DNA of 64,000 bases from Candidatus Saccharimonadota bacterium (lineage in GTDB: Bacteria > Patescibacteriota > Saccharimonadia > Saccharimonadales > Saccharimonadaceae). The position numbers and the translations under genes were made by a program. The stretch is taken from NCBI GenBank assembly GCA_017464135.1, contig JAFUEB010000002.1:1-64000 (forward strand), written 5' to 3'. Position 1 is the stretch's first letter. Each line of letters begins with the position of its first letter. Below, one piece after another: positions 1 to 64,000 of this stretch. The notes below the pieces were generated by a model. That model was not told the origin of the DNA, did no database searches, and saw only the letters and a list, made by a program, of their open reading frames with translations.

Positions 1-158
1 ACAAATTCTGTATCACCGAGAGCTTTCTCGTATGGCTCGATGTTCTTCGCAACGATAATGTCCAAATCGACGTCAGGGTCATGCGCCAAAGTTCTTAGTT
101 CGTATTCATACAAACTTTGCAGAACGATTACTCTACCTAAATGTCGATTACTTGCCAT
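1..158 (-). CDS. nusB: Transcription antitermination factor NusB (N-terminal part)
   Basis: Only the first 52 codons are in the window; the gene runs off the left edge. The N-terminus reads MASNRHLGR followed by VLQSLYEYE, the typical first helix of the all-helical NusB fold. NusB with ribosomal protein S10 (NusE) binds boxA RNA and supports antitermination of rRNA transcription. ATG at 158 lies 5 bases after the rpmF stop, so it is probably the second gene of an rpmF-nusB unit. The call rests on N-terminal similarity only. Confidence 0.8.
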   Translation of the reverse strand, partial: MASNRHLGRVIVLQSLYEYELRTLAHDPDVDLDIIVAKNIEPYEKALGDTEF

Positions 159-163
159 ATTTT

Positions 164-334
164 TTAAGCTTCTTTTTTCTTAATTGTCTTTACTTTTAAA
201 TTTGGTGTCTTCTTCTTGGTTTCGAAGACTTTCACAGGTGAAGTCTTGTTCACTCTGCGAGCAAGCTCCAAGCGAATGTGACTGCGGCGAAGGCCGGTCT
301 TTCTTGGGCTACTCTGTTTTTTAGGTTCAGGCAT
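164..334 (-). CDS. rpmF: 50S ribosomal protein bL32, zinc-free form
   Basis: 56-residue basic protein starting MPEPKKQSSPRKTGLRRSH. The pattern P-K-K-x-S-S-x-x-x-x-x-x-R-R-S-H matches the N-terminal half of L32, which threads into the 50S subunit near the peptidyl transferase region. The CxxC pairs of zinc-binding L32 are absent. The start was moved to ATG 334, because AAGGAGC sits just upstream there and the longer frame adds 18 residues that do not fit. A TGGTAATAT promoter lies at 367-375. L32 and NusB together fit a ribosome-synthesis unit. Confidence 0.78.
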   Translation of the reverse strand: MPEPKKQSSPRKTGLRRSHIRLELARRVNKTSPVKVFETKKKTPNLKVKTIKKKEA

Positions 335-366
335 TTTGCTCCTTAGTTTAATAGATACTTTTGACC

Positions 367-372
367 ATATTA
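367..372 (-). promoter_or_regulatory. -10 element of rpmF-nusB
   Basis: On the minus strand the sequence is TGGTAATAT, an extended -10 with hexamer TAATAT. It lies about 33 bases before the rpmF ATG, leaving a short leader with an AAGGAGC ribosome binding site at about 340-346. Confidence 0.5.
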
Positions 373-399
373 CCACTTTTTTAATCACTTGGCAAGGCG

Positions 400-431
400 A
401 AAAAAATCCCCTCCGTTTATCTACGGAAGGG
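400..431 (-). terminator. Rho-independent terminator of the unknown gene at 438-959
   Basis: Read on the minus strand, CCCTTCCGT pairs with ACGGAGGGG around a short AT loop and is followed by ATTTTTTT. It lies right after the stop codon at 438, which supports the minus-strand reading of that gene. Confidence 0.75.
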
Positions 432-437
432 TGATGG

Positions 438-959
438 TCACAGGTCCTCCTTTTTTAAAGGATCACAGGTCTCGGTTGCCGAATTATGGTAAAAGAAATC
501 TTCACTCGAGCCATCGCTCGCTTCAACTTCTGCATAAATGCAGCCCATTCTTTTAGCGTAATCCGACAAAACCTTTTTGGCAAAATGCATGAGATAGACT
601 TTTTCGACCTCAGTAAACAATTTATTGTCGCGTGTCGTAAAAATAAATCCCAGCTCTACTACCCCGACAGATTCAAATTTACGGAATTCATCCGCACTCG
701 TGACACTTACGGCGTCAATGCCACCTTTAAAGGTGTCCGCCACGGGCATCGCATAACGAATCATGATGAGATTCCCATTGCCGCCCGCAATACCGGCCAG
801 TACTTCAGGATCAAAACCAAATTTTGATACTTTGTACCACTCGGCATCTTCTTCTTTCTGCGCTAGCAGCCTATTAAATAATTCGATGTATCGATCTCTA
901 CTGTAGGCAGCAATATAACAAGTTGCTTTCACTCTGACCTTATTAAACAAATGAACCAC
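438..959 (-). CDS. Unknown protein, about 173 aa
   Basis: Not recognised. A soluble acidic alpha/beta-looking protein with no signal peptide or membrane segment. It has a glycine-rich stretch (AGIAGGNGN) near residue 57 and two late cysteines. The coding strand is chosen because an extended -10 (TGGTATAAT at 996-1004) lies upstream, a terminator follows directly, and the composition is protein-like. The GTG at 959 overlaps the AGGGGTGG ribosome binding site, so TTG at 950 (170 aa) may be the true start. The stop is TGA. The -10 lies inside a TACCA-N4-TGGTA palindrome that is also found at the promoter of the gene at 62226. Confidence 0.65.
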   Translation of the reverse strand: MVHLFNKVRVKATCYIAAYSRDRYIELFNRLLAQKEEDAEWYKVSKFGFDPEVLAGIAGGNGNLIMIRYAMPVADTFKGGIDAVSVTSADEFRKFESVGVVELGFIFTTRDNKLFTEVEKVYLMHFAKKVLSDYAKRMGCIYAEVEASDGSSEDFFYHNSATETCDPLKKEDL

Positions 960-995
960 CCCTTCATTCTCTATGGACCAAAAACCATCATCTTA

Positions 996-1014
996 ATTAT
1001 ACCATATTTGGTAT
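996..1014 (-). promoter_or_regulatory. Promoter with palindromic operator candidate
   Basis: Minus-strand TGGTATAAT (hexamer 996-1001) is overlapped by the palindrome ATACCA-TATT-TGGTAT at 999-1014. The same arms with the same 4-base centre spacing occur at 62171-62184, again over a -10. A repressor-type operator is inferred, not shown. Confidence 0.5.
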
Positions 1015-1016
1015 AT

Positions 1017-1223
1017 TTAAGCGGCAATTTTTTTGAGAGCTCTTTTAATGGCTGGGCGATCAAAGCCTACAATTCTCTCGTCACCAATCACAGTAACAGG
1101 GACCGAGCTAATCGTTTTATCTCTTGAGGCATCCACTTCTTCGTACTGAACGCCTTTTTCATCTAGCCAATCCATCAAAGCATGGCAATAAGCACAAGTT
1201 GGAGTCGTATAAATCTTAATCAT
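1017..1223 (-). CDS. Glutaredoxin/NrdH-like thioredoxin-fold protein
   Basis: 68 residues, the size of NrdH or short glutaredoxins. It starts MIKIYTTPTCAYCHALMDWL, with a CAYC redox motif at residues 10-13 after the first strand. A cis-proline segment SVPVTVIGDE and the GFDRPAI end complete the one-domain fold. Members reduce disulfides, for example in ribonucleotide reductase. The active site AY differs from CPYC and from the usual NrdH CVQC, so the partner is unknown. The ATG is 6 bases after a TGGTAGAAT element, so the mRNA is probably leaderless. Confidence 0.85.
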   Translation of the reverse strand: MIKIYTTPTCAYCHALMDWLDEKGVQYEEVDASRDKTISSVPVTVIGDERIVGFDRPAIKRALKKIAA

Positions 1224-1229
1224 AATTCT

Positions 1230-1235
1230 ATTCTA
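1230..1235 (-). promoter_or_regulatory. Extended -10 of the glutaredoxin-like gene
   Basis: Minus-strand TGGTAGAAT, with 6 bases between the hexamer and the ATG at 1223. This predicts a leaderless transcript. It is divergent from the promoter at 1252-1280. Confidence 0.55.
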
Positions 1236-1251
1236 CCACACTCTCCTTCAC

Positions 1252-1280
1252 TTTACAAAACAGATAAAGTATGCTATAAT
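1252..1280 (+). promoter_or_regulatory. Sigma70-type promoter of the 277-aa gene
   Basis: TTTACA at 1252-1257, a 17-base spacer, and TATAAT at 1275-1280 preceded by TGC. A leader of about 45 bases with an AGAGGTG site precedes the ATG at 1333. Confidence 0.8.
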
Positions 1281-1332
1281 ATTCAAGATTTGTCTCCGGA
1301 CGAATAGAATATTTAGAAAGAGGTGTTAACGC

Positions 1333-2166
1333 ATGGGGAGAAAACCGCTATCTGCAATCGACGGATTTGAGTCGAAAGGAAATTTTCATCGTTCTATTTC
1401 ATTTATGAACGACTATGGACGGTTCGAATCCAGGTTATTCGCCGATGACAGCATGGTCATCATCGCGAGCCATACCGAAGTCTATGACTGGTATGGACGT
1501 TTAGTCGAATTCGGCAAGGATGTCGAAAGCGTAATTTCCACCTACGGCTCAGAGATTGAAGACACGACCCCGCAGAAAGTCAATCAGTCACTTATCGTCA
1601 AAAAAACCAACGGCAAATATGCAATCGCCATCTTGAAACTCGAGGATGATCCGGAATTTGATGGTAAAACCAGATTCCCGCTTTATAAGCGCATCCTGAT
1701 TGGCGGATATATAGGAAAGAAATCAGTCATTGAATGTACGGACTGGGAGTTCAGCGGTATCGACGAAGAGTTAAAGAAAATGCCCGTAATGCAGGCTTTC
1801 ATCAACAATCGTCCTAGTTACGTCGCTAACGAAAGGCTCGACATCTTCTACGGCGTTCAAGCAACTTGCAGCAAGATGCCAGAAGAAATCTCAGTCATCC
1901 GCACCCCCCATAATCGCGGCTACGACGCTTGGATCTCTCATTGTTTTGCCGAGAATCGAGAAGCGATTCTTAGCACTGAACCCGGTGAAGACATTCCGAT
2001 CGACCACTCCACCCACGTGGTTGGGAAAATCACTATTTCGCCGGATGGCCGCAAAATGTTCGCGCACGCACCCTATCAAAACATCCATGGTTCCACTAAA
2101 ATTGCCACCGATGTTGACGTCCTAAATCACATGAAAAACGCCAGCATCTACTGGTACTACGTGTAA
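1333..2166 (+). CDS. Unknown protein, paralogue of the gene at 62226
   Basis: 277 residues, soluble, no signal peptide. No known domain was recognised. It is clearly related to the 281-aa product at 62226-63071. Shared blocks include a YDWYGR element followed by an E-x-GKDV segment near residue 58, an AENRE block near residue 218, a VSxDG/ISPDG turn near residue 247, and the C-terminal pattern ATDVDVLNHMKxAxxYWYY. Several WYGR/SPDG-type turns suggest a beta-rich fold. The start is supported by AGAGGTG seven bases upstream and a strong promoter. A terminator follows. It stands as a single-gene unit, as does its paralogue. Confidence 0.75.
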   Translation: MGRKPLSAIDGFESKGNFHRSISFMNDYGRFESRLFADDSMVIIASHTEVYDWYGRLVEFGKDVESVISTYGSEIEDTTPQKVNQSLIVKKTNGKYAIAILKLEDDPEFDGKTRFPLYKRILIGGYIGKKSVIECTDWEFSGIDEELKKMPVMQAFINNRPSYVANERLDIFYGVQATCSKMPEEISVIRTPHNRGYDAWISHCFAENREAILSTEPGEDIPIDHSTHVVGKITISPDGRKMFAHAPYQNIHGSTKIATDVDVLNHMKNASIYWYYV

Positions 2167-2173
2167 CCCCCTT

Positions 2174-2200
2174 CCCCCGCATCCGCGGGGGATTTTTTAT
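2174..2200 (+). terminator. Rho-independent terminator after the 277-aa gene
   Basis: CCCCCGC (2174-2180), loop ATCC, GCGGGGG (2185-2191), then ATTTTTTAT. Its T-tract overlaps the stop codon of the converging methyltransferase gene (2197). Confidence 0.9.
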
Positions 2201-2703
2201 TTCGCCATTAATTGATACATTGCGATGCCGGCCGCCACCGATACATTAAAGGATTCTTTCTGGCCCCGCATCGGAATTTCAATAAACAGGTCAATTATAT
2301 CATGGAGTGAATAATCAATGCCACTCACTTCCTCCCCTAAAACCAAGACCACCTTATCCGATAATACCTCCGTTAACTTGGGGTCAGTGGACTGAATCAG
2401 CTTCACATTTTGGATATTATTTTCCAGACCGACAATTTGCCATCCCTGTTCGCGGAGTTTAATTAACTCTGATTTTATATCATCAGATGAATAAATATCC
2501 ACCATATCTTCCGCGCCAAGTGCCGTTTTATGAATCTCGTGATCAAGTTTCTCGCGCAAATGCGGAAGCAGATTCTTATCATGCACTCGTGGCGTATAAC
2601 CTGACAAAATCACCTGCGAAACACCAAAACCATCCGCCGTGCGAAGAATCGCTCCGACATTATAAGTCGAGCGGATATTATCGAGAACGAGTGTCATTTT
2701 CAT
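2197..2703 (-). CDS. TrmH/SpoU-family RNA 2'-O-methyltransferase
   Basis: 168 residues, a single SPOUT domain without the N-terminal extension found in RlmB-type members. All three SpoU motifs are present: DNIRSTYNVGAILRTADGFG near residue 8, VLVLGEEVSGI near 118, and IPMRGQKESFNVSVA near 142. These form the knotted S-adenosylmethionine site. Members methylate ribose in tRNA or rRNA; the target cannot be read from the sequence. The ATG at 2703 is 6 bases after a TATCAT element that overlaps the divergent tsaC promoter. The gene converges with the terminator at 2174. Confidence 0.92.
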   Translation of the reverse strand: MKMTLVLDNIRSTYNVGAILRTADGFGVSQVILSGYTPRVHDKNLLPHLREKLDHEIHKTALGAEDMVDIYSSDDIKSELIKLREQGWQIVGLENNIQNVKLIQSTDPKLTEVLSDKVVLVLGEEVSGIDYSLHDIIDLFIEIPMRGQKESFNVSVAAGIAMYQLMAK

Positions 2704-2709
2704 AAAAAT

Positions 2710-2719
2710 ATGATATAAT
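2710..2719. promoter_or_regulatory. Overlapping divergent -10 elements
   Basis: On the plus strand TGATATAAT has its hexamer at 2714-2719, and the tsaC ATG follows after 7 bases. On the minus strand TATCAT at 2710-2715 lies 6 bases before the methyltransferase ATG. The two -10 elements share two base pairs within a 23-bp intergenic space. Confidence 0.6.
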
Positions 2720-2726
2720 AAAATTT

Positions 2727-3263
2727 ATGAAATGTCAAAATAGCATAGCCTCTGAATACGACAAATCTGCCATTACTCGGCAGCTTCTTTCGCATGAAGT
2801 CGCCACTGTTCCAACCGAGACGGTGGAAGGCTACGCTGTCCTTTTAGATGACAAAATCGCCATCCATAAACTGATGAAATTAAAAAACCGTGGCTTCGAG
2901 TCCGGCAAAGTCTTTACCCTCGTTCCCAAAGATAAATCGGATATCAAAAAATACGTTATCGTTCCAGAAAGTGCTAAGGAATTAATCAAGAAGTACGTTC
3001 CAGGTGAAATCACCCTAATCCTCCCGAAGAATCCGGATTTCAAAAACTACTATTTTGACCACTTTGATTCCATCGGCATCCGTATTCCAGATCATGAATT
3101 CTACACCGAAATTTTGAAAGCCACCGGCCCGATGCTTCTAACATCGGCCAACCCGCGTGGCGGCACGCCGAAATCCATCACCGGTCACCTGCCATCCACC
3201 ATCGTGGACTTCACCGGTGATTCCCCTAAAATTATTCGACAAGGTAATCTAAAAGTGCTATAA
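2727..3263 (+). CDS. tsaC: L-threonylcarbamoyladenylate synthase (Sua5/YciO/YrdC family)
   Basis: 178 residues, the short TsaC form without the Sua5 domain. The enzyme makes threonylcarbamoyl-AMP from threonine, bicarbonate and ATP for t6A37 in ANN-decoding tRNAs. Family motifs seen are VPTETVEGYAV near residue 28, the K-R substrate region KLKNRG, PGEITLILP near 90, IGIRIPDH near 112, and LLTSANPRGG near 134. The usual PTxTVYGL has E in place of Y, a divergence to note. It starts 7 bases after a -10, so probably leaderless. Its TAA stop forms part of the leuS -10. Confidence 0.88.
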   Translation: MKCQNSIASEYDKSAITRQLLSHEVATVPTETVEGYAVLLDDKIAIHKLMKLKNRGFESGKVFTLVPKDKSDIKKYVIVPESAKELIKKYVPGEITLILPKNPDFKNYYFDHFDSIGIRIPDHEFYTEILKATGPMLLTSANPRGGTPKSITGHLPSTIVDFTGDSPKIIRQGNLKVL

Positions 3264-3264
3264 T
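3259..3264 (+). promoter_or_regulatory. Extended -10 of leuS, overlapping the tsaC stop
   Basis: TGCTATAAT, where TATAAT at 3259-3264 includes the tsaC stop codon. The leuS ATG is 8 bases downstream, with no Shine-Dalgarno sequence. Confidence 0.65.
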
Positions 3265-3272
3265 TATCCATT

Positions 3273-5657
3273 ATGGATAGATATGAGCCACTAAAAATCG
3301 AAGAAAAATGGCAAGCTCGTTGGGAAAAAGAGAAGCCGTTTAAAGCAACTGAAACCTCTGATCAGCCGAAAGTATTCCTAGCAGAGATGTTCCCTTACCC
3401 ATCTGGTGCCGGCCTACATGTCGGTCACGTCCGTAACTTCACGATTGTTGATGTGCTCACCCGTTTCTTTAAACAACAGCAAATGAACGTTATGCGTCCA
3501 TTTGGCTACGATACCTTTGGTCTCCCGGCCGAAAACTACGCTATCAAGACCGGTACCGCCCCACAGGACATCACCAAAATCAATATTGATAATTTCCGTA
3601 AGCAAGCTAAAAGGCTCGGCTATGCTATCGACTGGGATCGCGAAATCAATACTTCCGACCCAGAATATTACAAGTGGACTCAGTGGTGCTTCCTTCAACT
3701 TTACAAAAAAGGTCTCGCCTACCAAAAGGAATCCTACCAATGGTGGTGCCCAGTCGACCAAACTGTGCTCGCGAATGAACAAGTCGAAAACGGCAAATGT
3801 TGGCGCTGTGGCCACGAAGTAGAAAAGAAAAAGATGAAGCAGTGGTTCTTCAAGATTACTGCCTATGCTGATGAACTTCTCGAAGATATCGACCATGTCG
3901 AATGGCCAGAAAAAATCAAGACCGCCCAGAAAAACTGGATTGGTCGTTCCGAAGGTGCCGAAATCACCTTTAAGATTAAAGATCACAAAGAAACTTTGAC
4001 CGTCTTTACTACTCGTCCAGACACTTTGTTTGGTGCTACCTTTATGGTGGTCGCTCCAGAGCATCCGATTATCGCGAAACTCGTCACGAAAGACACCAAG
4101 AAAGCCGTCGAAGAATACTGCAAGAATGCGATTAAGAAATCCGAAATCGAACGCCAAGAAAATAAAGAAAAGACTGGCGTCTTTACCGGTTCTTACGCTA
4201 TTAACCCAGCCACCGGCGAGCTCATGCAAATCTGGGTCGCTGATTACGTCTTGTTTGGTTATGGTACCGGTGCCATTATGGCCGTGCCGTCCGGCGACGA
4301 GCGCGACTTTGAATTCGCAACTAAGTTTAAACTCCCGATTATTAAAGTTGTCGAACGTCCAGAAGGCATGGAAGATGATTCCCCATGCTATGTTGGCGAA
4401 GGTACAATGGTAAATTCCGGCCCATTCACTGGCCGTCCATCCAGCGAAGTCCGCGAAGAAATCAACGACTGGCTCGAGCAGCAAGGCTATGGCAAAAAGA
4501 AAGTCACCTACAAGATGCGCGACTGGCTGATTTCTCGCCAACGCTATTGGGGCTGTCCAATTCCAATTGCTTATGACAAGAATGGCAACCCACATCCAAT
4601 TCCAGAAGACCAACTTCCAGTCGTTATTCCAGAAGTCGAAGATTATCGTCCAGATCACACCGGTCGCTCCGCCCTTGCGAAAGCCAAAGACTGGTTGAAA
4701 GTCACGATTGACGGCGAAGAAATGACCCGTGAAACCGATACTCTCGATGGCTACGCTTGTTCATCTTGGTATCTCTGGCGCTATGCTTCACCTCGTGATT
4801 CAAAACACGCCTGGGATCCAGATGCCATTAATTATTGGGAGCCACTCGATTATTACTGTGGTGGTGACCACGCCGTAGCACACTTGCTCTACGTCCGCTT
4901 CTGGTGCAAATTCTTTGCCGACGAAGGTTATCTCCCATTCCGTGAGCCAATCAAACGCTTGCTTTACAATGGTTACATCAACGCTCCAGACGGTAAAAAG
5001 ATGAGTAAATCCAAGGGCAACGTGATTGATCCACTCGATGTGATTAATGATGGTTACGGCGCCGACACACTCCGCACCTACGAAATGTTTATTGGTCCAT
5101 ACGACCAAGACGCCGCCTGGGATCCACGTTCAGTTGGTGGTGTTTATCGCTTCCTCAACCGTTCTTGGAGTCTAGTCTTTGACAAATCCCTGAAGCCATC
5201 CGCTAAGGGTGATACCACTGTAGTCCGCCACAAGACAATTAAAAAAGTCACTGAAGACATTCACCGCTTCAGCTTCAACACGGCAGTCGCTGCGCTTATG
5301 GAATATGTAAATGAGCTTTACAAACTTGGCGCTTCGAAGGACGATCAAATTACCTTAGCTAAACTCTTGAAACCATTTGCACCACACCTCGCTTCCGAAA
5401 TGCTTGAAGAATTAAAGAGTGACGACGTTTGGCCAGTTTGGGATGAAAAGTATCTTGCTTCCGACACTATCGAAGTCGTTATTCAAATTAACGGCAAACT
5501 CCGCGCCAAACTCGTGATTGATAAAACCGATCTTGAAGATGAAAAGAAAGTGATTGAGATCGCCAAAAAAGACGAAAAAGTGAAAAAGTACACCACTGAC
5601 GGCATCAAAAAAACGATTTTCGTGAAGAAAGCTAAACTCTTAAATATTGTAGTGTAG
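3273..5657 (+). CDS. leuS: Leucyl-tRNA synthetase
   Basis: 794 residues, class Ia. The HIGH-type signature is LHVGHVRNF near residue 48, inside YPSGAGLHVGH. A zinc-knuckle-like element (CPVDQ...CWRCGH) is near 155-185. The CP1 editing domain carries TTRPDTLFGATF near 245. The catalytic KMSKS is in GKKMSKSKGNVIDP near 573. The C-terminal region ends with the LeuRS-type VQINGKLRAKL. It charges tRNA-Leu and edits norvaline or isoleucine. It is a single-gene unit with its own promoter, closed by the large inverted repeat at 5664-5745. Confidence 0.97.
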   Translation: MDRYEPLKIEEKWQARWEKEKPFKATETSDQPKVFLAEMFPYPSGAGLHVGHVRNFTIVDVLTRFFKQQQMNVMRPFGYDTFGLPAENYAIKTGTAPQDITKINIDNFRKQAKRLGYAIDWDREINTSDPEYYKWTQWCFLQLYKKGLAYQKESYQWWCPVDQTVLANEQVENGKCWRCGHEVEKKKMKQWFFKITAYADELLEDIDHVEWPEKIKTAQKNWIGRSEGAEITFKIKDHKETLTVFTTRPDTLFGATFMVVAPEHPIIAKLVTKDTKKAVEEYCKNAIKKSEIERQENKEKTGVFTGSYAINPATGELMQIWVADYVLFGYGTGAIMAVPSGDERDFEFATKFKLPIIKVVERPEGMEDDSPCYVGEGTMVNSGPFTGRPSSEVREEINDWLEQQGYGKKKVTYKMRDWLISRQRYWGCPIPIAYDKNGNPHPIPEDQLPVVIPEVEDYRPDHTGRSALAKAKDWLKVTIDGEEMTRETDTLDGYACSSWYLWRYASPRDSKHAWDPDAINYWEPLDYYCGGDHAVAHLLYVRFWCKFFADEGYLPFREPIKRLLYNGYINAPDGKKMSKSKGNVIDPLDVINDGYGADTLRTYEMFIGPYDQDAAWDPRSVGGVYRFLNRSWSLVFDKSLKPSAKGDTTVVRHKTIKKVTEDIHRFSFNTAVAALMEYVNELYKLGASKDDQITLAKLLKPFAPHLASEMLEELKSDDVWPVWDEKYLASDTIEVVIQINGKLRAKLVIDKTDLEDEKKVIEIAKKDEKVKKYTTDGIKKTIFVKKAKLLNIVV

Positions 5658-5663
5658 CTATAT

Positions 5664-5745
5664 AGACAACAAATAAATACTTTCGGGACACGCTCGAGGC
5701 CGCTCGGCCAAGCTTATGGTCCCGAAAGTAATTATTTTGTTGTCT
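5664..5745. repeat. Large imperfect inverted repeat with inner hairpin
   Basis: The left arm 5664-5689 and right arm 5719-5745 (26 and 27 bases) are nearly perfect inverted copies, including the exact pair ACTTTCGGGAC/GTCCCGAAAGT. The 29-base centre holds a second hairpin, GGCCG/CGGCC. It lies between the convergent leuS and GT4 genes, and the right arm contains the last codons of the GT4 gene. It may stop transcription from both sides, but there is no T-tract; a mobile or structured element is the alternative. Confidence 0.8.
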
Positions 5746-6985
5746 TGATAACTCTGCTATAAATATTCAAAAACTTATCAATGGTTTTCTCGAGATCGTG
5801 CTCAGCCGCGATTTCGAGTGATGCTTTACTGTATTTCTTCTGTAATTCCTTATCAGACAATATATTATATATACTATCCGAAATCTGTTCCACATTTTTT
5901 GGTTCACATAAAAATCCGTTTTTACCAGTAATGCATACTTCTGACACTGCGCCAGCATTTACGGCAATCAGTGGCAAACCCGAAGCAGCCGCTTCAATTA
6001 GCACAATTCCCTGTGTCTCAATTTCGCTTGCCGTTGCAAACACATCACCAACCCGATACAACTCATAAAGATCCGGTTGTAGTACCCGACCAAGAATCCG
6101 AATCGATTTCAGGGCCCCGAGTTTTTTCACATTTTGCTCAATCCTAAGCCTATCCACACCGTCACCAACTACCACAAGCTGTGCTTCTGGCAGTTTCTCT
6201 AACACTTTCGAGAACGCATCCACTACTAATCCAACTTTCTTCTCTGGATCAACCCGGCCAACATATACTACGGTTGGTACGTTTTTACGAATTTTATATT
6301 TCTCGTAAATCTCATCCGAAGCTTTGCCTGGTTTGAAATTTGACAAATCTACGCCATTCGACACCGCTGCGACCGGTACCTTGAATTCTTTTTTCCGTGA
6401 CAAAATTAAATTGTCGATCGCTTGTTTGGTCGGCATCGTCACAAAATCACTTTTCTTCTGGCGACTATAAAAATACGAAGACAACATTGCATCAACCGGC
6501 TTTTTAATCAGCTTTGGCATATGGAGCGGTTCCGTAAATACTTCCGGCTGATTATGCTCCGTTGTCACCACCGGCACGTTCATTTTTCTAGCATATGATA
6601 CTACCGATAGTCCAATCGGATCAGAAACTTGCACATGCACCACGTCCGGCTTAAATGCCTTCATGATTTTCTTAATTTGACGCGCCGGAAAAACTGACAC
6701 TCTAAGACTATGCTTATAAAATAGGTGCGGCATTTCCTTGCCAAGTAGTTTCTTCTTTGCCGGTACATCATGAATTTGGTCTGGATAGACTCTTGCCTGC
6801 GTTGACTTTAAATAATGCACCTTTACGCCATCTTCGGTCTTCAAATGATTCTTGCCGGTCTGGCTTGGGCAAATCACCGCGACTTCATTACCGCGCTGGG
6901 CCAGTCCCGTCGCCAAGTTATGCGAGAAAACCGCCACACCATTTACCATCGGGTAGTAGACGGCAGTAGCGATTAAGACTCTCAT
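5732..6985 (-). CDS. Glycosyltransferase family 4 (GT-B fold)
   Basis: 417 residues in two Rossmann-like halves. The N-terminal acceptor domain opens MRVLIATAVYYPMVNGVAVF with a glycine-rich turn. The C-terminal domain has VVYVGRVDPEKK near residue 240 and the retaining-type E-x7-E motif (E323 and E331 in EIETQGIVLIE). It resembles diacylglycerol glucosyltransferases and PimB-like enzymes, so glycolipid synthesis is plausible, but the substrate is not proven. ATG at 6985 overlaps the upstream protease stop (TAATG), so the two genes are translationally coupled. Confidence 0.88.
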   Translation of the reverse strand: MRVLIATAVYYPMVNGVAVFSHNLATGLAQRGNEVAVICPSQTGKNHLKTEDGVKVHYLKSTQARVYPDQIHDVPAKKKLLGKEMPHLFYKHSLRVSVFPARQIKKIMKAFKPDVVHVQVSDPIGLSVVSYARKMNVPVVTTEHNQPEVFTEPLHMPKLIKKPVDAMLSSYFYSRQKKSDFVTMPTKQAIDNLILSRKKEFKVPVAAVSNGVDLSNFKPGKASDEIYEKYKIRKNVPTVVYVGRVDPEKKVGLVVDAFSKVLEKLPEAQLVVVGDGVDRLRIEQNVKKLGALKSIRILGRVLQPDLYELYRVGDVFATASEIETQGIVLIEAAASGLPLIAVNAGAVSEVCITGKNGFLCEPKNVEQISDSIYNILSDKELQKKYSKASLEIAAEHDLEKTIDKFLNIYSRVIKTTK

Positions 6986-8178
6986 TATAGCTCCTTTGCT
7001 TTATCCAGTTGCGGATCACGCATCGCATTAATATCTTCATACGAGCGCTCAACTTCAATGTCTGGAGTAATACCAGTCTTATTGATTGAACGTTCTTTTG
7101 GCGAATACCATTCTGCAATCGTTGACTTCAAAGTGCCACCGTCCGAAAGATTATACAGACCTTGCACTACGCCTTTACCGTAAGTCTTCTCACCGACGAT
7201 AGTTGCCAGTCCATAGTCCTGGAGTGCACCAGCCGTAATCTCCGCTGCCGAAGCGGTCGAACCATTTACGAGCACCACCGTCTTCATGCTTCTTAGAATT
7301 GCTTTGCCAGAAGATGTTTTCGTCTCAGTATTACCATAGTGTTTCGATTTTTGAATCACGACTGTCTGGTTGTCAACCCAAAGCGAAACTAAATCTGCCG
7401 CTGCGGATACATAGCCACCACCATTATTGCGAAGATCAAGAATCACCTTCGTAATATCACGCTTCAAGAACTCCTGCGCCATTGTCTGGACTTTTTTACC
7501 GGTGTCCTCGTCAAATCTCGTAATCGTAACAATTGCAGTCGAGCCATCATATTCTACATAGGCCGAAACATTATTAATTACTTCGCGCGTCAAGTCAAAC
7601 GATAATTCTTTACCGTTTCTAACTACAGTTACTTTCACCTTCGACCCAGTTTCGCCGCGGATTTTGAGAGCGACTTCGTCAGCCGTCAAACTCCAAACTT
7701 CTTCATCATCAACCTTAAAGATGATATCACCTGCTAGAATTCCGGCCTTACGAGCCGGGTTGTCTGGGAGCGTTCTTAAAACTCTCACATACCCATCGCG
7801 TACACCAACTTCTACACCAATGCCAGAACCAACATTACCATGCAAATCATCATAAAATTCCTTGCTGACTTCTGCGTTCATGTAAGTAGTATATGGATCA
7901 CCGAGCGCTTCAACTAAGCCCTTCTTTGCACCTTCAATAACATCGTTTTTATTAATATCACCATTAAAAGTCGTCGAAAGCTGATTATAAACTTCATTAA
8001 GTGGCGACCAGTCCATGTCAGAAGTCTTACGATTAGTAATACCAAGATATGGTGCAAAATCATTAAACCAAGTTTCCCAGTTCATCCCAACAAAAACACC
8101 GAGCACTGCCATTACGGCACCAATAATTATGGCGTTGCCAAGACTAGTCTTTTTCTCTCTCCACTCTATTTTCATCAT
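6985..8178 (-). CDS. S41 (CtpA/Prc-type) carboxyl-terminal processing protease
   Basis: 397 residues. A single N-terminal membrane helix at about 14-33 places the enzyme outside the membrane. A PDZ domain covers about 115-195 (GSGIGVEVG...AGILAGDIIFKVDDEEV). The catalytic Ser-Lys pair is in VNGSTASAAEI (Ser about 310) and GEKTYGKGVVQ (Lys335). Such enzymes trim or degrade exported proteins, often peptidoglycan hydrolases or their regulators. The gene directly follows the PcsB-like CHAP gene, a possible substrate. A TGCTATAAT element 6 bases upstream suggests an extra leaderless promoter inside the ftsEX operon. Confidence 0.93.
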   Translation of the reverse strand: MMKIEWREKKTSLGNAIIIGAVMAVLGVFVGMNWETWFNDFAPYLGITNRKTSDMDWSPLNEVYNQLSTTFNGDINKNDVIEGAKKGLVEALGDPYTTYMNAEVSKEFYDDLHGNVGSGIGVEVGVRDGYVRVLRTLPDNPARKAGILAGDIIFKVDDEEVWSLTADEVALKIRGETGSKVKVTVVRNGKELSFDLTREVINNVSAYVEYDGSTAIVTITRFDEDTGKKVQTMAQEFLKRDITKVILDLRNNGGGYVSAAADLVSLWVDNQTVVIQKSKHYGNTETKTSSGKAILRSMKTVVLVNGSTASAAEITAGALQDYGLATIVGEKTYGKGVVQGLYNLSDGGTLKSTIAEWYSPKERSINKTGITPDIEVERSYEDINAMRDPQLDKAKEL

Positions 8179-8184
8179 TATTTA

Positions 8185-8190
8185 ATTATA
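8185..8190 (-). promoter_or_regulatory. Extended -10 of the S41 protease gene
   Basis: Minus-strand TGCTATAAT, 6 bases before the ATG at 8178. Confidence 0.6.
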
Positions 8191-8212
8191 GCACAGCCAG
8201 TTTAAAATAACA

Positions 8213-9412
8213 TTAACGAACATGAATATAGTTATACTTACGAGCTTCTGACGCTGACAAAGTTTGCGCACCAAAATCACCCACGTGGTAAGAACCAGTT
8301 AATTTACCAGTAGACCACCAGTTGTTGTATTCTGTAATATTCACCGAACCATCGGCATTCACACTTTCTACCCAAAACACGTGGCCAGTACCATAATCGC
8401 CTGGGTTACCACTCTGACCAATCGAATAAGCGGATGGGTTATGATCTACTCTAAAGCCAGCGTTTCTTGCGCTTTGCGCCCAGCTCTTCGCGTTGCCCCA
8501 CCAAGCAATTGCCACGTTACCTGCCGTTGCTTCGTAGGCTTTCCAACCAGCATAGCTCGTACATTCACAGACATAACCACCAATGTATTGTCCGCCATAA
8601 ATCGTGTAGTATTGATCCATTTGGCCCGGGCAATTAGCTTGCCATGGATAAGTGTTAGCACCAGTATAAACTTGGCCTTGACCGAACATTTCTGGGTGCT
8701 CACGCTGATACTTTTCCTCAGCGGCAATCTTCTCAGCGAGTGCTTTCTTAGCCTGCTCTTCGTAAGCAGCAGCATCGTGTTCATACTTCACGACTAACGC
8801 TTGTTGTTCTGCACGAGCGGCCACGAGTTGGTTCTTCGATGCTTGTTGTTGCGCTAAGAGTTGTTCGACTCTGGCTTTATCCTCTTCGAGTTTAGCTTTC
8901 TGCTCTTTCACTTTTTCAGCTGTAGCAGAAATTTGCTGTTTCACCACTTCGTTTCTAGCCATCTTTTCAGAGAGGTCAGAGATTGAACTAGCCCCTGCCA
9001 GAATTGTAATCGGCTCAGCATCGCTTTCAAAATGCATATTGATGAGAAGTTCCGCGAGAGCATCTTGCTCTTCGGCTAGTTTCTCCTCGGTCTTCTTGAT
9101 TTGTTCTTTCAAATCTTCCACCTGGGCAGTCGTATCAGCAATCTGACGTTGCATCGAAGCAATCTGGGAATTCAATTCTAAAACCTTTAATTGGAACATG
9201 TTTGCCGAATTGCTCGCCGCAGCCGCATTCTTATTTGCCTGCGCTTCGCGCTCAGCCGCCGCCCGACATTCTGGGCTCTGGCTACAAGCTAGCGAAATGC
9301 CATCAACATCCTCTACAATCACAAAATCAGCAATTATTGGGGCAGCACAAAGAACAATCACGATCATACCCACAAGAATTTTTGTAATTTTTGTTTTAGA
9401 GACAGTTCTCAT
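8213..9412 (-). CDS. Secreted PcsB-like peptidoglycan hydrolase: coiled coil plus CHAP domain
   Basis: 399 residues. A signal peptide or membrane anchor at about 9-29 is followed by a long charged coiled coil (about 70-250) with the two-arm layout of PcsB/NlpC-type division hydrolases. A C-terminal CHAP domain (about 265-399) follows. The likely catalytic Cys284 is in CECTSYAGWK, His344 in TGHVFWVE and Glu361 in NITEYNN. CHAP enzymes cleave peptide bonds or the amide bond in peptidoglycan. Position right after ftsX matches the known FtsEX-PcsB activation system. A TGCTATAAT element lies 6 bases before the ATG. Confidence 0.92.
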   Translation of the reverse strand: MRTVSKTKITKILVGMIVIVLCAAPIIADFVIVEDVDGISLACSQSPECRAAAEREAQANKNAAAASNSANMFQLKVLELNSQIASMQRQIADTTAQVEDLKEQIKKTEEKLAEEQDALAELLINMHFESDAEPITILAGASSISDLSEKMARNEVVKQQISATAEKVKEQKAKLEEDKARVEQLLAQQQASKNQLVAARAEQQALVVKYEHDAAAYEEQAKKALAEKIAAEEKYQREHPEMFGQGQVYTGANTYPWQANCPGQMDQYYTIYGGQYIGGYVCECTSYAGWKAYEATAGNVAIAWWGNAKSWAQSARNAGFRVDHNPSAYSIGQSGNPGDYGTGHVFWVESVNADGSVNITEYNNWWSTGKLTGSYHVGDFGAQTLSASEARKYNYIHVR

Positions 9413-9418
9413 GCTTGC

Positions 9419-9424
9419 ATTATA
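9419..9424 (-). promoter_or_regulatory. Extended -10 of the PcsB-like gene
   Basis: Minus-strand TGCTATAAT, 6 bases before the ATG at 9412; this predicts a leaderless transcript in addition to readthrough from ftsEX. Confidence 0.6.
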
Positions 9425-9433
9425 GCATAAGCG

Positions 9434-10501
9434 TCAAGCTTTGTGAAGATACTTCGACACTGCTAAGCGAGATGAAACACGACCGATAATAATACCAAGT
9501 CCAATAAAGATTAAGAACATTAGCACTAACTTACTTGATTGGAGTATGCCTACGATCTCATCGACATTAATGCCGTATCCCGACAGTTTCGGTGCAAGCC
9601 ACATAAAACCAAAGTAACTAACTGATGCAGCAATGAGTCCAGCGAGCACGCCACAAATCTCCGCTTCCACTAGGAATGGCCCACGGATAAATCTTTTATC
9701 GGCACCCACGAGTTTCATCATGTAAATCTCTTCACGGCGTGAGAAAATCGCCATACGAATCGTACTAAAGATGATCAGAATTGAAATCACGAGAAACACC
9801 GCTGCGAGAATAATACCACCGGTCCTAGCAATTCTCGCCCAAGATGTAATCGTAGCAATTTCCACCTGGTTTACGTCATAAGTCGGTTGTTTTTCTTCAT
9901 CCACCAACTTTACAAACAATTCATTATTTTCGACAATGTATTTAATACTCTCGAGATTATCGACATTGTAAACCTTGACACGCATCGTCGCCTGCATCTT
10001 TGAAATCATCAAAGCCTTCATTTCATCATCGAGTACGTTGATGATTTCCTCGCTACCAGCATTCTCGGCCACGAATTTTTCGTATTCTTCTTTCGAATCC
10101 GCCGTCACGACACTCTTAGTATTGCTATCCGCCGAAATTATTTCGGTAAGTTCATCAAGGTTTTCACGCGTCGTTTCTGGCTTGAAATAAATCGTAATAT
10201 CAATTTTGTCGCGCATCATATCGGCAGTGTTAGTAAGAATCACGCTCGCGACTACCGTCACAAACAGAATAATGAGCGTAATCGACATTACTACGGTTGC
10301 TGCCGAAGATAGCCAAAAGTTTCTTGCAAAGCCCTTGGTGCCATATTTAATAATGCGACCTTCTTCGCGAAGCGGATGACGCCTGCGAGTTTTTCGCATG
10401 GCCTTTAAGCCGTTCTTTGCGGCTTTTTTCAGGCTTTTTGACTCTTTAATCTCGTCCTTTACCTTTGGTTCTTTAACTTTCTTTTCTTTATTTCCCACCA
10501 T
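9434..10501 (-). CDS. ftsX: Cell division ABC transporter permease FtsX
   Basis: 355 residues. Four membrane segments are visible: about 66-91, 236-258, 283-308 and 325-345. A large extracellular loop at about 92-230 is the part that contacts the hydrolase in FtsEX-PcsB systems. The FtsX-type RREEIYMMKLVGA segment follows TM2. The 60-residue, strongly basic N-terminal tail is longer than usual. Its ATG overlaps the ftsE stop (TAATG). FtsX does not transport a solute; it passes ATP-driven motion of FtsE to the wall hydrolase outside. Confidence 0.94.
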   Translation of the reverse strand: MVGNKEKKVKEPKVKDEIKESKSLKKAAKNGLKAMRKTRRRHPLREEGRIIKYGTKGFARNFWLSSAATVVMSITLIILFVTVVASVILTNTADMMRDKIDITIYFKPETTRENLDELTEIISADSNTKSVVTADSKEEYEKFVAENAGSEEIINVLDDEMKALMISKMQATMRVKVYNVDNLESIKYIVENNELFVKLVDEEKQPTYDVNQVEIATITSWARIARTGGIILAAVFLVISILIIFSTIRMAIFSRREEIYMMKLVGADKRFIRGPFLVEAEICGVLAGLIAASVSYFGFMWLAPKLSGYGINVDEIVGILQSSKLVLMFLIFIGLGIIIGRVSSRLAVSKYLHKA

Positions 10502-11274
10502 TATTGAATCACCCTTCTAGGTCTTTGTTTTAGTGCGTGTCCTGGTGCTTGCATCATATTTCTGGTTAGTTTCGGTCTTGGAGTTTCATCAAGTTTATAA
10601 ATACCACCGTTCTTCTGATCGGCCACAATCCTACCATCTTTCATCGTCACTACACGCTTCTGCAAAGTATTTACAATGTTTTCATTGTGCGTTGTCACCA
10701 GAATCGTCGTGCCAAAATCATTAATCTTCTTTAGAAGTTGAATGATTTCCTCAGTCGTCAGCTTATCGAGGTTCGCAGTCGGCTCATCTGCAATCAAAAT
10801 TTTTGGTTGCCTTGCGACCGAGCGCGCAATACCCACACGTTGCCTTTGACCACCAGAGAGTTGGGCTGGGAATTTCTTTGATTGTTCACTGAGATCTACC
10901 AGTTCGAGAACCTTCGGCACCGTCTTACGAATCTCCTTACCACTCATACCAGCAATCTCAAGTGCAAATGCCACATTTTCGTAAACAGTACGGCGCGGCA
11001 AAAGCTTAAAGTCCTGGAATACGACACCAAGGCGGCGACGATAACCCGGAATGTGGCGCTTTTTCACATAATCAAGATCAATTCCGCCAATAATAATCTT
11101 ACCAGAATCCGGCGTCTCCTCTTTGGTAATCATCTTCATGAGAGTCGACTTACCGGCGCCTGACTTACCTACTAAAAACACAAACTCGTTTGGCTCGATA
11201 TGGAGCGACACCGAATCAAGCGCTGGCTTATGATCGCCAGGATACGTCTTAGTTACGCTATCAAGCAAAATCAT
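10501..11274 (-). CDS. ftsE: Cell division ATPase FtsE
   Basis: 257 residues, an ABC ATPase. Walker A is VGKSGAGKST near residue 36, the Q-loop is VVFQDFKLLPRRTVYENV, the signature is LSGGQRQRVGIARS near 138, Walker B is ILIADEPTANLD near 160, and the switch His is in VTTHNENIV. An extra C-terminal tail of about 40 basic residues follows the nucleotide-binding domain. It pairs with FtsX in the next frame. A TGTTAATAT element lies 6 bases before the ATG, so this is the likely operon promoter with leaderless initiation. Confidence 0.96.
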   Translation of the reverse strand: MILLDSVTKTYPGDHKPALDSVSLHIEPNEFVFLVGKSGAGKSTLMKMITKEETPDSGKIIIGGIDLDYVKKRHIPGYRRRLGVVFQDFKLLPRRTVYENVAFALEIAGMSGKEIRKTVPKVLELVDLSEQSKKFPAQLSGGQRQRVGIARSVARQPKILIADEPTANLDKLTTEEIIQLLKKINDFGTTILVTTHNENIVNTLQKRVVTMKDGRIVADQKNGGIYKLDETPRPKLTRNMMQAPGHALKQRPRRVIQ

Positions 11275-11280
11275 AACTTG

Positions 11281-11286
11281 ATATTA
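11281..11286 (-). promoter_or_regulatory. Extended -10 of ftsEX
   Basis: Minus-strand TGTTAATAT; 6 bases separate the hexamer from the ftsE ATG at 11274. Confidence 0.5.
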
Positions 11287-11311
11287 ACATAAACGTTTTA
11301 TTTTTGCAATG

Positions 11312-13603
11312 TCAGCGAAACTCTAGGTGGAAGGTAATATTCTTTTCTTCTTTGCCTTCCGGTTGATAAATTCCGACCGGCGAAATCTCAGCTTCTGGAT
11401 ATTTTTCTCTTACTTCAGCCAGCACTTCGGCGTAAGTCTTCGTCGAAGTGACCGTCAAATCTTGCTTGTCTTTAATCTCGAAATCTTTCGCAACTAGTTT
11501 TGGCGACTCGAGTTCAAGAATCGCAAGTAAATCTAATTCAAAACCAGCCAAATAATCTGCTAATTTAAAACTGCGCTTCACGGCCGTCTTAAACTCGCCG
11601 ACCACACCAAGATACTGATTGCCAACCCAAACTTCTGCCGAGCGCTTTGGCTCAAATGGCAAGGCCTCTGCGGTCTTTGTCTTTAGTGGCTTAAAGGTCG
11701 CCTCGATATTTAGCTTTGCCAAATACTTTTCAACGAACAGTTTTGCTTTGTAATATGCGTCACCAGTGGTTTTGCGTTCCGCTAGTACGAGTGCGATGCT
11801 CATCTTCTCGGTCGGCACACCTTCTTCGTCCATGCCCCAGTCTTTGCGATAAATCTTATTCATTTCAAAGAGTGCAAACTTATCGAATGGGATCTTTTGA
11901 TTCATATGTGCTTTATCCAGCAAACTCGGAATCAATGACTGACGGACTAATTGTAATTCCGGACTAATCGAATTCACAATCTTGTATGAATTCTTCGTAT
12001 CAAGTCCAGCATTCTCAAGTAGCCTCTCGCTCACGAAGCTATAAGTTAGAACTTCATTTGCGCCAAATTCTTTTAAGGTTTTACGTGAGAAACTCTTCAA
12101 CTTGAATAGTTTACTTGGCGTAGCAGTACCATGCTTCGGCAGAACCGGCGCAATATTATCATAGCCAAGTAATCTACCGACTTCCTCAGTAATATCTTCC
12201 TTGATATGAATATCCGTGCGCCAGGCCGGAGCCGTCACTTTGAGATTCGCATCGCCAGACACTTCAAACGAAACATTCGTTAACGTCTTCTTAATCAAAT
12301 CATTTGAATAATCCGTACCAAGTAGACTATTAATCTCACTAGTCGCAATTTCTACCGCCGGCGTTTTCTCCGGTTTTGGATAACAATCCGACACAGCCGC
12401 TACCTTAAATCCGTCCTTCAACATCTCGGCACACTCGCCAGCCACGGTCAAAGTTTGGTAGGCTGGTTGGCCCTTCGTGAACCTAGTAATTGCTTCCGAG
12501 AAAATACCATGTGCCATCTGCGTTTTACGTAGATTAAACAAACTGAAGGTCGCGGATTCAATAATGATATTTTTCGTGTTCTCGTCAATCATCGTCGAAG
12601 CGCCGCCCATCGCACCGGCCAGTGCTACTGGTACGTTGTTACTCGTAATCACGATGTCATTTTCGTTTAATTCGATGTCTTTGCCGTCAAGCAAGGTCAG
12701 TTTCTCGCCATTCTTAGCAAGGCGCACAATAATCTTTGGTTCTTTCACGCCACCTACAGCCACAAACTTATCGTAGTCAAAAGCGTGTAGTGGCTGGCCA
12801 GTTAGAAGCATCAAATAATTCGTCGCGTCCACAATCGGGTCAATCGGGCGCATACCGGCTTTGGCAAGATAGGCATCCTGTAATGACAAATACTTCTTTT
12901 TAATCTCACCGTGCTTTTCGAGCACTACCGCCGTATAACGACCGCAAACATTTTCATCAACTTCAATCTTAATGTCGCCAGTAGTTTTTAGCTCAGTTTT
13001 CACTTCCGGCTCTTCGAATTTTTGGCCTAAAATCCCTGCAACTTCGCGAGCAAAGCCAATTAAACCAAATGTATCCGGGCGGTGCGTGAGAGACTTGTTC
13101 TCGATTTCGAGAATCTTGTCGTCAAGCTCAAAGATGTCCGCAAATTTGTCACCTGGCTTTGCCATTTCTGGATCGATTTCCGCAATACCGTCATGTAAAT
13201 CACCAAGATCAAGTTCATCCGGCGCCGCCAGCATACCGTGCGAATCATATTTACCAAGCATCTTGCGCGTACCAATTACAAATGGCGCATCTTCATGTAC
13301 GCTAGCTGGTACGGTTGCACCTGGTGCAATCCAAGCCGCGAGCATCCCCTCACGTACGTTTGGCGCACCACAGAGTACTTGCGTCAGCTCCGCGGAGCCA
13401 TCATTCACCATACAAAGCGTTAAATGTGTACCTTCGATTTTTTCCGCCGTCTCGACGCGCACAATTTTAATACCATCATATTTGTGCGATTCATCTACAA
13501 CGCCCTCAACTTCTACGAGTCTCGCGCCAATCAAACGAATTAATTCCTCATCAGAAACCGGAATTTTAACATATTTTTTAAGCCAATTTAGTGAAATTAA
13601 CAT
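11312..13603 (-). CDS. pheT: Phenylalanyl-tRNA synthetase beta subunit
   Basis: 763 residues, the full bacterial form. The N-terminal part carries the EMAP/OB tRNA-binding domain (about 40-150, with LTQVLCGAPNVREG). B3/B4 editing and B5 domains follow, then a catalytic-like core (SYSFVSERLLENAG region). The C-terminal ferredoxin-like anticodon-binding domain ends in FHLEFR. It forms an alpha2-beta2 enzyme with PheS. ATG follows the pheS stop codon with no gap (TAAATG). Confidence 0.96.
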   Translation of the reverse strand: MLISLNWLKKYVKIPVSDEELIRLIGARLVEVEGVVDESHKYDGIKIVRVETAEKIEGTHLTLCMVNDGSAELTQVLCGAPNVREGMLAAWIAPGATVPASVHEDAPFVIGTRKMLGKYDSHGMLAAPDELDLGDLHDGIAEIDPEMAKPGDKFADIFELDDKILEIENKSLTHRPDTFGLIGFAREVAGILGQKFEEPEVKTELKTTGDIKIEVDENVCGRYTAVVLEKHGEIKKKYLSLQDAYLAKAGMRPIDPIVDATNYLMLLTGQPLHAFDYDKFVAVGGVKEPKIIVRLAKNGEKLTLLDGKDIELNENDIVITSNNVPVALAGAMGGASTMIDENTKNIIIESATFSLFNLRKTQMAHGIFSEAITRFTKGQPAYQTLTVAGECAEMLKDGFKVAAVSDCYPKPEKTPAVEIATSEINSLLGTDYSNDLIKKTLTNVSFEVSGDANLKVTAPAWRTDIHIKEDITEEVGRLLGYDNIAPVLPKHGTATPSKLFKLKSFSRKTLKEFGANEVLTYSFVSERLLENAGLDTKNSYKIVNSISPELQLVRQSLIPSLLDKAHMNQKIPFDKFALFEMNKIYRKDWGMDEEGVPTEKMSIALVLAERKTTGDAYYKAKLFVEKYLAKLNIEATFKPLKTKTAEALPFEPKRSAEVWVGNQYLGVVGEFKTAVKRSFKLADYLAGFELDLLAILELESPKLVAKDFEIKDKQDLTVTSTKTYAEVLAEVREKYPEAEISPVGIYQPEGKEEKNITFHLEFR

Positions 13604-14560
13604 TTAAAACTCCTTCAAAAAATTAAGGTTACCAGATTCAAAATGGCGCACGTCTTTCAGCCCATACCGGAGCATCACCAGGCGGTCAATACCGCCACCC
13701 CATGCGAAGCCGTGATATTTCGTCGGATCAATGCCAGCCATCTTTAATACATTCGGATGAATCATGCCACATCCCAACATTTCGAGGAAATCACCTTTTT
13801 TGCCACCCAGTGACTTCGGTTTTTCAATCATAAATTCGAGTGATGGTTCCGTAAATGGGAAGTAGCCCGGCTGGGTGCGAATGTTGAGTTTCTGCTCGTA
13901 ATACTTCTCGAAGAATTCACGCAAGATTCCAAGCATGTTACCAAGCGTACAATCTTTCGACACAAACACGCCCTCACATTGATAGAACGTATGCTCATGC
14001 GTTGCATCAACATCTTCATTACGATACACACGACCTGGCACCACCACGGCGATGTCTTTCCCTTCGTCCAAATTGTGTTTGTAGGCCTTAAGCACGCGAT
14101 GTTGCATCGTGGAAGTATGGGCTGGCGGGATCAGACCTTCTTCCGTACGGAAGGTGTCATAACCATCGCGAGCCGGATGCTCTTTCGCGAAATTGAGGCT
14201 ATCAAACATATGGAACTCATCATCAAGTTGGCGGGATTCGACCACGTCAAAACCCATGAGTTGGTAGATTTCGGTGACACGATCAAGCTCAGTCATCAGT
14301 GGATGTTCAGAACCCTCAAAGACAGAATAGACTTCTGGCAAAGGCTCATTCACAGAACAAGGCGCCGTAATATCTAGTGGTACCACGTCCGCTTCTAGCA
14401 AAGCTCCTTCGGCCTGCTTAATCTTTTCCAAAATCGCATTTTTCTTTACGTTTAGTTCTCGACCAAATTCACCACGCTTTTCTGGTGGTACATCTTTAAT
14501 TTTTGCGTATTCGCTATTTAAGCTTTTCAGCTCAAGCTTTAATCTCTCCAACTCTTCCAT
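13604..14560 (-). CDS. pheS: Phenylalanyl-tRNA synthetase alpha subunit
   Basis: 318 residues, slightly short because the N-terminal coiled coil is brief. Class II motifs are seen: motif 2 in GRVYRNEDVDATHEHTFYQC near 180 and motif 3 in FAWGGGIDRLVMLRYG near 290. PAHTSTMQHRVLK matches the phenylalanine-pocket region. It carries the aminoacylation site for tRNA-Phe. A TATAAT element lies 7 bases before the ATG and no Shine-Dalgarno sequence is seen. Confidence 0.96.
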   Translation of the reverse strand: MEELERLKLELKSLNSEYAKIKDVPPEKRGEFGRELNVKKNAILEKIKQAEGALLEADVVPLDITAPCSVNEPLPEVYSVFEGSEHPLMTELDRVTEIYQLMGFDVVESRQLDDEFHMFDSLNFAKEHPARDGYDTFRTEEGLIPPAHTSTMQHRVLKAYKHNLDEGKDIAVVVPGRVYRNEDVDATHEHTFYQCEGVFVSKDCTLGNMLGILREFFEKYYEQKLNIRTQPGYFPFTEPSLEFMIEKPKSLGGKKGDFLEMLGCGMIHPNVLKMAGIDPTKYHGFAWGGGIDRLVMLRYGLKDVRHFESGNLNFLKEF

Positions 14561-14567
14561 ATATTAT

Positions 14568-14573
14568 ATTATA
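14568..14573 (-). promoter_or_regulatory. -10 element of pheST
   Basis: Minus-strand TATAAT, 7 bases before the ATG at 14560. It touches the stop codon of the upstream 997-aa gene (14569). Confidence 0.55.
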
Positions 14574-17562
14574 CTACAAAAACGCGGTTTCTAACATCGG
14601 CAAATGAGATTGCATTGGTCAGAATAATAGCTGGTGCTTCAGCCACATAGTTTTCGGTGTCAAAGAGGATTTGATCTGGCATCACGACTTCTGGTTCACC
14701 GAATTGGTGGCGAGTGGATGGGTCGTAATTGGCGATATAGTTACCATACTCAATCACATCAAGAAGCGCAACCACATTTTCCTTACTTAAACCAGAATAT
14801 CTAGCAAGAACACCTTCATATGAATTATCGAGCGGATGTTCTTCGTAATATTCGTCGAGGAAGGCGGTTACTGCCGACTTTTCAATTAACCCTTCACTTT
14901 CAGCCAACGACTGATCCTCAATAAATCTTTGATAATTCTTAGCGTCTTCCCAATCCGGAGTCACTGGCGAAACAGTCGTATTGCCAGCCACGCAGGTCTG
15001 TCCACTCACATAACCGATATTAAGAAGCGCTTGCGAGTTTTGCAAAACATCAATCGTATCACCAACTACTGGAATTGCGCCGATTGCAGCGTTCACGAAA
15101 GTATTTTTCAGAGCACTTCCGGTCTCCACATTACCAATCGATGATACACCCGAAACAATGCTCTGGTCGGCAATACCGAATGCAGATGTCCTACCATCAC
15201 AGTACAGAATGTATTTTGCCAAATCTGAGTTACTATTTACAATCGGCACTTCAACACCATTATCATTTCTCGTTTCATCAAGGAAATTATTGGAGAGGGT
15301 TTGTTTGCCAGTTGCTTTATCAACCTTTAGTAGTGGATGATACTCGTCGACTTTATTAATCACATCCGCCGGATCGAGTTCAAGTGTAGTAACATCAGTA
15401 ATTGAGTAAGGGTTGCAGAATTCATCACCTACTGCTCCAATCGAATAAAGATACGGACAAGTCTCTTGGTACTCATCCCAATTTGGCAAAGTCGAATTAA
15501 TATCAAACGCCCTTGCGGTCGGTGTCGAAAGCGCAATTATAGAATTGCCTACGACCGAGCTAGCAGAAGTCACCGTACTCATCAGCGAATTTGCAGACAA
15601 GAAACTCATCATATTTGTGAGCAGTGTCCCCATAAACGTATGTCTAGATGTTACATCAAATGGACTTCGAGTCATCCGGTCATACCGCGCATTCTCCGCT
15701 ATTACCTCCTGCTGAGCCAGCGCGAATTCAGTATATTTCTGAGAATTAGCTAGCGATCCTCCGTTAGCACGGTGAGTATTGCCTAGATACATATTTGCGC
15801 CAGAAACAAGAGCGTTGCCCAGGTCCTCACCACCAATGTCAGAAATCAAATCACGAGTAAAGATTTTTGCAACTACCGGTGTCAGGAATTCGATAGCCGT
15901 AGCAATCACGGCCGAAGCTGCAACCGAAGCGGCCACGCCAGCCAAGAAATCACCAAGTAATGGCGCACAACCAGCCACGGCAGTACCACCAAAGGTAAAC
16001 AACGCACCGAGAATACCTAAAAGACAACCACCAATTTCGAGCGCACTTTGCACAGCACTTACTGCGTTAGCGGCAATCTTTGTAATAGAACATGCTTCGA
16101 ATAATTCCATACTAGTCATCGCTCCACCAAGCACTCGGTTTAAACTACTGGTAATATTGAAGCTCTGAACACTTCTGTCGTTCGCGTTTGGCTTCCTACG
16201 TTCATAAAGCGCCGCCAAACCTTCAGCCTGGACTGCCGTAGTTTCCCTATCGGAATTGCCACCGGATGATTCACCGACGACTACATGCTCATTCAACTTG
16301 GATTCGTTCAAAGTCGATGTAAGCTCAGTAATTGGCGCTTCATCAGCAAGCCCGGCTTTAGTCTTATCAATAGTTTCAAGAAATGAGGTAACAAGACTCA
16401 TAATTTTTAAAGCCTCACTAGCCGTAACTAGCAACGAAACACCACCGAGAAAGTTAAAACCGAGACAAGCATAATTAGCCACCTTACCGGCTGTGCCGAT
16501 TAAACTGCCGCCACTATACGAATCTGCAACAGCTTCAAGCTTCGCTCTAGCATCAGCTTCACTCTGAATCGATGTTCTGTCAAAAGTCCCTTGCCCATAA
16601 CGCTGAGATGCCGTATCGTACAACTCTTCACCTACATATTGTTTGGATGTATGTGTCTGACCTTTGTCATCAGTCGTAGTGACATCTTCATATTCTTCCC
16701 CAGTCTTACGGACATCAACGCCACCCTCTCTAACAGAATCAGTGCCTTTAGCCATTATATCTAGAGCTACCTTCTTAGAATCGACCTCGTCAGACCCCTT
16801 AACTTTTTCAATAAAATCTTTAAAGATGTTTCTAGAGATTCTATTCTTTTGTAAGAACTTCTTCGTTATCGTACCAAACCAGTTCGATATTTGCCCACGC
16901 CATGTCATTGAACCGGCATTATACATTCTAAAGAAGTCCGGATCGTCTCGATAGACATTTTTAAAATCACTCGCCGTAACCGTCTTTATGTCGCCAGAAT
17001 CGGTTTTGTACTTCAAAACCGTACCAGCACCAGAACCTTCAACTTCAATACCTTGCTTTGCTAGTCTAGCTCTCTGTTTATTTGAAATGCTAAACGTGTC
17101 ACCGCGGAATAATGTACCCTTAACTGGATTGATATACTTACCGCTGCCCATTTGCATCTTGAAAAATGCATCCGAACGTTTATTGGCTGTAACAGACATC
17201 GAGTTAAATGCTTCGCGGAATTGTTCAACTAAAGAAAAAGGCTGAAACAATTGTGCACCAGCAAACAATCCACCGAACCCCATGATAAGCGCAATAAGCA
17301 AGCCAATCGGACCCTTTCCTTTCAAGGAGAACTTACCTTTTCCTTTGCCTTTTACAGATATTAATTCTCTACCAGTCCCAGTATAAAACCCATTCGCAGC
17401 CTCTTCGTTCGCGCGGTTTGCATCAAGATTATCACCGGTCTCTTTTGGCTTATCCGAAGCAGCGCCAGCTTCAACTGCACGCAAACCACGCGCGGCTTCA
17501 TTATTAGCCGCGTCAATCTTAGGAATATCATTCCGTTGCGCCGGTTTAGACCTATCGTCCAT
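14569..17562 (-). CDS. Unknown large membrane protein, 997 aa
   Basis: Not recognised. An N-terminal hydrophilic segment of about 80 residues is rich in K, E, N and D. A lysine/glycine run (KGKGKGKFSLKGKG) then leads into a membrane helix at about 85-107. Further hydrophobic stretches lie at about 355-385, 505-560 and 640-660. The long C-terminal part is polar, with several cysteines. This resembles the polytopic core proteins of type IV secretion-like machines only in general shape; no motif confirms it. A TATAAT element lies 7 bases before the ATG. An 84-aa membrane protein gene precedes it on the same strand. Confidence 0.7.
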   Translation of the reverse strand: MDDRSKPAQRNDIPKIDAANNEAARGLRAVEAGAASDKPKETGDNLDANRANEEAANGFYTGTGRELISVKGKGKGKFSLKGKGPIGLLIALIMGFGGLFAGAQLFQPFSLVEQFREAFNSMSVTANKRSDAFFKMQMGSGKYINPVKGTLFRGDTFSISNKQRARLAKQGIEVEGSGAGTVLKYKTDSGDIKTVTASDFKNVYRDDPDFFRMYNAGSMTWRGQISNWFGTITKKFLQKNRISRNIFKDFIEKVKGSDEVDSKKVALDIMAKGTDSVREGGVDVRKTGEEYEDVTTTDDKGQTHTSKQYVGEELYDTASQRYGQGTFDRTSIQSEADARAKLEAVADSYSGGSLIGTAGKVANYACLGFNFLGGVSLLVTASEALKIMSLVTSFLETIDKTKAGLADEAPITELTSTLNESKLNEHVVVGESSGGNSDRETTAVQAEGLAALYERRKPNANDRSVQSFNITSSLNRVLGGAMTSMELFEACSITKIAANAVSAVQSALEIGGCLLGILGALFTFGGTAVAGCAPLLGDFLAGVAASVAASAVIATAIEFLTPVVAKIFTRDLISDIGGEDLGNALVSGANMYLGNTHRANGGSLANSQKYTEFALAQQEVIAENARYDRMTRSPFDVTSRHTFMGTLLTNMMSFLSANSLMSTVTSASSVVGNSIIALSTPTARAFDINSTLPNWDEYQETCPYLYSIGAVGDEFCNPYSITDVTTLELDPADVINKVDEYHPLLKVDKATGKQTLSNNFLDETRNDNGVEVPIVNSNSDLAKYILYCDGRTSAFGIADQSIVSGVSSIGNVETGSALKNTFVNAAIGAIPVVGDTIDVLQNSQALLNIGYVSGQTCVAGNTTVSPVTPDWEDAKNYQRFIEDQSLAESEGLIEKSAVTAFLDEYYEEHPLDNSYEGVLARYSGLSKENVVALLDVIEYGNYIANYDPSTRHQFGEPEVVMPDQILFDTENYVAEAPAIILTNAISFADVRNRVFVV

Positions 17563-17569
17563 ACAATAT

Positions 17570-17575
17570 ATTATA
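17570..17575 (-). promoter_or_regulatory. -10 element of the 997-aa gene
   Basis: Minus-strand TGCTATATAAT; TATAAT lies 7 bases before the ATG at 17562. Confidence 0.55.
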
Positions 17576-17616
17576 TAGCACTTATGCTAAATTTTGAAGC
17601 ACTTTCACGTCAAAAA

Positions 17617-17871
17617 CTAGTGCTGACTACCAAGCGTAATACCCACAACTACAAGAACTGCTACCACTACAATTCCAACTAGAATCCACATCCAACTATA
17701 CTTACCAGTCTTCTTTAAATCACGGACATAATCAGAATCTTCTACGTAATCCGGATCATCTTTATCGCCCACTTGTTTTGAAGTCGCATTCATTTTTTCA
17801 CGCAAGTCTGCATTAATTCGACGCGAAAGTTCATCCGTCACATCATCTTTTTTACTTACCATTATGCCCAT
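17617..17871 (-). CDS. Unknown small bitopic membrane protein, 84 aa
   Basis: Charged N-terminal 55 residues (DDVTDELSRRINADLREKM, then an acidic DDPDYVEDSDYVRD stretch) are followed by one C-terminal membrane helix at about 58-80, leaving a tail of only four residues. This is a tail-anchor layout with the bulk in the cytoplasm. The ATG at 17871 is used, with AGGGA nine bases upstream; a second in-frame ATG four codons on is possible. It precedes the 997-aa gene by 54 bases, so the two products may work together, but this is inference. Confidence 0.65.
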   Translation of the reverse strand: MGIMVSKKDDVTDELSRRINADLREKMNATSKQVGDKDDPDYVEDSDYVRDLKKTGKYSWMWILVGIVVVAVLVVVGITLGSQH

Positions 17872-17902
17872 AGTCTATTCCCTAAAAATTAAATACTTTT
17901 TC

Positions 17903-17931
17903 ATTATATCACACCGATAATATGCTATAAT
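17903..17931. promoter_or_regulatory. Divergent promoters of the 84-aa and aquaporin genes
   Basis: Minus strand: TGATATAAT with hexamer 17903-17908. Plus strand: TGCTATAAT with hexamer 17926-17931. Both are extended -10 elements, and both genes have leaders with ribosome binding sites. Confidence 0.7.
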
Positions 17932-17958
17932 ATAGTAAATATTATTTAAGGAGGAGAA

Positions 17959-18888
17959 ATGGCAACAAAAAAGCCTAAGGCATCGTCTAGGACTACGAAG
18001 TCCAAAACGACCAAGCCAAAAACTGCCGCGAAGACTGTCGTGAAGCCAGTGTCCGAGGCCTCTAAAACACAAACGGTGGAGAGAGAAGTTATCACTTCGA
18101 CAAAAGGCAAATCTATCTTTAGTGGTTTCTTCAGCAGAAAATATGAAGAAAAAGAAAGCATCTTGACGATTTTCAAGAATCACAAGTTCTACGGCGCATT
18201 GCTCGGCGAAGTACTTGGTTCAATGCTCATTACATTGTTCCTCTTCGCACTCGGCCTTATGGGCATGGCAAGTGCTGCTAACTATTCATTCTTGATCTTA
18301 GCGGTCTTCATTGCAATCTACTCACTTTCAGGCGCCTGCCTCAACCCAATCATCACGGTTGGCATGATGGCTTCCCGCCGCATCTCAGTCATTCGTGGCG
18401 TGATGTATCTCATCGCTCAGGTGCTCGGTGCCTGGCTCGGTTGGGTCATCTTCAACGCCTTCCATTTGGCTGGCGGCGAAACCGCCTACGAAATTCCAAA
18501 GATGACCGCAATTGGCGAGAACCAATTCTGGGTCTTCGCAATGATTGAGCTTCTTGGTGCAATCGTGATCGCATTCTTCTTTGCTCGCGCTCTCAAATAC
18601 AAGCGCAGCGTCTTTACTTTCGCAGCAACCACTGCTGGTGGTATTGTTCTTGCAATGCTCATTGGCTTCGTTGTTTCAGCCGCTTTCGTCGGCGTCCAAA
18701 ACAACTTCGTCTACAACCCAGCAGCTGCATTAATGTTCCAAATCTTCCCAGAATCTGGTGATAACTTTGGCGCAGTTCTTGGCGGTATTTGCCAAGCACT
18801 CTCAGTCTATGCATTGCTCCCAATGATTGGTGGCGTAGTAGGTTTCTACCTCTCCGACTTCATGGGCAAGCTTTCCGGCGAAGAGTAA
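17959..18888 (+). CDS. Aquaporin/MIP-family channel with divergent pore motifs
   Basis: 309 residues. About 70 N-terminal residues rich in K, T and A are followed by six membrane helices and two half-helix loops of the MIP fold. Loop B reads SGACLNPIIT in place of SGAHxNPAVT. Loop E reads YNPAAALM, so the arginine normally following NPA (selectivity filter) is replaced by alanine. MIP proteins pass water, glycerol or small neutral solutes; the altered pore makes the substrate uncertain. AAGGAGGAG before the ATG supports the start. A terminator follows. Confidence 0.85.
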   Translation: MATKKPKASSRTTKSKTTKPKTAAKTVVKPVSEASKTQTVEREVITSTKGKSIFSGFFSRKYEEKESILTIFKNHKFYGALLGEVLGSMLITLFLFALGLMGMASAANYSFLILAVFIAIYSLSGACLNPIITVGMMASRRISVIRGVMYLIAQVLGAWLGWVIFNAFHLAGGETAYEIPKMTAIGENQFWVFAMIELLGAIVIAFFFARALKYKRSVFTFAATTAGGIVLAMLIGFVVSAAFVGVQNNFVYNPAAALMFQIFPESGDNFGAVLGGICQALSVYALLPMIGGVVGFYLSDFMGKLSGEE

Positions 18889-18899
18889 AATCCAATAAA

Positions 18900-18931
18900 A
18901 TAACCCGTCTAAATGGCGGGTTATTTTTTTA
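18900..18931 (+). terminator. Rho-independent terminator after the aquaporin gene
   Basis: ATAACCCG pairs with CGGGTTAT, followed by a run of T. The minus-strand side has ATTTTATT, so it may also stop metG transcription. Confidence 0.88.
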
Positions 18932-18940
18932 CCTCTAGAT

Positions 18941-20353
18941 TTAATTCTTCGGGAAGAGTGGCGTTTCTGGTGGCACAATTTTACCACTAAAGATCTTTTC
19001 AATCTTCTCGGCCGTACCCGGAATAAATGGACGAAGCATGTGGGCCACACTAACGAGATTACTAATCATCTCGCCCATCACCTTTTCGAGTTTTTCCGTC
19101 TCACCAGCCTTCGCGAGCGCCCATGGTTTCTCATCGTCAATTCTACGATTAATACCCTGAATCTTTTCCCAAACGAAATCAAAGGCTTTGTTAAACTCAA
19201 AATTATCCATGAGTTCGCGGTATTCTTTTGGCAAGTTCACCTTTACTTTTGGCGCTGAAATACCATTCTTATTTGCGAGTGTCGCTAAACGTTGCACCAA
19301 GTTACCAAGATCATTTGCGAGTTCATTATTGTAAGCATCCTCGAACTTTTCCCACGTAAAATCGGAATCCGCAAACGTATCGATGTGACGGAGGAAATAA
19401 TATCTCATCGCATCGAGACCGTGTTTGTCCATCACTTCAATTGGATCAACTACGTTGCCAATCGACTTGCTCATCTTCTGTCCGTCCGCAAGCACCATGC
19501 CATGCGAGACCAAAGTCTTTGGCACTTTGAGACCTAGACCAAGTAACATCGCTGGCCAAATGATTGCGTGGAACCTCAAAATATCTTTACCCACAAATTC
19601 GGCTGATGCTGGCCACCATTCCGAAATATCTTTTTCCGGAAAGCCAAGCACCGTAATATAATTTGCGAGTGCATCAATCCAAACATACATCACTTGCGTA
19701 TCATCATCCGGTACTGGCACACCCCATGTAAGCTGCGCTTTTGGACGTGAAATCGATACATCCGGCGAATCTTCAAGCAATTTCAAAATTTCGCGTTTTC
19801 TAAATTCTGGCAAAATCAAAAGTTCATCGCTTTCAATCTTTTCGCGAATCTCGTCCTTGAAATCCGAAATGCGTAAATAATAATTCTCTTCTTCGAGCCT
19901 TTCGTACGGTTTTTGATGATCCGGACAAATGCCGTGATTTTCTTCGGCTTCTTTGTTCGTGACATATCTTTCACAACCAGTACAATACCAACCTTCGTAT
20001 TTTGAAGAATAAATGTGGTCTTTTAATTTTAACCATATTTGTTGACAAAGTTTTTCGTGACTATCATCGGTCGTACGAATAAAATCCGTATATTCTACAC
20101 CGAGTTTATGAATGAACTCTTGGAATTTCTTTGCATTCTCAGCCACATATTCTTCGACCGGCACACCGAGTTCCTTGGCTTTCAAAAAGATTTTGTTGCC
20201 ATGTTCATCCGTTCCGGCTTGGAAACGTACATTATCGCCAATCAATTTATGATATCTAGCACAAGTGTCTGCAAGACAATAATCCATCGCATGGCCGATG
20301 TGTGGCACACCGTTTACGTATGGAATTGCAGTTGTAATATAAAAATTAGACAT
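18941..20353 (-). CDS. metG: Methionyl-tRNA synthetase
   Basis: 470 residues, the short form without the C-terminal EMAP domain. The HIGH motif is in PYVNGVPHIGHAMDY near residue 10. A zinc-binding loop has CTGCERYV followed by GICPDHQ near 125-148. KMSKS lies in GQKMSKSIGNVVDP near 298. The helical anticodon domain covers about 350-470. It charges elongator and initiator tRNA-Met. The ATG lies 6 bases after TAAAAT, so initiation may be leaderless. Confidence 0.97.
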   Translation of the reverse strand: MSNFYITTAIPYVNGVPHIGHAMDYCLADTCARYHKLIGDNVRFQAGTDEHGNKIFLKAKELGVPVEEYVAENAKKFQEFIHKLGVEYTDFIRTTDDSHEKLCQQIWLKLKDHIYSSKYEGWYCTGCERYVTNKEAEENHGICPDHQKPYERLEEENYYLRISDFKDEIREKIESDELLILPEFRKREILKLLEDSPDVSISRPKAQLTWGVPVPDDDTQVMYVWIDALANYITVLGFPEKDISEWWPASAEFVGKDILRFHAIIWPAMLLGLGLKVPKTLVSHGMVLADGQKMSKSIGNVVDPIEVMDKHGLDAMRYYFLRHIDTFADSDFTWEKFEDAYNNELANDLGNLVQRLATLANKNGISAPKVKVNLPKEYRELMDNFEFNKAFDFVWEKIQGINRRIDDEKPWALAKAGETEKLEKVMGEMISNLVSVAHMLRPFIPGTAEKIEKIFSGKIVPPETPLFPKN

Positions 20354-20359
20354 AACACA

Positions 20360-20365
20360 ATTTTA
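20360..20365 (-). promoter_or_regulatory. -10 element of metG
   Basis: Minus-strand TAAAAT, 6 bases before the ATG; TATAAA, two bases further up, is an alternative hexamer. Confidence 0.45.
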
Positions 20366-20406
20366 TAATGCTATGTCTAATTTATCAAGCGTAAGGAATA
20401 AACGCG

Positions 20407-21084
20407 TTATTTACCAAGTTGCATAATGAGTACAACTACGAGCACTGCGACGATTAAGCCAGCAACCGCTACGAGTGCAATCAAAGTTGATTTGCTAGTT
20501 TTCTTCTTGGCTGGAGCTGGAGCCGAGGTGTTTGTCGGCTGATCGCTAGCAGCTGGATCGTTAAAAGCAACACTTGGTGTGTGACCTGGATCGGCGACCG
20601 GAGCGGCACCTTCCGGAACGGAAATTGCACTACCGATCGAACCAGGAACTGGTTCAGCAGCCTTGAATGGAGCCTTGAGTTCTTCTTCAACTGGATCTGG
20701 TGCTTTTGGTGGAGCTGGCATCGTAATTGGGTCAGTTGCACCAACAAGTGGTTGACCGCCTGCGCCTGGAGCAGCAAATGCCTCTGAAGCAGACATTTGA
20801 TTAAATACTGGAGCAGCACCCGGAGCAGCAACTGGTGGTACCGGCGGTACCGGTGGCACGCCTGGAGCAGCAGGTGCGGCCGAAGCAACTGGCGCGGCTG
20901 GAGCTGGAGCAACTGGCGCAACAGGTGCGGCCGGAGCAACAGGTGCAGCTGGAGCTGGAGCAACCGGAGCTGCTGGAGCAGCTGGTTCTGGGGCTGGTAC
21001 TGGTGGTACCGGTGGTACCGGTGGGACGGCCGGTGCAGCTGGAGCTGGAGCCGGTGTCGGGGTTGGATTAGTTAGTGGATCCAT
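20407..21084 (-). CDS. Pro/Ala-rich bitopic membrane protein, 225 aa
   Basis: Function unknown. Residues 1-95 are low complexity, made almost only of P, A and V, with two PPVPPVPPV runs. A more mixed acidic segment covers about 95-190, followed by a KKKTSKS stretch, one membrane helix at about 200-221 and a very short tail. A cytoplasmic or spacer-type extended stalk is likely. It stands alone between metG and the surface-protein gene. AAGGAA lies upstream of the ATG. The Pro/Ala stretch makes homology calls unsafe. Confidence 0.7.
   Translation of the reverse strand: MDPLTNPTPTPAPAPAAPAVPPVPPVPPVPAPEPAAPAAPVAPAPAAPVAPAAPVAPVAPAPAAPVASAAPAAPGVPPVPPVPPVAAPGAAPVFNQMSASEAFAAPGAGGQPLVGATDPITMPAPPKAPDPVEEELKAPFKAAEPVPGSIGSAISVPEGAAPVADPGHTPSVAFNDPAASDQPTNTSAPAPAKKKTSKSTLIALVAVAGLIVAVLVVVLIMQLGK
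20831..20860 (-). repeat. Nine-base tandem repeat coding PPV, copy A
   Basis: Three imperfect GGTACCGGT-type units coding PPVPPVPPV. A second, near-identical cluster lies at 20995-21028. Confidence 0.7.
20995..21028 (-). repeat. Nine-base tandem repeat coding PPV, copy B
   Basis: Units of GGTACCGGT repeat three to four times and code the first PPVPPVPPV run of the Pro/Ala-rich protein. Slippage or duplication could change stalk length. Confidence 0.7.
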
Positions 21085-21151
21085 TTGTTATATTCCTTAC
21101 TTTTTTAATACACTATACTTTATTCTAGTTTACCATTAATGCTTATTTTTG

Positions 21152-24100
21152 TTAATACCTCGGTGCGATTTCGTGGGTATAGACCGCTGTCAGATTCTTG
21201 TGTTCGTTATTTGGATCCGACTTTGCTCTACCCCAAAGAATCGTCGAAGTATCGTAATTCACAATTTCGGCCGGAACTTTCGAATTCACGCCGGTCGCCG
21301 CGCCGTATGTACGGTTAAAGAACAATTTATTCGTAATGATTGCGCCATTCACTTGTAAGTGATATGAGTTCTGTCTAGAATTAATGTCATTCGATTCACA
21401 AGTGCTCAGATCATTCTCGGCGATAATAATCGCATCAATTCGTCTGACCGTACAACCGATCTTAATATTATTCGCATAGATAATCATCTTCGGAATCTGG
21501 TCGAGCGCCGTGAAGGTCGAATTCTGATACTGAATATTGCCATTAATCGTCAAGTCGCCAGCCACATTAATAATATGCGTTCTACCAACATTCACGGTGT
21601 TCGTGTTAATCGTCGCATTGCCGCTCACGTTGTACCTTACGATATTCTTCGCTGAACTATTGTTAATCGTAATCGTCGAGCCACCAGAAAGTTCATTGAC
21701 TAGGCTGTCCTCATTCGGCAGTTGCCCAATTAGCGACTTCTGATTTGACAGCACGGCCGAGATTCCGGAATTACCAGTGACCTGTGCCCCCGGACAGATA
21801 CCAGACACGATGTTACTAGCGTAGTTTGCTAAGCTGAGCGGCACCCGATATTTACAATAGTCCGACGCTGGCTCTTGCGAGCCACCTCCTGCGATGTTAT
21901 TAGCAAGACCGGAAGCGGCACCTGATGCGAGAGCGAGGATCGTACCATTAGCCGTTACACTTTGCTCAACCCATGACGAGAAGACAAACACGCCACTAAA
22001 TGCCGGAAGATTCTTCAAATTATTCTTAATCGCGGCAGAAGTCTTAATCGTACCACCAGAATACAGGCTACCACCCCAAACTTGGAAACTCGGACGCTTT
22101 GCAATCAGGAAACATTTCGATTCGGAAATCCGCCAAGTTTTGCTACCTTCTTTTTCATTCCAGTTGGTATAAGCACCACTGTATGCTGGGTAAGTTGCCA
22201 CGGCCACACAAATGTAGGTTCCGGCCTTTTGATCCGGCACGCTCATTTTGAGCTCACGATTGTAAGCAATACCATCAAGTCTACCCGTCGTGTTGAGCGG
22301 GCTGTTTTCCTCATTATCATAACGACAATTCACATCATCCTTAGTTAGCCCGAAGTATCTACAAACATCCTGCGTCTTACCATTACCCCAACTATCCGCG
22401 GCGTTTTTCACGCCATTAAGTGGTGTGTAAATAATGATACGCCCTAAGAATTCCGGCACAATCGTTGCATACTTTTGCGCATCGGAACCATCCGTCGTTT
22501 CCGGATTCTTGCGCGGAACCACGTCGATTTCATATTCAATCTTCTTGTCTTCACCAGCATAAACTGGATCGGTATTGTCGGTCTTAATCTTGAGCGCCAT
22601 ATCAAAGTTATACGGAACATAAGCGTGTGCGATGCTCGTCTTGCTTGTCGTGCTAACATTAGCGAGGTTATCTTTTGCCGTGCTATAAGACGTAAAGGTC
22701 ACTTGGCTTGGCGACATCGCCGTCGCGTTCGATTTAGTAATGTTCGTCGTCACCGACTCACCCAAATCCTTACCTACTTCCGAAATCGTCACGCGGTGAG
22801 TATTAACTTCTTTTTGCTTATCCGTTTTACCAAGATTATAATAATGTGGCGTCGAATAGCTAAATGAGCCGTTGCTATGTACCATGATGGCATTATTCCA
22901 ACTATTATTATTGCCACGGTTTTGGTTAAACAGCTGATATAGATAGTAATAAGTATTTAACGAGCCGGTCGGCTTAACCGCACCACCATCAATTTGCAAC
23001 CTTTGCGGCACGAGATAAGTCGTGTATTGGAGAATCGGGTTATAAGTTGCACGATATGAAATAGTATTACCCGGCTTCGCGTAAACCGCCTTCTGATACT
23101 TATGATATTTAGTCGGACCATCTGGGTTCTTCACGCGCATATCGAGGAAGGCATCGCTGAGTTGGTCGTCCTCCATCGTCGTCGGATCATTAGTCGGATC
23201 ATCCGGTTGCGCCTTACCCAGCGCCGAAGCACAAAGCTTGAGTGAAGTGTAAGCCGGCGGCGTTACATAGTTATTATTCGGTTTGAATTGTAAAATCTCA
23301 CAAACCACCTGCCCAGGCTTCAAAGTCAAATTATTGTCCGTGAGTACCTGGTGCGGGTTCCTCGTAAAGTATTCTTCGCCGCTACCAAGATTATTATTTG
23401 CCGTGACAGTCGAGGAATAGTTTGAAGTACGCGAAATTACATAATTAGTCGAACCGGTACCAGCCGTGCGCCTAAGATTATGGTTAAACGAAACCGTACA
23501 TCCCGTCACCGGACAGTTATCGATATTCTTTACCACTGTCTTACTCGCATCGGTCCAATCCACAGTATCACTACCAGATGGCGTCGTTACATTAATCTTA
23601 CCCTGGAAGGTTGATGGCTTAGCATAGGCGCAAGCCTTGACTGTTACATTACCATTCCCCTTCGGGCTAAATACTACATAATAGCACAAGGTCTCACCCG
23701 GGCGAATCGACTCTACATATGGATTTCGATAGGCCGATCGGAGCCACACACTCAGCGTTGACCCAGACGTACTTGGCGCAAACGGAGCCGCCGGATTAGT
23801 CGTCTGCTGATATGCAGAACCACCAGTTATTTGCCGGTAAACCACAAAGTTTACATTACCTTCACCCTTTTCTAGTTTCATTGCAATATCAAAAGCTACA
23901 TCACAACCCGAGTTCGGACAATCTATCTGGATATTCTGTGTTGCGTCTCGCTGGGAGAAACCAGTGCCATTCCCGCTCACCGAACTGCCACCAGACACCC
24001 TCGCTCGCGCCGAGAATTCCTGATGCTGATAAATCGCATAGACTGTCTGGTTACTCCAAAGTGCCGTCACCGCGTACGTTATATTGGTCGAAATATATGA

Positions 24101-25120
24101 AGAGCTACTTAGGCTACTCTTCCAACCCACAAAAGTATACGCTGCCGCCGTTCGCCGCGTGATTGAGGCATAGTACCCTTCTTCTACTGTGCTCGTTACA
24201 TTAGACATCAAATTCCGAAGCGAATTACCATCCGTATCGTACGCAATACCAGTCAAAGTATATTCCTTGTATTCATGATACACGGCGTACATTGTGGCGT
24301 CACTATACATATACTGGCCCCACCAAGTATCCGTCGACGCATAATACGCATCATTCTTCCGATACTTCCAACCCTTAAATATATAATTGGTCTTCTCACG
24401 ACGATACACATAAGTATAATTTCCTTCTTCCACCGTACTTGTCACATCACGAATAATGTTTCTCAGTGAATTACCACTTTCGTCCACCGCCACCGCCGTC
24501 AAAGTATATTCTTTTACTTGTGGCTGAACATCTTCCACCGAACTTGGACCACAGAACCAACCCAGGTTACTACCATAGCCCCAACCAGATCTAAAAGTGT
24601 TTGGATCTTGCGCTTGGAGTGCCAAATAAATCTCTCGTACGTCTTCCCACCTACCATCATTCCAGTTATAACCATACGCATACTTCATCGGCCCGCCAAA
24701 GAAGACCGAATAGTACGCGCCTGTACCAATCGAGCTAATACCACGCTGATCGTACTGATCATACGAATAGCCACAGTTCCAGTTGCTATAGCCTCTCTGT
24801 GCCACCCAGGCATAACGCCAATAGCCACCATAATCACCGCAACCTCTAATATAGCCGCCAGCTGCCACACCATCCTCCTGACAAGTATAATCATTCACGG
24901 TACCGCTAATACGAATATCGTTTGAAGAGGTTGAATACCAACGCCAAACCGCACCAAAACATGTCGCAAGCACCAAGTTCTCACAACCCGGCACACCACC
25001 ATAACCACCACCATAACCTTCGCCGGCGTGCACTGAGCCAATCATGACAGTGCCAGAAACAATAAGTGAAACAAAACTACCAATCAGAATTGCCCAAATT
25101 CTTTTAATGCTGGATTTCAT
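21152..25120 (-). CDS. Giant secreted surface protein, 1322 aa
   Basis: Signal peptide at about 1-32, ending SVHA before GEGYGGGYGG. The domain layout is a Gly/Tyr-rich Cys-containing region (33-200), then two InlB B-repeat/MucBP-like units (about 203-285 and 285-367, both opening EYTLT and containing STVEEG). Two tandem units of about 130 residues follow, each with a CPxxGC motif and two further Cys (C401/C406/C479/C497 and C536/C541/C607/C630). After long beta-rich segments, the C-terminal part (about 1120-1322) looks like a beta-helix. No sortase motif or C-terminal membrane helix was seen. An adhesin-like role is inferred. The start overlaps the 185-aa gene by 17 bases. Confidence 0.85.
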   Translation of the reverse strand: MKSSIKRIWAILIGSFVSLIVSGTVMIGSVHAGEGYGGGYGGVPGCENLVLATCFGAVWRWYSTSSNDIRISGTVNDYTCQEDGVAAGGYIRGCGDYGGYWRYAWVAQRGYSNWNCGYSYDQYDQRGISSIGTGAYYSVFFGGPMKYAYGYNWNDGRWEDVREIYLALQAQDPNTFRSGWGYGSNLGWFCGPSSVEDVQPQVKEYTLTAVAVDESGNSLRNIIRDVTSTVEEGNYTYVYRREKTNYIFKGWKYRKNDAYYASTDTWWGQYMYSDATMYAVYHEYKEYTLTGIAYDTDGNSLRNLMSNVTSTVEEGYYASITRRTAAAYTFVGWKSSLSSSSYISTNITYAVTALWSNQTVYAIYQHQEFSARARVSGGSSVSGNGTGFSQRDATQNIQIDCPNSGCDVAFDIAMKLEKGEGNVNFVVYRQITGGSAYQQTTNPAAPFAPSTSGSTLSVWLRSAYRNPYVESIRPGETLCYYVVFSPKGNGNVTVKACAYAKPSTFQGKINVTTPSGSDTVDWTDASKTVVKNIDNCPVTGCTVSFNHNLRRTAGTGSTNYVISRTSNYSSTVTANNNLGSGEEYFTRNPHQVLTDNNLTLKPGQVVCEILQFKPNNNYVTPPAYTSLKLCASALGKAQPDDPTNDPTTMEDDQLSDAFLDMRVKNPDGPTKYHKYQKAVYAKPGNTISYRATYNPILQYTTYLVPQRLQIDGGAVKPTGSLNTYYYLYQLFNQNRGNNNSWNNAIMVHSNGSFSYSTPHYYNLGKTDKQKEVNTHRVTISEVGKDLGESVTTNITKSNATAMSPSQVTFTSYSTAKDNLANVSTTSKTSIAHAYVPYNFDMALKIKTDNTDPVYAGEDKKIEYEIDVVPRKNPETTDGSDAQKYATIVPEFLGRIIIYTPLNGVKNAADSWGNGKTQDVCRYFGLTKDDVNCRYDNEENSPLNTTGRLDGIAYNRELKMSVPDQKAGTYICVAVATYPAYSGAYTNWNEKEGSKTWRISESKCFLIAKRPSFQVWGGSLYSGGTIKTSAAIKNNLKNLPAFSGVFVFSSWVEQSVTANGTILALASGAASGLANNIAGGGSQEPASDYCKYRVPLSLANYASNIVSGICPGAQVTGNSGISAVLSNQKSLIGQLPNEDSLVNELSGGSTITINNSSAKNIVRYNVSGNATINTNTVNVGRTHIINVAGDLTINGNIQYQNSTFTALDQIPKMIIYANNIKIGCTVRRIDAIIIAENDLSTCESNDINSRQNSYHLQVNGAIITNKLFFNRTYGAATGVNSKVPAEIVNYDTSTILWGRAKSDPNNEHKNLTAVYTHEIAPRY

Positions 25121-25661
25121 TATCGCATCCCCCTTCTAGACATCCATAATAGTCTTTATGCGCCTGCACGGACAAAGCCTCATATTCTTCTGCTTTCTCC
25201 GTCTCGCCTAAATCTCTATATACTACCGCATAAGTATGGTAAAAATGCTCCCTTTGCCTTTCTGGTACTTCAGGGAAGTTTACTTTATCGAGCTCTTTTA
25301 AGGCTTCCTCATAATAGCCAAATTCATCCTTATCTAATTCTTGAATATAAGCCAGCAAGAATTCGTATTTATATTCACGGTTCTCACACTGCTCCGAATA
25401 AGCCTGAAGTAAATCTAGCTCCTCACTTTCGGATTTTTGCATAGCGCTCGTAATCGCATTACTTACTTCACTAAGATCTTTAAAATTACAATCAACCTTA
25501 CCTACCTCTGGTGCTTTTGGACGGAAGAAATTAATGTAAATCAGTCCACCAGAAAGACCGATGATTGCCACAATAAAGAAAATCAAAAACCCATATAAAA
25601 TGAAGTTGCTTTGTTTTTTCTCTACCTCAACTGGTACAGAACCACTCTCTCCCACGTCCAT
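25104..25661 (-). CDS. Membrane-anchored TPR-like protein, 185 aa
   Basis: One membrane helix at about 22-46 follows a short cytoplasmic N-terminus. The rest (50-185) is acidic and helical with TPR-like spacing (YEEALKELDKV, then DLGETEKAEEYEALS), plus four cysteines that fit disulfides outside the cell. The reading frame overlaps the next gene by 17 bases, so it is probably made in step with the 1322-aa surface protein and may act as its tether or assembly factor. TATAAT lies 6 bases before the ATG. Confidence 0.75.
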   Translation of the reverse strand: MDVGESGSVPVEVEKKQSNFILYGFLIFFIVAIIGLSGGLIYINFFRPKAPEVGKVDCNFKDLSEVSNAITSAMQKSESEELDLLQAYSEQCENREYKYEFLLAYIQELDKDEFGYYEEALKELDKVNFPEVPERQREHFYHTYAVVYRDLGETEKAEEYEALSVQAHKDYYGCLEGGCDNEIQH

Positions 25662-25667
25662 ATATAT

Positions 25668-25673
25668 ATTATA
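25668..25673 (-). promoter_or_regulatory. -10 element of the surface-protein operon
   Basis: Minus-strand TATAAT in an AT-rich stretch, 6 bases before the ATG at 25661. Confidence 0.5.
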
Positions 25674-25714
25674 TTAGCACAAGCTTTTTAATGTTTTAAG
25701 TATTTTTATACTTT

Positions 25715-27601
25715 TTAGCGACCTCCGCCGCCGCCTCCGCCGCCGCCTCCACCGGAGAACCCACCGCCTCCACCGCCGGAGAATCCAGACGAGAATCCCC
25801 CACCACCCGAAATACTGCGTGAGCTCGAATAACTCGTCGAAGTGTTTGCATATCTTGTAGCGCTACTAATTAGAGAATGCATGGCGTATGTGTCCATCCC
25901 ACTGCCGTACCATTCCGGTTCTTCAATATCCACTGTTTTACAGTAATCTTCCATTTCCTTCATCCAGCTTTTTTCCAGTCCAAACACTGCCGCATATGGA
26001 AGTAGTTTCTCATATAAATTCACAATCCCCTTCGCCGAAACATCCACGCCTTCCACACTCTGAAGCATCTTCATCCTATCTGCTTCCGCCATTTTAATAT
26101 ACATTTTAAGTCCATCCATAAATCTCGAAGCTTCCAGTCCCTTCTTCGTTCTCGCCAAATATTTATTTGTGTTCTCGCGAAGCATTGCATAAACTACAAT
26201 CGTAATAATCACGACCGCACAAATTATCGGCCCAACATATTCTTTACCAACTACTTCGCCAACCAAGGCAGATTCAGAAGATGGATCGAAAAACTCTAAG
26301 AAAATAACGATTACAAACGGAATAAAATACCAAAAACCAAAAATTAAACCAAAAAATTGCATCAAAGCATTTCCGCCACTCGATGTATATTCCGAATATT
26401 TACCTTCCGCGAGTCCCTGGTTTTTCAGATTCGAAATAATCGATTTGGTATAGTTCCTGCCAAGTTTCGCAAGCGATTCAGTTGGTGTATGTTTCTTAAT
26501 TTCAATTTCATCACCATTTTTTACCGCTGTACCGCCGTTTAGGATTCTCAGGATATCGCTACCTTCTTTAGTAACTCTATCGGCCCTTTCAACCAAAATT
26601 TTCCATTTGTTCTTTTTCTTACTCTCTTCGTCTTTTACCAAACGAATCTGTTTCTTCACGAGCATGTCAAGGAGCACTGCAACTTTCGAATCCTTTTTGT
26701 CACCAATATAAATCTCCGCCATTTCGCCAATCGTGTATTTATTATGCGGCTGAAACTCTGGCTTCACGAAGAATCCTTTATAAAAACGACGCTTTTCACC
26801 AACTTTAATAAATTTTCTTAATGGGAAGAAAAGAGCTAAAAGGCAAATAGCAATCACGGCAATCATAATTAAGATCAATGTGTAGTTCTTGTCGAGCGGC
26901 GGGATAACAAAGGTGCCGGCCTTAAACTGCACGTCAAATGTTAAGTTCTCATAACGGTCCAAATTCTCCGCCACAAATTGCACACCATCTTCTAATTCCG
27001 TTATTTCACAACGCCCATCGTTTTTGCCATATTTGCCGACGTAGCACCATTTTTTATCTTCATAGTTTTCTTTTACTTCCGGCGAAAAATGCACTCTCGC
27101 CGTCACTTTACTAAACTTCTGGAACCAACCGGTACCATTGGTGTCCCAGTATAATTCCTGATATTCCGTCCAGTCCGTTACTGGCTTCACGAATTCATAT
27201 TCTAATTGGTAAACTTGTGTACCGTGTAAATACTCTTCCGTACCGGTGCAAACGCGGTAAAAACTATTAATCTTCTCTAAAGAATACGGCTTTTCTACTA
27301 CGCCATTACGCTTCAAAACCAAATTCGATTCATTCAAATCATAAAGTGTGATGTTTTTATTCTCGAGATTCGTGAACGGAATGTCGCGGCAGATTCCTTT
27401 GTTCTGATTCGTATCCGGAAAGACCGCTGTAAATCTTTCTTTTACGCCGAGTTTTGATACGCCTTCTTCATCTTTTGACAAATAATAGTCCGCCGTAAAA
27501 TCACTGAAATAAAAATTCTCAGTATCAATAGCAAAAGCATTCCCGCCAAAAAGCGTCAAAGAGATTAAGAATAAACTAATACTTAATTTGGGAAATCGCA
27601 T
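25715..27601 (-). CDS. DUF2207-like membrane protein with poly-glycine tail
   Basis: 628 residues. A signal peptide at about 1-24 is followed by an exported beta-rich domain (25-235) with FSDFTADYYLSKDEEG near its start. A membrane helix sits at about 240-262. A cytoplasmic region and a second pair of hydrophobic segments (about 410-430 and 450-470) come next, then a helical part and a tail made almost only of G, S and F. This order is typical of DUF2207 proteins, whose function is unknown. The start overlaps the end of ldh by 26 bases. Confidence 0.85.
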   Translation of the reverse strand: MRFPKLSISLFLISLTLFGGNAFAIDTENFYFSDFTADYYLSKDEEGVSKLGVKERFTAVFPDTNQNKGICRDIPFTNLENKNITLYDLNESNLVLKRNGVVEKPYSLEKINSFYRVCTGTEEYLHGTQVYQLEYEFVKPVTDWTEYQELYWDTNGTGWFQKFSKVTARVHFSPEVKENYEDKKWCYVGKYGKNDGRCEITELEDGVQFVAENLDRYENLTFDVQFKAGTFVIPPLDKNYTLILIMIAVIAICLLALFFPLRKFIKVGEKRRFYKGFFVKPEFQPHNKYTIGEMAEIYIGDKKDSKVAVLLDMLVKKQIRLVKDEESKKKNKWKILVERADRVTKEGSDILRILNGGTAVKNGDEIEIKKHTPTESLAKLGRNYTKSIISNLKNQGLAEGKYSEYTSSGGNALMQFFGLIFGFWYFIPFVIVIFLEFFDPSSESALVGEVVGKEYVGPIICAVVIITIVVYAMLRENTNKYLARTKKGLEASRFMDGLKMYIKMAEADRMKMLQSVEGVDVSAKGIVNLYEKLLPYAAVFGLEKSWMKEMEDYCKTVDIEEPEWYGSGMDTYAMHSLISSATRYANTSTSYSSSRSISGGGGFSSGFSGGGGGGFSGGGGGGGGGGGR

Positions 27602-28490
27602 CTTTTAATACATTAATTGATTTTTGTAATTCGATGCCTTCTTTTTCAGAAATCTTGATGTCAAGACGCCTGACAATACCTTCACGACCAACCACGGTCG
27701 GCCAACCAAAACACGTATCCGAAAAAGTATCATAGGAGGATACCGGAAGCACACGCATTTCATCATTCAAAATACAATTCAAAATCTGGACGCAACACGT
27801 AGCGATGCCATAGTGCGTGGCGCCTTTTTTATCGATAATGTCGTATGCTTCGTTACGGACATATTCGGAAATATCTTTCAAAGTTTCCTTCGGTAAAATC
27901 GAAGTAATCTTCTGTCCACCAAGATCGGCAAGTGAATAAAGCGTAAGTTCAGAATCACCGTGCTCGCCTACTTGGTATGCATGAATCGATTTCGGGTTCA
28001 CACCTAGGAAGCTACCAAGGCGGAAACGTAGTCTAGCAGAATCCAACACTGTGCCGGAGCCGATTACTTTCTCAGCCGGAAGACCGGAGAATTTCCAAGT
28101 GTAATAAGTGAGGACATCCATCGGATTCGTGACCACGAGAAAAATACCATTGAAACCGCTCTCCATGATTTGTTCAACCATGCCTTTTAAGATATTCACA
28201 TTTTTCTTCAAAAGTTCCATGCGAGTTTCGCCTGGGCGCTGGGCAGCACCGGCGGTAATGACAACAACATCACAATCTTTGGCATCTTTATAAGTACCAT
28301 TTCTGATTTTAATATAACTCGGCGCTACAGCTAGCGCATCAGTTAAATCCATCGCTTCGCCTTCGGCGTCTTTTGCGATAATATCGGTTAAAATAATTTC
28401 ATTTACGGCTGTCCGCTGGTTTAACAAAGCAAACGCAATGCTTGCACCAACATTGCCCGTGCCCACGATCATGATTTTATTATTGTCCAT
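27576..28490 (-). CDS. ldh: L-lactate dehydrogenase
   Basis: 304 residues. The NAD-binding GTGNVGASIA is near residue 10, with an acidic residue after strand 2 (LTDI). The substrate loop AAQRPGETR has the Gln typical of lactate rather than malate enzymes. The catalytic His is in VGEHGDSE, with Asp/Arg in LDSARLRF. It reduces pyruvate to lactate and regenerates NAD, fitting a fermentative life. The start was set at ATG 28490, not the upstream TTG, because TGCTATAAT ends 6 bases before it. Confidence 0.94.
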   Translation of the reverse strand: MDNNKIMIVGTGNVGASIAFALLNQRTAVNEIILTDIIAKDAEGEAMDLTDALAVAPSYIKIRNGTYKDAKDCDVVVITAGAAQRPGETRMELLKKNVNILKGMVEQIMESGFNGIFLVVTNPMDVLTYYTWKFSGLPAEKVIGSGTVLDSARLRFRLGSFLGVNPKSIHAYQVGEHGDSELTLYSLADLGGQKITSILPKETLKDISEYVRNEAYDIIDKKGATHYGIATCCVQILNCILNDEMRVLPVSSYDTFSDTCFGWPTVVGREGIVRRLDIKISEKEGIELQKSINVLKDAISQIKY

Positions 28491-28496
28491 GCTAGT

Positions 28497-28502
28497 ATTA
28501 TA
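28497..28502 (-). promoter_or_regulatory. Extended -10 of ldh
   Basis: Minus-strand TGCTATAAT, 6 bases before the ATG at 28490. Confidence 0.65.
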
Positions 28503-28510
28503 GCACAAGC

Positions 28511-29896
28511 TTAATAATCTGTGTCAAAAAGTGATTCAAAATATAGTTTCAATTCTTCCCCGACAAACTCATCACGTTCGTAGTTTTGTGCGAGTTCACT
28601 TAAGAATACTGGCGCTTGGCGTTCCAACCTCGCATGGCGATACTCTTCCCACTTCTGCATTTCATCTTCCGACAGTGCCCGTGGGAAATTACGACCCTTA
28701 TAATGTAGCAAGAGTTCCGGCAAACGTTCATCACTAAAGTTCGGATGATAATCGGCAAGTTCGTTCTCGGTTTTCTCGCTCACTTTGCGGACTTTCGCTC
28801 GATCAAAATCATCGAGGAAACCGTCATAGAGAGCCCCCTCCGGCTCAATCGCTGGTGGATATTCCGGACGGTTTTCAATCTTCATCCGCATTTGCTCGGC
28901 AAAATCTGGGTCAGAAAGCAAAGTCTTTAAATTCTTTTCAATGATTTCCTTTGAGAGCCCAATCTTCTTCCAGCCGTCAAACTTATCCAGTACTGTAATC
29001 GGTGCAATCGCCGGGCATTTATTAAAGCAAAGTTCCTTCACGTACGGGAAGAAACCACGGTCTTTCATACCGTCCGCATCCTCATCTTTTTCGGCGGCTC
29101 GTTTTTTCAAATCGTCCAAATTATAGCGAAGATCAAATACCAGAATATTCCCATTCCTTGAACTTGTTAATGGAAACGCCACGGTCGTCTTATTAAACTC
29201 GGACTCATAGCGCCCACTGGCGTACACAAACGGCATTTTATTCTCAAGATTCACGTATTTCTTGATGTCACGCTTATCACGCATCGTCAACATGAACTTA
29301 AACATGTCCGGCTGTTTTTCTTTAATTAGTCGCGCCACGGCAATCGTCGCATACACATCCGAAAGCGCATCGTGCGCGTGCTCGTGTTCAAGCCCGTTCA
29401 GTTTAGTTAAAAGCTCCAGCCGGTTAGTCGGCCGACCATCATCCGTAAACGGCCAATTAATTCCTTCTGGACGAATCGCCCTGACTAGTCTCACGACATC
29501 CAGCATATCCCAACGCGAACGTCCGTCTTTCCATTCCCATTCGTACGGGTCGTAGAAATTTCGCCAAAGAGTCGCGCGCATGAATTCATCATCGAACCGC
29601 ACCGTGTTAAAACCTAGCGCAATCGTGTCTGGCGTAAAAATCTCGTTAATCGCAATCTTGCAGAACTCCGCCTCTGCAATCCCATCACGCAGCGTCTGCT
29701 GTGGCGTAATCTTCGTGACCATAATCGCACCCGGGCTCGGCAAAGCGTCATTTGATAACTTCACCAAGATATTTACCGGCTCACCAATCGGATTCAAATC
29801 CATATCGGTTCTTTGCCCGGCAAATTGCATAATCCGGTCTGCGCGCGGATTTAATCCGCTGGTTTCTAGATCATAGAAGAAAAACGTCTTATCCAT
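28511..29896 (-). CDS. sbcB: Exodeoxyribonuclease I (DEDDh 3'-5' exonuclease)
   Basis: 461 residues, near the size of E. coli ExoI. Exonuclease motifs are YDLETSGLNPRADRIMQFAG (Exo I, near residue 8), GFNTVRFDDEFMR (Exo II, near 95) and HAHDALSDVYATI (Exo III, DEDDh type, near 175). The extended ExoI-specific C-terminal region with KCPAI and PEGALYDGFL follows. It degrades single-stranded DNA in repair and recombination. TATAAT lies 6 bases before the ATG. Confidence 0.9.
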   Translation of the reverse strand: MDKTFFFYDLETSGLNPRADRIMQFAGQRTDMDLNPIGEPVNILVKLSNDALPSPGAIMVTKITPQQTLRDGIAEAEFCKIAINEIFTPDTIALGFNTVRFDDEFMRATLWRNFYDPYEWEWKDGRSRWDMLDVVRLVRAIRPEGINWPFTDDGRPTNRLELLTKLNGLEHEHAHDALSDVYATIAVARLIKEKQPDMFKFMLTMRDKRDIKKYVNLENKMPFVYASGRYESEFNKTTVAFPLTSSRNGNILVFDLRYNLDDLKKRAAEKDEDADGMKDRGFFPYVKELCFNKCPAIAPITVLDKFDGWKKIGLSKEIIEKNLKTLLSDPDFAEQMRMKIENRPEYPPAIEPEGALYDGFLDDFDRAKVRKVSEKTENELADYHPNFSDERLPELLLHYKGRNFPRALSEDEMQKWEEYRHARLERQAPVFLSELAQNYERDEFVGEELKLYFESLFDTDY

Positions 29897-29902
29897 GTCT
29901 AT

Positions 29903-29908
29903 ATTATA
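29903..29908 (-). promoter_or_regulatory. -10 element of sbcB
   Basis: Minus-strand TATAAT, 6 bases before the ATG at 29896. Confidence 0.5.
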
Positions 29909-29910
29909 TA

Positions 29911-30639
29911 TTATGCTTCGTTCTGCTGGATAGTTTCGTAGTCAATTCCGTACTGAGTAGCATAGACATATTTGAGACGAGCCGTATTTAGCTCATCGGA
30001 AAGCTTCTCGAGTTCGCCACCAGTTGCCTTCGTCATCACGAGGAATTTAAGTGGCTTGTTGGCACCACAGGCAACATCCTGTTCCTTATAAGCGAGTGAG
30101 CTCGGAATCGTGATTTCACGAATACCATTCATCTTCATCCCGACAATGCCAGTGAGCCAGCCTTCCACCATGTTTGGTGAACCAGCTAGGACTGATTCAA
30201 ATGCGGTCGGATTGTCTGAATTATTGTAAGAAGAATCAAAGATCTTCTCGTCCGCACACCAACCCACATAATATGCAAGATAATCGGTATCATTTTCGCC
30301 TAGAGCTCGCCCATCGCCTACGACATAGTCACGTGTCTGAACACCATTTTCATTGGCGGTCGTCTCGTTATAAGCCTTAACCGCCTTCTTAAATGCAATA
30401 AATTTATCGAAATCCTTCTGGCTCTTCTTCTTGAAATTCGTGAGCGCAGTATTGTATTCTTCCTCATACTGCATTTTCTTCTCTTCAGAGATACTATTTT
30501 GATTAGTGTTATTATTGTTACCGTTACTACCAAGAATAATCGCGGCATATCCGGCAATCATCGAACCTAACATGATGACAGCAATCAACGCAATAAAGAT
30601 GCGCTGCTTCGGACTGGTCTTCAGTTCTTTTTCTTCCAT
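29911..30639 (-). CDS. Membrane-anchored FKBP-type peptidyl-prolyl isomerase, divergent
   Basis: 242 residues. An N-terminal membrane helix at about 13-36 and an Asn-rich linker are followed by a coiled segment. The FKBP-like domain (about 105-205) shows YLAYYVGWCADEKIFDSSY, then VEGWLTGIVGMKMNGIREI and IPSSLAY, the family strands and the G-M-x-x-G-x-R turn. The usual IPPNA-type end is replaced by GANKPLKFLV. It would assist folding of exported proteins outside the membrane. CGGAGTG precedes the ATG. The gene follows the rplO terminator. Confidence 0.82.
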   Translation of the reverse strand: MEEKELKTSPKQRIFIALIAVIMLGSMIAGYAAIILGSNGNNNNTNQNSISEEKKMQYEEEYNTALTNFKKKSQKDFDKFIAFKKAVKAYNETTANENGVQTRDYVVGDGRALGENDTDYLAYYVGWCADEKIFDSSYNNSDNPTAFESVLAGSPNMVEGWLTGIVGMKMNGIREITIPSSLAYKEQDVACGANKPLKFLVMTKATGGELEKLSDELNTARLKYVYATQYGIDYETIQQNEA

Positions 30640-30672
30640 TTTACACTCCGTTAATCTAGAATTATTTTATCA

Positions 30673-30703
30673 CAAAAATAACCCCTGTAGTAGGGGTTAT
30701 TTT
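30673..30703 (-). terminator. Rho-independent terminator of rplF-rplR-rpsE-rplO
   Basis: AAAATAACCCC pairs with GGGGTTATTTT around a 7-base loop, with ATTTTTG following on the minus strand. Confidence 0.9.
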
Positions 30704-30717
30704 GATTTTTTAAGCTA

Positions 30718-31182
30718 TTATTCAGCTTTTTTAGCTGGCTTTGCGATGATAGCGACTTTCTTAAACGAACCGCCGGCTTTCTTGATAGCTTCAATTGCAG
30801 ACTTAGATGCAAATTGAGTTTCAAGATCGATTTTGTTGGTAATTTCACCACGAGTGATGACCTTAACCTTTACAAATGGGCTCGAAATAAGTGAAGCTTC
30901 AGCAAGCTTGTAGTTATCAACTTTACCCTTAAGCTCGTTCAAACAATCGGTGTAGACAACTTCGGCCTTAGCGTGGAAGGATTTGAAACCTTTGAGCTTT
31001 GGCACAGCCTGCATGATAGCACGCTGACCACCCATGAAGCCGTTAGGCATCTTGCGATGGCCGGTACGAGCTTTCTGACCCTTGGTACCACGACCAGCGG
31101 TTTTACCCTGACCGGCGGAGATACCACGACCCTTGCGGGATGGGCGAGTGTTCTTCTCGACTACTAAATCATTGTATTTCAT
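30718..31182 (-). CDS. rplO: 50S ribosomal protein uL15
   Basis: 154 residues. The basic N-terminal arm with GRGISAGQGKTAGRGTKGQ and the Gly-rich RTGHRKMPNGFMGGQ are typical L15 rRNA-binding segments. The C-terminal domain ends with a KKAGG-type turn and a short Lys/Ala tail. The ATG overlaps the rpsE stop by one base. It is the last gene of the split spc operon; no secY follows, and a terminator closes the unit. Confidence 0.96.
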   Translation of the reverse strand: MKYNDLVVEKNTRPSRKGRGISAGQGKTAGRGTKGQKARTGHRKMPNGFMGGQRAIMQAVPKLKGFKSFHAKAEVVYTDCLNELKGKVDNYKLAEASLISSPFVKVKVITRGEITNKIDLETQFASKSAIEAIKKAGGSFKKVAIIAKPAKKAE

Positions 31183-31955
31183 TACTTGTCCTCCTTCTTA
31201 GCGGACTTCTTCGCAGCTGGTTTAGCGGCTGGCTTCTTAGCTGCTGGCTTAGAAGCAGGTTTAGCAGCTGGCTTCTTTGCTTCAGCTTTCACAGCTTCAG
31301 CTTTCACGGTTTCAGCTTTTGGAGCTTCTGCCTTAGGAGCAGCAACCTTCTTTCCTTCATTACCAACCCACTTACCACGTGGAACTTGCTGACGAAGACC
31401 TTCAATCACTGCATAAGCAATGTTGACTTTGTTGGTCGAGCCAAGTGACTTTGAAATAAGGTTCTTTACACCAGTAAGGCCCATAATAGAACGGACAGTA
31501 CCGCCGGCGATAATACCGGTACCAGGAGCAGCAGGCTTAAGGAGCACATCTGCACCGGTGACCTTCGTGCGAACTTCGTGACAAATCGTCTCGCCGTCCA
31601 TCGCGAATTCAATCATCGTCTTCTTAGCTTTTGAAGTGGCCTTAGCAACAGCGGTGGTAACATCGTTACCCTTAGCTACACCAATACCAACTTTGTTCTT
31701 GTGATTTCCGATTGCAACGAGTGCTTTGAAACGCATACGGCGACCACCGGCCACAGTACGAGAAACACGATCAACTGCAATAGTAATTTCATCAAATTCT
31801 TTTGGAGCCACATCAGCCTTGACACGGTCACGGCGATTTCTGCGGTCCATTTTCTTTCCGGCAATATCGCGAACTTCCTTAGAAGCAGCAACTTTGTCTT
31901 CCATCTTAAGGGTGCCGGATTTGTTAATTACCCTTGGTTTCTTATCTTCAGGCAT
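31182..31955 (-). CDS. rpsE: 30S ribosomal protein uS5 with long tails
   Basis: 257 residues against about 167 in E. coli. The dsRNA-binding-like core begins near residue 45 (EFDEITIAVDRVSRTVAGG) and includes RMRFKALVAIGN and GIGVAKGNDVTTAV. The extra length is an N-terminal charged extension and a 60-residue C-terminal tail made of A, K, P and E in KPAAKPA-like units. No L30 gene lies between this gene and rplO. Confidence 0.95.
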   Translation of the reverse strand: MPEDKKPRVINKSGTLKMEDKVAASKEVRDIAGKKMDRRNRRDRVKADVAPKEFDEITIAVDRVSRTVAGGRRMRFKALVAIGNHKNKVGIGVAKGNDVTTAVAKATSKAKKTMIEFAMDGETICHEVRTKVTGADVLLKPAAPGTGIIAGGTVRSIMGLTGVKNLISKSLGSTNKVNIAYAVIEGLRQQVPRGKWVGNEGKKVAAPKAEAPKAETVKAEAVKAEAKKPAAKPASKPAAKKPAAKPAAKKSAKKEDK

Positions 31956-31957
31956 AA

Positions 31958-32287
31958 TTAAAACTCAAGTCCTTCCTTGCGAGCGGCATCTGCGAGTGCA
32001 GTCATGCGACCTGCATATAGTTTAGAACCACGGTCAAAGACGACTTTCTTAACCTTAGCGGCTTTTGCCTTCTTGGCGATTTCCTCACCAATCTTGGCGG
32101 CCTTTTCGGTCTTAGTACCGGTCATTTTAGCGCCAACGGTAGTGGCATAAGCTAAAGTGACTTTCTTGTCATCATCAATAACCTGGGCTGTAATGTGTAG
32201 GTTCGAAAAATGAACCGTAAGACGCGGGCGTTCCGCGGTACCGTGAATCTTAGCACGGGTACGATTTGCTCTAAATACCTTATTCAT
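31958..32287 (-). CDS. rplR: 50S ribosomal protein uL18
   Basis: 109 residues. The basic N-terminus RANRTRAKIHGTAERPRLTV and the C-terminal FDRGSKLYAGRMTALADAARKEGLEF are diagnostic of bacterial L18, which binds 5S rRNA with L5. The start overlaps the rplF stop by one base. Confidence 0.96.
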   Translation of the reverse strand: MNKVFRANRTRAKIHGTAERPRLTVHFSNLHITAQVIDDDKKVTLAYATTVGAKMTGTKTEKAAKIGEEIAKKAKAAKVKKVVFDRGSKLYAGRMTALADAARKEGLEF

Positions 32288-32823
32288 TATTTCTTCCCTG
32301 CCTTTCCAGCCTTGCGGATGATTACTTCATCAACATACTTGATACCTTTGCCCTTATATGGCTCTGGTTTCTTGAGGCTGCGGATTTCAGCGGCGACCTG
32401 ACCGACTTTTTGCTTGTCGATGCCAGAGACCGTGATCTCCATTTTATTCGTGGTGAGTTGGACACCTTCTGGGGCTCTATATTTCACTGGGTGTGAAAAG
32501 CCAAGTGCCATCTCGATTTCCTGTCCACCACCAGATAGACGGAAACCTACACCATTAATTTCTAGTTTTTTCTCGAAACCTTTGGTCACACCTTGTACGG
32601 CATTGTTAAGTAATGCGCGTTGCAAGCCGTGCCAAGCACGAGATTTTGGCTCGTCATCCTCACGGGTAACGATCACCTGAGTGCCTTCGACCTTGGTAGT
32701 GGTCTTTGGCTGAACCGGAACGATGAGCTGACCCTTCGGTCCAGCAACAGTAATCTCTCTGTCGCCGACCGTGATTGTCACTCCCGCCGGAATATCGATG
32801 GGTTGTTTTCCGATACGACTCAT
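32287..32823 (-). CDS. rplF: 50S ribosomal protein uL6
   Basis: 178 residues, normal length. It starts MSRIGKQPIDIPAGV and ends with the conserved KPEPYKGKGIKY element that contacts the sarcin-ricin loop region. It is the first gene of the detached second half of the spc operon. It has its own strong promoter (32852-32880) and AAAGGAAAT ribosome binding site, which fits transcription independent of rpsH. Confidence 0.97.
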   Translation of the reverse strand: MSRIGKQPIDIPAGVTITVGDREITVAGPKGQLIVPVQPKTTTKVEGTQVIVTREDDEPKSRAWHGLQRALLNNAVQGVTKGFEKKLEINGVGFRLSGGGQEIEMALGFSHPVKYRAPEGVQLTTNKMEITVSGIDKQKVGQVAAEIRSLKKPEPYKGKGIKYVDEVIIRKAGKAGKK

Positions 32824-32851
32824 ATATTTCCTTTAAGTTAATATCCGTACT

Positions 32852-32880
32852 ATTATACCACACCTTTTATCTGTTGACAA
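32852..32880 (-). promoter_or_regulatory. Sigma70-type promoter of rplF-rplO
   Basis: Minus strand: TTGTCA (32875-32880), 17-base spacer, TATAAT (32852-32857) preceded by TGG. The leader is about 22 bases and contains AAAGGAAAT. Confidence 0.85.
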
Positions 32881-32882
32881 GA

Positions 32883-33587
32883 TTAGAATAAGATTTGTGC
32901 CGGGTTACGCACCAGGACTTCGTCTAACTCTTGTTCATCCAAATACTTCGCGAGCTTTTTTCTAGCAGCAATTAGATAATCAGTCCCGCCCGGACGATGC
33001 AAATCGGAGCCAAATGCGAACACCATCTTGTTTTTTAGCATCTTAATCAAAACTTTTCGTGCCTTTTTGCCGTAGCGATCCACGAGCGAACCGAGATTGC
33101 ACTGGAACAGCACGCCACATTCGTGTAAGTTTACAATCGAATCAAAATCTTCTTTAAAGCTCTCATATCTTTCCGGATGTGCCAAAATCACCTTAAAGCC
33201 ACGTTGCATCAGCTCCAGGAAAATATCTTCATAATTCGGGAATTCGCCACTCATCGGAAGCTCAATGAGAAGATATTTGCTACCATTAATTCCGGTAATC
33301 TCCTGGCGTTCAACCAGCTTTTCGATATCGCGGCAAATATAAATCTCATTGCCTAAATAGATATTCACATTAACTCCGGCTTTCTCAAGCTCAGAGCGAA
33401 GTTTTACTACAAGTGTAGCGTTTTTTACAGAGGAAACGGTGTAATCTGTCTCATCCACATAGTGTGGTGTTGCAACCACGTCCGTAAAACCTTGACGCCC
33501 CAACCACTTCACCATCTCAACGCTGGTCTCAAAGTCTCTCGACCCATCGTCGACTCCCGGTAAAATATGTGAATGAATATCAATCAT
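32883..33587 (-). CDS. CpsB/YwqE-type PHP-domain tyrosine phosphatase
   Basis: 234 residues. The N-terminal DIHSHILPGVDDGSRDFETS carries the first metal ligands of the PHP fold. ATPHYV, LAHPERY and GSDLHRPG supply the others. In Gram-positive capsule systems this manganese enzyme dephosphorylates the partner BY-kinase. The kinase gene ends two bases upstream of this start, which fits that pair. It is the last gene of the polysaccharide locus. Confidence 0.92.
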   Translation of the reverse strand: MIDIHSHILPGVDDGSRDFETSVEMVKWLGRQGFTDVVATPHYVDETDYTVSSVKNATLVVKLRSELEKAGVNVNIYLGNEIYICRDIEKLVERQEITGINGSKYLLIELPMSGEFPNYEDIFLELMQRGFKVILAHPERYESFKEDFDSIVNLHECGVLFQCNLGSLVDRYGKKARKVLIKMLKNKMVFAFGSDLHRPGGTDYLIAARKKLAKYLDEQELDEVLVRNPAQILF

Positions 33588-33589
33588 CT

Positions 33590-34945
33590 TTATTTCGCCG
33601 AATCACCATAATAATAATTATAGTATTTCGAGGATTTCTTGTTCACCATATTAAAGACAATACCGGCAATTCTGGCGCCAACTTTTTCTAGCGATTCCTT
33701 GGCTACCATGAGATCGCCCTTCGCGGTTTCGCCGTCTTTTACAACGATGAGTGTTTCATCTACGAAGCTAGAAAGAATCACAGAATCGGCGAGACCACCA
33801 ACCGGTGCACCATCAAAGATAATAATGTCGTAGTAATCACAGAGTATATCAATGAGGCGTTTGTTCTTCTTGGATGCGAGAAGTTCACTTGGGTTTGGTG
33901 GGTAAGTACCACAAGTAACGATGTCGAGATTCTTAATTTTAGTCTTTTGGACGTACTTTCCAAAGTATCTTAAATCATTAGTTAGAAGATTGGATAAACC
34001 ATAAGTATTTGGAACGCCAAATAGTCTGTGCAAACGCCCTTTTCTTAAATCGCAGTCAACAATAAGGACTTTCTTATCGGCCTGGGCGAACGAAATCGCA
34101 AGATTCGATGAAATAAAGCTCTTACCTTCGCTAGCGTTAGTACTGGTAATTAAAATCGTCTTCAAATCTTCATCAACTGCAGTAAACTGCAAGTTGGTTC
34201 TAAGACTCTTAATGTTCTCACTCACGATGGCCTTTGGTGATTTCTCAACCACGAGTTCGCTTAGCTTTCTCTTTTCATCGCTCTTTAAGATGCGCCCAGC
34301 GACCGGCATGCCAATCGTCTTTTCTACATCATCACTATGCTTAACGGAATCATCAAGATAGAATCTAAGGAAGGCAAAGCCAGCCACGGCAAAGATGGAA
34401 ATCACGACAGCAAGGATAAGGTCACGATTCATAGTGTTGTTAGCAGGATTCTCCGGCTCAACTGCCACGCTAAGCTGCGTCACGTTCTCAATCTTATAAA
34501 TTCTGGCAACTTCAGTTGAAAACACGCTGGCGATCTTATTAGCAATCTCTGCAGACATTTTGGCGGTTGGGTATTTAACGGTGATACTAAGTACTGCCGT
34601 ATCGTCTACCGGCTTAATGGTAAGATTCTTGCCAAGCTCTTTCGCATTTGTATCAAGCTCTAGTTCATCAATCACTTGGTTCAAAACCAATTCACTTTTC
34701 GCGATGACGCTGTAGGTAGAAGCAAGCTTCTGGCTAGCGTTGATTTCATTGAGGGTCGCCGCCGTGCCAACATCCGACTCGTCGGACTTAGCAATCACGA
34801 CCGTAGTCTGTGCCTGATAAATCGGCTTCTTAAACATCGATTCGTAAATAGTCACACCAACAGCCGCGACCAATGCGAAAACGATAAAAGCCAAAACATA
34901 GTGCTTCAAATAACTAAAAAATTCTTTTATATTGATTTCTTCCAT
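33590..34945 (-). CDS. Fused chain-length regulator (Wzz) and BY-kinase
   Basis: 451 residues. The N-terminal Wzz domain has membrane helices at about 16-36 and 176-196 with an extracellular loop between. The cytoplasmic tyrosine autokinase domain follows, with Walker A-like STNASEGKSF near 269, Walker A' KVLIVDCD near 294, Walker B-like IIIFDGAPV near 378, and a C-terminal tyrosine cluster YYNYYYG. It controls polymer length and export through cyclic phosphorylation. Starts possible are ATG 34945 or the preceding GTG; GGAG lies 7-10 bases upstream. Confidence 0.92.
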   Translation of the reverse strand: MEEINIKEFFSYLKHYVLAFIVFALVAAVGVTIYESMFKKPIYQAQTTVVIAKSDESDVGTAATLNEINASQKLASTYSVIAKSELVLNQVIDELELDTNAKELGKNLTIKPVDDTAVLSITVKYPTAKMSAEIANKIASVFSTEVARIYKIENVTQLSVAVEPENPANNTMNRDLILAVVISIFAVAGFAFLRFYLDDSVKHSDDVEKTIGMPVAGRILKSDEKRKLSELVVEKSPKAIVSENIKSLRTNLQFTAVDEDLKTILITSTNASEGKSFISSNLAISFAQADKKVLIVDCDLRKGRLHRLFGVPNTYGLSNLLTNDLRYFGKYVQKTKIKNLDIVTCGTYPPNPSELLASKKNKRLIDILCDYYDIIIFDGAPVGGLADSVILSSFVDETLIVVKDGETAKGDLMVAKESLEKVGARIAGIVFNMVNKKSSKYYNYYYGDSAK

Positions 34946-34966
34946 CACTTACATTCTCCATTTATC

Positions 34967-34972
34967 ATTATA
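34967..34972 (-). promoter_or_regulatory. Extended -10 of the BY-kinase/phosphatase unit
   Basis: Minus-strand TGCTATAAT, 21 bases before the ATG, with GGAG in between. Confidence 0.65.
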
Positions 34973-34990
34973 GCATAACCACCAAAAGGT

Positions 34991-36145
34991 TTAAACATCA
35001 TTATCCAAATATTCATTCATTTTCCTCACAATTTCCTTGTACGATTCTTCATCCGGAATCATCGCCCAAAGTGGCCTATCTTCACCATAAGTATAGGTCG
35101 GGTACAAATCGCCCTCGCCATCGAGACCAATCGATTCAATCTGCCAACCGGTCCTGTTCGCGAGCAAGAATCTAAGGAATGTCGTGATATCATCACGCGT
35201 GAAGCTGGTTTCGAAGGTGTTTCCAGCGATTTCAAGGATTTCCGGAAGTCTTAGCAATTGATCGTTCGAGCTCAGGAACTTATTAATAATTCCCGTCAAA
35301 ACTTCCTGCTGGTTTTCACCACGATGTCTGTCACCACGATAATATTTCTTTCTTTCTCTCGAAAATGCTAAAGCGCATTTTCCATCTATTTGTTGTGGTC
35401 CATATACAAATACACATTTTCCACCACCCCTGGCGTTCAAAGTCATCGCAGTGTCCGAGAAGATTTCAATTCCGCCTAGCTCATCGACTACTTCCACTAC
35501 TGTATCAAAGCTTACTCTAATTGTGTGATAAATATTAAATCCGAGAAAATCCTCGAGAGTCTGCCGGCTAAGTTCCGTATTATTATTCAGTCCTGCATGA
35601 GTGAGTTTGTCCTTTAAACCTGTCGTACCATGTAGTTGCACATAAGTATCGCGTGGAATGTTGACCAGAAGAATCTTCTTTTTCTCCGGGTTCATCACGG
35701 CGAGAATATTCACATCGCTTCTAGCCGTTGGGTCGTCAATATCCGTACGCGAATCAGTACCAGAAATATAGACAATATATGGATCCTTCGTAATGTCCAC
35801 AGAATAATCCGGCCTAGTTTCGCTGCTTATACTGATATTCGAACTCACCTTATCAAGAAAAGCATTAAATGCATTGGTGTAGCGAAGTGCAAAGATTCCT
35901 CCCGCAATACAGGCGGCCGATACCACCATACATAAGATTCTAAGTACATAGAGTGGTTTTTTCTTCACAAAAAACATTATCACGCATAGCGCAGATAGTA
36001 CCGCAAGAATCACCGCCGCGAGCACCACCACCCATGAATCCAAAATATGTAGTCTCGCGACCGATACTAAGCACATCACAGACACCACTGCTTGTGCTAG
36101 TGCCAGTAACAGTCCAATAATTCGCCACACCAAATAGTTTTTCAT
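34991..36145 (-). CDS. LytR-CpsA-Psr (LCP) family glycopolymer ligase
   Basis: 384 residues. Three N-terminal membrane helices (about 8-30, 38-60 and 68-90) precede the extracellular LCP domain (about 120-290). LCP features are GTDSRTDIDDPTARSDVN, LVNIPRDTYVQL and the Arg-rich FSRERKKYYRGDRHRGENQQ. LCP proteins transfer lipid-linked glycopolymers to peptidoglycan or proteins. The ATG overlaps the ugd stop (TAATG), linking attachment of the polymer to UDP-sugar supply. Confidence 0.94.
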   Translation of the reverse strand: MKNYLVWRIIGLLLALAQAVVSVMCLVSVARLHILDSWVVVLAAVILAVLSALCVIMFFVKKKPLYVLRILCMVVSAACIAGGIFALRYTNAFNAFLDKVSSNISISSETRPDYSVDITKDPYIVYISGTDSRTDIDDPTARSDVNILAVMNPEKKKILLVNIPRDTYVQLHGTTGLKDKLTHAGLNNNTELSRQTLEDFLGFNIYHTIRVSFDTVVEVVDELGGIEIFSDTAMTLNARGGGKCVFVYGPQQIDGKCALAFSRERKKYYRGDRHRGENQQEVLTGIINKFLSSNDQLLRLPEILEIAGNTFETSFTRDDITTFLRFLLANRTGWQIESIGLDGEGDLYPTYTYGEDRPLWAMIPDEESYKEIVRKMNEYLDNDV

Positions 36146-37329
36146 TAGTCCCTCGCAAACAAATCACGTGTGTAAACGATATCAGCTACATCGCGTAAGT
36201 GTTCCTCGAGGCGGTTTGCGATGATTAAATCGCTACGCTTAGCAAACTCATCAAATTGGTTTACGATTTCAAATCCGGCATATCTTTTCTCAGAAAGCGT
36301 TGGTTCGTAAATAATCACTTCGATACCCTCGCCACGAAGCTGCTTAATCACATCATGAATAGCTGCCGAACGGAAGTTGTCCGAGCCACTCTTCATAGTC
36401 AAACGATACACGCCCACAGTCTCAGGTTTACGCTTACAAATATCTTTCACGATGAAATCTTTACGAGTCTTGTTGGCCTGTACGATTGCCCTAATGAGGT
36501 CTTGAGGCACATTGTGATAGTTTGCAAGAAGTTGCTTAGTATCTTTTGGCAAGCAGTAGCCACCATAGCCAAAGGATGGGTTATTGTAATGCGCACCGAT
36601 GCGCGGATCAAGACACACACCATCAATAATAGACTTAGTGTTAAGCCCCTTCACCTGGGCATAGGTATCAAGCTCGTTAAAGAAAGAAACCCTAAGCGCA
36701 AGATAAGTGTTAGCAAAGAGCTTAATCGCCTCAGCTTCGGTCGGTTGGACGAATAATACCGGCACGTCCTTAGCAAGTGCTGCAGACTGGAGCATCTTGG
36801 CAAATTTCTTGGCAGCCGGAGTTTCGTCACCCACAATAATACGTGAAGGATAGAGGTTGTCGTAGAGCGCCTTACCTTCGCGGAGAAATTCCGGTGAGAA
36901 GAAAATGTTATTGATACCATATTTCTTACGGGCTTTTTCGATATAGCCGACCGGAATCGTAGACTTCACGACAATCGTCATCTTGTCGTCTTTCATCTTG
37001 ATGGCTTTTTCGATAATGTCTTCCACGGCAGAAGTATCGAAAGTATTCGTTTCGTCATCGTAATTAGTTGGGGTTGCAACAATTACGAACTCGGCGCCTT
37101 CCATGGCCTCCTTGTAATCAACGCTACCGCGAATGTTGAGTTTACGCTCACCCCGCTTGGCTTCATCGAAGAACTTCTCGATGTATTCATCACGAATCGG
37201 CGATTCGTAGTTACTAATCTTGTCGGCTTTGTCCTGGTGAATCTCTAAGACCACCACCTCATTCTTTTGGCTAAGTAATGTGGCGAGAGACAGACCAACG
37301 TAACCACCACCTGCTACAGTTATTTTCAT
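36145..37329 (-). CDS. ugd: UDP-glucose/nucleotide-sugar 6-dehydrogenase
   Basis: 394 residues. The N-terminal Rossmann motif is VAGGGYVGLSLATLL. The substrate loop carries ATPTNYDDETN, and FFSPEFLREGKALYD is family-typical. The catalytic Cys is in GYGGYCLPKDT near 259. Two NAD-dependent steps convert UDP-glucose to UDP-glucuronate. The neighbouring epimerase could make UDP-galacturonate from it. A consensus promoter and GGAG site precede the ATG. Confidence 0.93.
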   Translation of the reverse strand: MKITVAGGGYVGLSLATLLSQKNEVVVLEIHQDKADKISNYESPIRDEYIEKFFDEAKRGERKLNIRGSVDYKEAMEGAEFVIVATPTNYDDETNTFDTSAVEDIIEKAIKMKDDKMTIVVKSTIPVGYIEKARKKYGINNIFFSPEFLREGKALYDNLYPSRIIVGDETPAAKKFAKMLQSAALAKDVPVLFVQPTEAEAIKLFANTYLALRVSFFNELDTYAQVKGLNTKSIIDGVCLDPRIGAHYNNPSFGYGGYCLPKDTKQLLANYHNVPQDLIRAIVQANKTRKDFIVKDICKRKPETVGVYRLTMKSGSDNFRSAAIHDVIKQLRGEGIEVIIYEPTLSEKRYAGFEIVNQFDEFAKRSDLIIANRLEEHLRDVADIVYTRDLFARD

Positions 37330-37367
37330 TTTTCTCCATTCAAAAAATAATAAAATTACTTAATAAT

Positions 37368-37396
37368 ATTATATCTGATTTTTAGCTTTTTGTCAA
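37368..37396 (-). promoter_or_regulatory. Perfect consensus sigma70 promoter of ugd-LCP
   Basis: Minus strand: TTGACA (37391-37396), 17-base spacer, TATAAT (37368-37373). It has a leader of about 32 bases with GGAG before the ATG at 37329. Confidence 0.88.
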
Positions 37397-37401
37397 TTAA
37401 A

Positions 37402-38451
37402 CTATCGGTAGAATTCTTTATACCACTCGGCGAATTTGCGAAGGCCATCGCGGAGTGAAGTGTGTGGCTTGAACCCAAAATCTCTTTCGAGTGCCGAAGT
37501 ATCAGCATAAGTTACCGGCACATCGCCAGGCTGCATCGGGACAAGCTCTTTGTGGGATTCGAAATCATAGTCTTCCGGCAAAACCTTCGCACGGATCAAT
37601 TCTTCCTGCAAAATCTGGACGAAATCGAGCAAATTCTCTGGATTGGAATTACCGATATTGTACACAGCATACGGTGCAAGTGGCAAACCATCTTCCCCGT
37701 CTTTTTTCTCCGGGGCTTTGGCCATCACGCGCATCACACCTTCGACAATGTCGTCAATATAGGTAAAGTCACGCTTACAATTACCATAGTTAAAAATCTG
37801 GATCTTTTCACCATTAATGAGTTTATTGGTAAACCCAAAGTAAGCCATGTCCGGGCGTCCAGCCGGACCATAAACCGTAAAGAATCTGAGGCCCGTAGAA
37901 GGAATATTATAGAGTTTAGAATACGCATGGGCGAGAAGCTCATTAGATTTCTTGGTTGCAGCATATAGACTCACCGGATTATCTACCTTATCTTCTACTG
38001 CAAACGGCACCTTCTTGTTACCACCATACACAGAAGATGACGATGCGTAAACCAAATGCTCTGGCATGTGGTAACGGCAAGCTTCAAGGATGTTGTAGAA
38101 GCCAATTAGATTCGATTCGATATAGGCATCCGGATGGTCAATCGAATAGCGCACACCAGCCTGGGCCGCCAAATTCACTACGATGTCTGGATGGTATTTC
38201 TCGAACACTTCATCCACGGCCTTCTTGTCCGCCAAGTTCCCTTTGATGAATTCAAAGTTATTGAAAGATTCAAGCTCTTTCAAGCGATACTCTTTTAATC
38301 TCACATCGTAATAATCATTGACCGAATCAAAACCAATCACCTTGGCATCTGGATTTTCCGTACAAACTCTTTTCGCTAACGCAGCACCAATAAACCCAGC
38401 CGCACCGGTAATCAAAATAGTCTTATCGCCAAAAATAGCTTCTATAATCAT
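37402..38451 (-). CDS. NAD-dependent epimerase, UDP-glucuronate 4-epimerase type
   Basis: 349 residues, extended SDR. The glycine motif is TGAAGFIGAALAKR, the catalytic pair is in SSSSVYGG and YAATKKSNE, and FFTVYGPAGRPDMAYF is characteristic of GlcA 4-epimerases. YSIDHPDAYIESN agrees. The likely product is UDP-galacturonate for the polymer. The start was set at ATG 38451, 6 bases after TGGTATAAT; the longer frame would read through the promoter. Confidence 0.9.
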   Translation of the reverse strand: MIIEAIFGDKTILITGAAGFIGAALAKRVCTENPDAKVIGFDSVNDYYDVRLKEYRLKELESFNNFEFIKGNLADKKAVDEVFEKYHPDIVVNLAAQAGVRYSIDHPDAYIESNLIGFYNILEACRYHMPEHLVYASSSSVYGGNKKVPFAVEDKVDNPVSLYAATKKSNELLAHAYSKLYNIPSTGLRFFTVYGPAGRPDMAYFGFTNKLINGEKIQIFNYGNCKRDFTYIDDIVEGVMRVMAKAPEKKDGEDGLPLAPYAVYNIGNSNPENLLDFVQILQEELIRAKVLPEDYDFESHKELVPMQPGDVPVTYADTSALERDFGFKPHTSLRDGLRKFAEWYKEFYR

Positions 38452-38457
38452 GCAATT

Positions 38458-38463
38458 ATTATA
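38458..38463 (-). promoter_or_regulatory. Extended -10 of the epimerase gene
   Basis: Minus-strand TGGTATAAT, 6 bases before the ATG at 38451; a leaderless start is predicted. Confidence 0.65.
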
Positions 38464-38531
38464 CCATAAAACGCACCTACCGTCCATAAATCTTTCTTTG
38501 CCGAAGGATAAAACCCAGAGCCCAATCTTTT

Positions 38532-39554
38532 CTATTTCTGTAAACCAAATAAGATATTAATCTTTGGTATTCTACGCACGATCTCACAAGATATAACACC
38601 CAAAAGCAAATCAATAGCCGGAATAATAAATATAATAACCATATCCATTGCACCACCTAAAAATAATCTACCAAATATTTTATACAATATTACCTTATAG
38701 AAACTGTCCAGTAGCATTAATTGGAAGGAAAACTGCCCAATCCTAGATAAGGTTTTATTCCCCTTCTTCACCAAACTAGCAATCAAATATAAACAGTACA
38801 TTAATGCAATAGCTATCATGTATTTAACTAAATAGCTATTGATACCAACACCAAATCCTATAAGTACAGAATACATGACAATCAAGAATAAACAAATAGC
38901 GGCTATAATAACCTTGTATTTATGTATTAAGTGAGATATTAAGTCTTTATAATAACGGGCTATGAAGCCACTTAGGAAGAATGGTAGATAGTATATTGTC
39001 TTTTGAATTTGGAAAAAGTTAAAGTTGATTTGATTATTAAAAGCGCCCAGCAAAGTATTAAAAATTATAAACAAAAGTAAAAACAAAATTGCTTTCCTAG
39101 GCGGTTCCTTATAGTTCTTTTCCCATATCAAGGGCATCATTAAAAACATCAGAAAAATCGAATACGCAAACCAGTATAATTCGCCAAAGACAAAAGCGTC
39201 CAATAATTGTTCCCACACACTATTACCATGTATAAAATCCTTCGTAACTAAATTTGAAAATAACAGTTTTAAAACAGTAAATGTGATAAATGGAATAAGT
39301 ATTCTTAGAAACTTCTTTTGATAAAACTTTTTAACATCTTGTTTATGGCACAAATATCCAGCAATCAAGAAGAATAAAGGCACATGAACGGCATATACTA
39401 AACTTGAAAAAATCTTCATCCCATTAGGCAAAGGATTAATATTGTTGGCATAAAAGGAAAGTGAGTGTCCAAGGACAACGAGAATAATAGCAAACGCCTT
39501 TAAATAATCAATTGTCGTATTTCTCGAAGATGATGACTTAATAGTCGTGTCCAT
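38532..39554 (-). CDS. Acyltransferase family 3 membrane protein
   Basis: 340 residues with about ten membrane helices. The N-terminal IDYLKAFAIILVVLGHSL holds the conserved histidine of the family, followed by HVPLFFLIAGYL. Such proteins O-acetylate or otherwise acylate sugars at the membrane. A role in decorating the exopolysaccharide is inferred from position at the end of the wzx-GT block. Codons are visibly more AT-rich than in the epimerase gene next to it. Confidence 0.88.
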   Translation of the reverse strand: MDTTIKSSSSRNTTIDYLKAFAIILVVLGHSLSFYANNINPLPNGMKIFSSLVYAVHVPLFFLIAGYLCHKQDVKKFYQKKFLRILIPFITFTVLKLLFSNLVTKDFIHGNSVWEQLLDAFVFGELYWFAYSIFLMFLMMPLIWEKNYKEPPRKAILFLLLFIIFNTLLGAFNNQINFNFFQIQKTIYYLPFFLSGFIARYYKDLISHLIHKYKVIIAAICLFLIVMYSVLIGFGVGINSYLVKYMIAIALMYCLYLIASLVKKGNKTLSRIGQFSFQLMLLDSFYKVILYKIFGRLFLGGAMDMVIIFIIPAIDLLLGVISCEIVRRIPKINILFGLQK

Positions 39555-39560
39555 AGGCCG

Positions 39561-41096
39561 CTATCCCCGCTCATCTATCTTTCTTTTACTTTTTCGTTTA
39601 AGCAATGCTTTACTAAACAACCTAATTGCTCCATTTAATTCTTTCCCAAAGAATATACTATTAATAGTTAATGTAATAATGCTAGCTACACACATCGTCG
39701 ATGCTAGATTAATACCGAAATCTAAATAATTATTGTTTTCTCTAAACTGCACCATTGAAGATATTGCAACAATAATAGCAGTCTCTAATACTATCAAAGC
39801 TATTTTTTTGCCACTCTTCCAAATTGATCTTCTTAAAATGTATTTATTAGCATGATAAATAAACTCAATTGCACGAATCGCCATAGCAACAATCGTGCCT
39901 ATCGCTACGCCAATAATACCAAGCCAGTTTACCAAGATGATAGAAATAACAATATTTGAGATACATTCCACCCATGCACCTTTTCTTGTTTCCTTAAAAT
40001 GACCAGCCGCAAGTATAATAACATTATAAGGCTGCCTAACCGCCCAAATGTACTCACTAATAACCAATAACACACCAAATAGTGGCCTAATATAGTCAAC
40101 ATCAGTAATACCTCTTGTGTATACCGAAATAAAAGGGGTTATCAAAACAATTGCCGTGGAAAATGCTATGGTGCTCACGGTATTAAAAATAGTTTCAAAA
40201 ACCGAAAACTTTTCATTTAAGTTCTTCTCTTCGCTTTTCGCTATCATATCCCCAAAAGTAGCATCTAAACTTCCAGAAAAAGTTCCTATTAATGCTTTTA
40301 CGCCACTTACCACCAAATGGTACACAGAATAAACTGATACTTCTGAGAGAGTCGTAAATAGCGTCAATACGGTGACATCAGTTTTTGTATGTATAACATA
40401 CGCTACATGTTGTGCGAGACCATCCCATTTTTTATTCAATTTATAATCCTTAGCGCAATTCTTTAAATCTAAATTGAACTTTCGCTTCACATAAATATTT
40501 AAAAATAGTGGTCTTATGATAAAGATTGCCCCACTCACCAATTTGATAATATGTATCCCAACTCTTATTCTAGCTAAAACTATGATAGCTATCGTAGATA
40601 AGATATAAGTGATAATTTGGATGAACGAAATAACATATTTCCTTTGCTTTGCCTGCAAAAACAGCCCAAAGGTCATTCCAAAATAGTATTCCGCAAAAGT
40701 ACTTATGCCAATAATCACAATCAAAGACGATGTAAATAGCCAATCGAATTGATTATTTACTATGAATGGATAAAAAGCACATAGAATCACTATATAACCA
40801 AGGAAAATTAATGCTATTACCCTAAAAATCTTCTCGGATGATTTCAAAATATTGCCAATAGTGGTACTATCTTTATTCGCAATCGGCTTATATAAAGCCG
40901 CTTTAATTACTGGACCGAACCCCGACTCAAGCAACGTAATGTATGCCAAGAATTGAGTAATCGAAGACACCAAACCATTTACCTCGGATCCGAACGAACT
41001 AATAATAATCCTTGGTACAATAAAACCACTAATAATAATTATCGCCTGAAGCAATAGATTACTTATTAAATTATATAGTGCTTTTTTACTTCTCAT
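39561..41096 (-). CDS. Wzx-type polysaccharide flippase (MOP superfamily)
   Basis: 511 residues with about 12-14 membrane helices and a basic C-terminus. The N-terminal helix pattern, with ISSFGSEVNGLVSSITQFL, is typical of O-unit and capsule flippases. It would move lipid-linked repeat units across the membrane for polymerisation. The start overlaps the stop of the upstream glycosyltransferase (TAATG). Confidence 0.88.
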   Translation of the reverse strand: MRSKKALYNLISNLLLQAIIIISGFIVPRIIISSFGSEVNGLVSSITQFLAYITLLESGFGPVIKAALYKPIANKDSTTIGNILKSSEKIFRVIALIFLGYIVILCAFYPFIVNNQFDWLFTSSLIVIIGISTFAEYYFGMTFGLFLQAKQRKYVISFIQIITYILSTIAIIVLARIRVGIHIIKLVSGAIFIIRPLFLNIYVKRKFNLDLKNCAKDYKLNKKWDGLAQHVAYVIHTKTDVTVLTLFTTLSEVSVYSVYHLVVSGVKALIGTFSGSLDATFGDMIAKSEEKNLNEKFSVFETIFNTVSTIAFSTAIVLITPFISVYTRGITDVDYIRPLFGVLLVISEYIWAVRQPYNVIILAAGHFKETRKGAWVECISNIVISIILVNWLGIIGVAIGTIVAMAIRAIEFIYHANKYILRRSIWKSGKKIALIVLETAIIVAISSMVQFRENNNYLDFGINLASTMCVASIITLTINSIFFGKELNGAIRLFSKALLKRKSKRKIDERG

Positions 41097-42160
41097 TAAA
41101 TCTTCTTAATTAACCTTAATAATCTACATACTGGAACATACTTTAAGTTCTTCGTATACGCTCCATTAATAATATTCCTAGATATTAAACTATTCAATAA
41201 ATGTTGGTTTAGTTTTGTCTTATTAAATCCGTTTAAATAGTTTTCTAAGTCTGCATTTAATTCTTTTTGTATGAATAATAGATCTTTTTTCGGAGTACTA
41301 CTGGTGCCTAGTATCCGAATAATCTTGCCAGACAATAACGAAAGTGTTTTATTTACTAAAACATCCTCATCAACCTTTCCGTCTTTTTTAACGGCTATTT
41401 TCTCCCTCACCCTATTTAAATAAATATTATCTCTTACATTATCCACAACCTTATTGACATCAATATTATTAGTAATACCATTCGGATTGTTTAGATAATG
41501 ATAGAGATTGTTCTCGAGTAATACTATCTTTCTTGCTTTTTGGAATAGCTGAAGATTAATTTGCAAGTCTTCGCCCTTATGAACTATCTTATCAAAAATT
41601 CTATCATTAAAATCAAACAATTTTCGTCTAACCATCTCGTTCCAAATCTGATTACAATCCGTGTGATAGATAATCCTATTTAAAAGAGCGTCTACTTCCT
41701 CGTTTTCTAATATTTCTTTATCAATCACCCCATCAGAAAGCAAGTTCCTAGTTATCCCAGATGGTTCTAATATGTAGCCAAATTTAACAATGTCTACATC
41801 GCCAAACAACAAAACAGCATCCACGCATTTTTCGACCAAATCTTTTTCAAGCCAGTCATCGGAATCCTCTATTAATACATATTCCCCCTTTGAGTGTTCA
41901 ATACCATTTCTTCTAGTAATTACTCCACCACTATTTTTCTGTTTTAGTATCTTTATTCTCGAATCCTGCTTTTTATACTTTTCGGCTATTGCTAACGACT
42001 GATCAGTAGAGCCATCATCCACCAGTATAATCTCAATGTTTTTATAAGTTTGCCCAATTATAGACTGTATGCATTTATCTAAATAACTAGAGCTATTATA
42101 GATAGGCACAACTACTGACACTAATATTGTTTTTTTGCTCTTATTGATGTTGCTATTCAT
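41096..42160 (-). CDS. Glycosyltransferase family 2
   Basis: 354 residues. The GT-A domain begins VSVVVPIYNSSSYLDKCIQS near residue 14, with VDDGSTDQS and the DxD-like EDSDDW near 99. A helical C-terminal part covers about 240-354. It is an inverting sugar transferase for the repeat unit; the sugar is not known. The ATG overlaps the CapA-like stop (ATGA), and AAAGG lies upstream. Confidence 0.9.
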   Translation of the reverse strand: MNSNINKSKKTILVSVVVPIYNSSSYLDKCIQSIIGQTYKNIEIILVDDGSTDQSLAIAEKYKKQDSRIKILKQKNSGGVITRRNGIEHSKGEYVLIEDSDDWLEKDLVEKCVDAVLLFGDVDIVKFGYILEPSGITRNLLSDGVIDKEILENEEVDALLNRIIYHTDCNQIWNEMVRRKLFDFNDRIFDKIVHKGEDLQINLQLFQKARKIVLLENNLYHYLNNPNGITNNIDVNKVVDNVRDNIYLNRVREKIAVKKDGKVDEDVLVNKTLSLLSGKIIRILGTSSTPKKDLLFIQKELNADLENYLNGFNKTKLNQHLLNSLISRNIINGAYTKNLKYVPVCRLLRLIKKI

Positions 42161-43284
42161 CGCTTTTTACCTTTAATCGCACCCTTTAAGCCTTCTATTG
42201 CTAGCTCCCTATGGGACTCGCACTCGACAACGTTTAAAACTGACGCATACTTAAATGTTATTCTGCGGAATAGCCCTGGCATGATTTTACGGATTACTCT
42301 TAGTATAGTGCTGTTTGAGCTCAGCATTATTATATAATTATCTAAATTTTTCGCCGCAAATTCCTCATACTTTTTATTGATTACATCAGTACCCTTAATC
42401 TCCTCCGTCCTGTCCAAAAAATCACTAATTATTTTTTTCGCTATTTCTCCTTGAGCAAGCTTAACCCCATTATCTGTTTGCAGTAATGGAACATATTTTA
42501 TTACTGGCTTATTGCCCATTTCTATCTTAATCAACAATGACGTGTTCCAATACTCGTTACTAATTTTATTAAAAATAAAGTTACCTTGGCCATAAATAAT
42601 AGTCCCACCCATATATTCTTCTTTGCAACCAATACAATGGCTATGCTGACAGATTACCAAATCTGCACCTGAATCAATCATTCTTCTACATCTTTTTTGC
42701 AACAATGGACTTGGATATCTATAGCATTCTTTCCCACCATGATACACTACGATAATATAATCGTGGTCGCTATTAGCACTTTTGATATCGTCGTACAAGA
42801 AAAACTCATCATAAGGATTGGCACCTGGCTTAGTCTCCGTTGCAATAGAAAACTCATGCTCACAACAGTTATAGACTAATACTTTTTTATTATTACACTT
42901 GAACTCGTATCTTTTAATCACTTCTTTTATATTATTCCCAGCGCCAATCCAATGTATGTTATTTTTATCCAATAGTTTTATCGTATCAAACAAGCCGGAC
43001 TCACCATAGTCCATAATGTGGTTATTAGACAGTAAAACACAAGTCGGGTGCATTTTTACAATACCATTAATAACCTTAGTATCGCATTTGATATTTGGTC
43101 CATACTTTTCTATTTTCTTTTCGCTATTTGTCATTGGACATTCTAGATTAAACAATCTAAAATCTGATTCTTCCCATACCTTTAATAAATCCTCGCCCAA
43201 AACTGTTTTTATTTCGCCTTTCGACAATAATTCTTCAGCATTCCCACATGGGGCAACATCTGCACCTATTATAATACTACTCAT
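42157..43284 (-). CDS. CapA-family metallophosphoesterase-like protein
   Basis: 375 residues. The family elements are GADVAPCGN at the start, LFNLECPM, LLSNNHIMDYGESG, VVYHGGKEC and CQHSHCIG, which supply metal ligands of the calcineurin-like fold. CapA-like proteins act in capsule or poly-gamma-glutamate export. The protein has no signal peptide, which is unusual. The stop is TGA. It overlaps both neighbours (8 bases upstream, 4 downstream). Confidence 0.88.
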   Translation of the reverse strand: MSSIIIGADVAPCGNAEELLSKGEIKTVLGEDLLKVWEESDFRLFNLECPMTNSEKKIEKYGPNIKCDTKVINGIVKMHPTCVLLSNNHIMDYGESGLFDTIKLLDKNNIHWIGAGNNIKEVIKRYEFKCNNKKVLVYNCCEHEFSIATETKPGANPYDEFFLYDDIKSANSDHDYIIVVYHGGKECYRYPSPLLQKRCRRMIDSGADLVICQHSHCIGCKEEYMGGTIIYGQGNFIFNKISNEYWNTSLLIKIEMGNKPVIKYVPLLQTDNGVKLAQGEIAKKIISDFLDRTEEIKGTDVINKKYEEFAAKNLDNYIIMLSSNSTILRVIRKIMPGLFRRITFKYASVLNVVECESHRELAIEGLKGAIKGKKR

Positions 43285-44182
43285 GTTCTTCCTTTAATTT
43301 TATCATTTCGCCAAGTTTTTTATTCCACCTTTCATCATCGAATCTCTCATAACCACCAGCAGGATAAAACGTTAGCTCACCAAAATATATTCTTCCGTCT
43401 ATATCATACAAATCAACTCTAACGTGTGGAATACCTTTTGACAACTTTTTAGCAATTGATTTCATTTTACTATAGTTCTTTGGTTTTATTAAATCTTTTC
43501 TGTTTTTATGCCCACCTTCCCTCAAATCAAGAAGGTTGAAATCCTCATCAAACCATGTCTCCTCTAAATCCGTCTGTCTATTAGTGCAAACTAACACCAC
43601 TCCTATTTTGCCATCAAAACAGAAAAACTTATAATCCCTTATTTCACCCTCATTACTGTCTTCTAAATACTTTTCTACAATAATCCTCGGTTTAAGGTTT
43701 TTATACGGCCACTCCCTATAAGACCAATAATAATTCCTTTTTAGACATTTCTTTATTCTTTTTCTTACCTTATTCAAATCCAGTTCCGACTTATCTCTAC
43801 AGATTATAGTGCCACCAGAATCGTGAGTACATTTTATTACGAATTGATCAGGAAGACTATTAAAATTGATTTCTTCAAAACTATCATAAATGCCAATGGT
43901 CGGTATGACATACTCATCTCCGATGGCATTAGTTACGTATTGCTTTGCTTCATACTTATCCACCATCGTAGTGTAAATATCTTTTCTATCATGTAATTTT
44001 AGCCACTGAAGTTTTTCGTTATATGTTTTTGGGTTCTCTAAATCACACTTATTGTTTGTCTTCAACAAATGCATTAACTTTACGTATTTTTCATCATTTA
44101 TTAAATGCAAACCTCGATTATTTAAAAAGACCAAAAGAAACAATGGTTTTTTTATCAGTTTTGCAATCTTACTGTGTCTCAT
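43277..44182 (-). CDS. ATP-grasp (TupA-like) glycosyltransferase-type protein
   Basis: About 301 residues. The pattern TYNEKLQWLKLHDRKD followed by YVIPTIGIYDSFEEI, QFVIKCTHDSGGTIIC and VRVDLYDIDGRIYFGELTF fits the TupA-like ATP-grasp family found in polysaccharide loci. The reaction is not known from sequence. ATG 44182 was chosen because AAAGGA lies six bases upstream; the longer frame starts within the upstream gene. It overlaps the polymerase gene by 14 bases. Confidence 0.82.
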   Translation of the reverse strand: MRHSKIAKLIKKPLFLLVFLNNRGLHLINDEKYVKLMHLLKTNNKCDLENPKTYNEKLQWLKLHDRKDIYTTMVDKYEAKQYVTNAIGDEYVIPTIGIYDSFEEINFNSLPDQFVIKCTHDSGGTIICRDKSELDLNKVRKRIKKCLKRNYYWSYREWPYKNLKPRIIVEKYLEDSNEGEIRDYKFFCFDGKIGVVLVCTNRQTDLEETWFDEDFNLLDLREGGHKNRKDLIKPKNYSKMKSIAKKLSKGIPHVRVDLYDIDGRIYFGELTFYPAGGYERFDDERWNKKLGEMIKLKEEHE

Positions 44183-45428
44183 TATTAATCCTTTGCTTCC
44201 CATTTAATCTAATAAATATATCCACGATACATAGAATAAACATATTAAACTCAAGTGTATAGCTAACATTCCCATAATCTAGTATCAACAAAAGCAACAA
44301 TACGGATAAAAACAACTCTGAATATTTTTTTACACTATCGTCATTTGTGCTTCTTTTTATCCGTATTAATTTAATAATCGCCCAAATCCAATATGAATAG
44401 TAAATCACAAAACCGACCACACCGAGAGTGCACAAAATCTCCGTATAATTATTATGACTATACGCAACATGACGATACTTTTTTTCACGCATATATGTCA
44501 CAAAGTTATTGCCACCATATCCGAAGGCTGGATGTTCTGCAAATAGGGTCATTGCTTCATTCATATAATAATTTCGTTCTATCAAGCTTTTATCAGTTGT
44601 CCCGACCCTTCCATTTACAGTATTTAAAGTAGTAGACTCTGAGTTTTCACTATTCAATGTGAGGAAGAATCTCTCCAACCTATATCCCATGGTGCTATAT
44701 AATTTGTCATTCGATATCACAATAAAAATCATTGCCGCAGCCATTAATAAAGACACCAGTACTTTTAGAACCTTCTTCTTGTTCGCTGAGGTAATAAATA
44801 TTACCATTATCAATCCGAGTATTATTAGCAGTAAAGCTTTCTTTGAGCCAGAAAGAAGCGTCAAAATCGTAAACAAAATAGATAATAAAGAATAAAGCAA
44901 TCTGTTAATTTGAATACTTTTATTGCATAGTAGGAACAATGAGATAATAAAACCAAATGCCATTCTAATCCCAAAAGAATTAGCATTCATATCAATTGCA
45001 CCACCTATCCTAGAAGAACCCAATTCGGATAATGGTGTCAACAATAATGTCATTATTGCGGAAATTGCGATAGAACACACTATCAGCTTTAACAATTTTT
45101 CAATCTTTTTTTCATCCGTTATCAATTTTGGTAAAAATAGGAAAATACCGATAGTATATGCAAAAGCTGACAAATACCTAATAGTGTCTGAAGCGTCGCT
45201 ACTCCAAAATGCCGAAATAAAATAATATGTCCAAAAAACTACGCCCCATTTTAATATTCTTGTTAACAAAATATTTTTGTTGACTAAAAAAGAATATCCA
45301 AGGACTAATATATAAGACGCAACAGTTATGATGGGGTTTAATCTAAACGCAGAAATCGAAACAAGGAAGAATAGTAGCAACACATCTTCTGTTTTGATAC
45401 TAACTCTTTTTTCTTTAAACAATTTCAT
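44169..45428 (-). CDS. Wzy-type O-antigen/exopolysaccharide polymerase
   Basis: About 419 residues with 11-12 membrane helices and one larger outer loop (about 255-330). This loop holds the Wzy/O-antigen ligase-type FAEHPAFGYGGNNF and the conserved HNNYTEILCTLG. It joins repeat units outside the membrane. The start was set at ATG 45428, one base after the upstream stop, with AAGGA 11 bases before; the frame from TTG 45449 is less likely. Confidence 0.87.
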   Translation of the reverse strand: MKLFKEKRVSIKTEDVLLLFFLVSISAFRLNPIITVASYILVLGYSFLVNKNILLTRILKWGVVFWTYYFISAFWSSDASDTIRYLSAFAYTIGIFLFLPKLITDEKKIEKLLKLIVCSIAISAIMTLLLTPLSELGSSRIGGAIDMNANSFGIRMAFGFIISLFLLCNKSIQINRLLYSLLSILFTILTLLSGSKKALLLIILGLIMVIFITSANKKKVLKVLVSLLMAAAMIFIVISNDKLYSTMGYRLERFFLTLNSENSESTTLNTVNGRVGTTDKSLIERNYYMNEAMTLFAEHPAFGYGGNNFVTYMREKKYRHVAYSHNNYTEILCTLGVVGFVIYYSYWIWAIIKLIRIKRSTNDDSVKKYSELFLSVLLLLLILDYGNVSYTLEFNMFILCIVDIFIRLNGKQRINNETQ

Positions 45429-45429
45429 T

Positions 45430-47826
45430 TTATAGATTATCCTTAGCAATTATCTCGTAAATATCCATATATTTGTTTGACATAAACTTGCTACTAAAGT
45501 TTTCTTCCACATTTTTCCTAGCGCAATGGCCTACTTTGTCCAGATTAATATTACACATCTTTTTAAGCTTTTCAAAATAATCATCGCTACTACTATTATT
45601 AAACACCAATCCTCCACTTTTTTCTCCATCCGGCAGAAGTTCCTTATGCTGCGGAATGTCCGATAATAACACAGGAAGCCCCATTGCCATTGCTTCAAGC
45701 ACACCATTTGGCAAACCTTCCGATTTACTAGCCGAAACATAAGCATCGCCTACACCTAGATACGCATTGACATTATCTACTGGGCCAGTAAAGATCAAAT
45801 TATCTCTTCTGCCATATTTTTCATGTATAGTTTCAAAATCATCTCCACCCCCTAGTAGCAACATTTTTTCATTTTCTTTACATACTTGTAAGAAACCATC
45901 AATCATAAATGGTATGTTTTTGCGCTCAATAAATTGTCCAGAATAAACCCATACAAAATCATTTTCAGAGAAACTCAATTTCTTCCGTATTGATTTTTTC
46001 TCCGAGGCACTTAGTGGAACATACTTTTCTACATCCACACCATTCTGAATACAATCCGTTTTAATTCCTAGTTTTTCCTGATACATTTTTTGTAAGCTTT
46101 TTGAACATGATACGACTGTATTGGTATTCTTTATTGCAGATATTTGCATTTTCGCTAGCATTAAGCCTCTTGCTTTACCAAATTTTGCCGGATAATCTTC
46201 GTAAGCATAATTCCTTAAAGTAAAGACATGATTCTTAAACCCAATCGTACTAATTAAGTAGTCCGGAAATACACCCATCGAATGGATAACATCCGGCTTG
46301 ATTTCAGACAAGGCCCTCTCCATCCTCTCGGTCTTTTTTCTAATAATCGATTTTTTACCTATGAGCACCATATGATGCTCCGAAACGTATGGCAAATAAT
46401 CATTAATACGCGAATCCAGACCTTCTTCATAAATCGTCACAAGTACTGGATCAAATCTTGTTCTGTCCAAGTTCTTAATGATGTTTAACGTCTGTTGAGT
46501 CGGGCCACTTTTGCGGCATGAAGTCATCAAGTATACAATTTTGATTTTGCCGTTCAGACTACTATTGCATTTTGCGACCTTCAAAATGTTTTCTGGGATC
46601 TCCACCACATACACCCCTCTTTTTCCTTCAAAACATGCGTCAAAGCACACTTTCTTTCCATCTCTGCTCCACCTTGGATGTAAATCGCAGCGTGTGTCGT
46701 TATCATATCTGAATGGTGCATATACCTTTGCAATTATAGTGCTCGTAGTATCGGATAAAACTCTAAGAACCTGGACTCGTTTACGATTTGGATAAGTATC
46801 AGTCACTACTAATTTGCCATTCGGCGAATAACTCGGATGCCCATCTACCGTCAACCACTCCCATTTCTGTTCATATTTAGGTGTTTTATCTTTCATCAAG
46901 AAATAACCATTCTTACCATCTTTTCTACAATAGGCTAGTATTTCCGAATTGTTTTTCCAATAACAATGCGAAACCATGTTATCGTCAGACAAATTGTATA
47001 GATTCTGCCCATCTATATCACAAGTTAACAAGCGACTAATTTTCTTTCCGCCTTTTAGCCATCTGTGGATCACCATAAAACGCTTCCCATCCGGGCTTAA
47101 CATTAAATGATTCACTTTATGCTCCGCTCCGTCCATATCGTCACGGTGCTCAAAATCACATAATTGCTTGTAAGACAGAATCGACTCAATCTTTCCACTT
47201 CTTAAATCGAGCCTTGAAACACAAGGCGCATCCGGAACTTTTTCATCCTTCGTCTTATCCTCAAGATTAGAATAACCATATCCCGGACGCAAGCGATGCA
47301 ATCTCGAGAAATCTAGCGAAAGCGCTGTTTTACCATCGTTTGAAACCGTATATACCGGAGCATCGAACAACTTTTCATCACCAGTAAAAACATTCCTAAT
47401 TACTGAAACGTACTTACCTTTTCTGAAATCGTTATAAATAATTTCTTTATCATAATTTGGCCCTAACCAACCCAGCATGCAACCTTGTTGCACATTCCAA
47501 GTATGTGTTTTTGATAGCACTTCAATCTTGTTATTATTCTCAGTGTCGATTAATACAATTTCCGCCTCGTCCTTTGGTGCAACTTCTTTAGAGGCATTTT
47601 TTACGCGAATGCAAAGCATATATCGCCCGCTTGCATCCCATGGTGATTTATCGTAATAACCAAACAAGTATTCATAGTCATCTTTAGGCGTTACTCTTTT
47701 GATATTACCTTCTGATTTTTTGGATCGTGAAATAGCAACACTTGCAACTTGATAGACACGCTTCGTTGCCTTTTTAAGAGCAGGAAAATTCATTAATGCG
47801 TCGTGAACCTTACTTTCTAGACCCAT
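45430..47826 (-). CDS. Fusion: TolB-like beta-propeller plus GT4 glycosyltransferase
   Basis: 798 residues. Residues about 40-415 form repeated blades with TolB/WD40-like turns (SPDGKRFMVIHR, SPNGKLVVTD, WSRDGKKVCFD). Residues about 425-795 are a complete GT-B transferase: KIVYLMTSCRKSGPTQQTL at the start, WVYSGQFIERKN and the SKSEGLPNGVLEAMAMGLP donor-site motif. The propeller may bind glycan or partner protein. The frame is unbroken across the junction, so it is a true fusion. AGAAGGTG precedes the ATG. Confidence 0.88.
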   Translation of the reverse strand: MGLESKVHDALMNFPALKKATKRVYQVASVAISRSKKSEGNIKRVTPKDDYEYLFGYYDKSPWDASGRYMLCIRVKNASKEVAPKDEAEIVLIDTENNNKIEVLSKTHTWNVQQGCMLGWLGPNYDKEIIYNDFRKGKYVSVIRNVFTGDEKLFDAPVYTVSNDGKTALSLDFSRLHRLRPGYGYSNLEDKTKDEKVPDAPCVSRLDLRSGKIESILSYKQLCDFEHRDDMDGAEHKVNHLMLSPDGKRFMVIHRWLKGGKKISRLLTCDIDGQNLYNLSDDNMVSHCYWKNNSEILAYCRKDGKNGYFLMKDKTPKYEQKWEWLTVDGHPSYSPNGKLVVTDTYPNRKRVQVLRVLSDTTSTIIAKVYAPFRYDNDTRCDLHPRWSRDGKKVCFDACFEGKRGVYVVEIPENILKVAKCNSSLNGKIKIVYLMTSCRKSGPTQQTLNIIKNLDRTRFDPVLVTIYEEGLDSRINDYLPYVSEHHMVLIGKKSIIRKKTERMERALSEIKPDVIHSMGVFPDYLISTIGFKNHVFTLRNYAYEDYPAKFGKARGLMLAKMQISAIKNTNTVVSCSKSLQKMYQEKLGIKTDCIQNGVDVEKYVPLSASEKKSIRKKLSFSENDFVWVYSGQFIERKNIPFMIDGFLQVCKENEKMLLLGGGDDFETIHEKYGRRDNLIFTGPVDNVNAYLGVGDAYVSASKSEGLPNGVLEAMAMGLPVLLSDIPQHKELLPDGEKSGGLVFNNSSSDDYFEKLKKMCNINLDKVGHCARKNVEENFSSKFMSNKYMDIYEIIAKDNL

Positions 47827-48655
47827 CCGTCACCTTCTCCCGCATGAATTTTTTAAACAATGCTTGTCTTATTCCGTTTGGAGCAATTGCCGAACAAAAA
47901 CGTACAGACACTGCAGCCATATACTGCGGCACCGAAATGAATTTATTCTTTCGCATTTTTTTATACAACTGTTTTTGAATCTTGAAGTATTTTAGCCCAG
48001 AACGTCTCTTGAATGTCTTTCTATCTTCACGCATGTATACCAAGATTTCTTGGATATTGTATAGCTCATAGCCATTCATTAATAAATTCGTCCACAAATA
48101 CCAGTCCTGGCATTTTCTCACTTCCGGATAATTGCCTACAGCAAGAATATCTTTCTTACGGAACATCACAGATGGATGATTCATCGGGCTACGCCATTTT
48201 ACAAACTTAATAATCTCTTCATTTGTTTCCGGTACTTTACGAATCGTTTTAACGTCTTCAATGGTAACTGCAAATTCACCAACTAATCCACCTACGGCGC
48301 TAAGCTTTGGATTCTTTTCGAAAACTTCTAGTTCTTTTTCACAACGATCTTCTCTAGAAATATCGTCCGAATCCATTCTTGCAATCAAATCATTCTTACA
48401 CTCCGGAATCCCTGTTCTAAGGCAATGCCCTAATCCGTGGTTTTCTTCGTGGCGAATCACACGTAAGCGCTTACCAAATTTTTCTTGCATTTCGGCAATC
48501 GTTTCATCTAGCTTCTTTGTTAGTGGCCCATCGCAGATTAATACAAAATCATCCGTCGGAATTGTCTGGTTGTAAATACTCTCCATGCTTTGCTTCAAAA
48601 TACCAGGCTTTTCATCCTTATATACCGACATCAAAACCGAATAGTTCTCTTTCAT
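47810..48655 (-). CDS. Glycosyltransferase family 2
   Basis: About 281 residues. ENYSVLMSVYKDEKPG opens the GT-A domain. LICDGPLT, ARMDSDDIS (DxD) near 90 and KCQDWYLWTNLLMNGY near 185 are typical of transferases that add Gal or Rha-type sugars. It is the first gene of the polysaccharide transcription block. ATG 48655 is used; an in-frame GTG at 48682 lies 5 bases after TGGTAGAAT and would be a leaderless start. Confidence 0.88.
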   Translation of the reverse strand: MKENYSVLMSVYKDEKPGILKQSMESIYNQTIPTDDFVLICDGPLTKKLDETIAEMQEKFGKRLRVIRHEENHGLGHCLRTGIPECKNDLIARMDSDDISREDRCEKELEVFEKNPKLSAVGGLVGEFAVTIEDVKTIRKVPETNEEIIKFVKWRSPMNHPSVMFRKKDILAVGNYPEVRKCQDWYLWTNLLMNGYELYNIQEILVYMREDRKTFKRRSGLKYFKIQKQLYKKMRKNKFISVPQYMAAVSVRFCSAIAPNGIRQALFKKFMREKVTDGSRK

Positions 48656-48687
48656 TTTAGTCAAAAAACCACACTTTTCCACTTAAT

Positions 48688-48693
48688 ATTCTA
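48688..48693 (-). promoter_or_regulatory. Extended -10 of the glycosyltransferase block
   Basis: Minus-strand TGGTAGAAT. It lies between the rpsH terminator and the first glycosyltransferase gene, so the block can be transcribed apart from the ribosomal operon. Confidence 0.55.
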
Positions 48694-48741
48694 CCACAAA
48701 ACGGAGCAAATGTAAAAAGTTTAAGCTTATTTTCACCCCAG

Positions 48742-48783
48742 AAAATAAAAAATACCACCATATATTATATATATGGTGGTACT
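48742..48783 (-). terminator. Strong rho-independent terminator after rpsH
   Basis: TACCACCATATAT pairs perfectly (13 bp) with ATATATGGTGGTA around a 3-base loop, followed on the minus strand by TTTTTTATTTT. It ends the first half of the ribosomal cluster. Confidence 0.93.
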
Positions 48784-48828
48784 ACGTAAAGCGGTCAAAC
48801 TTTATTGTGTGCTCGCGCTAGCAACGAA

Positions 48829-49230
48829 TTACCAAACGCGAACGAGGATCTCGCCACCAAGACGATTCTTCTTGGCATCGCGGCCGGTCATGAGGCCCTT
48901 AGACGTAGATACGATTACCGTACCACGACCGGACTTTACTACCGGAAGTTCATCTGCGGATGAGTACACACGGCGACCTGGCTTAGAAACCTTAGTGATT
49001 TCATTAATTTGTGCCAAAGTGCCCGGTTCGTTAATGACAATGTGGAGTAAACCACGTGGTTTGCCATCCTCAACTTTGTATGAAGCGAGATAACCATTCT
49101 TTACTAAAATCGCAACGATTGCCTCTTTGAGTTTCGAAGTAGGAACGAGGATTTCAGTCTTGTTTGCCGAAATCGCATTACGAATGCGGGTAAGTAAATC
49201 GGCGATTTGATCAGTTGTTTGTAATGACAT
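48829..49230 (-). CDS. rpsH: 30S ribosomal protein uS8
   Basis: 133 residues, normal. It starts MSLQTTDQIADLLTRIRNA and ends with the conserved STSKGLMTGRDAKKNRLGGE before ILVRVW. It binds helix 21 of 16S rRNA. In most bacteria rplF follows at once; here a terminator and the polysaccharide locus follow. Confidence 0.97.
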   Translation of the reverse strand: MSLQTTDQIADLLTRIRNAISANKTEILVPTSKLKEAIVAILVKNGYLASYKVEDGKPRGLLHIVINEPGTLAQINEITKVSKPGRRVYSSADELPVVKSGRGTVIVSTSKGLMTGRDAKKNRLGGEILVRVW

Positions 49231-49245
49231 GTCTTCTCCTTTCTC

Positions 49246-49515
49246 CTACCAGCTACTCTTAGTTACACCAGGAATTTCGCCCTTAGATGCTTTTTCCCGG
49301 AAATTAATACGGCTTAGGCCAAAGCGGCGCATATAGCCACGTGGACGACCATCGAGCATATCGCGGTTTTTGAGGCGAGTTGGGCTGGCGTTACGTGGAA
49401 GCTTTTGGAGACCTTCAAGATCACCGGCAGCTTTTAGTTCAGCGCGTTTGGCTTTATATTTTTCGTACATTTTGCGGCGTTTTTCGTCACGGAGAACTGC
49501 AGATTTCTTAGCCAT
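49246..49515 (-). CDS. rpsN: 30S ribosomal protein uS14, zinc-free form
   Basis: 89 residues from ATG 49515. It has [15 protein letters not shown] and [18 protein letters not shown], the C-terminal signature of S14, but no CxxC pairs, so it is the zinc-independent type. The longer frame adds seven residues that overlap rplE and is not used. Confidence 0.95.
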
Positions 49516-49516
49516 C

Positions 49517-50101
49517 TTACTTGTCTCCTTTCTCAAACGGCATTCCGAAGAGTTCTAGCAATTTAGTGCTTCCTTCCTTTGAACCATTCTTAATAATAAA
49601 CGTAACTTCAAGGCCGTGAAGCACAGCTGCATCTTCGAAAGTGATTTCTGGGAACACAGTCTGCTCTTTGAGACCGAGATTGTAATTACCTTGTTTATCA
49701 AATGCAGTGCGGCTCACACCGTGGAAGTCACGAACGTGTGGCAATGCGATGTTGATAAGACGATCCACAAATTCGTACATTTTGTCGTTTCTGAGGGTAG
49801 TGAGGTAACCAACTGGTGCACCCATACCTTTACGAATCTTAAATGTAGCGATGGATTTCTTTGCAAGTCTCGAAGTGGCTGCTTGACCGGTAATCTTGGC
49901 GATGGTAAGTTCTACCGTTTCGGTGAATTTCTTATCTTCGCGCTTCTTACCGACGCCACAAGAGACGATAACTTTCTTAAGCTCAGGAACTTCATTGATG
50001 TTCTTGAGTTTAAGTTCTTTCATGAGTTTCGCCTTCAGCTCGTTGTTGTAGAGCTCTTTAAGGCGAGGTGCAGTCTTAGCTGCAGATTTCTTTTCCGCCA
50101 T
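49517..50101 (-). CDS. rplE: 50S ribosomal protein uL5
   Basis: 194 residues, slightly long from an N-terminal Ala/Lys extension. Signatures include [14 protein letters not shown], the P-loop-adjacent [16 protein letters not shown] and [11 protein letters not shown]. It binds 5S rRNA and the P-site tRNA. The start overlaps the rplX stop by one base. Confidence 0.97.
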
Positions 50102-50397
50102 TACTTAGCTCCTTTCTTTGCCTTAGCGTCTTTCTTATCTGCTTTCTTAGCAGCTTTCTTTTCTACCTTTGCCGCTTCTACAAGCTTCAAATTCGATAAA
50201 TCAATTCCAACATGGATAGTCTTTTTACCACCTTTTGGATTGGTATAAGATTTCTTCATGTGGCGTTCGACTACGCCGATACCTTCGAGCATAGCTTTAC
50301 CGGCCTTGCGATCGATTTTGACAATTTTAGCTTTCTTGCCTTTGTTGTCGCCTGCAATTACGAGCACGGTGTCATTTGCTTTCAAATTCTGTGCCAT
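50101..50397 (-). CDS. rplX: 50S ribosomal protein uL24
   Basis: 98 residues. The KOW motif is DTVLVIAGDNKGKKAKIVKI, followed by VERHMKKSYTNPKGG. L24 starts 50S assembly. The C-terminal 25 residues are a Lys/Ala tail. It sits 1 base after rplN. Confidence 0.96.
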   Translation of the reverse strand: MAQNLKANDTVLVIAGDNKGKKAKIVKIDRKAGKAMLEGIGVVERHMKKSYTNPKGGKKTIHVGIDLSNLKLVEAAKVEKKAAKKADKKDAKAKKGAK

Positions 50398-50398
50398 A

Positions 50399-50767
50399 TT
50401 AGAGTACCTCCGGTGCTAAGCTGATAATCTTCGTAAATCCGAGATCACGAAGCTCGCGTGGGATTGGGCCAAAGACACGGGTGCCTTTTGGTGTCTTGTC
50501 CTCATTTACGAGCACAGCTGCGTTTTCGTCGAAGCGGATGGTAGAACCATCTGGACGGCGGATTGGTTGTACGGTGCGTACAATCACAGCCTTCACCACA
50601 GCTTTCTTCTTCACGTTACCGGTTGGGGATGCATCCTTCACCGAGCAAGTGACGATGTCGCCGACACGTGCATACCTAGCACGGGTACCGCCGAGCACGC
50701 GGATAACTCCGAGCTCCTTGGCGCCGCTGTTGTCAGCAACTTTTAATCTGGTTTCTTGTTGAATCAT
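50399..50767 (-). CDS. rplN: 50S ribosomal protein uL14
   Basis: 122 residues from ATG 50767 ([18 protein letters not shown]). The longer open frame starts inside rps[16 protein letters not shown] and the C-terminal [12 protein letters not shown] match L14, which contacts 16S rRNA across the subunit interface. Confidence 0.97.
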
Positions 50768-50768
50768 A

Positions 50769-51104
50769 TTATTCTTCCCCCTTTTCTGCCTTAGCGACTT
50801 TGTCTGCGCCAACCTTTTCCGGCATTTCCACGGTGTTTACATCGTCTTTAAGTTCGACGGTACCACGTGATTTCTCGAGAATCTTCACGAGCTTGTATGC
50901 CTTGGTCTTGGAGATTGGAGCGACCATCATGATTTCGACTTTGTCGCCAACCTTGGCCTCATTCTTCTCATCGTGAGCGGTGTACTTACGAGTCTTCGTG
51001 TACTGCTTGCGATAGAGAGGATGAGTCTCACGACTTACGATGGAGACGGTAATGGTCTTATCACGCTTGTCGGAGGTCACAATTCCTTGTAATGTGTGTG
51101 CCAT
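50769..51104 (-). CDS. rpsQ: 30S ribosomal protein uS17
   Basis: 111 residues from ATG 51104 ([18 protein letters not shown]). The OB-fold core has [23 protein letters not shown]; about 25 acidic/basic residues extend the usual end. The start directly follows the rplP stop, so the gene for L29, normally between these two, is absent here. Confidence 0.96.
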
Positions 51105-51105
51105 A

Positions 51106-51525
51106 TTAGAACTCCTCTTTCTTAATAATTTTGCATTTAACTGGCAACTTGTGAGAAGCGAGGCGAAGTGCTTCTTTAGCTTGCTCATCAGTTACGTCAG
51201 CGATCTCAAACATCACGGTACCGGCTTTCACCTTAGCTACGAAGAACTGTGGTTCGCCTTTACCGGAACCCATTTTCACATCAAGTGGTTTCTTGGTCAC
51301 TGGAGTATGCGGGAAAATGCGAATCCAGATTTTACCACCACGCTTAATGTAACGGGTAATAGCTTGACGGGCGGCCTCGATTTGGCGGCTGTTAATGCGC
51401 TCGTTGTCGAGTGACATCAAACCGTAATCACCGAAAGCGACCGTGTTGCAACGTGTTGCAACGCCTTCGTTTTTGCCTTTGCGTACCTTGCGGTGTGCAG
51501 TTTTCTTTGGAAGTAAAATAGCCAT
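51106..51525 (-). CDS. rplP: 50S ribosomal protein uL16
   Basis: 139 residues. It starts MAILLPKKTAHRKVRKGKNE and contains RYIKRGGKIWIRIFPHTPVT and MGSGKGEPQFFVA, the A-site tRNA elbow-contacting loops. The next gene is rpsQ without the usual rpmC. Confidence 0.97.
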   Translation of the reverse strand: MAILLPKKTAHRKVRKGKNEGVATRCNTVAFGDYGLMSLDNERINSRQIEAARQAITRYIKRGGKIWIRIFPHTPVTKKPLDVKMGSGKGEPQFFVAKVKAGTVMFEIADVTDEQAKEALRLASHKLPVKCKIIKKEEF

Positions 51526-51526
51526 A

Positions 51527-52153
51527 TTATTTCTCCCCCTTGTAGATCCAAACCTTTACGCCTACGATACCGGCAATGGTTGGAGCATGATGACAATGGA
51601 AATCAATGTCTGCTCTTAAGGTATGTAGTGGCACTGAACCTTCAATGAATTTCTCACGGCGAGACATTTCCGCACCGTTAAGACGGCCGGAAACCTCGAT
51701 ACGTACACCTTTAGCACCTGCATTCATCGTTGATTGAAGTGCCATCTTGACTGCACGACGGAAATTCATACGCTTGCCGAGTTGGAAACCGATGTTTTCA
51801 GCTACGAGCTTTGCGTTTAGTTCTGGTTTTTTAACTTCTTCGACGTTGATACGAACTGGACCAGCGACGATTTTTTCGAGCTCTTTCTTAAGCTCATTGA
51901 TACCTGCGCCTTGCTTACCAATCACGGCACCAGCCTTAGCGGTGAGAATCGTAATAGTAGTAAGGTTAGCGGAGCGTTCAATATTGATTCTAGCGATGGT
52001 TGGGCGGCTCTTGAAGCGTTCCTCAATCATTTCGCGAATCTTGACGTCCTCAACAAGCCAGTGGCGGAAATCGGCCTTGCGGGTAAACCACTTTGAAGAC
52101 CAATCCTTGCTGACCTGGAGACGGTAAGAGATGGGATTAACCTTTTGACCCAT
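51527..52153 (-). CDS. rpsC: 30S ribosomal protein uS3
   Basis: 208 residues. The N-terminal MGQKVNPISYRL, the KH-2 domain with VIGKQGAGINELKKELEK, and the C-terminal GAKGVRIEVSGRLNGAEMSR are all present. It forms the mRNA entry channel with S4 and S5. Confidence 0.97.
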   Translation of the reverse strand: MGQKVNPISYRLQVSKDWSSKWFTRKADFRHWLVEDVKIREMIEERFKSRPTIARINIERSANLTTITILTAKAGAVIGKQGAGINELKKELEKIVAGPVRINVEEVKKPELNAKLVAENIGFQLGKRMNFRRAVKMALQSTMNAGAKGVRIEVSGRLNGAEMSRREKFIEGSVPLHTLRADIDFHCHHAPTIAGIVGVKVWIYKGEK

Positions 52154-52154
52154 A

Positions 52155-52553
52155 TTACTTATTCTCCTTCTTCGCTTCTACCTTTTCGGCAGCTTTTTTA
52201 ACTTTTTCCTCGCCGGCGACCTCGACGAAGATATTTGAACTAATCTTTTCGTAAGGAAGTGCACGACCACGTGATGCAGGGACATAGCGACGCATACGGG
52301 TGCCACTCGTTACAAAGATACGGGCGATTCTAATGGTTTTCGGATCAATCGAAACCTTAGAATTATTAATCAAATTTGCGTTGGCAGATTCAACGGCCTT
52401 AAGTACTGCACGAGCAGCACGGCGTGGAGTGTTTTCGAGAATCACAACTGCATCAGACACATAGCGATCACGTACGAGTGATGCAACTACGCTAGTCTTG
52501 CGTGGCTGTGAATCGATGCCTTTTTCATATGCATGTGCGAAATGTGTAGTCAT
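52155..52553 (-). CDS. rplV: 50S ribosomal protein uL22
   Basis: 132 residues. RKTSVVASLVRDRYVSDAV and ESANANLINNSKVS mark the globular part; the exit-tunnel beta-hairpin has SGTRMRRYVPASRGRA. A charged C-terminal tail of about 20 residues is extra. Confidence 0.96.
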   Translation of the reverse strand: MTTHFAHAYEKGIDSQPRKTSVVASLVRDRYVSDAVVILENTPRRAARAVLKAVESANANLINNSKVSIDPKTIRIARIFVTSGTRMRRYVPASRGRALPYEKISSNIFVEVAGEEKVKKAAEKVEAKKENK

Positions 52554-52555
52554 AA

Positions 52556-52849
52556 TTATGCCTTTCCTTTCGCAGCTGCAGCTTCAGCGGCTTTCTTACC
52601 GCCATGGCGCTTAAATTTACGGGTTGGCGCGAACTCGCCAAGCTTGTGACCGACCATGTTTTCTGAAATAAACACAGGCACGTGCATTTTACCGTTGTGA
52701 ACGGCAATCGTACGACCAACCATTTCTGGTGAAATCGTCGACTGGCGGGCCCAAGTCTTGATCACGGTGCGATCTTCGGCGGAGAGAGCGGCAACCTTCT
52801 TCGCGAGTTTGTAGTCTACAAATAGACCTTTCTTAAGACTCCGAGACAT
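52556..52849 (-). CDS. rpsS: 30S ribosomal protein uS19
   Basis: 97 residues. [19 protein letters not shown] at the start and [20 protein letters not shown] near residue 64 are diagnostic. It lies in the 30S head. The start overlaps the rplB stop by one base. Confidence 0.97.
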
Positions 52850-53682
52850 TATTTCCTCTTTCCTTCGTGGCGACTGCGCACGATCATTTTATTAGTTTTC
52901 TTGTTATGACGAGTACGGTAACCAAGCGTGAGCTGACCCCAAGGAGTTCTTGGAGCTTTACCCGAACCGTGACGACCACCGTCACCACCACCGTGTGGGT
53001 GATCCGTAGCGTTCATTACGACACCACGTACAGTTGGGCGGATGCCTTTGCGGCGCTTGCGACCTGCGGCACCAATCTTAACGTTCTGGTGTTGGAGGTT
53101 TGAAACCGTACCAATCGAAGCTTCACAGCTAGCGAGAACCTTGCGGACTTCGCCTGATGGCATCTTAAGGGTGGCATAGCCATCTTCTTTTGCCATTAAT
53201 TGTGCTGATGCACCGGCAGCGCGGACCATCTGGGCGCCACGGCCTGGTGTAAGTTCGATTGCGTAAACAAATGTACCGACTGGGATGTTTTCGAGTGAAA
53301 GACGGTTAGAATCTTCAACTTCTACATCACCGGTCTTAAAAGTGGTACCTTTAACCATTTTGGTATCAGCGAGCACATAATAATATGTACCGTTTTGATC
53401 TTTCACACGTGCAATACGTGCAGAGCGGTTTGGATCGTATTCGATTTCCTCGACCTTAAGGGTAAGACCTTTTGGAAGGTTGTAGGTCATAATACGATAG
53501 TGGCGCTTTACACCACCACCACGATGGCGGACGGTGATACGGCCTTGGTTGTTCTTACCCGCTTGCTGCTTCTTGGCGGCGAGAAGTGACTTCATCGGCT
53601 TATTAGTCGTGATTTGGTCATAATCTTCTGTCGTCTTCTGACGTTGCGCCGGAGTAATCGGGCGATATGCTTTAATAGCCAT
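52849..53682 (-). CDS. rplB: 50S ribosomal protein uL2
   Basis: 277 residues, normal length. It has the RNA-binding core with [20 protein letters not shown] and the peptidyl-transferase-proximal [18 protein letters not shown] with its conserved histidine. The start overlaps the rplW stop by one base. Confidence 0.98.
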
Positions 53683-54092
53683 TATTTATTCTCCTTACCT
53701 GCATTCTTGTCAGCCTTCTTTGCAGCTTTTTCTGCTTTCTTGGCTTCCTTTGCGCTGGCTTTATTATCTTCTTTTTCCGGCTCATCAAATACACGAATTG
53801 AATTGCCTTCAGCTAAAGTTACATAAGCGAACTTGCGATCTTGGCGGTGAGTAATGCCTGGGTAAGCATGCTTGCCCTTGCTGAATTTAGTTTTCTTACC
53901 GTCGCGAACTAAAGTGCGAACATCTGTAACTTTCACGTTAAATTCTTTTTCAACCATCTTGGCAACTTCTTGCTTTGAAGTCGAGCGCTTTACGATAAAT
54001 ACGTAGGTGCGCTTGGTTTGCTCAAGATAGGTTTTCTCGGTAGCACGTGGCTCGAGGATGTGAAGCTTAATATTGGTTTTATCGTCTGCCAT
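53682..54092 (-). CDS. rplW: 50S ribosomal protein uL23
   Basis: 136 residues against about 100 in E. coli. The core has EPRATEKTYLEQTKRTYVFIV and KAYPGITHRQ-like KHAYPGITHRQDRKFAYV. A C-terminal tail of about 30 residues (A, K, E and D) extends it. L23 lies at the tunnel exit, where SRP and trigger factor dock, so the tail could face those factors. Confidence 0.95.
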   Translation of the reverse strand: MADDKTNIKLHILEPRATEKTYLEQTKRTYVFIVKRSTSKQEVAKMVEKEFNVKVTDVRTLVRDGKKTKFSKGKHAYPGITHRQDRKFAYVTLAEGNSIRVFDEPEKEDNKASAKEAKKAEKAAKKADKNAGKENK

Positions 54093-54093
54093 T

Positions 54094-54690
54094 TTACTTC
54101 TCTCCCTTCAACCACTTTACAGTTGCTTTATAACCTGCATCACCGAATACGATTGCATCGGCGTTCATGATATCAAATACATTGAGATAGGTGCTACGAA
54201 CAAGTTTGACATTTGGAAGGTTGTTGGTTGAGCGAAGAATCTCTGGAGTCTTCTCAGCTACAACTGCAAGCACTAACTTGTCTTCGAGCTTCATATCTTT
54301 AAGAACCTTAGCTGCAGTCTTGGTCTTGCCATCAAGTTTGACGGTTGGCTCAAGCACAAATACAGCCTTGTCTTTGTTCTTAAGTGATAATGCCTGGCAT
54401 ACAGCTTGGAGTTTAGCGCCGCGTGAGATCTTCTTAATGAAGTTTTCTTCGCCGGTGCGACCAAATGCTACACCACCATGGCGCCAGATTGGGTTACGAG
54501 TCGAACCAAAACGGGCACGACCAGTACCTTTTTGCTTCCATGGCTTCTTGCCACCACCACGGACTTCGCCACGCTTCAAAGTTTTAGCGTGTGATGAACG
54601 TGAGTTTGCAAGATATGCATCGTATGCAAGCTTAATGAGTTCATGATTTTCGACGGAAAGGCCGAATACATCTTTATCTAAAGTAGCCAT
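54094..54690 (-). CDS. rplD: 50S ribosomal protein uL4
   Basis: 198 residues. The extended loop reads GEVRGGGKKPWKQKGTGRAR and reaches the tunnel wall; the C-terminal part has LVRSTYLNVFDIMNAD. In many bacteria L4 also represses its own operon; the structured leader before rplC is a candidate target here. Confidence 0.97.
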   Translation of the reverse strand: MATLDKDVFGLSVENHELIKLAYDAYLANSRSSHAKTLKRGEVRGGGKKPWKQKGTGRARFGSTRNPIWRHGGVAFGRTGEENFIKKISRGAKLQAVCQALSLKNKDKAVFVLEPTVKLDGKTKTAAKVLKDMKLEDKLVLAVVAEKTPEILRSTNNLPNVKLVRSTYLNVFDIMNADAIVFGDAGYKATVKWLKGEK

Positions 54691-54691
54691 A

Positions 54692-55312
54692 TTATTCCTT
54701 TCCCTCCACCGTTACGATTCCTTTTTTCGGACCAGGCACAGCGCCTTTAAGACCGATTAGATTGTTGGCTACATCAATGTATGCAACAACCAAGTTTTTG
54801 ACAGTGACGGTGTCGTGGCCCATACGGCCTGGCATTCTTTTGCCTTTGAAGACTTTCTGTGGGTACATCGAACCGATGGAACCAACTTTACGAATGTCGC
54901 CCTTAAAACCATGGGTATTACGGGATTCGTTAAAGTTCCAGCGCTTGACGGTACCGGCATAGCCTTTACCTTTGCTCGTGCCAGTCACAGAAACTTTGTC
55001 ACCAAGCTTGAAGCTCTCAACCGTGAGAGTATCACCAAGCTTAAGACCATCTGGGATTTCGTCAACACGAAATTCCTTCAAGACTTTAGGATTAATATTT
55101 TCACCGGCCTTCTTTACGTGGCCAGCAACCGACTTGCTCAGATTCTTACCCTGACCATAACCCACCTGCACAGCGTTATAACCATCAGTTTCGATGGTTT
55201 TAATCTGAGTCACCGTGGCTGGGCCGGCTTGAAGAATCGTTACAGGAGTAACTACACCATCTTCACCGATGATCTGGGTCATACCAATTTTGGTGCCGAG
55301 AATGACTTGCAT
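54692..55312 (-). CDS. rplC: 50S ribosomal protein uL3
   Basis: 206 residues. It starts MQVILGTKIGMTQI, with GKGYAGTVKRWNF and the conserved RMPGRMGHDTVTVKNL. L3 starts 50S assembly. It is the first gene of the cluster; rpsJ (S10), usually upstream, is not here. AAGGAAAGG precedes the ATG. Confidence 0.97.
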   Translation of the reverse strand: MQVILGTKIGMTQIIGEDGVVTPVTILQAGPATVTQIKTIETDGYNAVQVGYGQGKNLSKSVAGHVKKAGENINPKVLKEFRVDEIPDGLKLGDTLTVESFKLGDKVSVTGTSKGKGYAGTVKRWNFNESRNTHGFKGDIRKVGSIGSMYPQKVFKGKRMPGRMGHDTVTVKNLVVAYIDVANNLIGLKGAVPGPKKGIVTVEGKE

Positions 55313-55348
55313 CCTTATCCTTTCCTTTATTTTTTTACACTATTAAAA

Positions 55349-55406
55349 CTAGACTTTTAGGCCGGTTTCCCCTGTAAAATCACAGAAGACCTCACCTTAT
55401 GTCTAG
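55349..55406 (-). promoter_or_regulatory. Nested stem-loop in the leader of the rplC operon
   Basis: On the minus strand three stems nest: CTAGAC (55406-55401) with GTCTAG (55354-55349), AGGTC (55392-55388) with GGCCT (55363-55359), and CTGT (55385-55382) with ACAG (55375-55372). TTTT follows the outer stem. It could be a ribosomal-protein feedback site or an attenuator; neither is shown. Confidence 0.55.
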
Positions 55407-55417
55407 ATAACGCTATA

Positions 55418-55446
55418 ATTTTACCACACTTTGCAAGAGATTACAA
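55418..55446 (-). promoter_or_regulatory. Promoter of the rplC-rpsH operon
   Basis: Minus strand: TTGTAA (55441-55446), 17-base spacer, TAAAAT (55418-55423) preceded by TGG. The leader is about 100 bases. Confidence 0.75.
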
Positions 55447-55473
55447 GGGGTTTTTAAGAGATTTTTTTAAGAA

Positions 55474-55989
55474 TTATTCGTCTTCGTGTTTGGTGATTTC
55501 AATCGTAATGTCTTTGATTGAATTTTTCGTATCCAAATTAACGTCAAATGACTCGCCTTCGTCCGTCACAAACATGAAATAGGCCTTGTCGTAATCTTTG
55601 CTTAAATATTTGTAGCTATCTTTTTTGTAACTGATTTGCTTCACATTCGGACGATTCTCAGAAAGGTACTTTGCAAGCGTATTGATAAGCTTTGAATAAT
55701 GATCGGCCATCATACCCATCTTCTTGAGTTGATAAAGTCCAATCATGACGATTTGGCCATCTTTAATTTCGGTATCTTGTTGCACTTTACGAATTCTTTC
55801 ACCGGAAATTGGGTCGATTTCGGTCGTGATGCGTTCACTTTCTGGCAAAATCCCACCGCTTCTATCGATTTTAATCACACCGGTTGCAATTAAAATAATC
55901 AAAGTCAAAATTGCCACCCCGAAGATTACGCCCACCGCGATGAGCGCTCTACCTTTTTTCGTACTGGTTAATAAATTCTCGTTATTCAT
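55474..55989 (-). CDS. Unknown bitopic membrane protein, 171 aa
   Basis: One membrane helix at about 15-37 and an exported C-terminal domain (40-171) with no recognised family. The domain has mixed strands and helices and ends in a strongly acidic/basic tail. The start lies one base after the stop of the C39/lysozyme hydrolase gene, so the two are co-expressed. The neighbouring hydrolase gene at 58097 is likewise followed by a small membrane protein (57379-58095), so a partner role is inferred. Confidence 0.75.
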   Translation of the reverse strand: MNNENLLTSTKKGRALIAVGVIFGVAILTLIILIATGVIKIDRSGGILPESERITTEIDPISGERIRKVQQDTEIKDGQIVMIGLYQLKKMGMMADHYSKLINTLAKYLSENRPNVKQISYKKDSYKYLSKDYDKAYFMFVTDEGESFDVNLDTKNSIKDITIEITKHEDE

Positions 55990-55990
55990 A

Positions 55991-57331
55991 CTATTTGCTG
56001 ATTGCGTAGGCGTTTGATAAGCCTGCTGTTACTTGATATGGATCATAGCTGGAAATTTGATCGTGGCCACCGGCCGAATCAGCCACAATCCATTCACCAG
56101 AATCGGTAATACCTACAATTGCAACATAGTGACCACCACTCGTAAATGGATAGCCACCGGCGCCCACCGCATGAATCATTTTACCTGCTCTAAGCGCTGC
56201 GTTAATCGTTTCGACACTTGCATTACCAAGGTTCTGTGCGTGGAGTCCGTAATGACTGGCTAGAACGTTAGAAATTTCCCAGCTACTACCGCATAAATCA
56301 CCATTGCCACAGCGTACATGCATACCAGCTCTACCAGCCACATCGGCCGTTTCTGCCGGAGTTACGCTCATCCCCATCGTGGCAAGAATCGAGGCAAACG
56401 AAGTCGGTCCACAACCGGATTCACAAATCGAGTTCATATCGTGGCCATTAATACCTTGATTACCATAGTTGAGGTTTCCCCACGCTGGATCGCACTGGCT
56501 AAACGAAACTACGCCATCAGCAGTCACTGGGTTGCCTGGACCACCACTGTAGCCACCGCCGCCACCATCTTCATCTTCTGGTACACAGTTCACCACGCCA
56601 TTACTACCAGTGCTTGGATCGCCCGTATCTACCACTTCTGGTAAATCACCTGGTGCAATGCCGAGGAATTCACCGGCTTTTTCGTAACGCCTTTGGAAAT
56701 CATCCGTGGCTGGGTTTTCATACTTACGCCACACTTGGTTCACAGCGCCAGCAAGGTCAAGTGAGTTTAACTCGCCTGGGCTACAACCATAGTATGGGTC
56801 ATTTAATTCCTGGACCAAATAGCCAACTTGCGCCTGAATCGACGTGACCGGAAGGCCTCTGCTATCCGCATATTCCTGAAGTGCCTGGACACGTGATTCG
56901 TAAGTCCACTGAGCGAGACCAAAACCACCGCTATACGTCTTACCGCCATCCCAAGCACGGAAGTTCTCTGCCACAATCGCGCCGCCTTCAAGGACGCGCG
57001 GGTTAAGATTCGACTCCCAATACAAGTTACCGAGAATTGCGGCTGCGGATTGTTGCGAATAGCCATTTTCCATCAAGCTGCCCATCAGGCCACTGGCGTT
57101 ATCATCCGCTGAATAATAGTAATCAGACGGGTCTACGACTTGATAATTCGAAGAACCGGCCTCAACACAAGCGTTTGAGCCGTATGGATCGTAAAAAAGA
57201 ATGTTGTTCTGTGCAAACTTCTCGAGCATTTCTTCAGACATTGTCGCATGAGCCACTGAAGTACATACGCCAACTACCGCTACAAAGGTCAACGAAACGC
57301 CCACTACCGGTAAGATTTTACGTTTATCCAT
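55991..57331 (-). CDS. Secreted two-domain hydrolase: phage-tail-lysozyme-like plus C39-like peptidase
   Basis: 446 residues from ATG 57331. A signal peptide (about 1-30) is followed by the motif NNILFYDPYG. The lysozyme-like domain (about 68-235) has AAILGNLYWESNLNP, with a likely catalytic Glu, and FGLAQWTYESR. A Gly-rich linker leads to a C39_2-like cysteine peptidase domain (about 278-446): SGCGPTSFASIL with the Cys, GGHYVAIVG with the His, and VADSAGG. It would cut glycan and peptide parts of peptidoglycan, its own or that of another cell. TATACT lies 7 bases before the ATG. Confidence 0.87.
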   Translation of the reverse strand: MDKRKILPVVGVSLTFVAVVGVCTSVAHATMSEEMLEKFAQNNILFYDPYGSNACVEAGSSNYQVVDPSDYYYSADDNASGLMGSLMENGYSQQSAAAILGNLYWESNLNPRVLEGGAIVAENFRAWDGGKTYSGGFGLAQWTYESRVQALQEYADSRGLPVTSIQAQVGYLVQELNDPYYGCSPGELNSLDLAGAVNQVWRKYENPATDDFQRRYEKAGEFLGIAPGDLPEVVDTGDPSTGSNGVVNCVPEDEDGGGGGYSGGPGNPVTADGVVSFSQCDPAWGNLNYGNQGINGHDMNSICESGCGPTSFASILATMGMSVTPAETADVAGRAGMHVRCGNGDLCGSSWEISNVLASHYGLHAQNLGNASVETINAALRAGKMIHAVGAGGYPFTSGGHYVAIVGITDSGEWIVADSAGGHDQISSYDPYQVTAGLSNAYAISK

Positions 57332-57338
57332 TGATATA

Positions 57339-57344
57339 AGTATA
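57339..57344 (-). promoter_or_regulatory. -10 element of the C39/lysozyme gene
   Basis: Minus-strand TATACT, 7 bases before the ATG at 57331, with no Shine-Dalgarno sequence. Confidence 0.45.
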
Positions 57345-57378
57345 ATATGTTTTTTACGAGATATCAAGCATAATGCTT

Positions 57379-58095
57379 TTAATATCCACCGGAATCGTCA
57401 TAGTATTCAAAAATGTAATTGCTTGGCTCGTAGCCCATTTCTTTAATCTTGTTTTTCGCATTTTCGAGTTGCCCGCCACTATAATCTACTACCATCAAAA
57501 CTAAGCGATCGTCATCATTAAATTTACCGCGAATCTCGTAGTGTACGGCTCGTCTGGCGGCAAAATCAAATTCATCCACTTCAACCGGTAATTTACTATA
57601 AAGCGGATTATTTCTGATATTCTCAACATCACGCGTCGTGTTAAACATACTTTTACAGAACGAATTCGGGAATTTACTTTGTTCCTTGTTTGGGCAAGTA
57701 ATTGTAATCGCGTCCGAAATCTCCACTTTGTCCGACCAGCTCGCTGCCACCGCATAAGTTTGTTTGTAAGAATCAATATCAACGAGGAATGTCACCGAAG
57801 TAATATCACTATCAATACTCTCTTCATAAGAACCATTGCGAATCACACCTTTAATTGCTTCTTCCGGCTTCGCATCTTCCTTTTGAATCAATAAGTTCTT
57901 CAGTTGCTCGCCGAGACCTCTCCGGATTTCTTCTGGCATCGATGCTGGATAAGACTCCATCATAACTTGCCGCGCCGCATCTTCATGCTCCTTCATTACT
58001 GCGAGCACAATCGCCATAATAATAATGGCAAGCGATACTGCTACGCTTACCACAATTAGTAGTTTTGTTTTTCGTTTATTGCCGCCTATTTGCAT
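57379..58095 (-). CDS. Unknown bitopic membrane protein, 238 aa
   Basis: A short basic N-terminus, one membrane helix at about 12-33, then an exported domain of about 200 residues with two cysteines (ITCPNKEQSKFPNSFCKS) likely to form a disulfide. No family was recognised. GAAAGGA lies before the ATG, which follows the hydrolase stop by one base. It occupies the same place behind its hydrolase as the 171-aa protein does behind the next one. Confidence 0.75.
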   Translation of the reverse strand: MQIGGNKRKTKLLIVVSVAVSLAIIIMAIVLAVMKEHEDAARQVMMESYPASMPEEIRRGLGEQLKNLLIQKEDAKPEEAIKGVIRNGSYEESIDSDITSVTFLVDIDSYKQTYAVAASWSDKVEISDAITITCPNKEQSKFPNSFCKSMFNTTRDVENIRNNPLYSKLPVEVDEFDFAARRAVHYEIRGKFNDDDRLVLMVVDYSGGQLENAKNKIKEMGYEPSNYIFEYYDDSGGY

Positions 58096-58096
58096 A

Positions 58097-59431
58097 TTAT
58101 ATTCCTTTCAACACGCTATCCGTGTATGCATACGTCGGCCCATACGGGCTAGAAGAATTCGCATATTCAGACAGGCTGTATGCCTGTGCACGCGGGCGAT
58201 AGGCTCTCGAACCTCTACCAGAACCACAGCTCGCCTCGCCAATAATAATCTGATTTTTTGACTCGTCAATTCCGAGCACGATTCCGGTATGGTTAGCCCA
58301 ACCATCCGCCGAACCACTAACTGGTCCTGAGCTCATAATAGCATACATTCTCGGTGTTCTGCCACCGTTTTTCAGCTGTGGGTGCGATGCTAAATTCTGG
58401 CTCACAGCCTGTGAACCTTGAATTAGTGCCACGCCATTTGGCCCCAGCGTCGTATAACGATTCAAAAACCATTTCGTAAAGGCAGAACAGTTATTAAGCG
58501 AACCACTCGGGCATCCCACATCTTCAATCGAAACACCCTGGAATGTCACCGTACCGTGTTGCATTTTGTCCGATTCTCTTGCATACGCTTCCATGAATGA
58601 TTGTGCCTGCGCGAGGCTCATCCCACCACTCACGAGTTTACCTTCCGTTACGGCCTGATCTTCCTCGGCTTTAGTATCTTCTTTTTTACTCACCACACAA
58701 GTCGTCATTTCGTCCATACCAACATCCGAGCCATCACCGCCGGCTGCATTCTTAGCCGCATTTTCATACCATTCTGGATATTCTTCCGCGAGTTCCTTGG
58801 ATGACTTCCAGCCTTCTTGCTGTGATAGATTTTCAATCATAGAGATTAAAGAACTGAGCTTCGAAACGTAATTCGGGTCGGTCGCATACCCTGCATTCTT
58901 AATTGCCTGTGCGTAAGCATATGGATTCGTAATTGTCTCGCCCTGGAACACGCCGTGATTCCGGTAAGTTGGCGTGTTTACAATGTTTTTATAATAACCT
59001 TCCCAGCCCTCCATTGGCGTTGCATATGAAAATGCATTGTCTGGGTTGCTATCAAACGCCCCGATACCAAAGAAATTATTTCTTTCGCGTGCAAAATACG
59101 AAGTACCCGATGCCGACTCCAGAATCCCTTGCGCCATCACTGTTTCCCAAGGAATTCCGTAATTGATACTAAGTGTCACCGCGACATCATGGTATGTCTT
59201 AATAAAACTCACTTGCGTACCGTCCGGCTCGCCACCTAGCACCCCACCATCGGCTGACGCGCTTACGCAACTACCGTATGGATCATAAAACAGGATATTA
59301 TTATCCGCATAAATCGAGAGTTCTTCCTCGGTCATTTTGCTCTTAGTTGCGAACGTACTGGTCGTAAAAACCAAACTCGTTCCGAGAATACACGTAACTA
59401 AAAATAATTTACGCTTCATTACTTTGAGCAT
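58097..59431 (-). CDS. Secreted hydrolase: glucosaminidase plus NlpC/CHAP-like domain
   Basis: 444 residues (440 if the ATG at 59419 is used). A signal peptide ending near TFATKS is followed by the motif NNILFYDPYG, shared with the hydrolase at 55991. The glucosaminidase domain (about 75-200) has TVMAQGILESASGTSYFA with the likely catalytic Glu and NNFFGIGAFD. The C-terminal cysteine-peptidase-like domain (about 265-444) has NNCSAFTKWFL (Cys) and NHTGIVLGID (His). It would cleave glycan strands and stem peptides. The start overlaps the end of prfB by about 20 bases. Confidence 0.88.
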   Translation of the reverse strand: MLKVMKRKLFLVTCILGTSLVFTTSTFATKSKMTEEELSIYADNNILFYDPYGSCVSASADGGVLGGEPDGTQVSFIKTYHDVAVTLSINYGIPWETVMAQGILESASGTSYFARERNNFFGIGAFDSNPDNAFSYATPMEGWEGYYKNIVNTPTYRNHGVFQGETITNPYAYAQAIKNAGYATDPNYVSKLSSLISMIENLSQQEGWKSSKELAEEYPEWYENAAKNAAGGDGSDVGMDEMTTCVVSKKEDTKAEEDQAVTEGKLVSGGMSLAQAQSFMEAYARESDKMQHGTVTFQGVSIEDVGCPSGSLNNCSAFTKWFLNRYTTLGPNGVALIQGSQAVSQNLASHPQLKNGGRTPRMYAIMSSGPVSGSADGWANHTGIVLGIDESKNQIIIGEASCGSGRGSRAYRPRAQAYSLSEYANSSSPYGPTYAYTDSVLKGI

Positions 59432-60503
59432 AACAATTTTCTAAGAAATTATCAATAAAACCGTCTATCTCACCATCTAAAACCGCATCCGGATCGGTCT
59501 CTTCATATCCGGTGCGCGTATCTTTTACTAACTTATAAGGTTGCAGTACGTAATTACGAATTTGCTGTCCCCAGCCAGCGGACTCACCCGCGCGAAGCTT
59601 GTCAATAGATTCGGCGTGTTGCTCGAGTTGCATCTGCACCAATTTACCGCGGAGGATTTCCATTGCTTTTTCCTTGTTCTGAAGTTGCGAACGCTCGTTC
59701 TGAATCGCCACCACAGTGTTAGTCGGCAGATGCGTGATGCGCACTGCTGAATTTGTCGTGTTGACACTCTGCCCACCATGTCCACCGGAATGATAAACAT
59801 CAATCCGAAGGTCTTTTTCGTCAATTTTTACATCCGTATCGGCCTTAATCACCGGCAAGATTTCGACTAACGCAAACGAAGTCTGGCGAAGATTGTTCGC
59901 ATTAAATGGCGAGAGTCGTACCAGTCGGTGCACACCATGCTCAGACTTTAAAAGCCCATACGCGTTCGCACCAGTTACTTCATATACGCCCGTTTTAATC
60001 CCGGCTTCTTCACCGGCCACCCGCTCGAGGGTCTGCACTTTGAAACCTTTTTTCTCAAAGAATCTTAAGTACATGCGTTCCAGCATCCCGGACCAGTCCA
60101 TCGCTTCCGTTCCACCGGCTCCCGCCGTGATGCGGATAATTGCATCTTTATCGTCGTACGGCCCGTTAAAACGAAGCGCTTTTTTTAAATCCTGAAAATC
60201 ATTTTCCATCGCCTCAACTTGTCCGGCAATTTCTTCTTTTAGGCTCTCGTCAGACATTTGGGTTAATTCTTTCAGATCTTCAATCTGGGTTTTCAAAAGT
60301 CTCCACGGCTGGGTTTCTTCCGTTACTCTAGCAAGTTCCTGATTTTTACTAGTCGCTTCTTCAATATTGTGCCAGATTTCCGGCACCGCCACTTCTTCTT
60401 CAAGCTTCGCCATCTTAGCGAGTTTATCTTCAATCTTCAGTCGTTCATAAGCCACCAAAAAATCCTTCTCAAGTTCCGTCAGCCGTTTCTGTATTTCCTG
60501 CAT
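59409..60503 (-). CDS. prfB: Peptide chain release factor 2
   Basis: 364 residues in one open frame, without the programmed frameshift of many RF2 genes. The GGQ motif is in HSGGHGGQSVNTTNSA near 238. The stop-recognition tripeptide SPF is in LVRLSPFNANN near 195, which marks RF2 (UAA/UGA) rather than RF1. Its presence agrees with UGA being a stop in this genome. TGTTATAAT lies 6 bases before the ATG. Confidence 0.96.
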   Translation of the reverse strand: MQEIQKRLTELEKDFLVAYERLKIEDKLAKMAKLEEEVAVPEIWHNIEEATSKNQELARVTEETQPWRLLKTQIEDLKELTQMSDESLKEEIAGQVEAMENDFQDLKKALRFNGPYDDKDAIIRITAGAGGTEAMDWSGMLERMYLRFFEKKGFKVQTLERVAGEEAGIKTGVYEVTGANAYGLLKSEHGVHRLVRLSPFNANNLRQTSFALVEILPVIKADTDVKIDEKDLRIDVYHSGGHGGQSVNTTNSAVRITHLPTNTVVAIQNERSQLQNKEKAMEILRGKLVQMQLEQHAESIDKLRAGESAGWGQQIRNYVLQPYKLVKDTRTGYEETDPDAVLDGEIDGFIDNFLENCYAQSNEA

Positions 60504-60509
60504 AGGTAT

Positions 60510-60515
60510 ATTATA
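60510..60515 (-). promoter_or_regulatory. Extended -10 of prfB and the hydrolase downstream
   Basis: Minus-strand TGTTATAAT, 6 bases before the ATG at 60503. Confidence 0.6.
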
Positions 60516-60568
60516 ACACTTATCTCTTCACCTTATCAGAGTATTTTATAGTCCCTACTAAACAATGT

Positions 60569-60574
60569 TATAAT
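60569..60574 (+). promoter_or_regulatory. Extended -10 of the 252-aa gene
   Basis: TGTTATAAT with hexamer 60569-60574, 6 bases before the ATG at 60581. Confidence 0.6.
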
Positions 60575-60580
60575 CAAATC

Positions 60581-61339
60581 ATGGAAAAACTAACCCCCTC
60601 ACACGAAAAACTCGAAACGCCAAAATCCCGTGATCAAAAAATTGGCGAAACCGCTCTCGAGGAAAACTTCAAAATTGAGCAGGTCCGCACTTGGGCCGAG
60701 CGCTATGTTAGTACCGAAAAGTCCTATGCTAGGCACCGTAAACACGTCGTTTCTCTAGATTACGAAGACCTCGAAGAATGGGAATCTCGCGCTAAACTCT
60801 CCTATGAGAACATGAAAGACGCCGAAAAATCTGCCAAATTCCACTCTCGCTACGAACGCGATAGCACCGAAAGAATTGGTACGCTCGATCCGGATGAATC
60901 TATCGAAGGTGATGCTGGTAAATTTTATCTTCGCCGCCAACGCGCCCTTGTCAAAGCCATCGAAGCTTCTAACGAATCCGATAAGGAAAAAGACATCTTA
61001 GCCGGCGAAGAGTTATATCGTTTTGTCAACGAACACCTCTACTATGAACACGACTACGACACTAGGAGTATGGACCCTGGGTACTACCAAAGCCGTCGCC
61101 GCGCCGCTCATAATGCCCTGATTAATCACTTAAACCACATGAATGACCTCTGTCGTAAATACGGCGTCACCCCTTTTACCTTCCGCAATTTTGAAGATAA
61201 TGATTTTACTTATTATGCCAATTTAGATACCGGCGGCCACACCAACGCTCGTGCCGAATACGATCGTTCCACCGTAGAAGCCTATTGTAGAAATGCCTTT
61301 AGCTCTTCTTACGAAAAAGCCGAAAAAGACGCCCAATAA
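60581..61339 (+). CDS. Unknown charged helical protein, 252 aa
   Basis: No family was recognised. It is highly charged (many E, K, R and D), mostly predicted helical, with Tyr-rich stretches (LYYEHDYDTRSMDPGYYQ near 160). It has no signal peptide or membrane segment, so it is cytoplasmic. Single cysteines are near 188 and 234. It stands alone, with a leaderless-type promoter, divergent from prfB. A nucleic-acid or scaffold role is possible but not shown. Confidence 0.7.
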   Translation: MEKLTPSHEKLETPKSRDQKIGETALEENFKIEQVRTWAERYVSTEKSYARHRKHVVSLDYEDLEEWESRAKLSYENMKDAEKSAKFHSRYERDSTERIGTLDPDESIEGDAGKFYLRRQRALVKAIEASNESDKEKDILAGEELYRFVNEHLYYEHDYDTRSMDPGYYQSRRRAAHNALINHLNHMNDLCRKYGVTPFTFRNFEDNDFTYYANLDTGGHTNARAEYDRSTVEAYCRNAFSSSYEKAEKDAQ

Positions 61340-61351
61340 CAGATTAGAGTA

Positions 61352-61380
61352 TTGACTTTTTTAAGCATATGTGCTATAAT
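61352..61380 (+). promoter_or_regulatory. Near-consensus promoter of the 91-aa gene
   Basis: TTGACT (61352-61357), 17-base spacer, TATAAT (61375-61380) preceded by TGC. The leader is about 27 bases with AGGGGGTGG. Confidence 0.85.
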
Positions 61381-61414
61381 TAAAGTATCGTTCTGTCTCT
61401 AGGGGGTGGTTACT

Positions 61415-61690
61415 ATGAACGAGAAGTTTTACAGGCCCTTCGATGCGGAGAGTTTCGTCAAGAATCTGAATAAAGATGTTTTTCATGAGGAATTCATCAA
61501 TAAACTTGGTCGTACTCTGGCATTTTCGAGGCTTCGTTGTGGCGGCGAATATCATCTTACCAGTGAAGAATGGGCCGTAATCGAGCGTGGTTTCCGCGCC
61601 CTTGGCGTCCCGATGGTCCTTTCGACCAGTGAATCCGTTGATCTCGCCCGTGCACTGACGGCTCGTGCTGTCACTACTGCCCACTTTTAG
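61415..61690 (+). CDS. Unknown small protein, 91 aa
   Basis: Starts MNEKFYRPFDAESFVKNLNK at ATG 61415, five bases after the AGGGGGTGG site; the upstream GTG lies within that site and is not used. The protein is soluble and amphipathic, with a mixed helical/strand pattern (EEWAVIERGFRALGVPMV). No family was recognised. A strong promoter and terminator bracket it as a one-gene unit, which supports real expression. Confidence 0.65.
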   Translation: MNEKFYRPFDAESFVKNLNKDVFHEEFINKLGRTLAFSRLRCGGEYHLTSEEWAVIERGFRALGVPMVLSTSESVDLARALTARAVTTAHF

Positions 61691-61697
61691 TGGGTCC

Positions 61698-61725
61698 GGC
61701 TCGCTTTTCTAGCGGGCCTTTTTTA
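61698..61725 (+). terminator. Rho-independent terminator of the 91-aa gene
   Basis: GGCTCGC pairs with GCGGGCC (one G-U), 7-base loop, then TTTTTT. Confidence 0.88.
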
Positions 61726-61731
61726 TTTCTT

Positions 61732-61768
61732 AAAAAGCAGAGAGGCCCCTATAAAAGGGGCCATTCTC
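61732..61768 (-). terminator. Rho-independent terminator of the 84-aa gene
   Basis: GGCCCCT (61744-61750) pairs with AGGGGCC (61756-61762), with weaker outer pairing. On the minus strand a CTTTTT tract follows. It sits back to back with the plus-strand terminator at 61698. Confidence 0.85.
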
Positions 61769-62022
61769 TACCGTGTGAGATGCCAGGACAAATCACTCGA
61801 GTTGAACTCGAGTCGCATTTGCTCCCGACCAACCAGAATGTCGAAAATGTGAAGCGTAGCTTGCCCCGCGAAGTGAATATGGGTGCGGAGCAGCTCTGTC
61901 ACTTCAGTTTCCGTTTGTCCACGTCGCCTGAAAGTGAGAGGCTGGCATGGCGTCATTTCGTAGCTGAAAAGCGCCATCACTTCGACTTGTTCTGTTTTAT
62001 TGTTTTTGTTAAAGTTTTTCAT
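61768..62022 (-). CDS. Unknown small protein, 84 aa
   Basis: Starts MKNFNKNNKTEQVEVMALFS at ATG 62022 with AAAGGAGT a few bases upstream. It is soluble; the middle part has RRRGQTETEVTELLRTHIHFAG, and the end REQMRLEFNSSDLSWHL. No family was recognised. The minus strand is preferred over an overlapping plus-strand frame because of the ribosome binding site and the matching terminator. A structured leader of about 120 bases lies upstream. Confidence 0.62.
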   Translation of the reverse strand: MKNFNKNNKTEQVEVMALFSYEMTPCQPLTFRRRGQTETEVTELLRTHIHFAGQATLHIFDILVGREQMRLEFNSSDLSWHLTR

Positions 62023-62061
62023 AAAAGACTCCTTTAATTAAATTATTAGAGTCATTTATGT

Positions 62062-62116
62062 GAGCCTCTGTTTTATTGGCTCGTAGTAATAAGGCAAAAT
62101 GACAATACCTTACTAC
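62062..62116 (-). promoter_or_regulatory. Two adjacent hairpins in the leader of the 84-aa gene
   Basis: Hairpin 1 is formed by 62108-62116 with 62083-62094 (GTAGTAAGG against CCTTATTACTAC with a 3-base bulge). Hairpin 2 is GAGCC/GGCTC at 62078-62082 and 62062-62066. They lie between a TGCTATACT promoter (62146-62154) and the ribosome binding site. A regulatory RNA role is inferred. Confidence 0.45.
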
Positions 62117-62145
62117 CTTAAACTTTTCTCTTTACCAGTGACCGA

Positions 62146-62151
62146 AGTATA
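62146..62151 (-). promoter_or_regulatory. Extended -10 of the 84-aa gene
   Basis: Minus-strand TGCTATACT, giving a leader of about 115-120 bases. Confidence 0.5.
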
Positions 62152-62170
62152 GCAAGAGACACTTCTATTT

Positions 62171-62188
62171 TACCACATGTGGTATAAT
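62171..62188 (+). promoter_or_regulatory. Promoter with palindromic operator candidate
   Basis: TACCACATGTGGTA (62171-62184) is a perfect 14-base palindrome. It overlaps TGGTATAAT, hexamer 62183-62188. The arm sequence and spacing match the palindrome at 999-1014. Confidence 0.6.
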
Positions 62189-62225
62189 AGTAACCCTGGG
62201 AGTACATTAAAAAGGAGGTGTCAAT

Positions 62226-63071
62226 ATGGAGAGAGCAGTCTCTGCTATCGATGACCTAAAGAAACTTGGTGATAGGTTAATGGTCTTTGAGGATGACGAC
62301 GTAAGTCCACCGTCACTTACCATTGTAAAATTCCCCGAAAACCGTGGGACTATGCTCTATAAAGGCGTTCTTTACGATTGGTACGGACGCGAAGTTGAGC
62401 TTGGAAAAGACGTTAAACGCATCATTGAACCATTTGGGCATTACACGGACGGCATCGATTTGTCACACTGTCACGACAATTTTGTCATCGAACTCGTAGA
62501 TGGCACTTTTGCGATTAGTGGTATTAAATATTATCGTTTGCCAAAATCCGAACTTTTAGGTTATTCCGGTCTAAAATATGCCATCACAGGCGGAGCCCTA
62601 AAAATGACACCACACATATACATTGATGAGACCTTACCGCATTATGAAAGAATCGAACTTGACGTCTTAAAAGGCACTTGTTTTGAAATCTTTAAGCGCT
62701 GGAATGGTCCCCATGAATATGCTTTTGGTGTTAACCCAATCTTCTATGGTTCAGCCGATAAAGGCGTCACCCATCTTATCTGCGGCGAACTCGCCGGCGG
62801 CAATGGCAGGTGTTGGTTTTCTATTGCAGAGAACCGCGAAATACTCTTAAAAACCACCAAGACTAAACTCGGTCGCATGGAAGAACCCCCACTTTATCTC
62901 AGCATGGACGAAATCTTTGGCGAAATTACAGTCTCAAAAGACGGTAATAAACTTACTGCCATAATCCCCAAAAAACATTTTGCCAAAGAATCTATCCGTA
63001 TCTCTACTGATGCCGAAGTTTTGGATCACATGAAAGAATCCCACTTTTGGTGGTACCTTGACCCAATCTAA
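62226..63071 (+). CDS. Unknown protein, paralogue of the gene at 1333
   Basis: 281 residues, soluble. It shares with the 277-aa protein the YDWYGREVELGKDV block near residue 54, the SIAENRE block near 197, the TVSKDGNKL turn near 236 and the STDAEVLDHMKESxxxWYL ending. No known domain was recognised. The ATG has a near-perfect AAGGAGGTG site. Unlike its paralogue, its promoter carries the TACCA-N4-TGGTA palindrome, so the two may be regulated differently. A terminator follows. Confidence 0.77.
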   Translation: MERAVSAIDDLKKLGDRLMVFEDDDVSPPSLTIVKFPENRGTMLYKGVLYDWYGREVELGKDVKRIIEPFGHYTDGIDLSHCHDNFVIELVDGTFAISGIKYYRLPKSELLGYSGLKYAITGGALKMTPHIYIDETLPHYERIELDVLKGTCFEIFKRWNGPHEYAFGVNPIFYGSADKGVTHLICGELAGGNGRCWFSIAENREILLKTTKTKLGRMEEPPLYLSMDEIFGEITVSKDGNKLTAIIPKKHFAKESIRISTDAEVLDHMKESHFWWYLDPI

Positions 63072-63080
63072 TCCCAGGTT

Positions 63081-63106
63081 CCCCGTTTTTACAACGGGGA
63101 TTTTTT
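63081..63106 (+). terminator. Rho-independent terminator after the 281-aa gene
   Basis: CCCCGTT (63081-63087), 5-base loop, AACGGGG (63093-63099), then ATTTTTT. The dus -10 begins five bases after the T-run. Confidence 0.9.
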
Positions 63107-63110
63107 ATGT

Positions 63111-63116
63111 TATAAT
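63111..63116 (+). promoter_or_regulatory. Extended -10 of dus
   Basis: TGTTATAAT with hexamer 63111-63116, 7 bases before the ATG at 63124. Confidence 0.65.
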
Positions 63117-63123
63117 ATTTCTT

Positions 63124-64000
63124 ATGATTTGGAACGATTTAAAGAGACCATTTCTGATTTTAGCTCCGATGGAAGGCGTCACCGACGTGGTTTTTCGCCA
63201 AGTTGTCGCGCGCGCCGGTCGCCCGGACCTCTTTTTCACGGAATTTACCAATGTTTCGAGCTACGCCTCCGAAAAAGGCCGCGCGAATGCTCTGGAACGT
63301 CTCGAAATCGCTCCAACCGATTCTCCGATTATCGCTCAAATCTGGGGCAAAAACCCTGAACATTTCGCAAAAACTTGCGAAGCTCTTGAAAGTCTTGGTT
63401 TTGTCGGCATCGATCTAAACTTTGGTTGCCCAGACAAACACGTCAACAAAGCCGGTGGTGGTGCCGCTATGATTAAAACTCCAGAGCTCGCCGTCGAATG
63501 CTTCCGCAATGCCGTGAAATCCACTAATCTCCCAGTTTCGATTAAAACTCGTCTCGGCTGGGCTAAACTCGACGAATACAAGGATTGGTTATCTACCCTC
63601 TTAAATGAGCACCCAGCTGCCCTCACTGTTCATCTCCGCACTAAAAAAGAAATGAGCAAAGTTCCGGCTCACTATGAATTAATTCCAGAGATTATTAAAC
63701 TTCGCGACACGCTTAGCCCAGAAACTAAACTAATCATTAATGGAGATATTAAAGATAAGGCTGCTGCACTCAAACTTCACGAAACTTATCCTGAGGTTGA
63801 CGGCTTCATGATTGGCCGCGGCGTCTTCGCTAATCCATATTGTTTTACCGACCACACGCCAACTCGCGAGGAGCTCATGGATTTACTCCGTTTTCACCTT
63901 GATTTACACGAAGCCGAATCGAAGAAGCATTATCTTTCTTACGAACCATTAAAGCATTTCTTCAAGATTTACATCAACAACTTCCCTGGCGCTTCGGACC
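63124..64000 (+). CDS. dus: tRNA-dihydrouridine synthase (C-terminal end outside the window)
   Basis: The first 292 codons are visible, open to the window edge. LILAPMEGVTDVVFRQ is the FMN-binding start of the TIM barrel. NFGCPDKHVNKAGGGAAM holds the catalytic Cys near 102. SIKTRLGW, TVHLRTKK and IINGDI...GFMIGRGVFANPY complete the flavin and substrate site. The enzyme reduces uridine in the tRNA D-loop or variable region with NADPH; the DusA, B or C type cannot be set. It starts just behind a terminator with a leaderless-type promoter. Confidence 0.93.
   Translation, partial: MIWNDLKRPFLILAPMEGVTDVVFRQVVARAGRPDLFFTEFTNVSSYASEKGRANALERLEIAPTDSPIIAQIWGKNPEHFAKTCEALESLGFVGIDLNFGCPDKHVNKAGGGAAMIKTPELAVECFRNAVKSTNLPVSIKTRLGWAKLDEYKDWLSTLLNEHPAALTVHLRTKKEMSKVPAHYELIPEIIKLRDTLSPETKLIINGDIKDKAAALKLHETYPEVDGFMIGRGVFANPYCFTDHTPTREELMDLLRFHLDLHEAESKKHYLSYEPLKHFFKIYINNFPGASD

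Follow-up and report, generated by a model that had tools for sequence, protein, structure and literature searches.

Inversion of uronates at C5 is best known from polymers that are already complete, alginate and heparosan among them. The nearest named homolog of the propeller described here is WbgV, a stand-alone protein of 414 residues from the O-antigen cluster of S. sonnei, where its gene is next to those for a GT2 glycosyltransferase, a 4-epimerase, and a dehydrogenase that makes UDP-uronate. The S. sonnei O-antigen contains L-AltNAcA (PMC4368438). RefSeq annotates WbgV (L033, positions 7986-9230) as a "UDP-GalNAcA C5 epimerase," a name in conflict with O-antigen papers in which WbgZ is the C-5 epimerase and WbgV is tied to another sugar, FucNAc4N (PMC9723277, PMC6124807); the discrepancy deserves correction. 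The relevant papers that we found to mention WbgV contain no assay of it, and a Proteus O-antigen paper checked for an independent L-altruronate cluster does not mention the sugar.

Among solved structures, the closest fold is that of oligogalacturonate lyase (family PL22; 3pe7, 3c5m), a catabolic enzyme found outside polysaccharide synthesis loci. We take the PL22 site to consist of three histidines and one glutamine on a metal, plus a histidine base; in the Y. enterocolitica lyase, H287, H353, H355, and Q350 presumably bind manganese, while H242 removes the proton next to the carboxylate. This C5 proton is the one that a uronate C5-epimerase has to move. A third point of comparison is TolB of the Tol-Pal system, a periplasmic propeller with repeats of the SPDG type.

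In the window, the 64,000-nucleotide stretch of a Saccharibacteria-like genome analyzed here, a homolog of WbgV is fused to a GT4 glycosyltransferase within a capsule locus (Table 1). The open frame is unbroken, as an earlier note on this DNA had reported, and lies on the minus strand, which that note had left unstated; on the opposite strand, stop codons crowd the same interval.

Table 1. Coordinates of the fusion gene, its parts, and the other genes of the capsule locus in the window.
Feature	Positions	Strand	Remarks
Fusion protein: helical N-terminus, C5-epimerase-like propeller, GT4	45430..47826	minus	798 aa
N-terminal residues 1-36, two predicted helices	47719..47826	minus	AlphaFold2 model; possibly a membrane-surface anchor
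Beta-propeller, residues 37-416	46579..47718	minus	WbgV homolog, oligogalacturonate-lyase fold
Linker, residues 417-426	46549..46578	minus	pLDDT under 50 at 419-425
GT4 retaining glycosyltransferase (predicted), GT-B fold, residues 427-798	45433..46548	minus	Pfam, fold, EX7E motif
GT2 glycosyltransferase, GT2b	47810..48682	minus	Overlaps fusion start; candidate transferase of the uronate
Wzy/O-antigen ligase-type membrane protein	44169..45449	minus	PF04932 2.5e-21; overlaps fusion 3' end
TupA-like ATP-grasp protein	43277..44203	minus
PGA_cap (CapA-like) protein	42157..43284	minus
GT2 glycosyltransferase, GT2a	41096..42160	minus
Probable membrane protein, Wzx-flippase-like	39561..41096	minus	511 aa; suggested by position and appearance
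Acyltransferase family 3	38532..39554	minus
SDR sugar-nucleotide epimerase, probable UDP-GlcA 4-epimerase (would make UDP-GalA)	37402..38487	minus	Substrate predicted
UDP-glucose 6-dehydrogenase (Ugd), makes UDP-GlcA	36145..37329	minus	PRK15057 E 4.5e-153, below equivalog cut-off
LCP (CpsA-like) glycopolymer transferase	34991..36145	minus
Fused chain-length regulator/tyrosine autokinase (Wzd/Wze-like)	33590..34948	minus
Probable PHP-type phosphatase, CpsB-like	32883..33587	minus

The propeller-GT4 pair recurs, with 49-52% identity end to end, in six other, unrelated genomes, from a Spirochaete and from Bacillota of the gut (L045, L049, L050, L054, L067, L072). These differ from the window in host and locus but share the domain order and carry a homolog of GT2b directly upstream. 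Recurrence in these six genomes excludes chance or a faulty assembly as the origin of the junction, and the fusion is real; a stand-alone form of the propeller also exists. The full-length model of the fusion (pLDDT 89.6) has two good domains joined by a disordered linker, and its pTM of 0.62 leaves the placement of the propeller relative to the GT4 half unpredicted, with no rigid interface.

The first half of the protein is not made of propeller blades only, as the earlier note had it; about 36 residues of predicted helix come first. These helices are kept throughout the 37-row biosynthetic clade, with 49-56 residues ahead of the first conserved motif, and are short or absent in most deep stand-alone relatives. 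Helices at this end of the protein would be compatible with contact with the membrane. Inspection and hydrophobicity revealed no evident signal peptide at the N-terminus, and even the most hydrophobic stretch of 18 residues scores low; the fusion is therefore consistent with a cytoplasmic protein, the location that had been proposed for the propeller. A scan of positions 44000-49300 against Rfam returned no match.

The C-terminal half had been described as a full GT-B enzyme of family GT4, and this description holds. Three Pfam models match above their cut-offs: PF13692 (3.6e-21, 76 bits, cut-off 27), PF00534 (1e-20, 74 bits, cut-off 26.4), and PF13439 (2e-8, 35 bits, cut-off 28.5). The modeled domain matches the GT-B enzymes BshA, MshA, and HepE at Z 36-37, its EX7E motif (EGLPNGVLE, residues 703-711) is intact, and a viral structure library gave only glycosyltransferases among the matches listed. 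This half is a complete GT4 enzyme, predicted to be a retaining transferase.

The N-terminal half had been called a TolB-like propeller. The propeller stands: an AlphaFold2 model built from a 56-sequence alignment has a mean pLDDT of 94 and a pTM of 0.91. The TolB likeness does not: the TolB model TIGR02800 scores 25.3 bits against a cut-off of 343, far too little for membership, the SPDG-type repeat matches are weak (PD40, E 0.003), and structural similarity to TolB is lower than to oligogalacturonate lyase. The closest structure in the Protein Data Bank is the manganese-bound lyase 3pe7 (Z 30.5 over 327 residues, 3.1 A); in VIA-align the two lyases reach Z 30.5 and 29.9 and the next, unrelated family Z 24.8, while Foldseek likewise places oligogalacturonate lyases first (E 5.5e-14 and 7.4e-13). 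Sequence identity to the lyases is about 16-17%. A profile-profile alignment with four lyases (hhalign) spans nearly the whole propeller (E 8e-6, probability 83.5%), and the HMMER profile alignment with 3pe7 is weak by itself (E 0.57). The propeller has the fold but is not a plain PL22 lyase, as the Pfam model PF14583 does not match the N-terminal half even at E 5, nor does it match in the eight genomes bearing propeller relatives that we scanned.

The homology to WbgV is full-length, including the helical N-terminus and the invariant residues (29.5% identity over 96%, 2e-43). Other full-length homologs found by protein search on plasmids include a Parabacteroides protein, adjoined by a UDP-glucose-type dehydrogenase and an epimerase. 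WbgV relatives were absent from E. coli genomes in a DNA search and from phages in a protein search.

Both the HMMER and the profile-profile alignments place lyase residues R217, H242, H287, H353, and H355 opposite propeller residues R265, H287, H330, D381, and H383. One metal-ligand histidine of the lyase is thus an aspartate in the propeller, and the lyase Gln350 has no clear equivalent. Each of the five propeller residues is invariant in 56 of 56 relatives, and in the 12 most diverse relatives there is likewise no variation at H287, H330, D381, or H383. The earlier note had suggested that the propeller binds the acceptor glycan or another enzyme of the locus. Propellers are common binding scaffolds, and the Protein Data Bank holds no solved structure for any close relative of this one, so docking of an acceptor or partner enzyme by a propeller with no catalysis of its own keeps some small probability. 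Against it, invariant His, Asp, Arg, and Gln residues stand where a known enzyme has its metal-dependent active site, the homolog is named as an enzyme, and the propeller is a stand-alone gene in most loci. An enzymatic role is better supported, since the nearest named homolog is annotated as a C5-epimerase, the closest fold belongs to a uronate lyase that depends on a metal, and the active-site positions of that lyase are invariant.

The fold by itself does not fix the reaction, because deep-branching relatives lie outside polysaccharide loci. Lyase activity or other carboxylate-side chemistry, such as beta-elimination to an unsaturated uronate, would fit the nearest fold, and epimerization and elimination have the proton-abstraction step in common. 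We nevertheless consider this the least probable of the alternatives, as the loci are biosynthetic with no visible degradation genes, and the L-AltNAcA of S. sonnei needs a C5 inversion where most other genes seem accounted for, an argument by elimination.

The earlier note's functional tie between the propeller and the polysaccharide locus is supported by the neighborhoods of its relatives. Of 39 related loci, 32 have a UDP-uronate dehydrogenase and/or 4-epimerase gene no farther than about 20 kb away. In full-length windows of +-8 kb, uronate enzymes accompany 14 of 26 propellers versus 5 of 32 controls centered on other GT2 genes of the same genomes (Fisher p 0.004, a value made optimistic by treating loci as independent). 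The loci come in two flavors. The HexNAc-uronate module, as in S. sonnei, combines TviB, WbgU, a WbgW-like GT2, and the propeller; the hexuronate module, as in the window, combines Ugd, a GlcA-type 4-epimerase, GT2b, and the propeller. The GT2 follows the flavor of the uronate: a WbgW-like GT2 is found in 8 of 9 HexNAc-uronate loci versus 0 of 19 hexuronate loci, and GT2b or its Parabacteroides relative in 18 of 19 hexuronate loci versus 0 of 9 HexNAc-uronate loci. Immediately upstream of the propeller, a GT2b homolog is present in 18 of 20 loci of the hexuronate type and in 0 of 10 of the HexNAc-uronate type. The Wzx-flippase-like protein of the window matched nothing in Pfam or NCBIfam, and its homologs are present in many related loci.

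We propose, with a probability of roughly 0.6, that the fusion is an enzyme with two activities encoded in a Wzx/Wzy-type capsule locus: the propeller, as a WbgV-type C5-epimerase of uronates that needs a metal and works in the cytoplasm, would convert D-galacturonate to L-altruronate, and the GT4 half would add the neighboring sugar. Given the parallel with S. sonnei, the module of Ugd, 4-epimerase, GT2b, and propeller should make and attach L-altruronate. Ugd and the 4-epimerase would supply D-galacturonate; propeller H287, the candidate base, could remove the proton from C5, the carbon beside the carboxylate, with R265, H330, D381, and H383 as putative carboxylate and metal residues, and return of a proton on the other face would complete the inversion to L-altruronate. 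GT2b is the likely transferase of the uronate. The analysis establishes the fold, the homology, the invariance of the sites, the gene neighborhood, and the recurrence of fusion, and from these we infer that the propeller is an epimerase, which uronate and metal it uses, in what order the steps occur, and whether the sugar is carried by UDP or by a lipid.

The odds are about even that the propeller acts on a UDP-sugar or on an undecaprenyl-linked sugar. The RefSeq name of WbgV implies the former, and the propeller could then produce UDP-L-altruronate for direct transfer by its own GT4 half, an ordinary way in which fusions of this type couple steps. We regard such a supply of donor to the fused domain as unlikely, given that the flavor of the uronate is tracked by a separate GT2 (GT2b or WbgW-like), that the fused domain comes from four or more different transferase families, and that the full-length model lacks a rigid interface. 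With the flavor-specific transferase encoded separately as GT2b, the fused GT4 more likely performs the adjacent step than uses an L-uronate donor. The gene order suggests in turn that the propeller might act on a lipid-linked residue: the reactions would follow the order GT2b, propeller, GT4, and with the epimerase tethered to the enzyme of the following step, the epimerized residue would be trapped. Tentatively, then, GT2b could attach D-galacturonate, the propeller invert C5, and the fused transferase at once add the next sugar and lock in L-altruronate, the machine having been built repeatedly by exchange of transferases; this two-step scheme is possible but doubtful.

If this proposal is right, uronate C5 inversion also happens during assembly of the repeat unit, not just on finished polymers, and should the lipid-linked scheme hold, this would be a bacterial capsule route with intracellular epimerization of the uronate, residue by residue. 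The propeller family would gain a testable function, with ties to L-altruronate or L-AltNAcA synthesis, both among bacteria of the gut and in the Saccharibacteria-like genome studied here, and one gene family would flag loci that make L-uronates.

The family is widespread, with at least 563 relatives in one genome scan, and is mostly named hypothetical in databases. Among 380 genomes of the phylum of the window, a full match was found only in its own genome; outside this sample, the Saccharibacterium RGIG5646 (L043) encodes a propeller that is 66% identical. Its locus likewise lies behind S8 and shares Ugd, 4-epimerase, LCP, kinase, and phosphatase genes with the window, but there the propeller is joined to a GT2, not a GT4. 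A glycosyltransferase-like open reading frame accompanies the propeller in 37 of 39 loci of the biosynthetic clade and in 3 of 41 loci of the deep stand-alone relatives. The latter (L035, L036, L038, L082-L122) belong to Alphaproteobacteria, Planctomycetota, and archaea and lie away from glycosyltransferases, some of them adjoining tricarboxylate transporters and dehydrogenases.

Although the propeller is a separate gene in most loci, a C-terminal transferase is fused to it in 15 of the 39 from the biosynthetic clade: a GT4 in seven (one of them, in L077, unrelated), a GT2 in six, a CDP-glycerol glycerophosphotransferase-like (TagF-like) domain in one, and another GT-B domain, by a weak match, in one. 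On a Palleronia plasmid a GT2 is placed before the propeller, and in L052 nearly the same GT4 is encoded as a separate, overlapping gene. In the maximum-likelihood tree of the propeller, the GT4 fusion needs at least six changes, and three of the proteins with a GT4 (window, L054, L067) have GT2 fusions as their closest relatives. The variety of partners and the changes on the tree argue that the transferase half was swapped repeatedly, an exchange that illustrates the remodeling of capsule loci; a propeller that stays the same while its transferases change would fit an enzyme making a shared intermediate. The WbgV locus differs from the window on this point as well as in its enzymes, with a propeller that stands alone and with HexNAc-uronate enzymes and a WbgW-type GT2 in place of the Ugd/GlcA type and GT2b.

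All 16 kb of the capsule locus lie inside the spc ribosomal-protein operon (32287-49230), between S8 (48829-49230) and L6 (32287-32823). The length of this gap differs greatly among 40 genomes from the genus of the window: S8 and L6 are adjacent (about 40-55 bp) in G126, G603, and G605, 1-7 kb apart in many genomes, 10-20 kb apart in G597, G610, G608, G591, G150, and G615, and 55-72 kb apart in G609 and G600. The islands sampled hold polysaccharide genes (L211, L212, L214, L215) or large open reading frames, several of these with signal-like starts (L205-L208, L214), and the gap looks like a hotspot for insertion of surface genes within a ribosomal operon. On the minus strand of the window, a hairpin of 15 pairs, accompanied by a T run (48751-48783), comes right after S8 and is followed, ahead of the first capsule gene, by consensus matches to a sigma-70-like promoter (TTTACA-17-TAGAAT, 48688-48716), so transcription of the inserted locus may be independent of the operon around it.

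Two islands of the same genus (L212, L214) keep parts of the 4-epimerase, Ugd, LCP, kinase, and phosphatase set found at 32883-38487 of the window, with 4-epimerases 89-90% identical to that of the window, and have different middle genes without the propeller. The fusion thus belongs to the serotype-like variable part of the locus.
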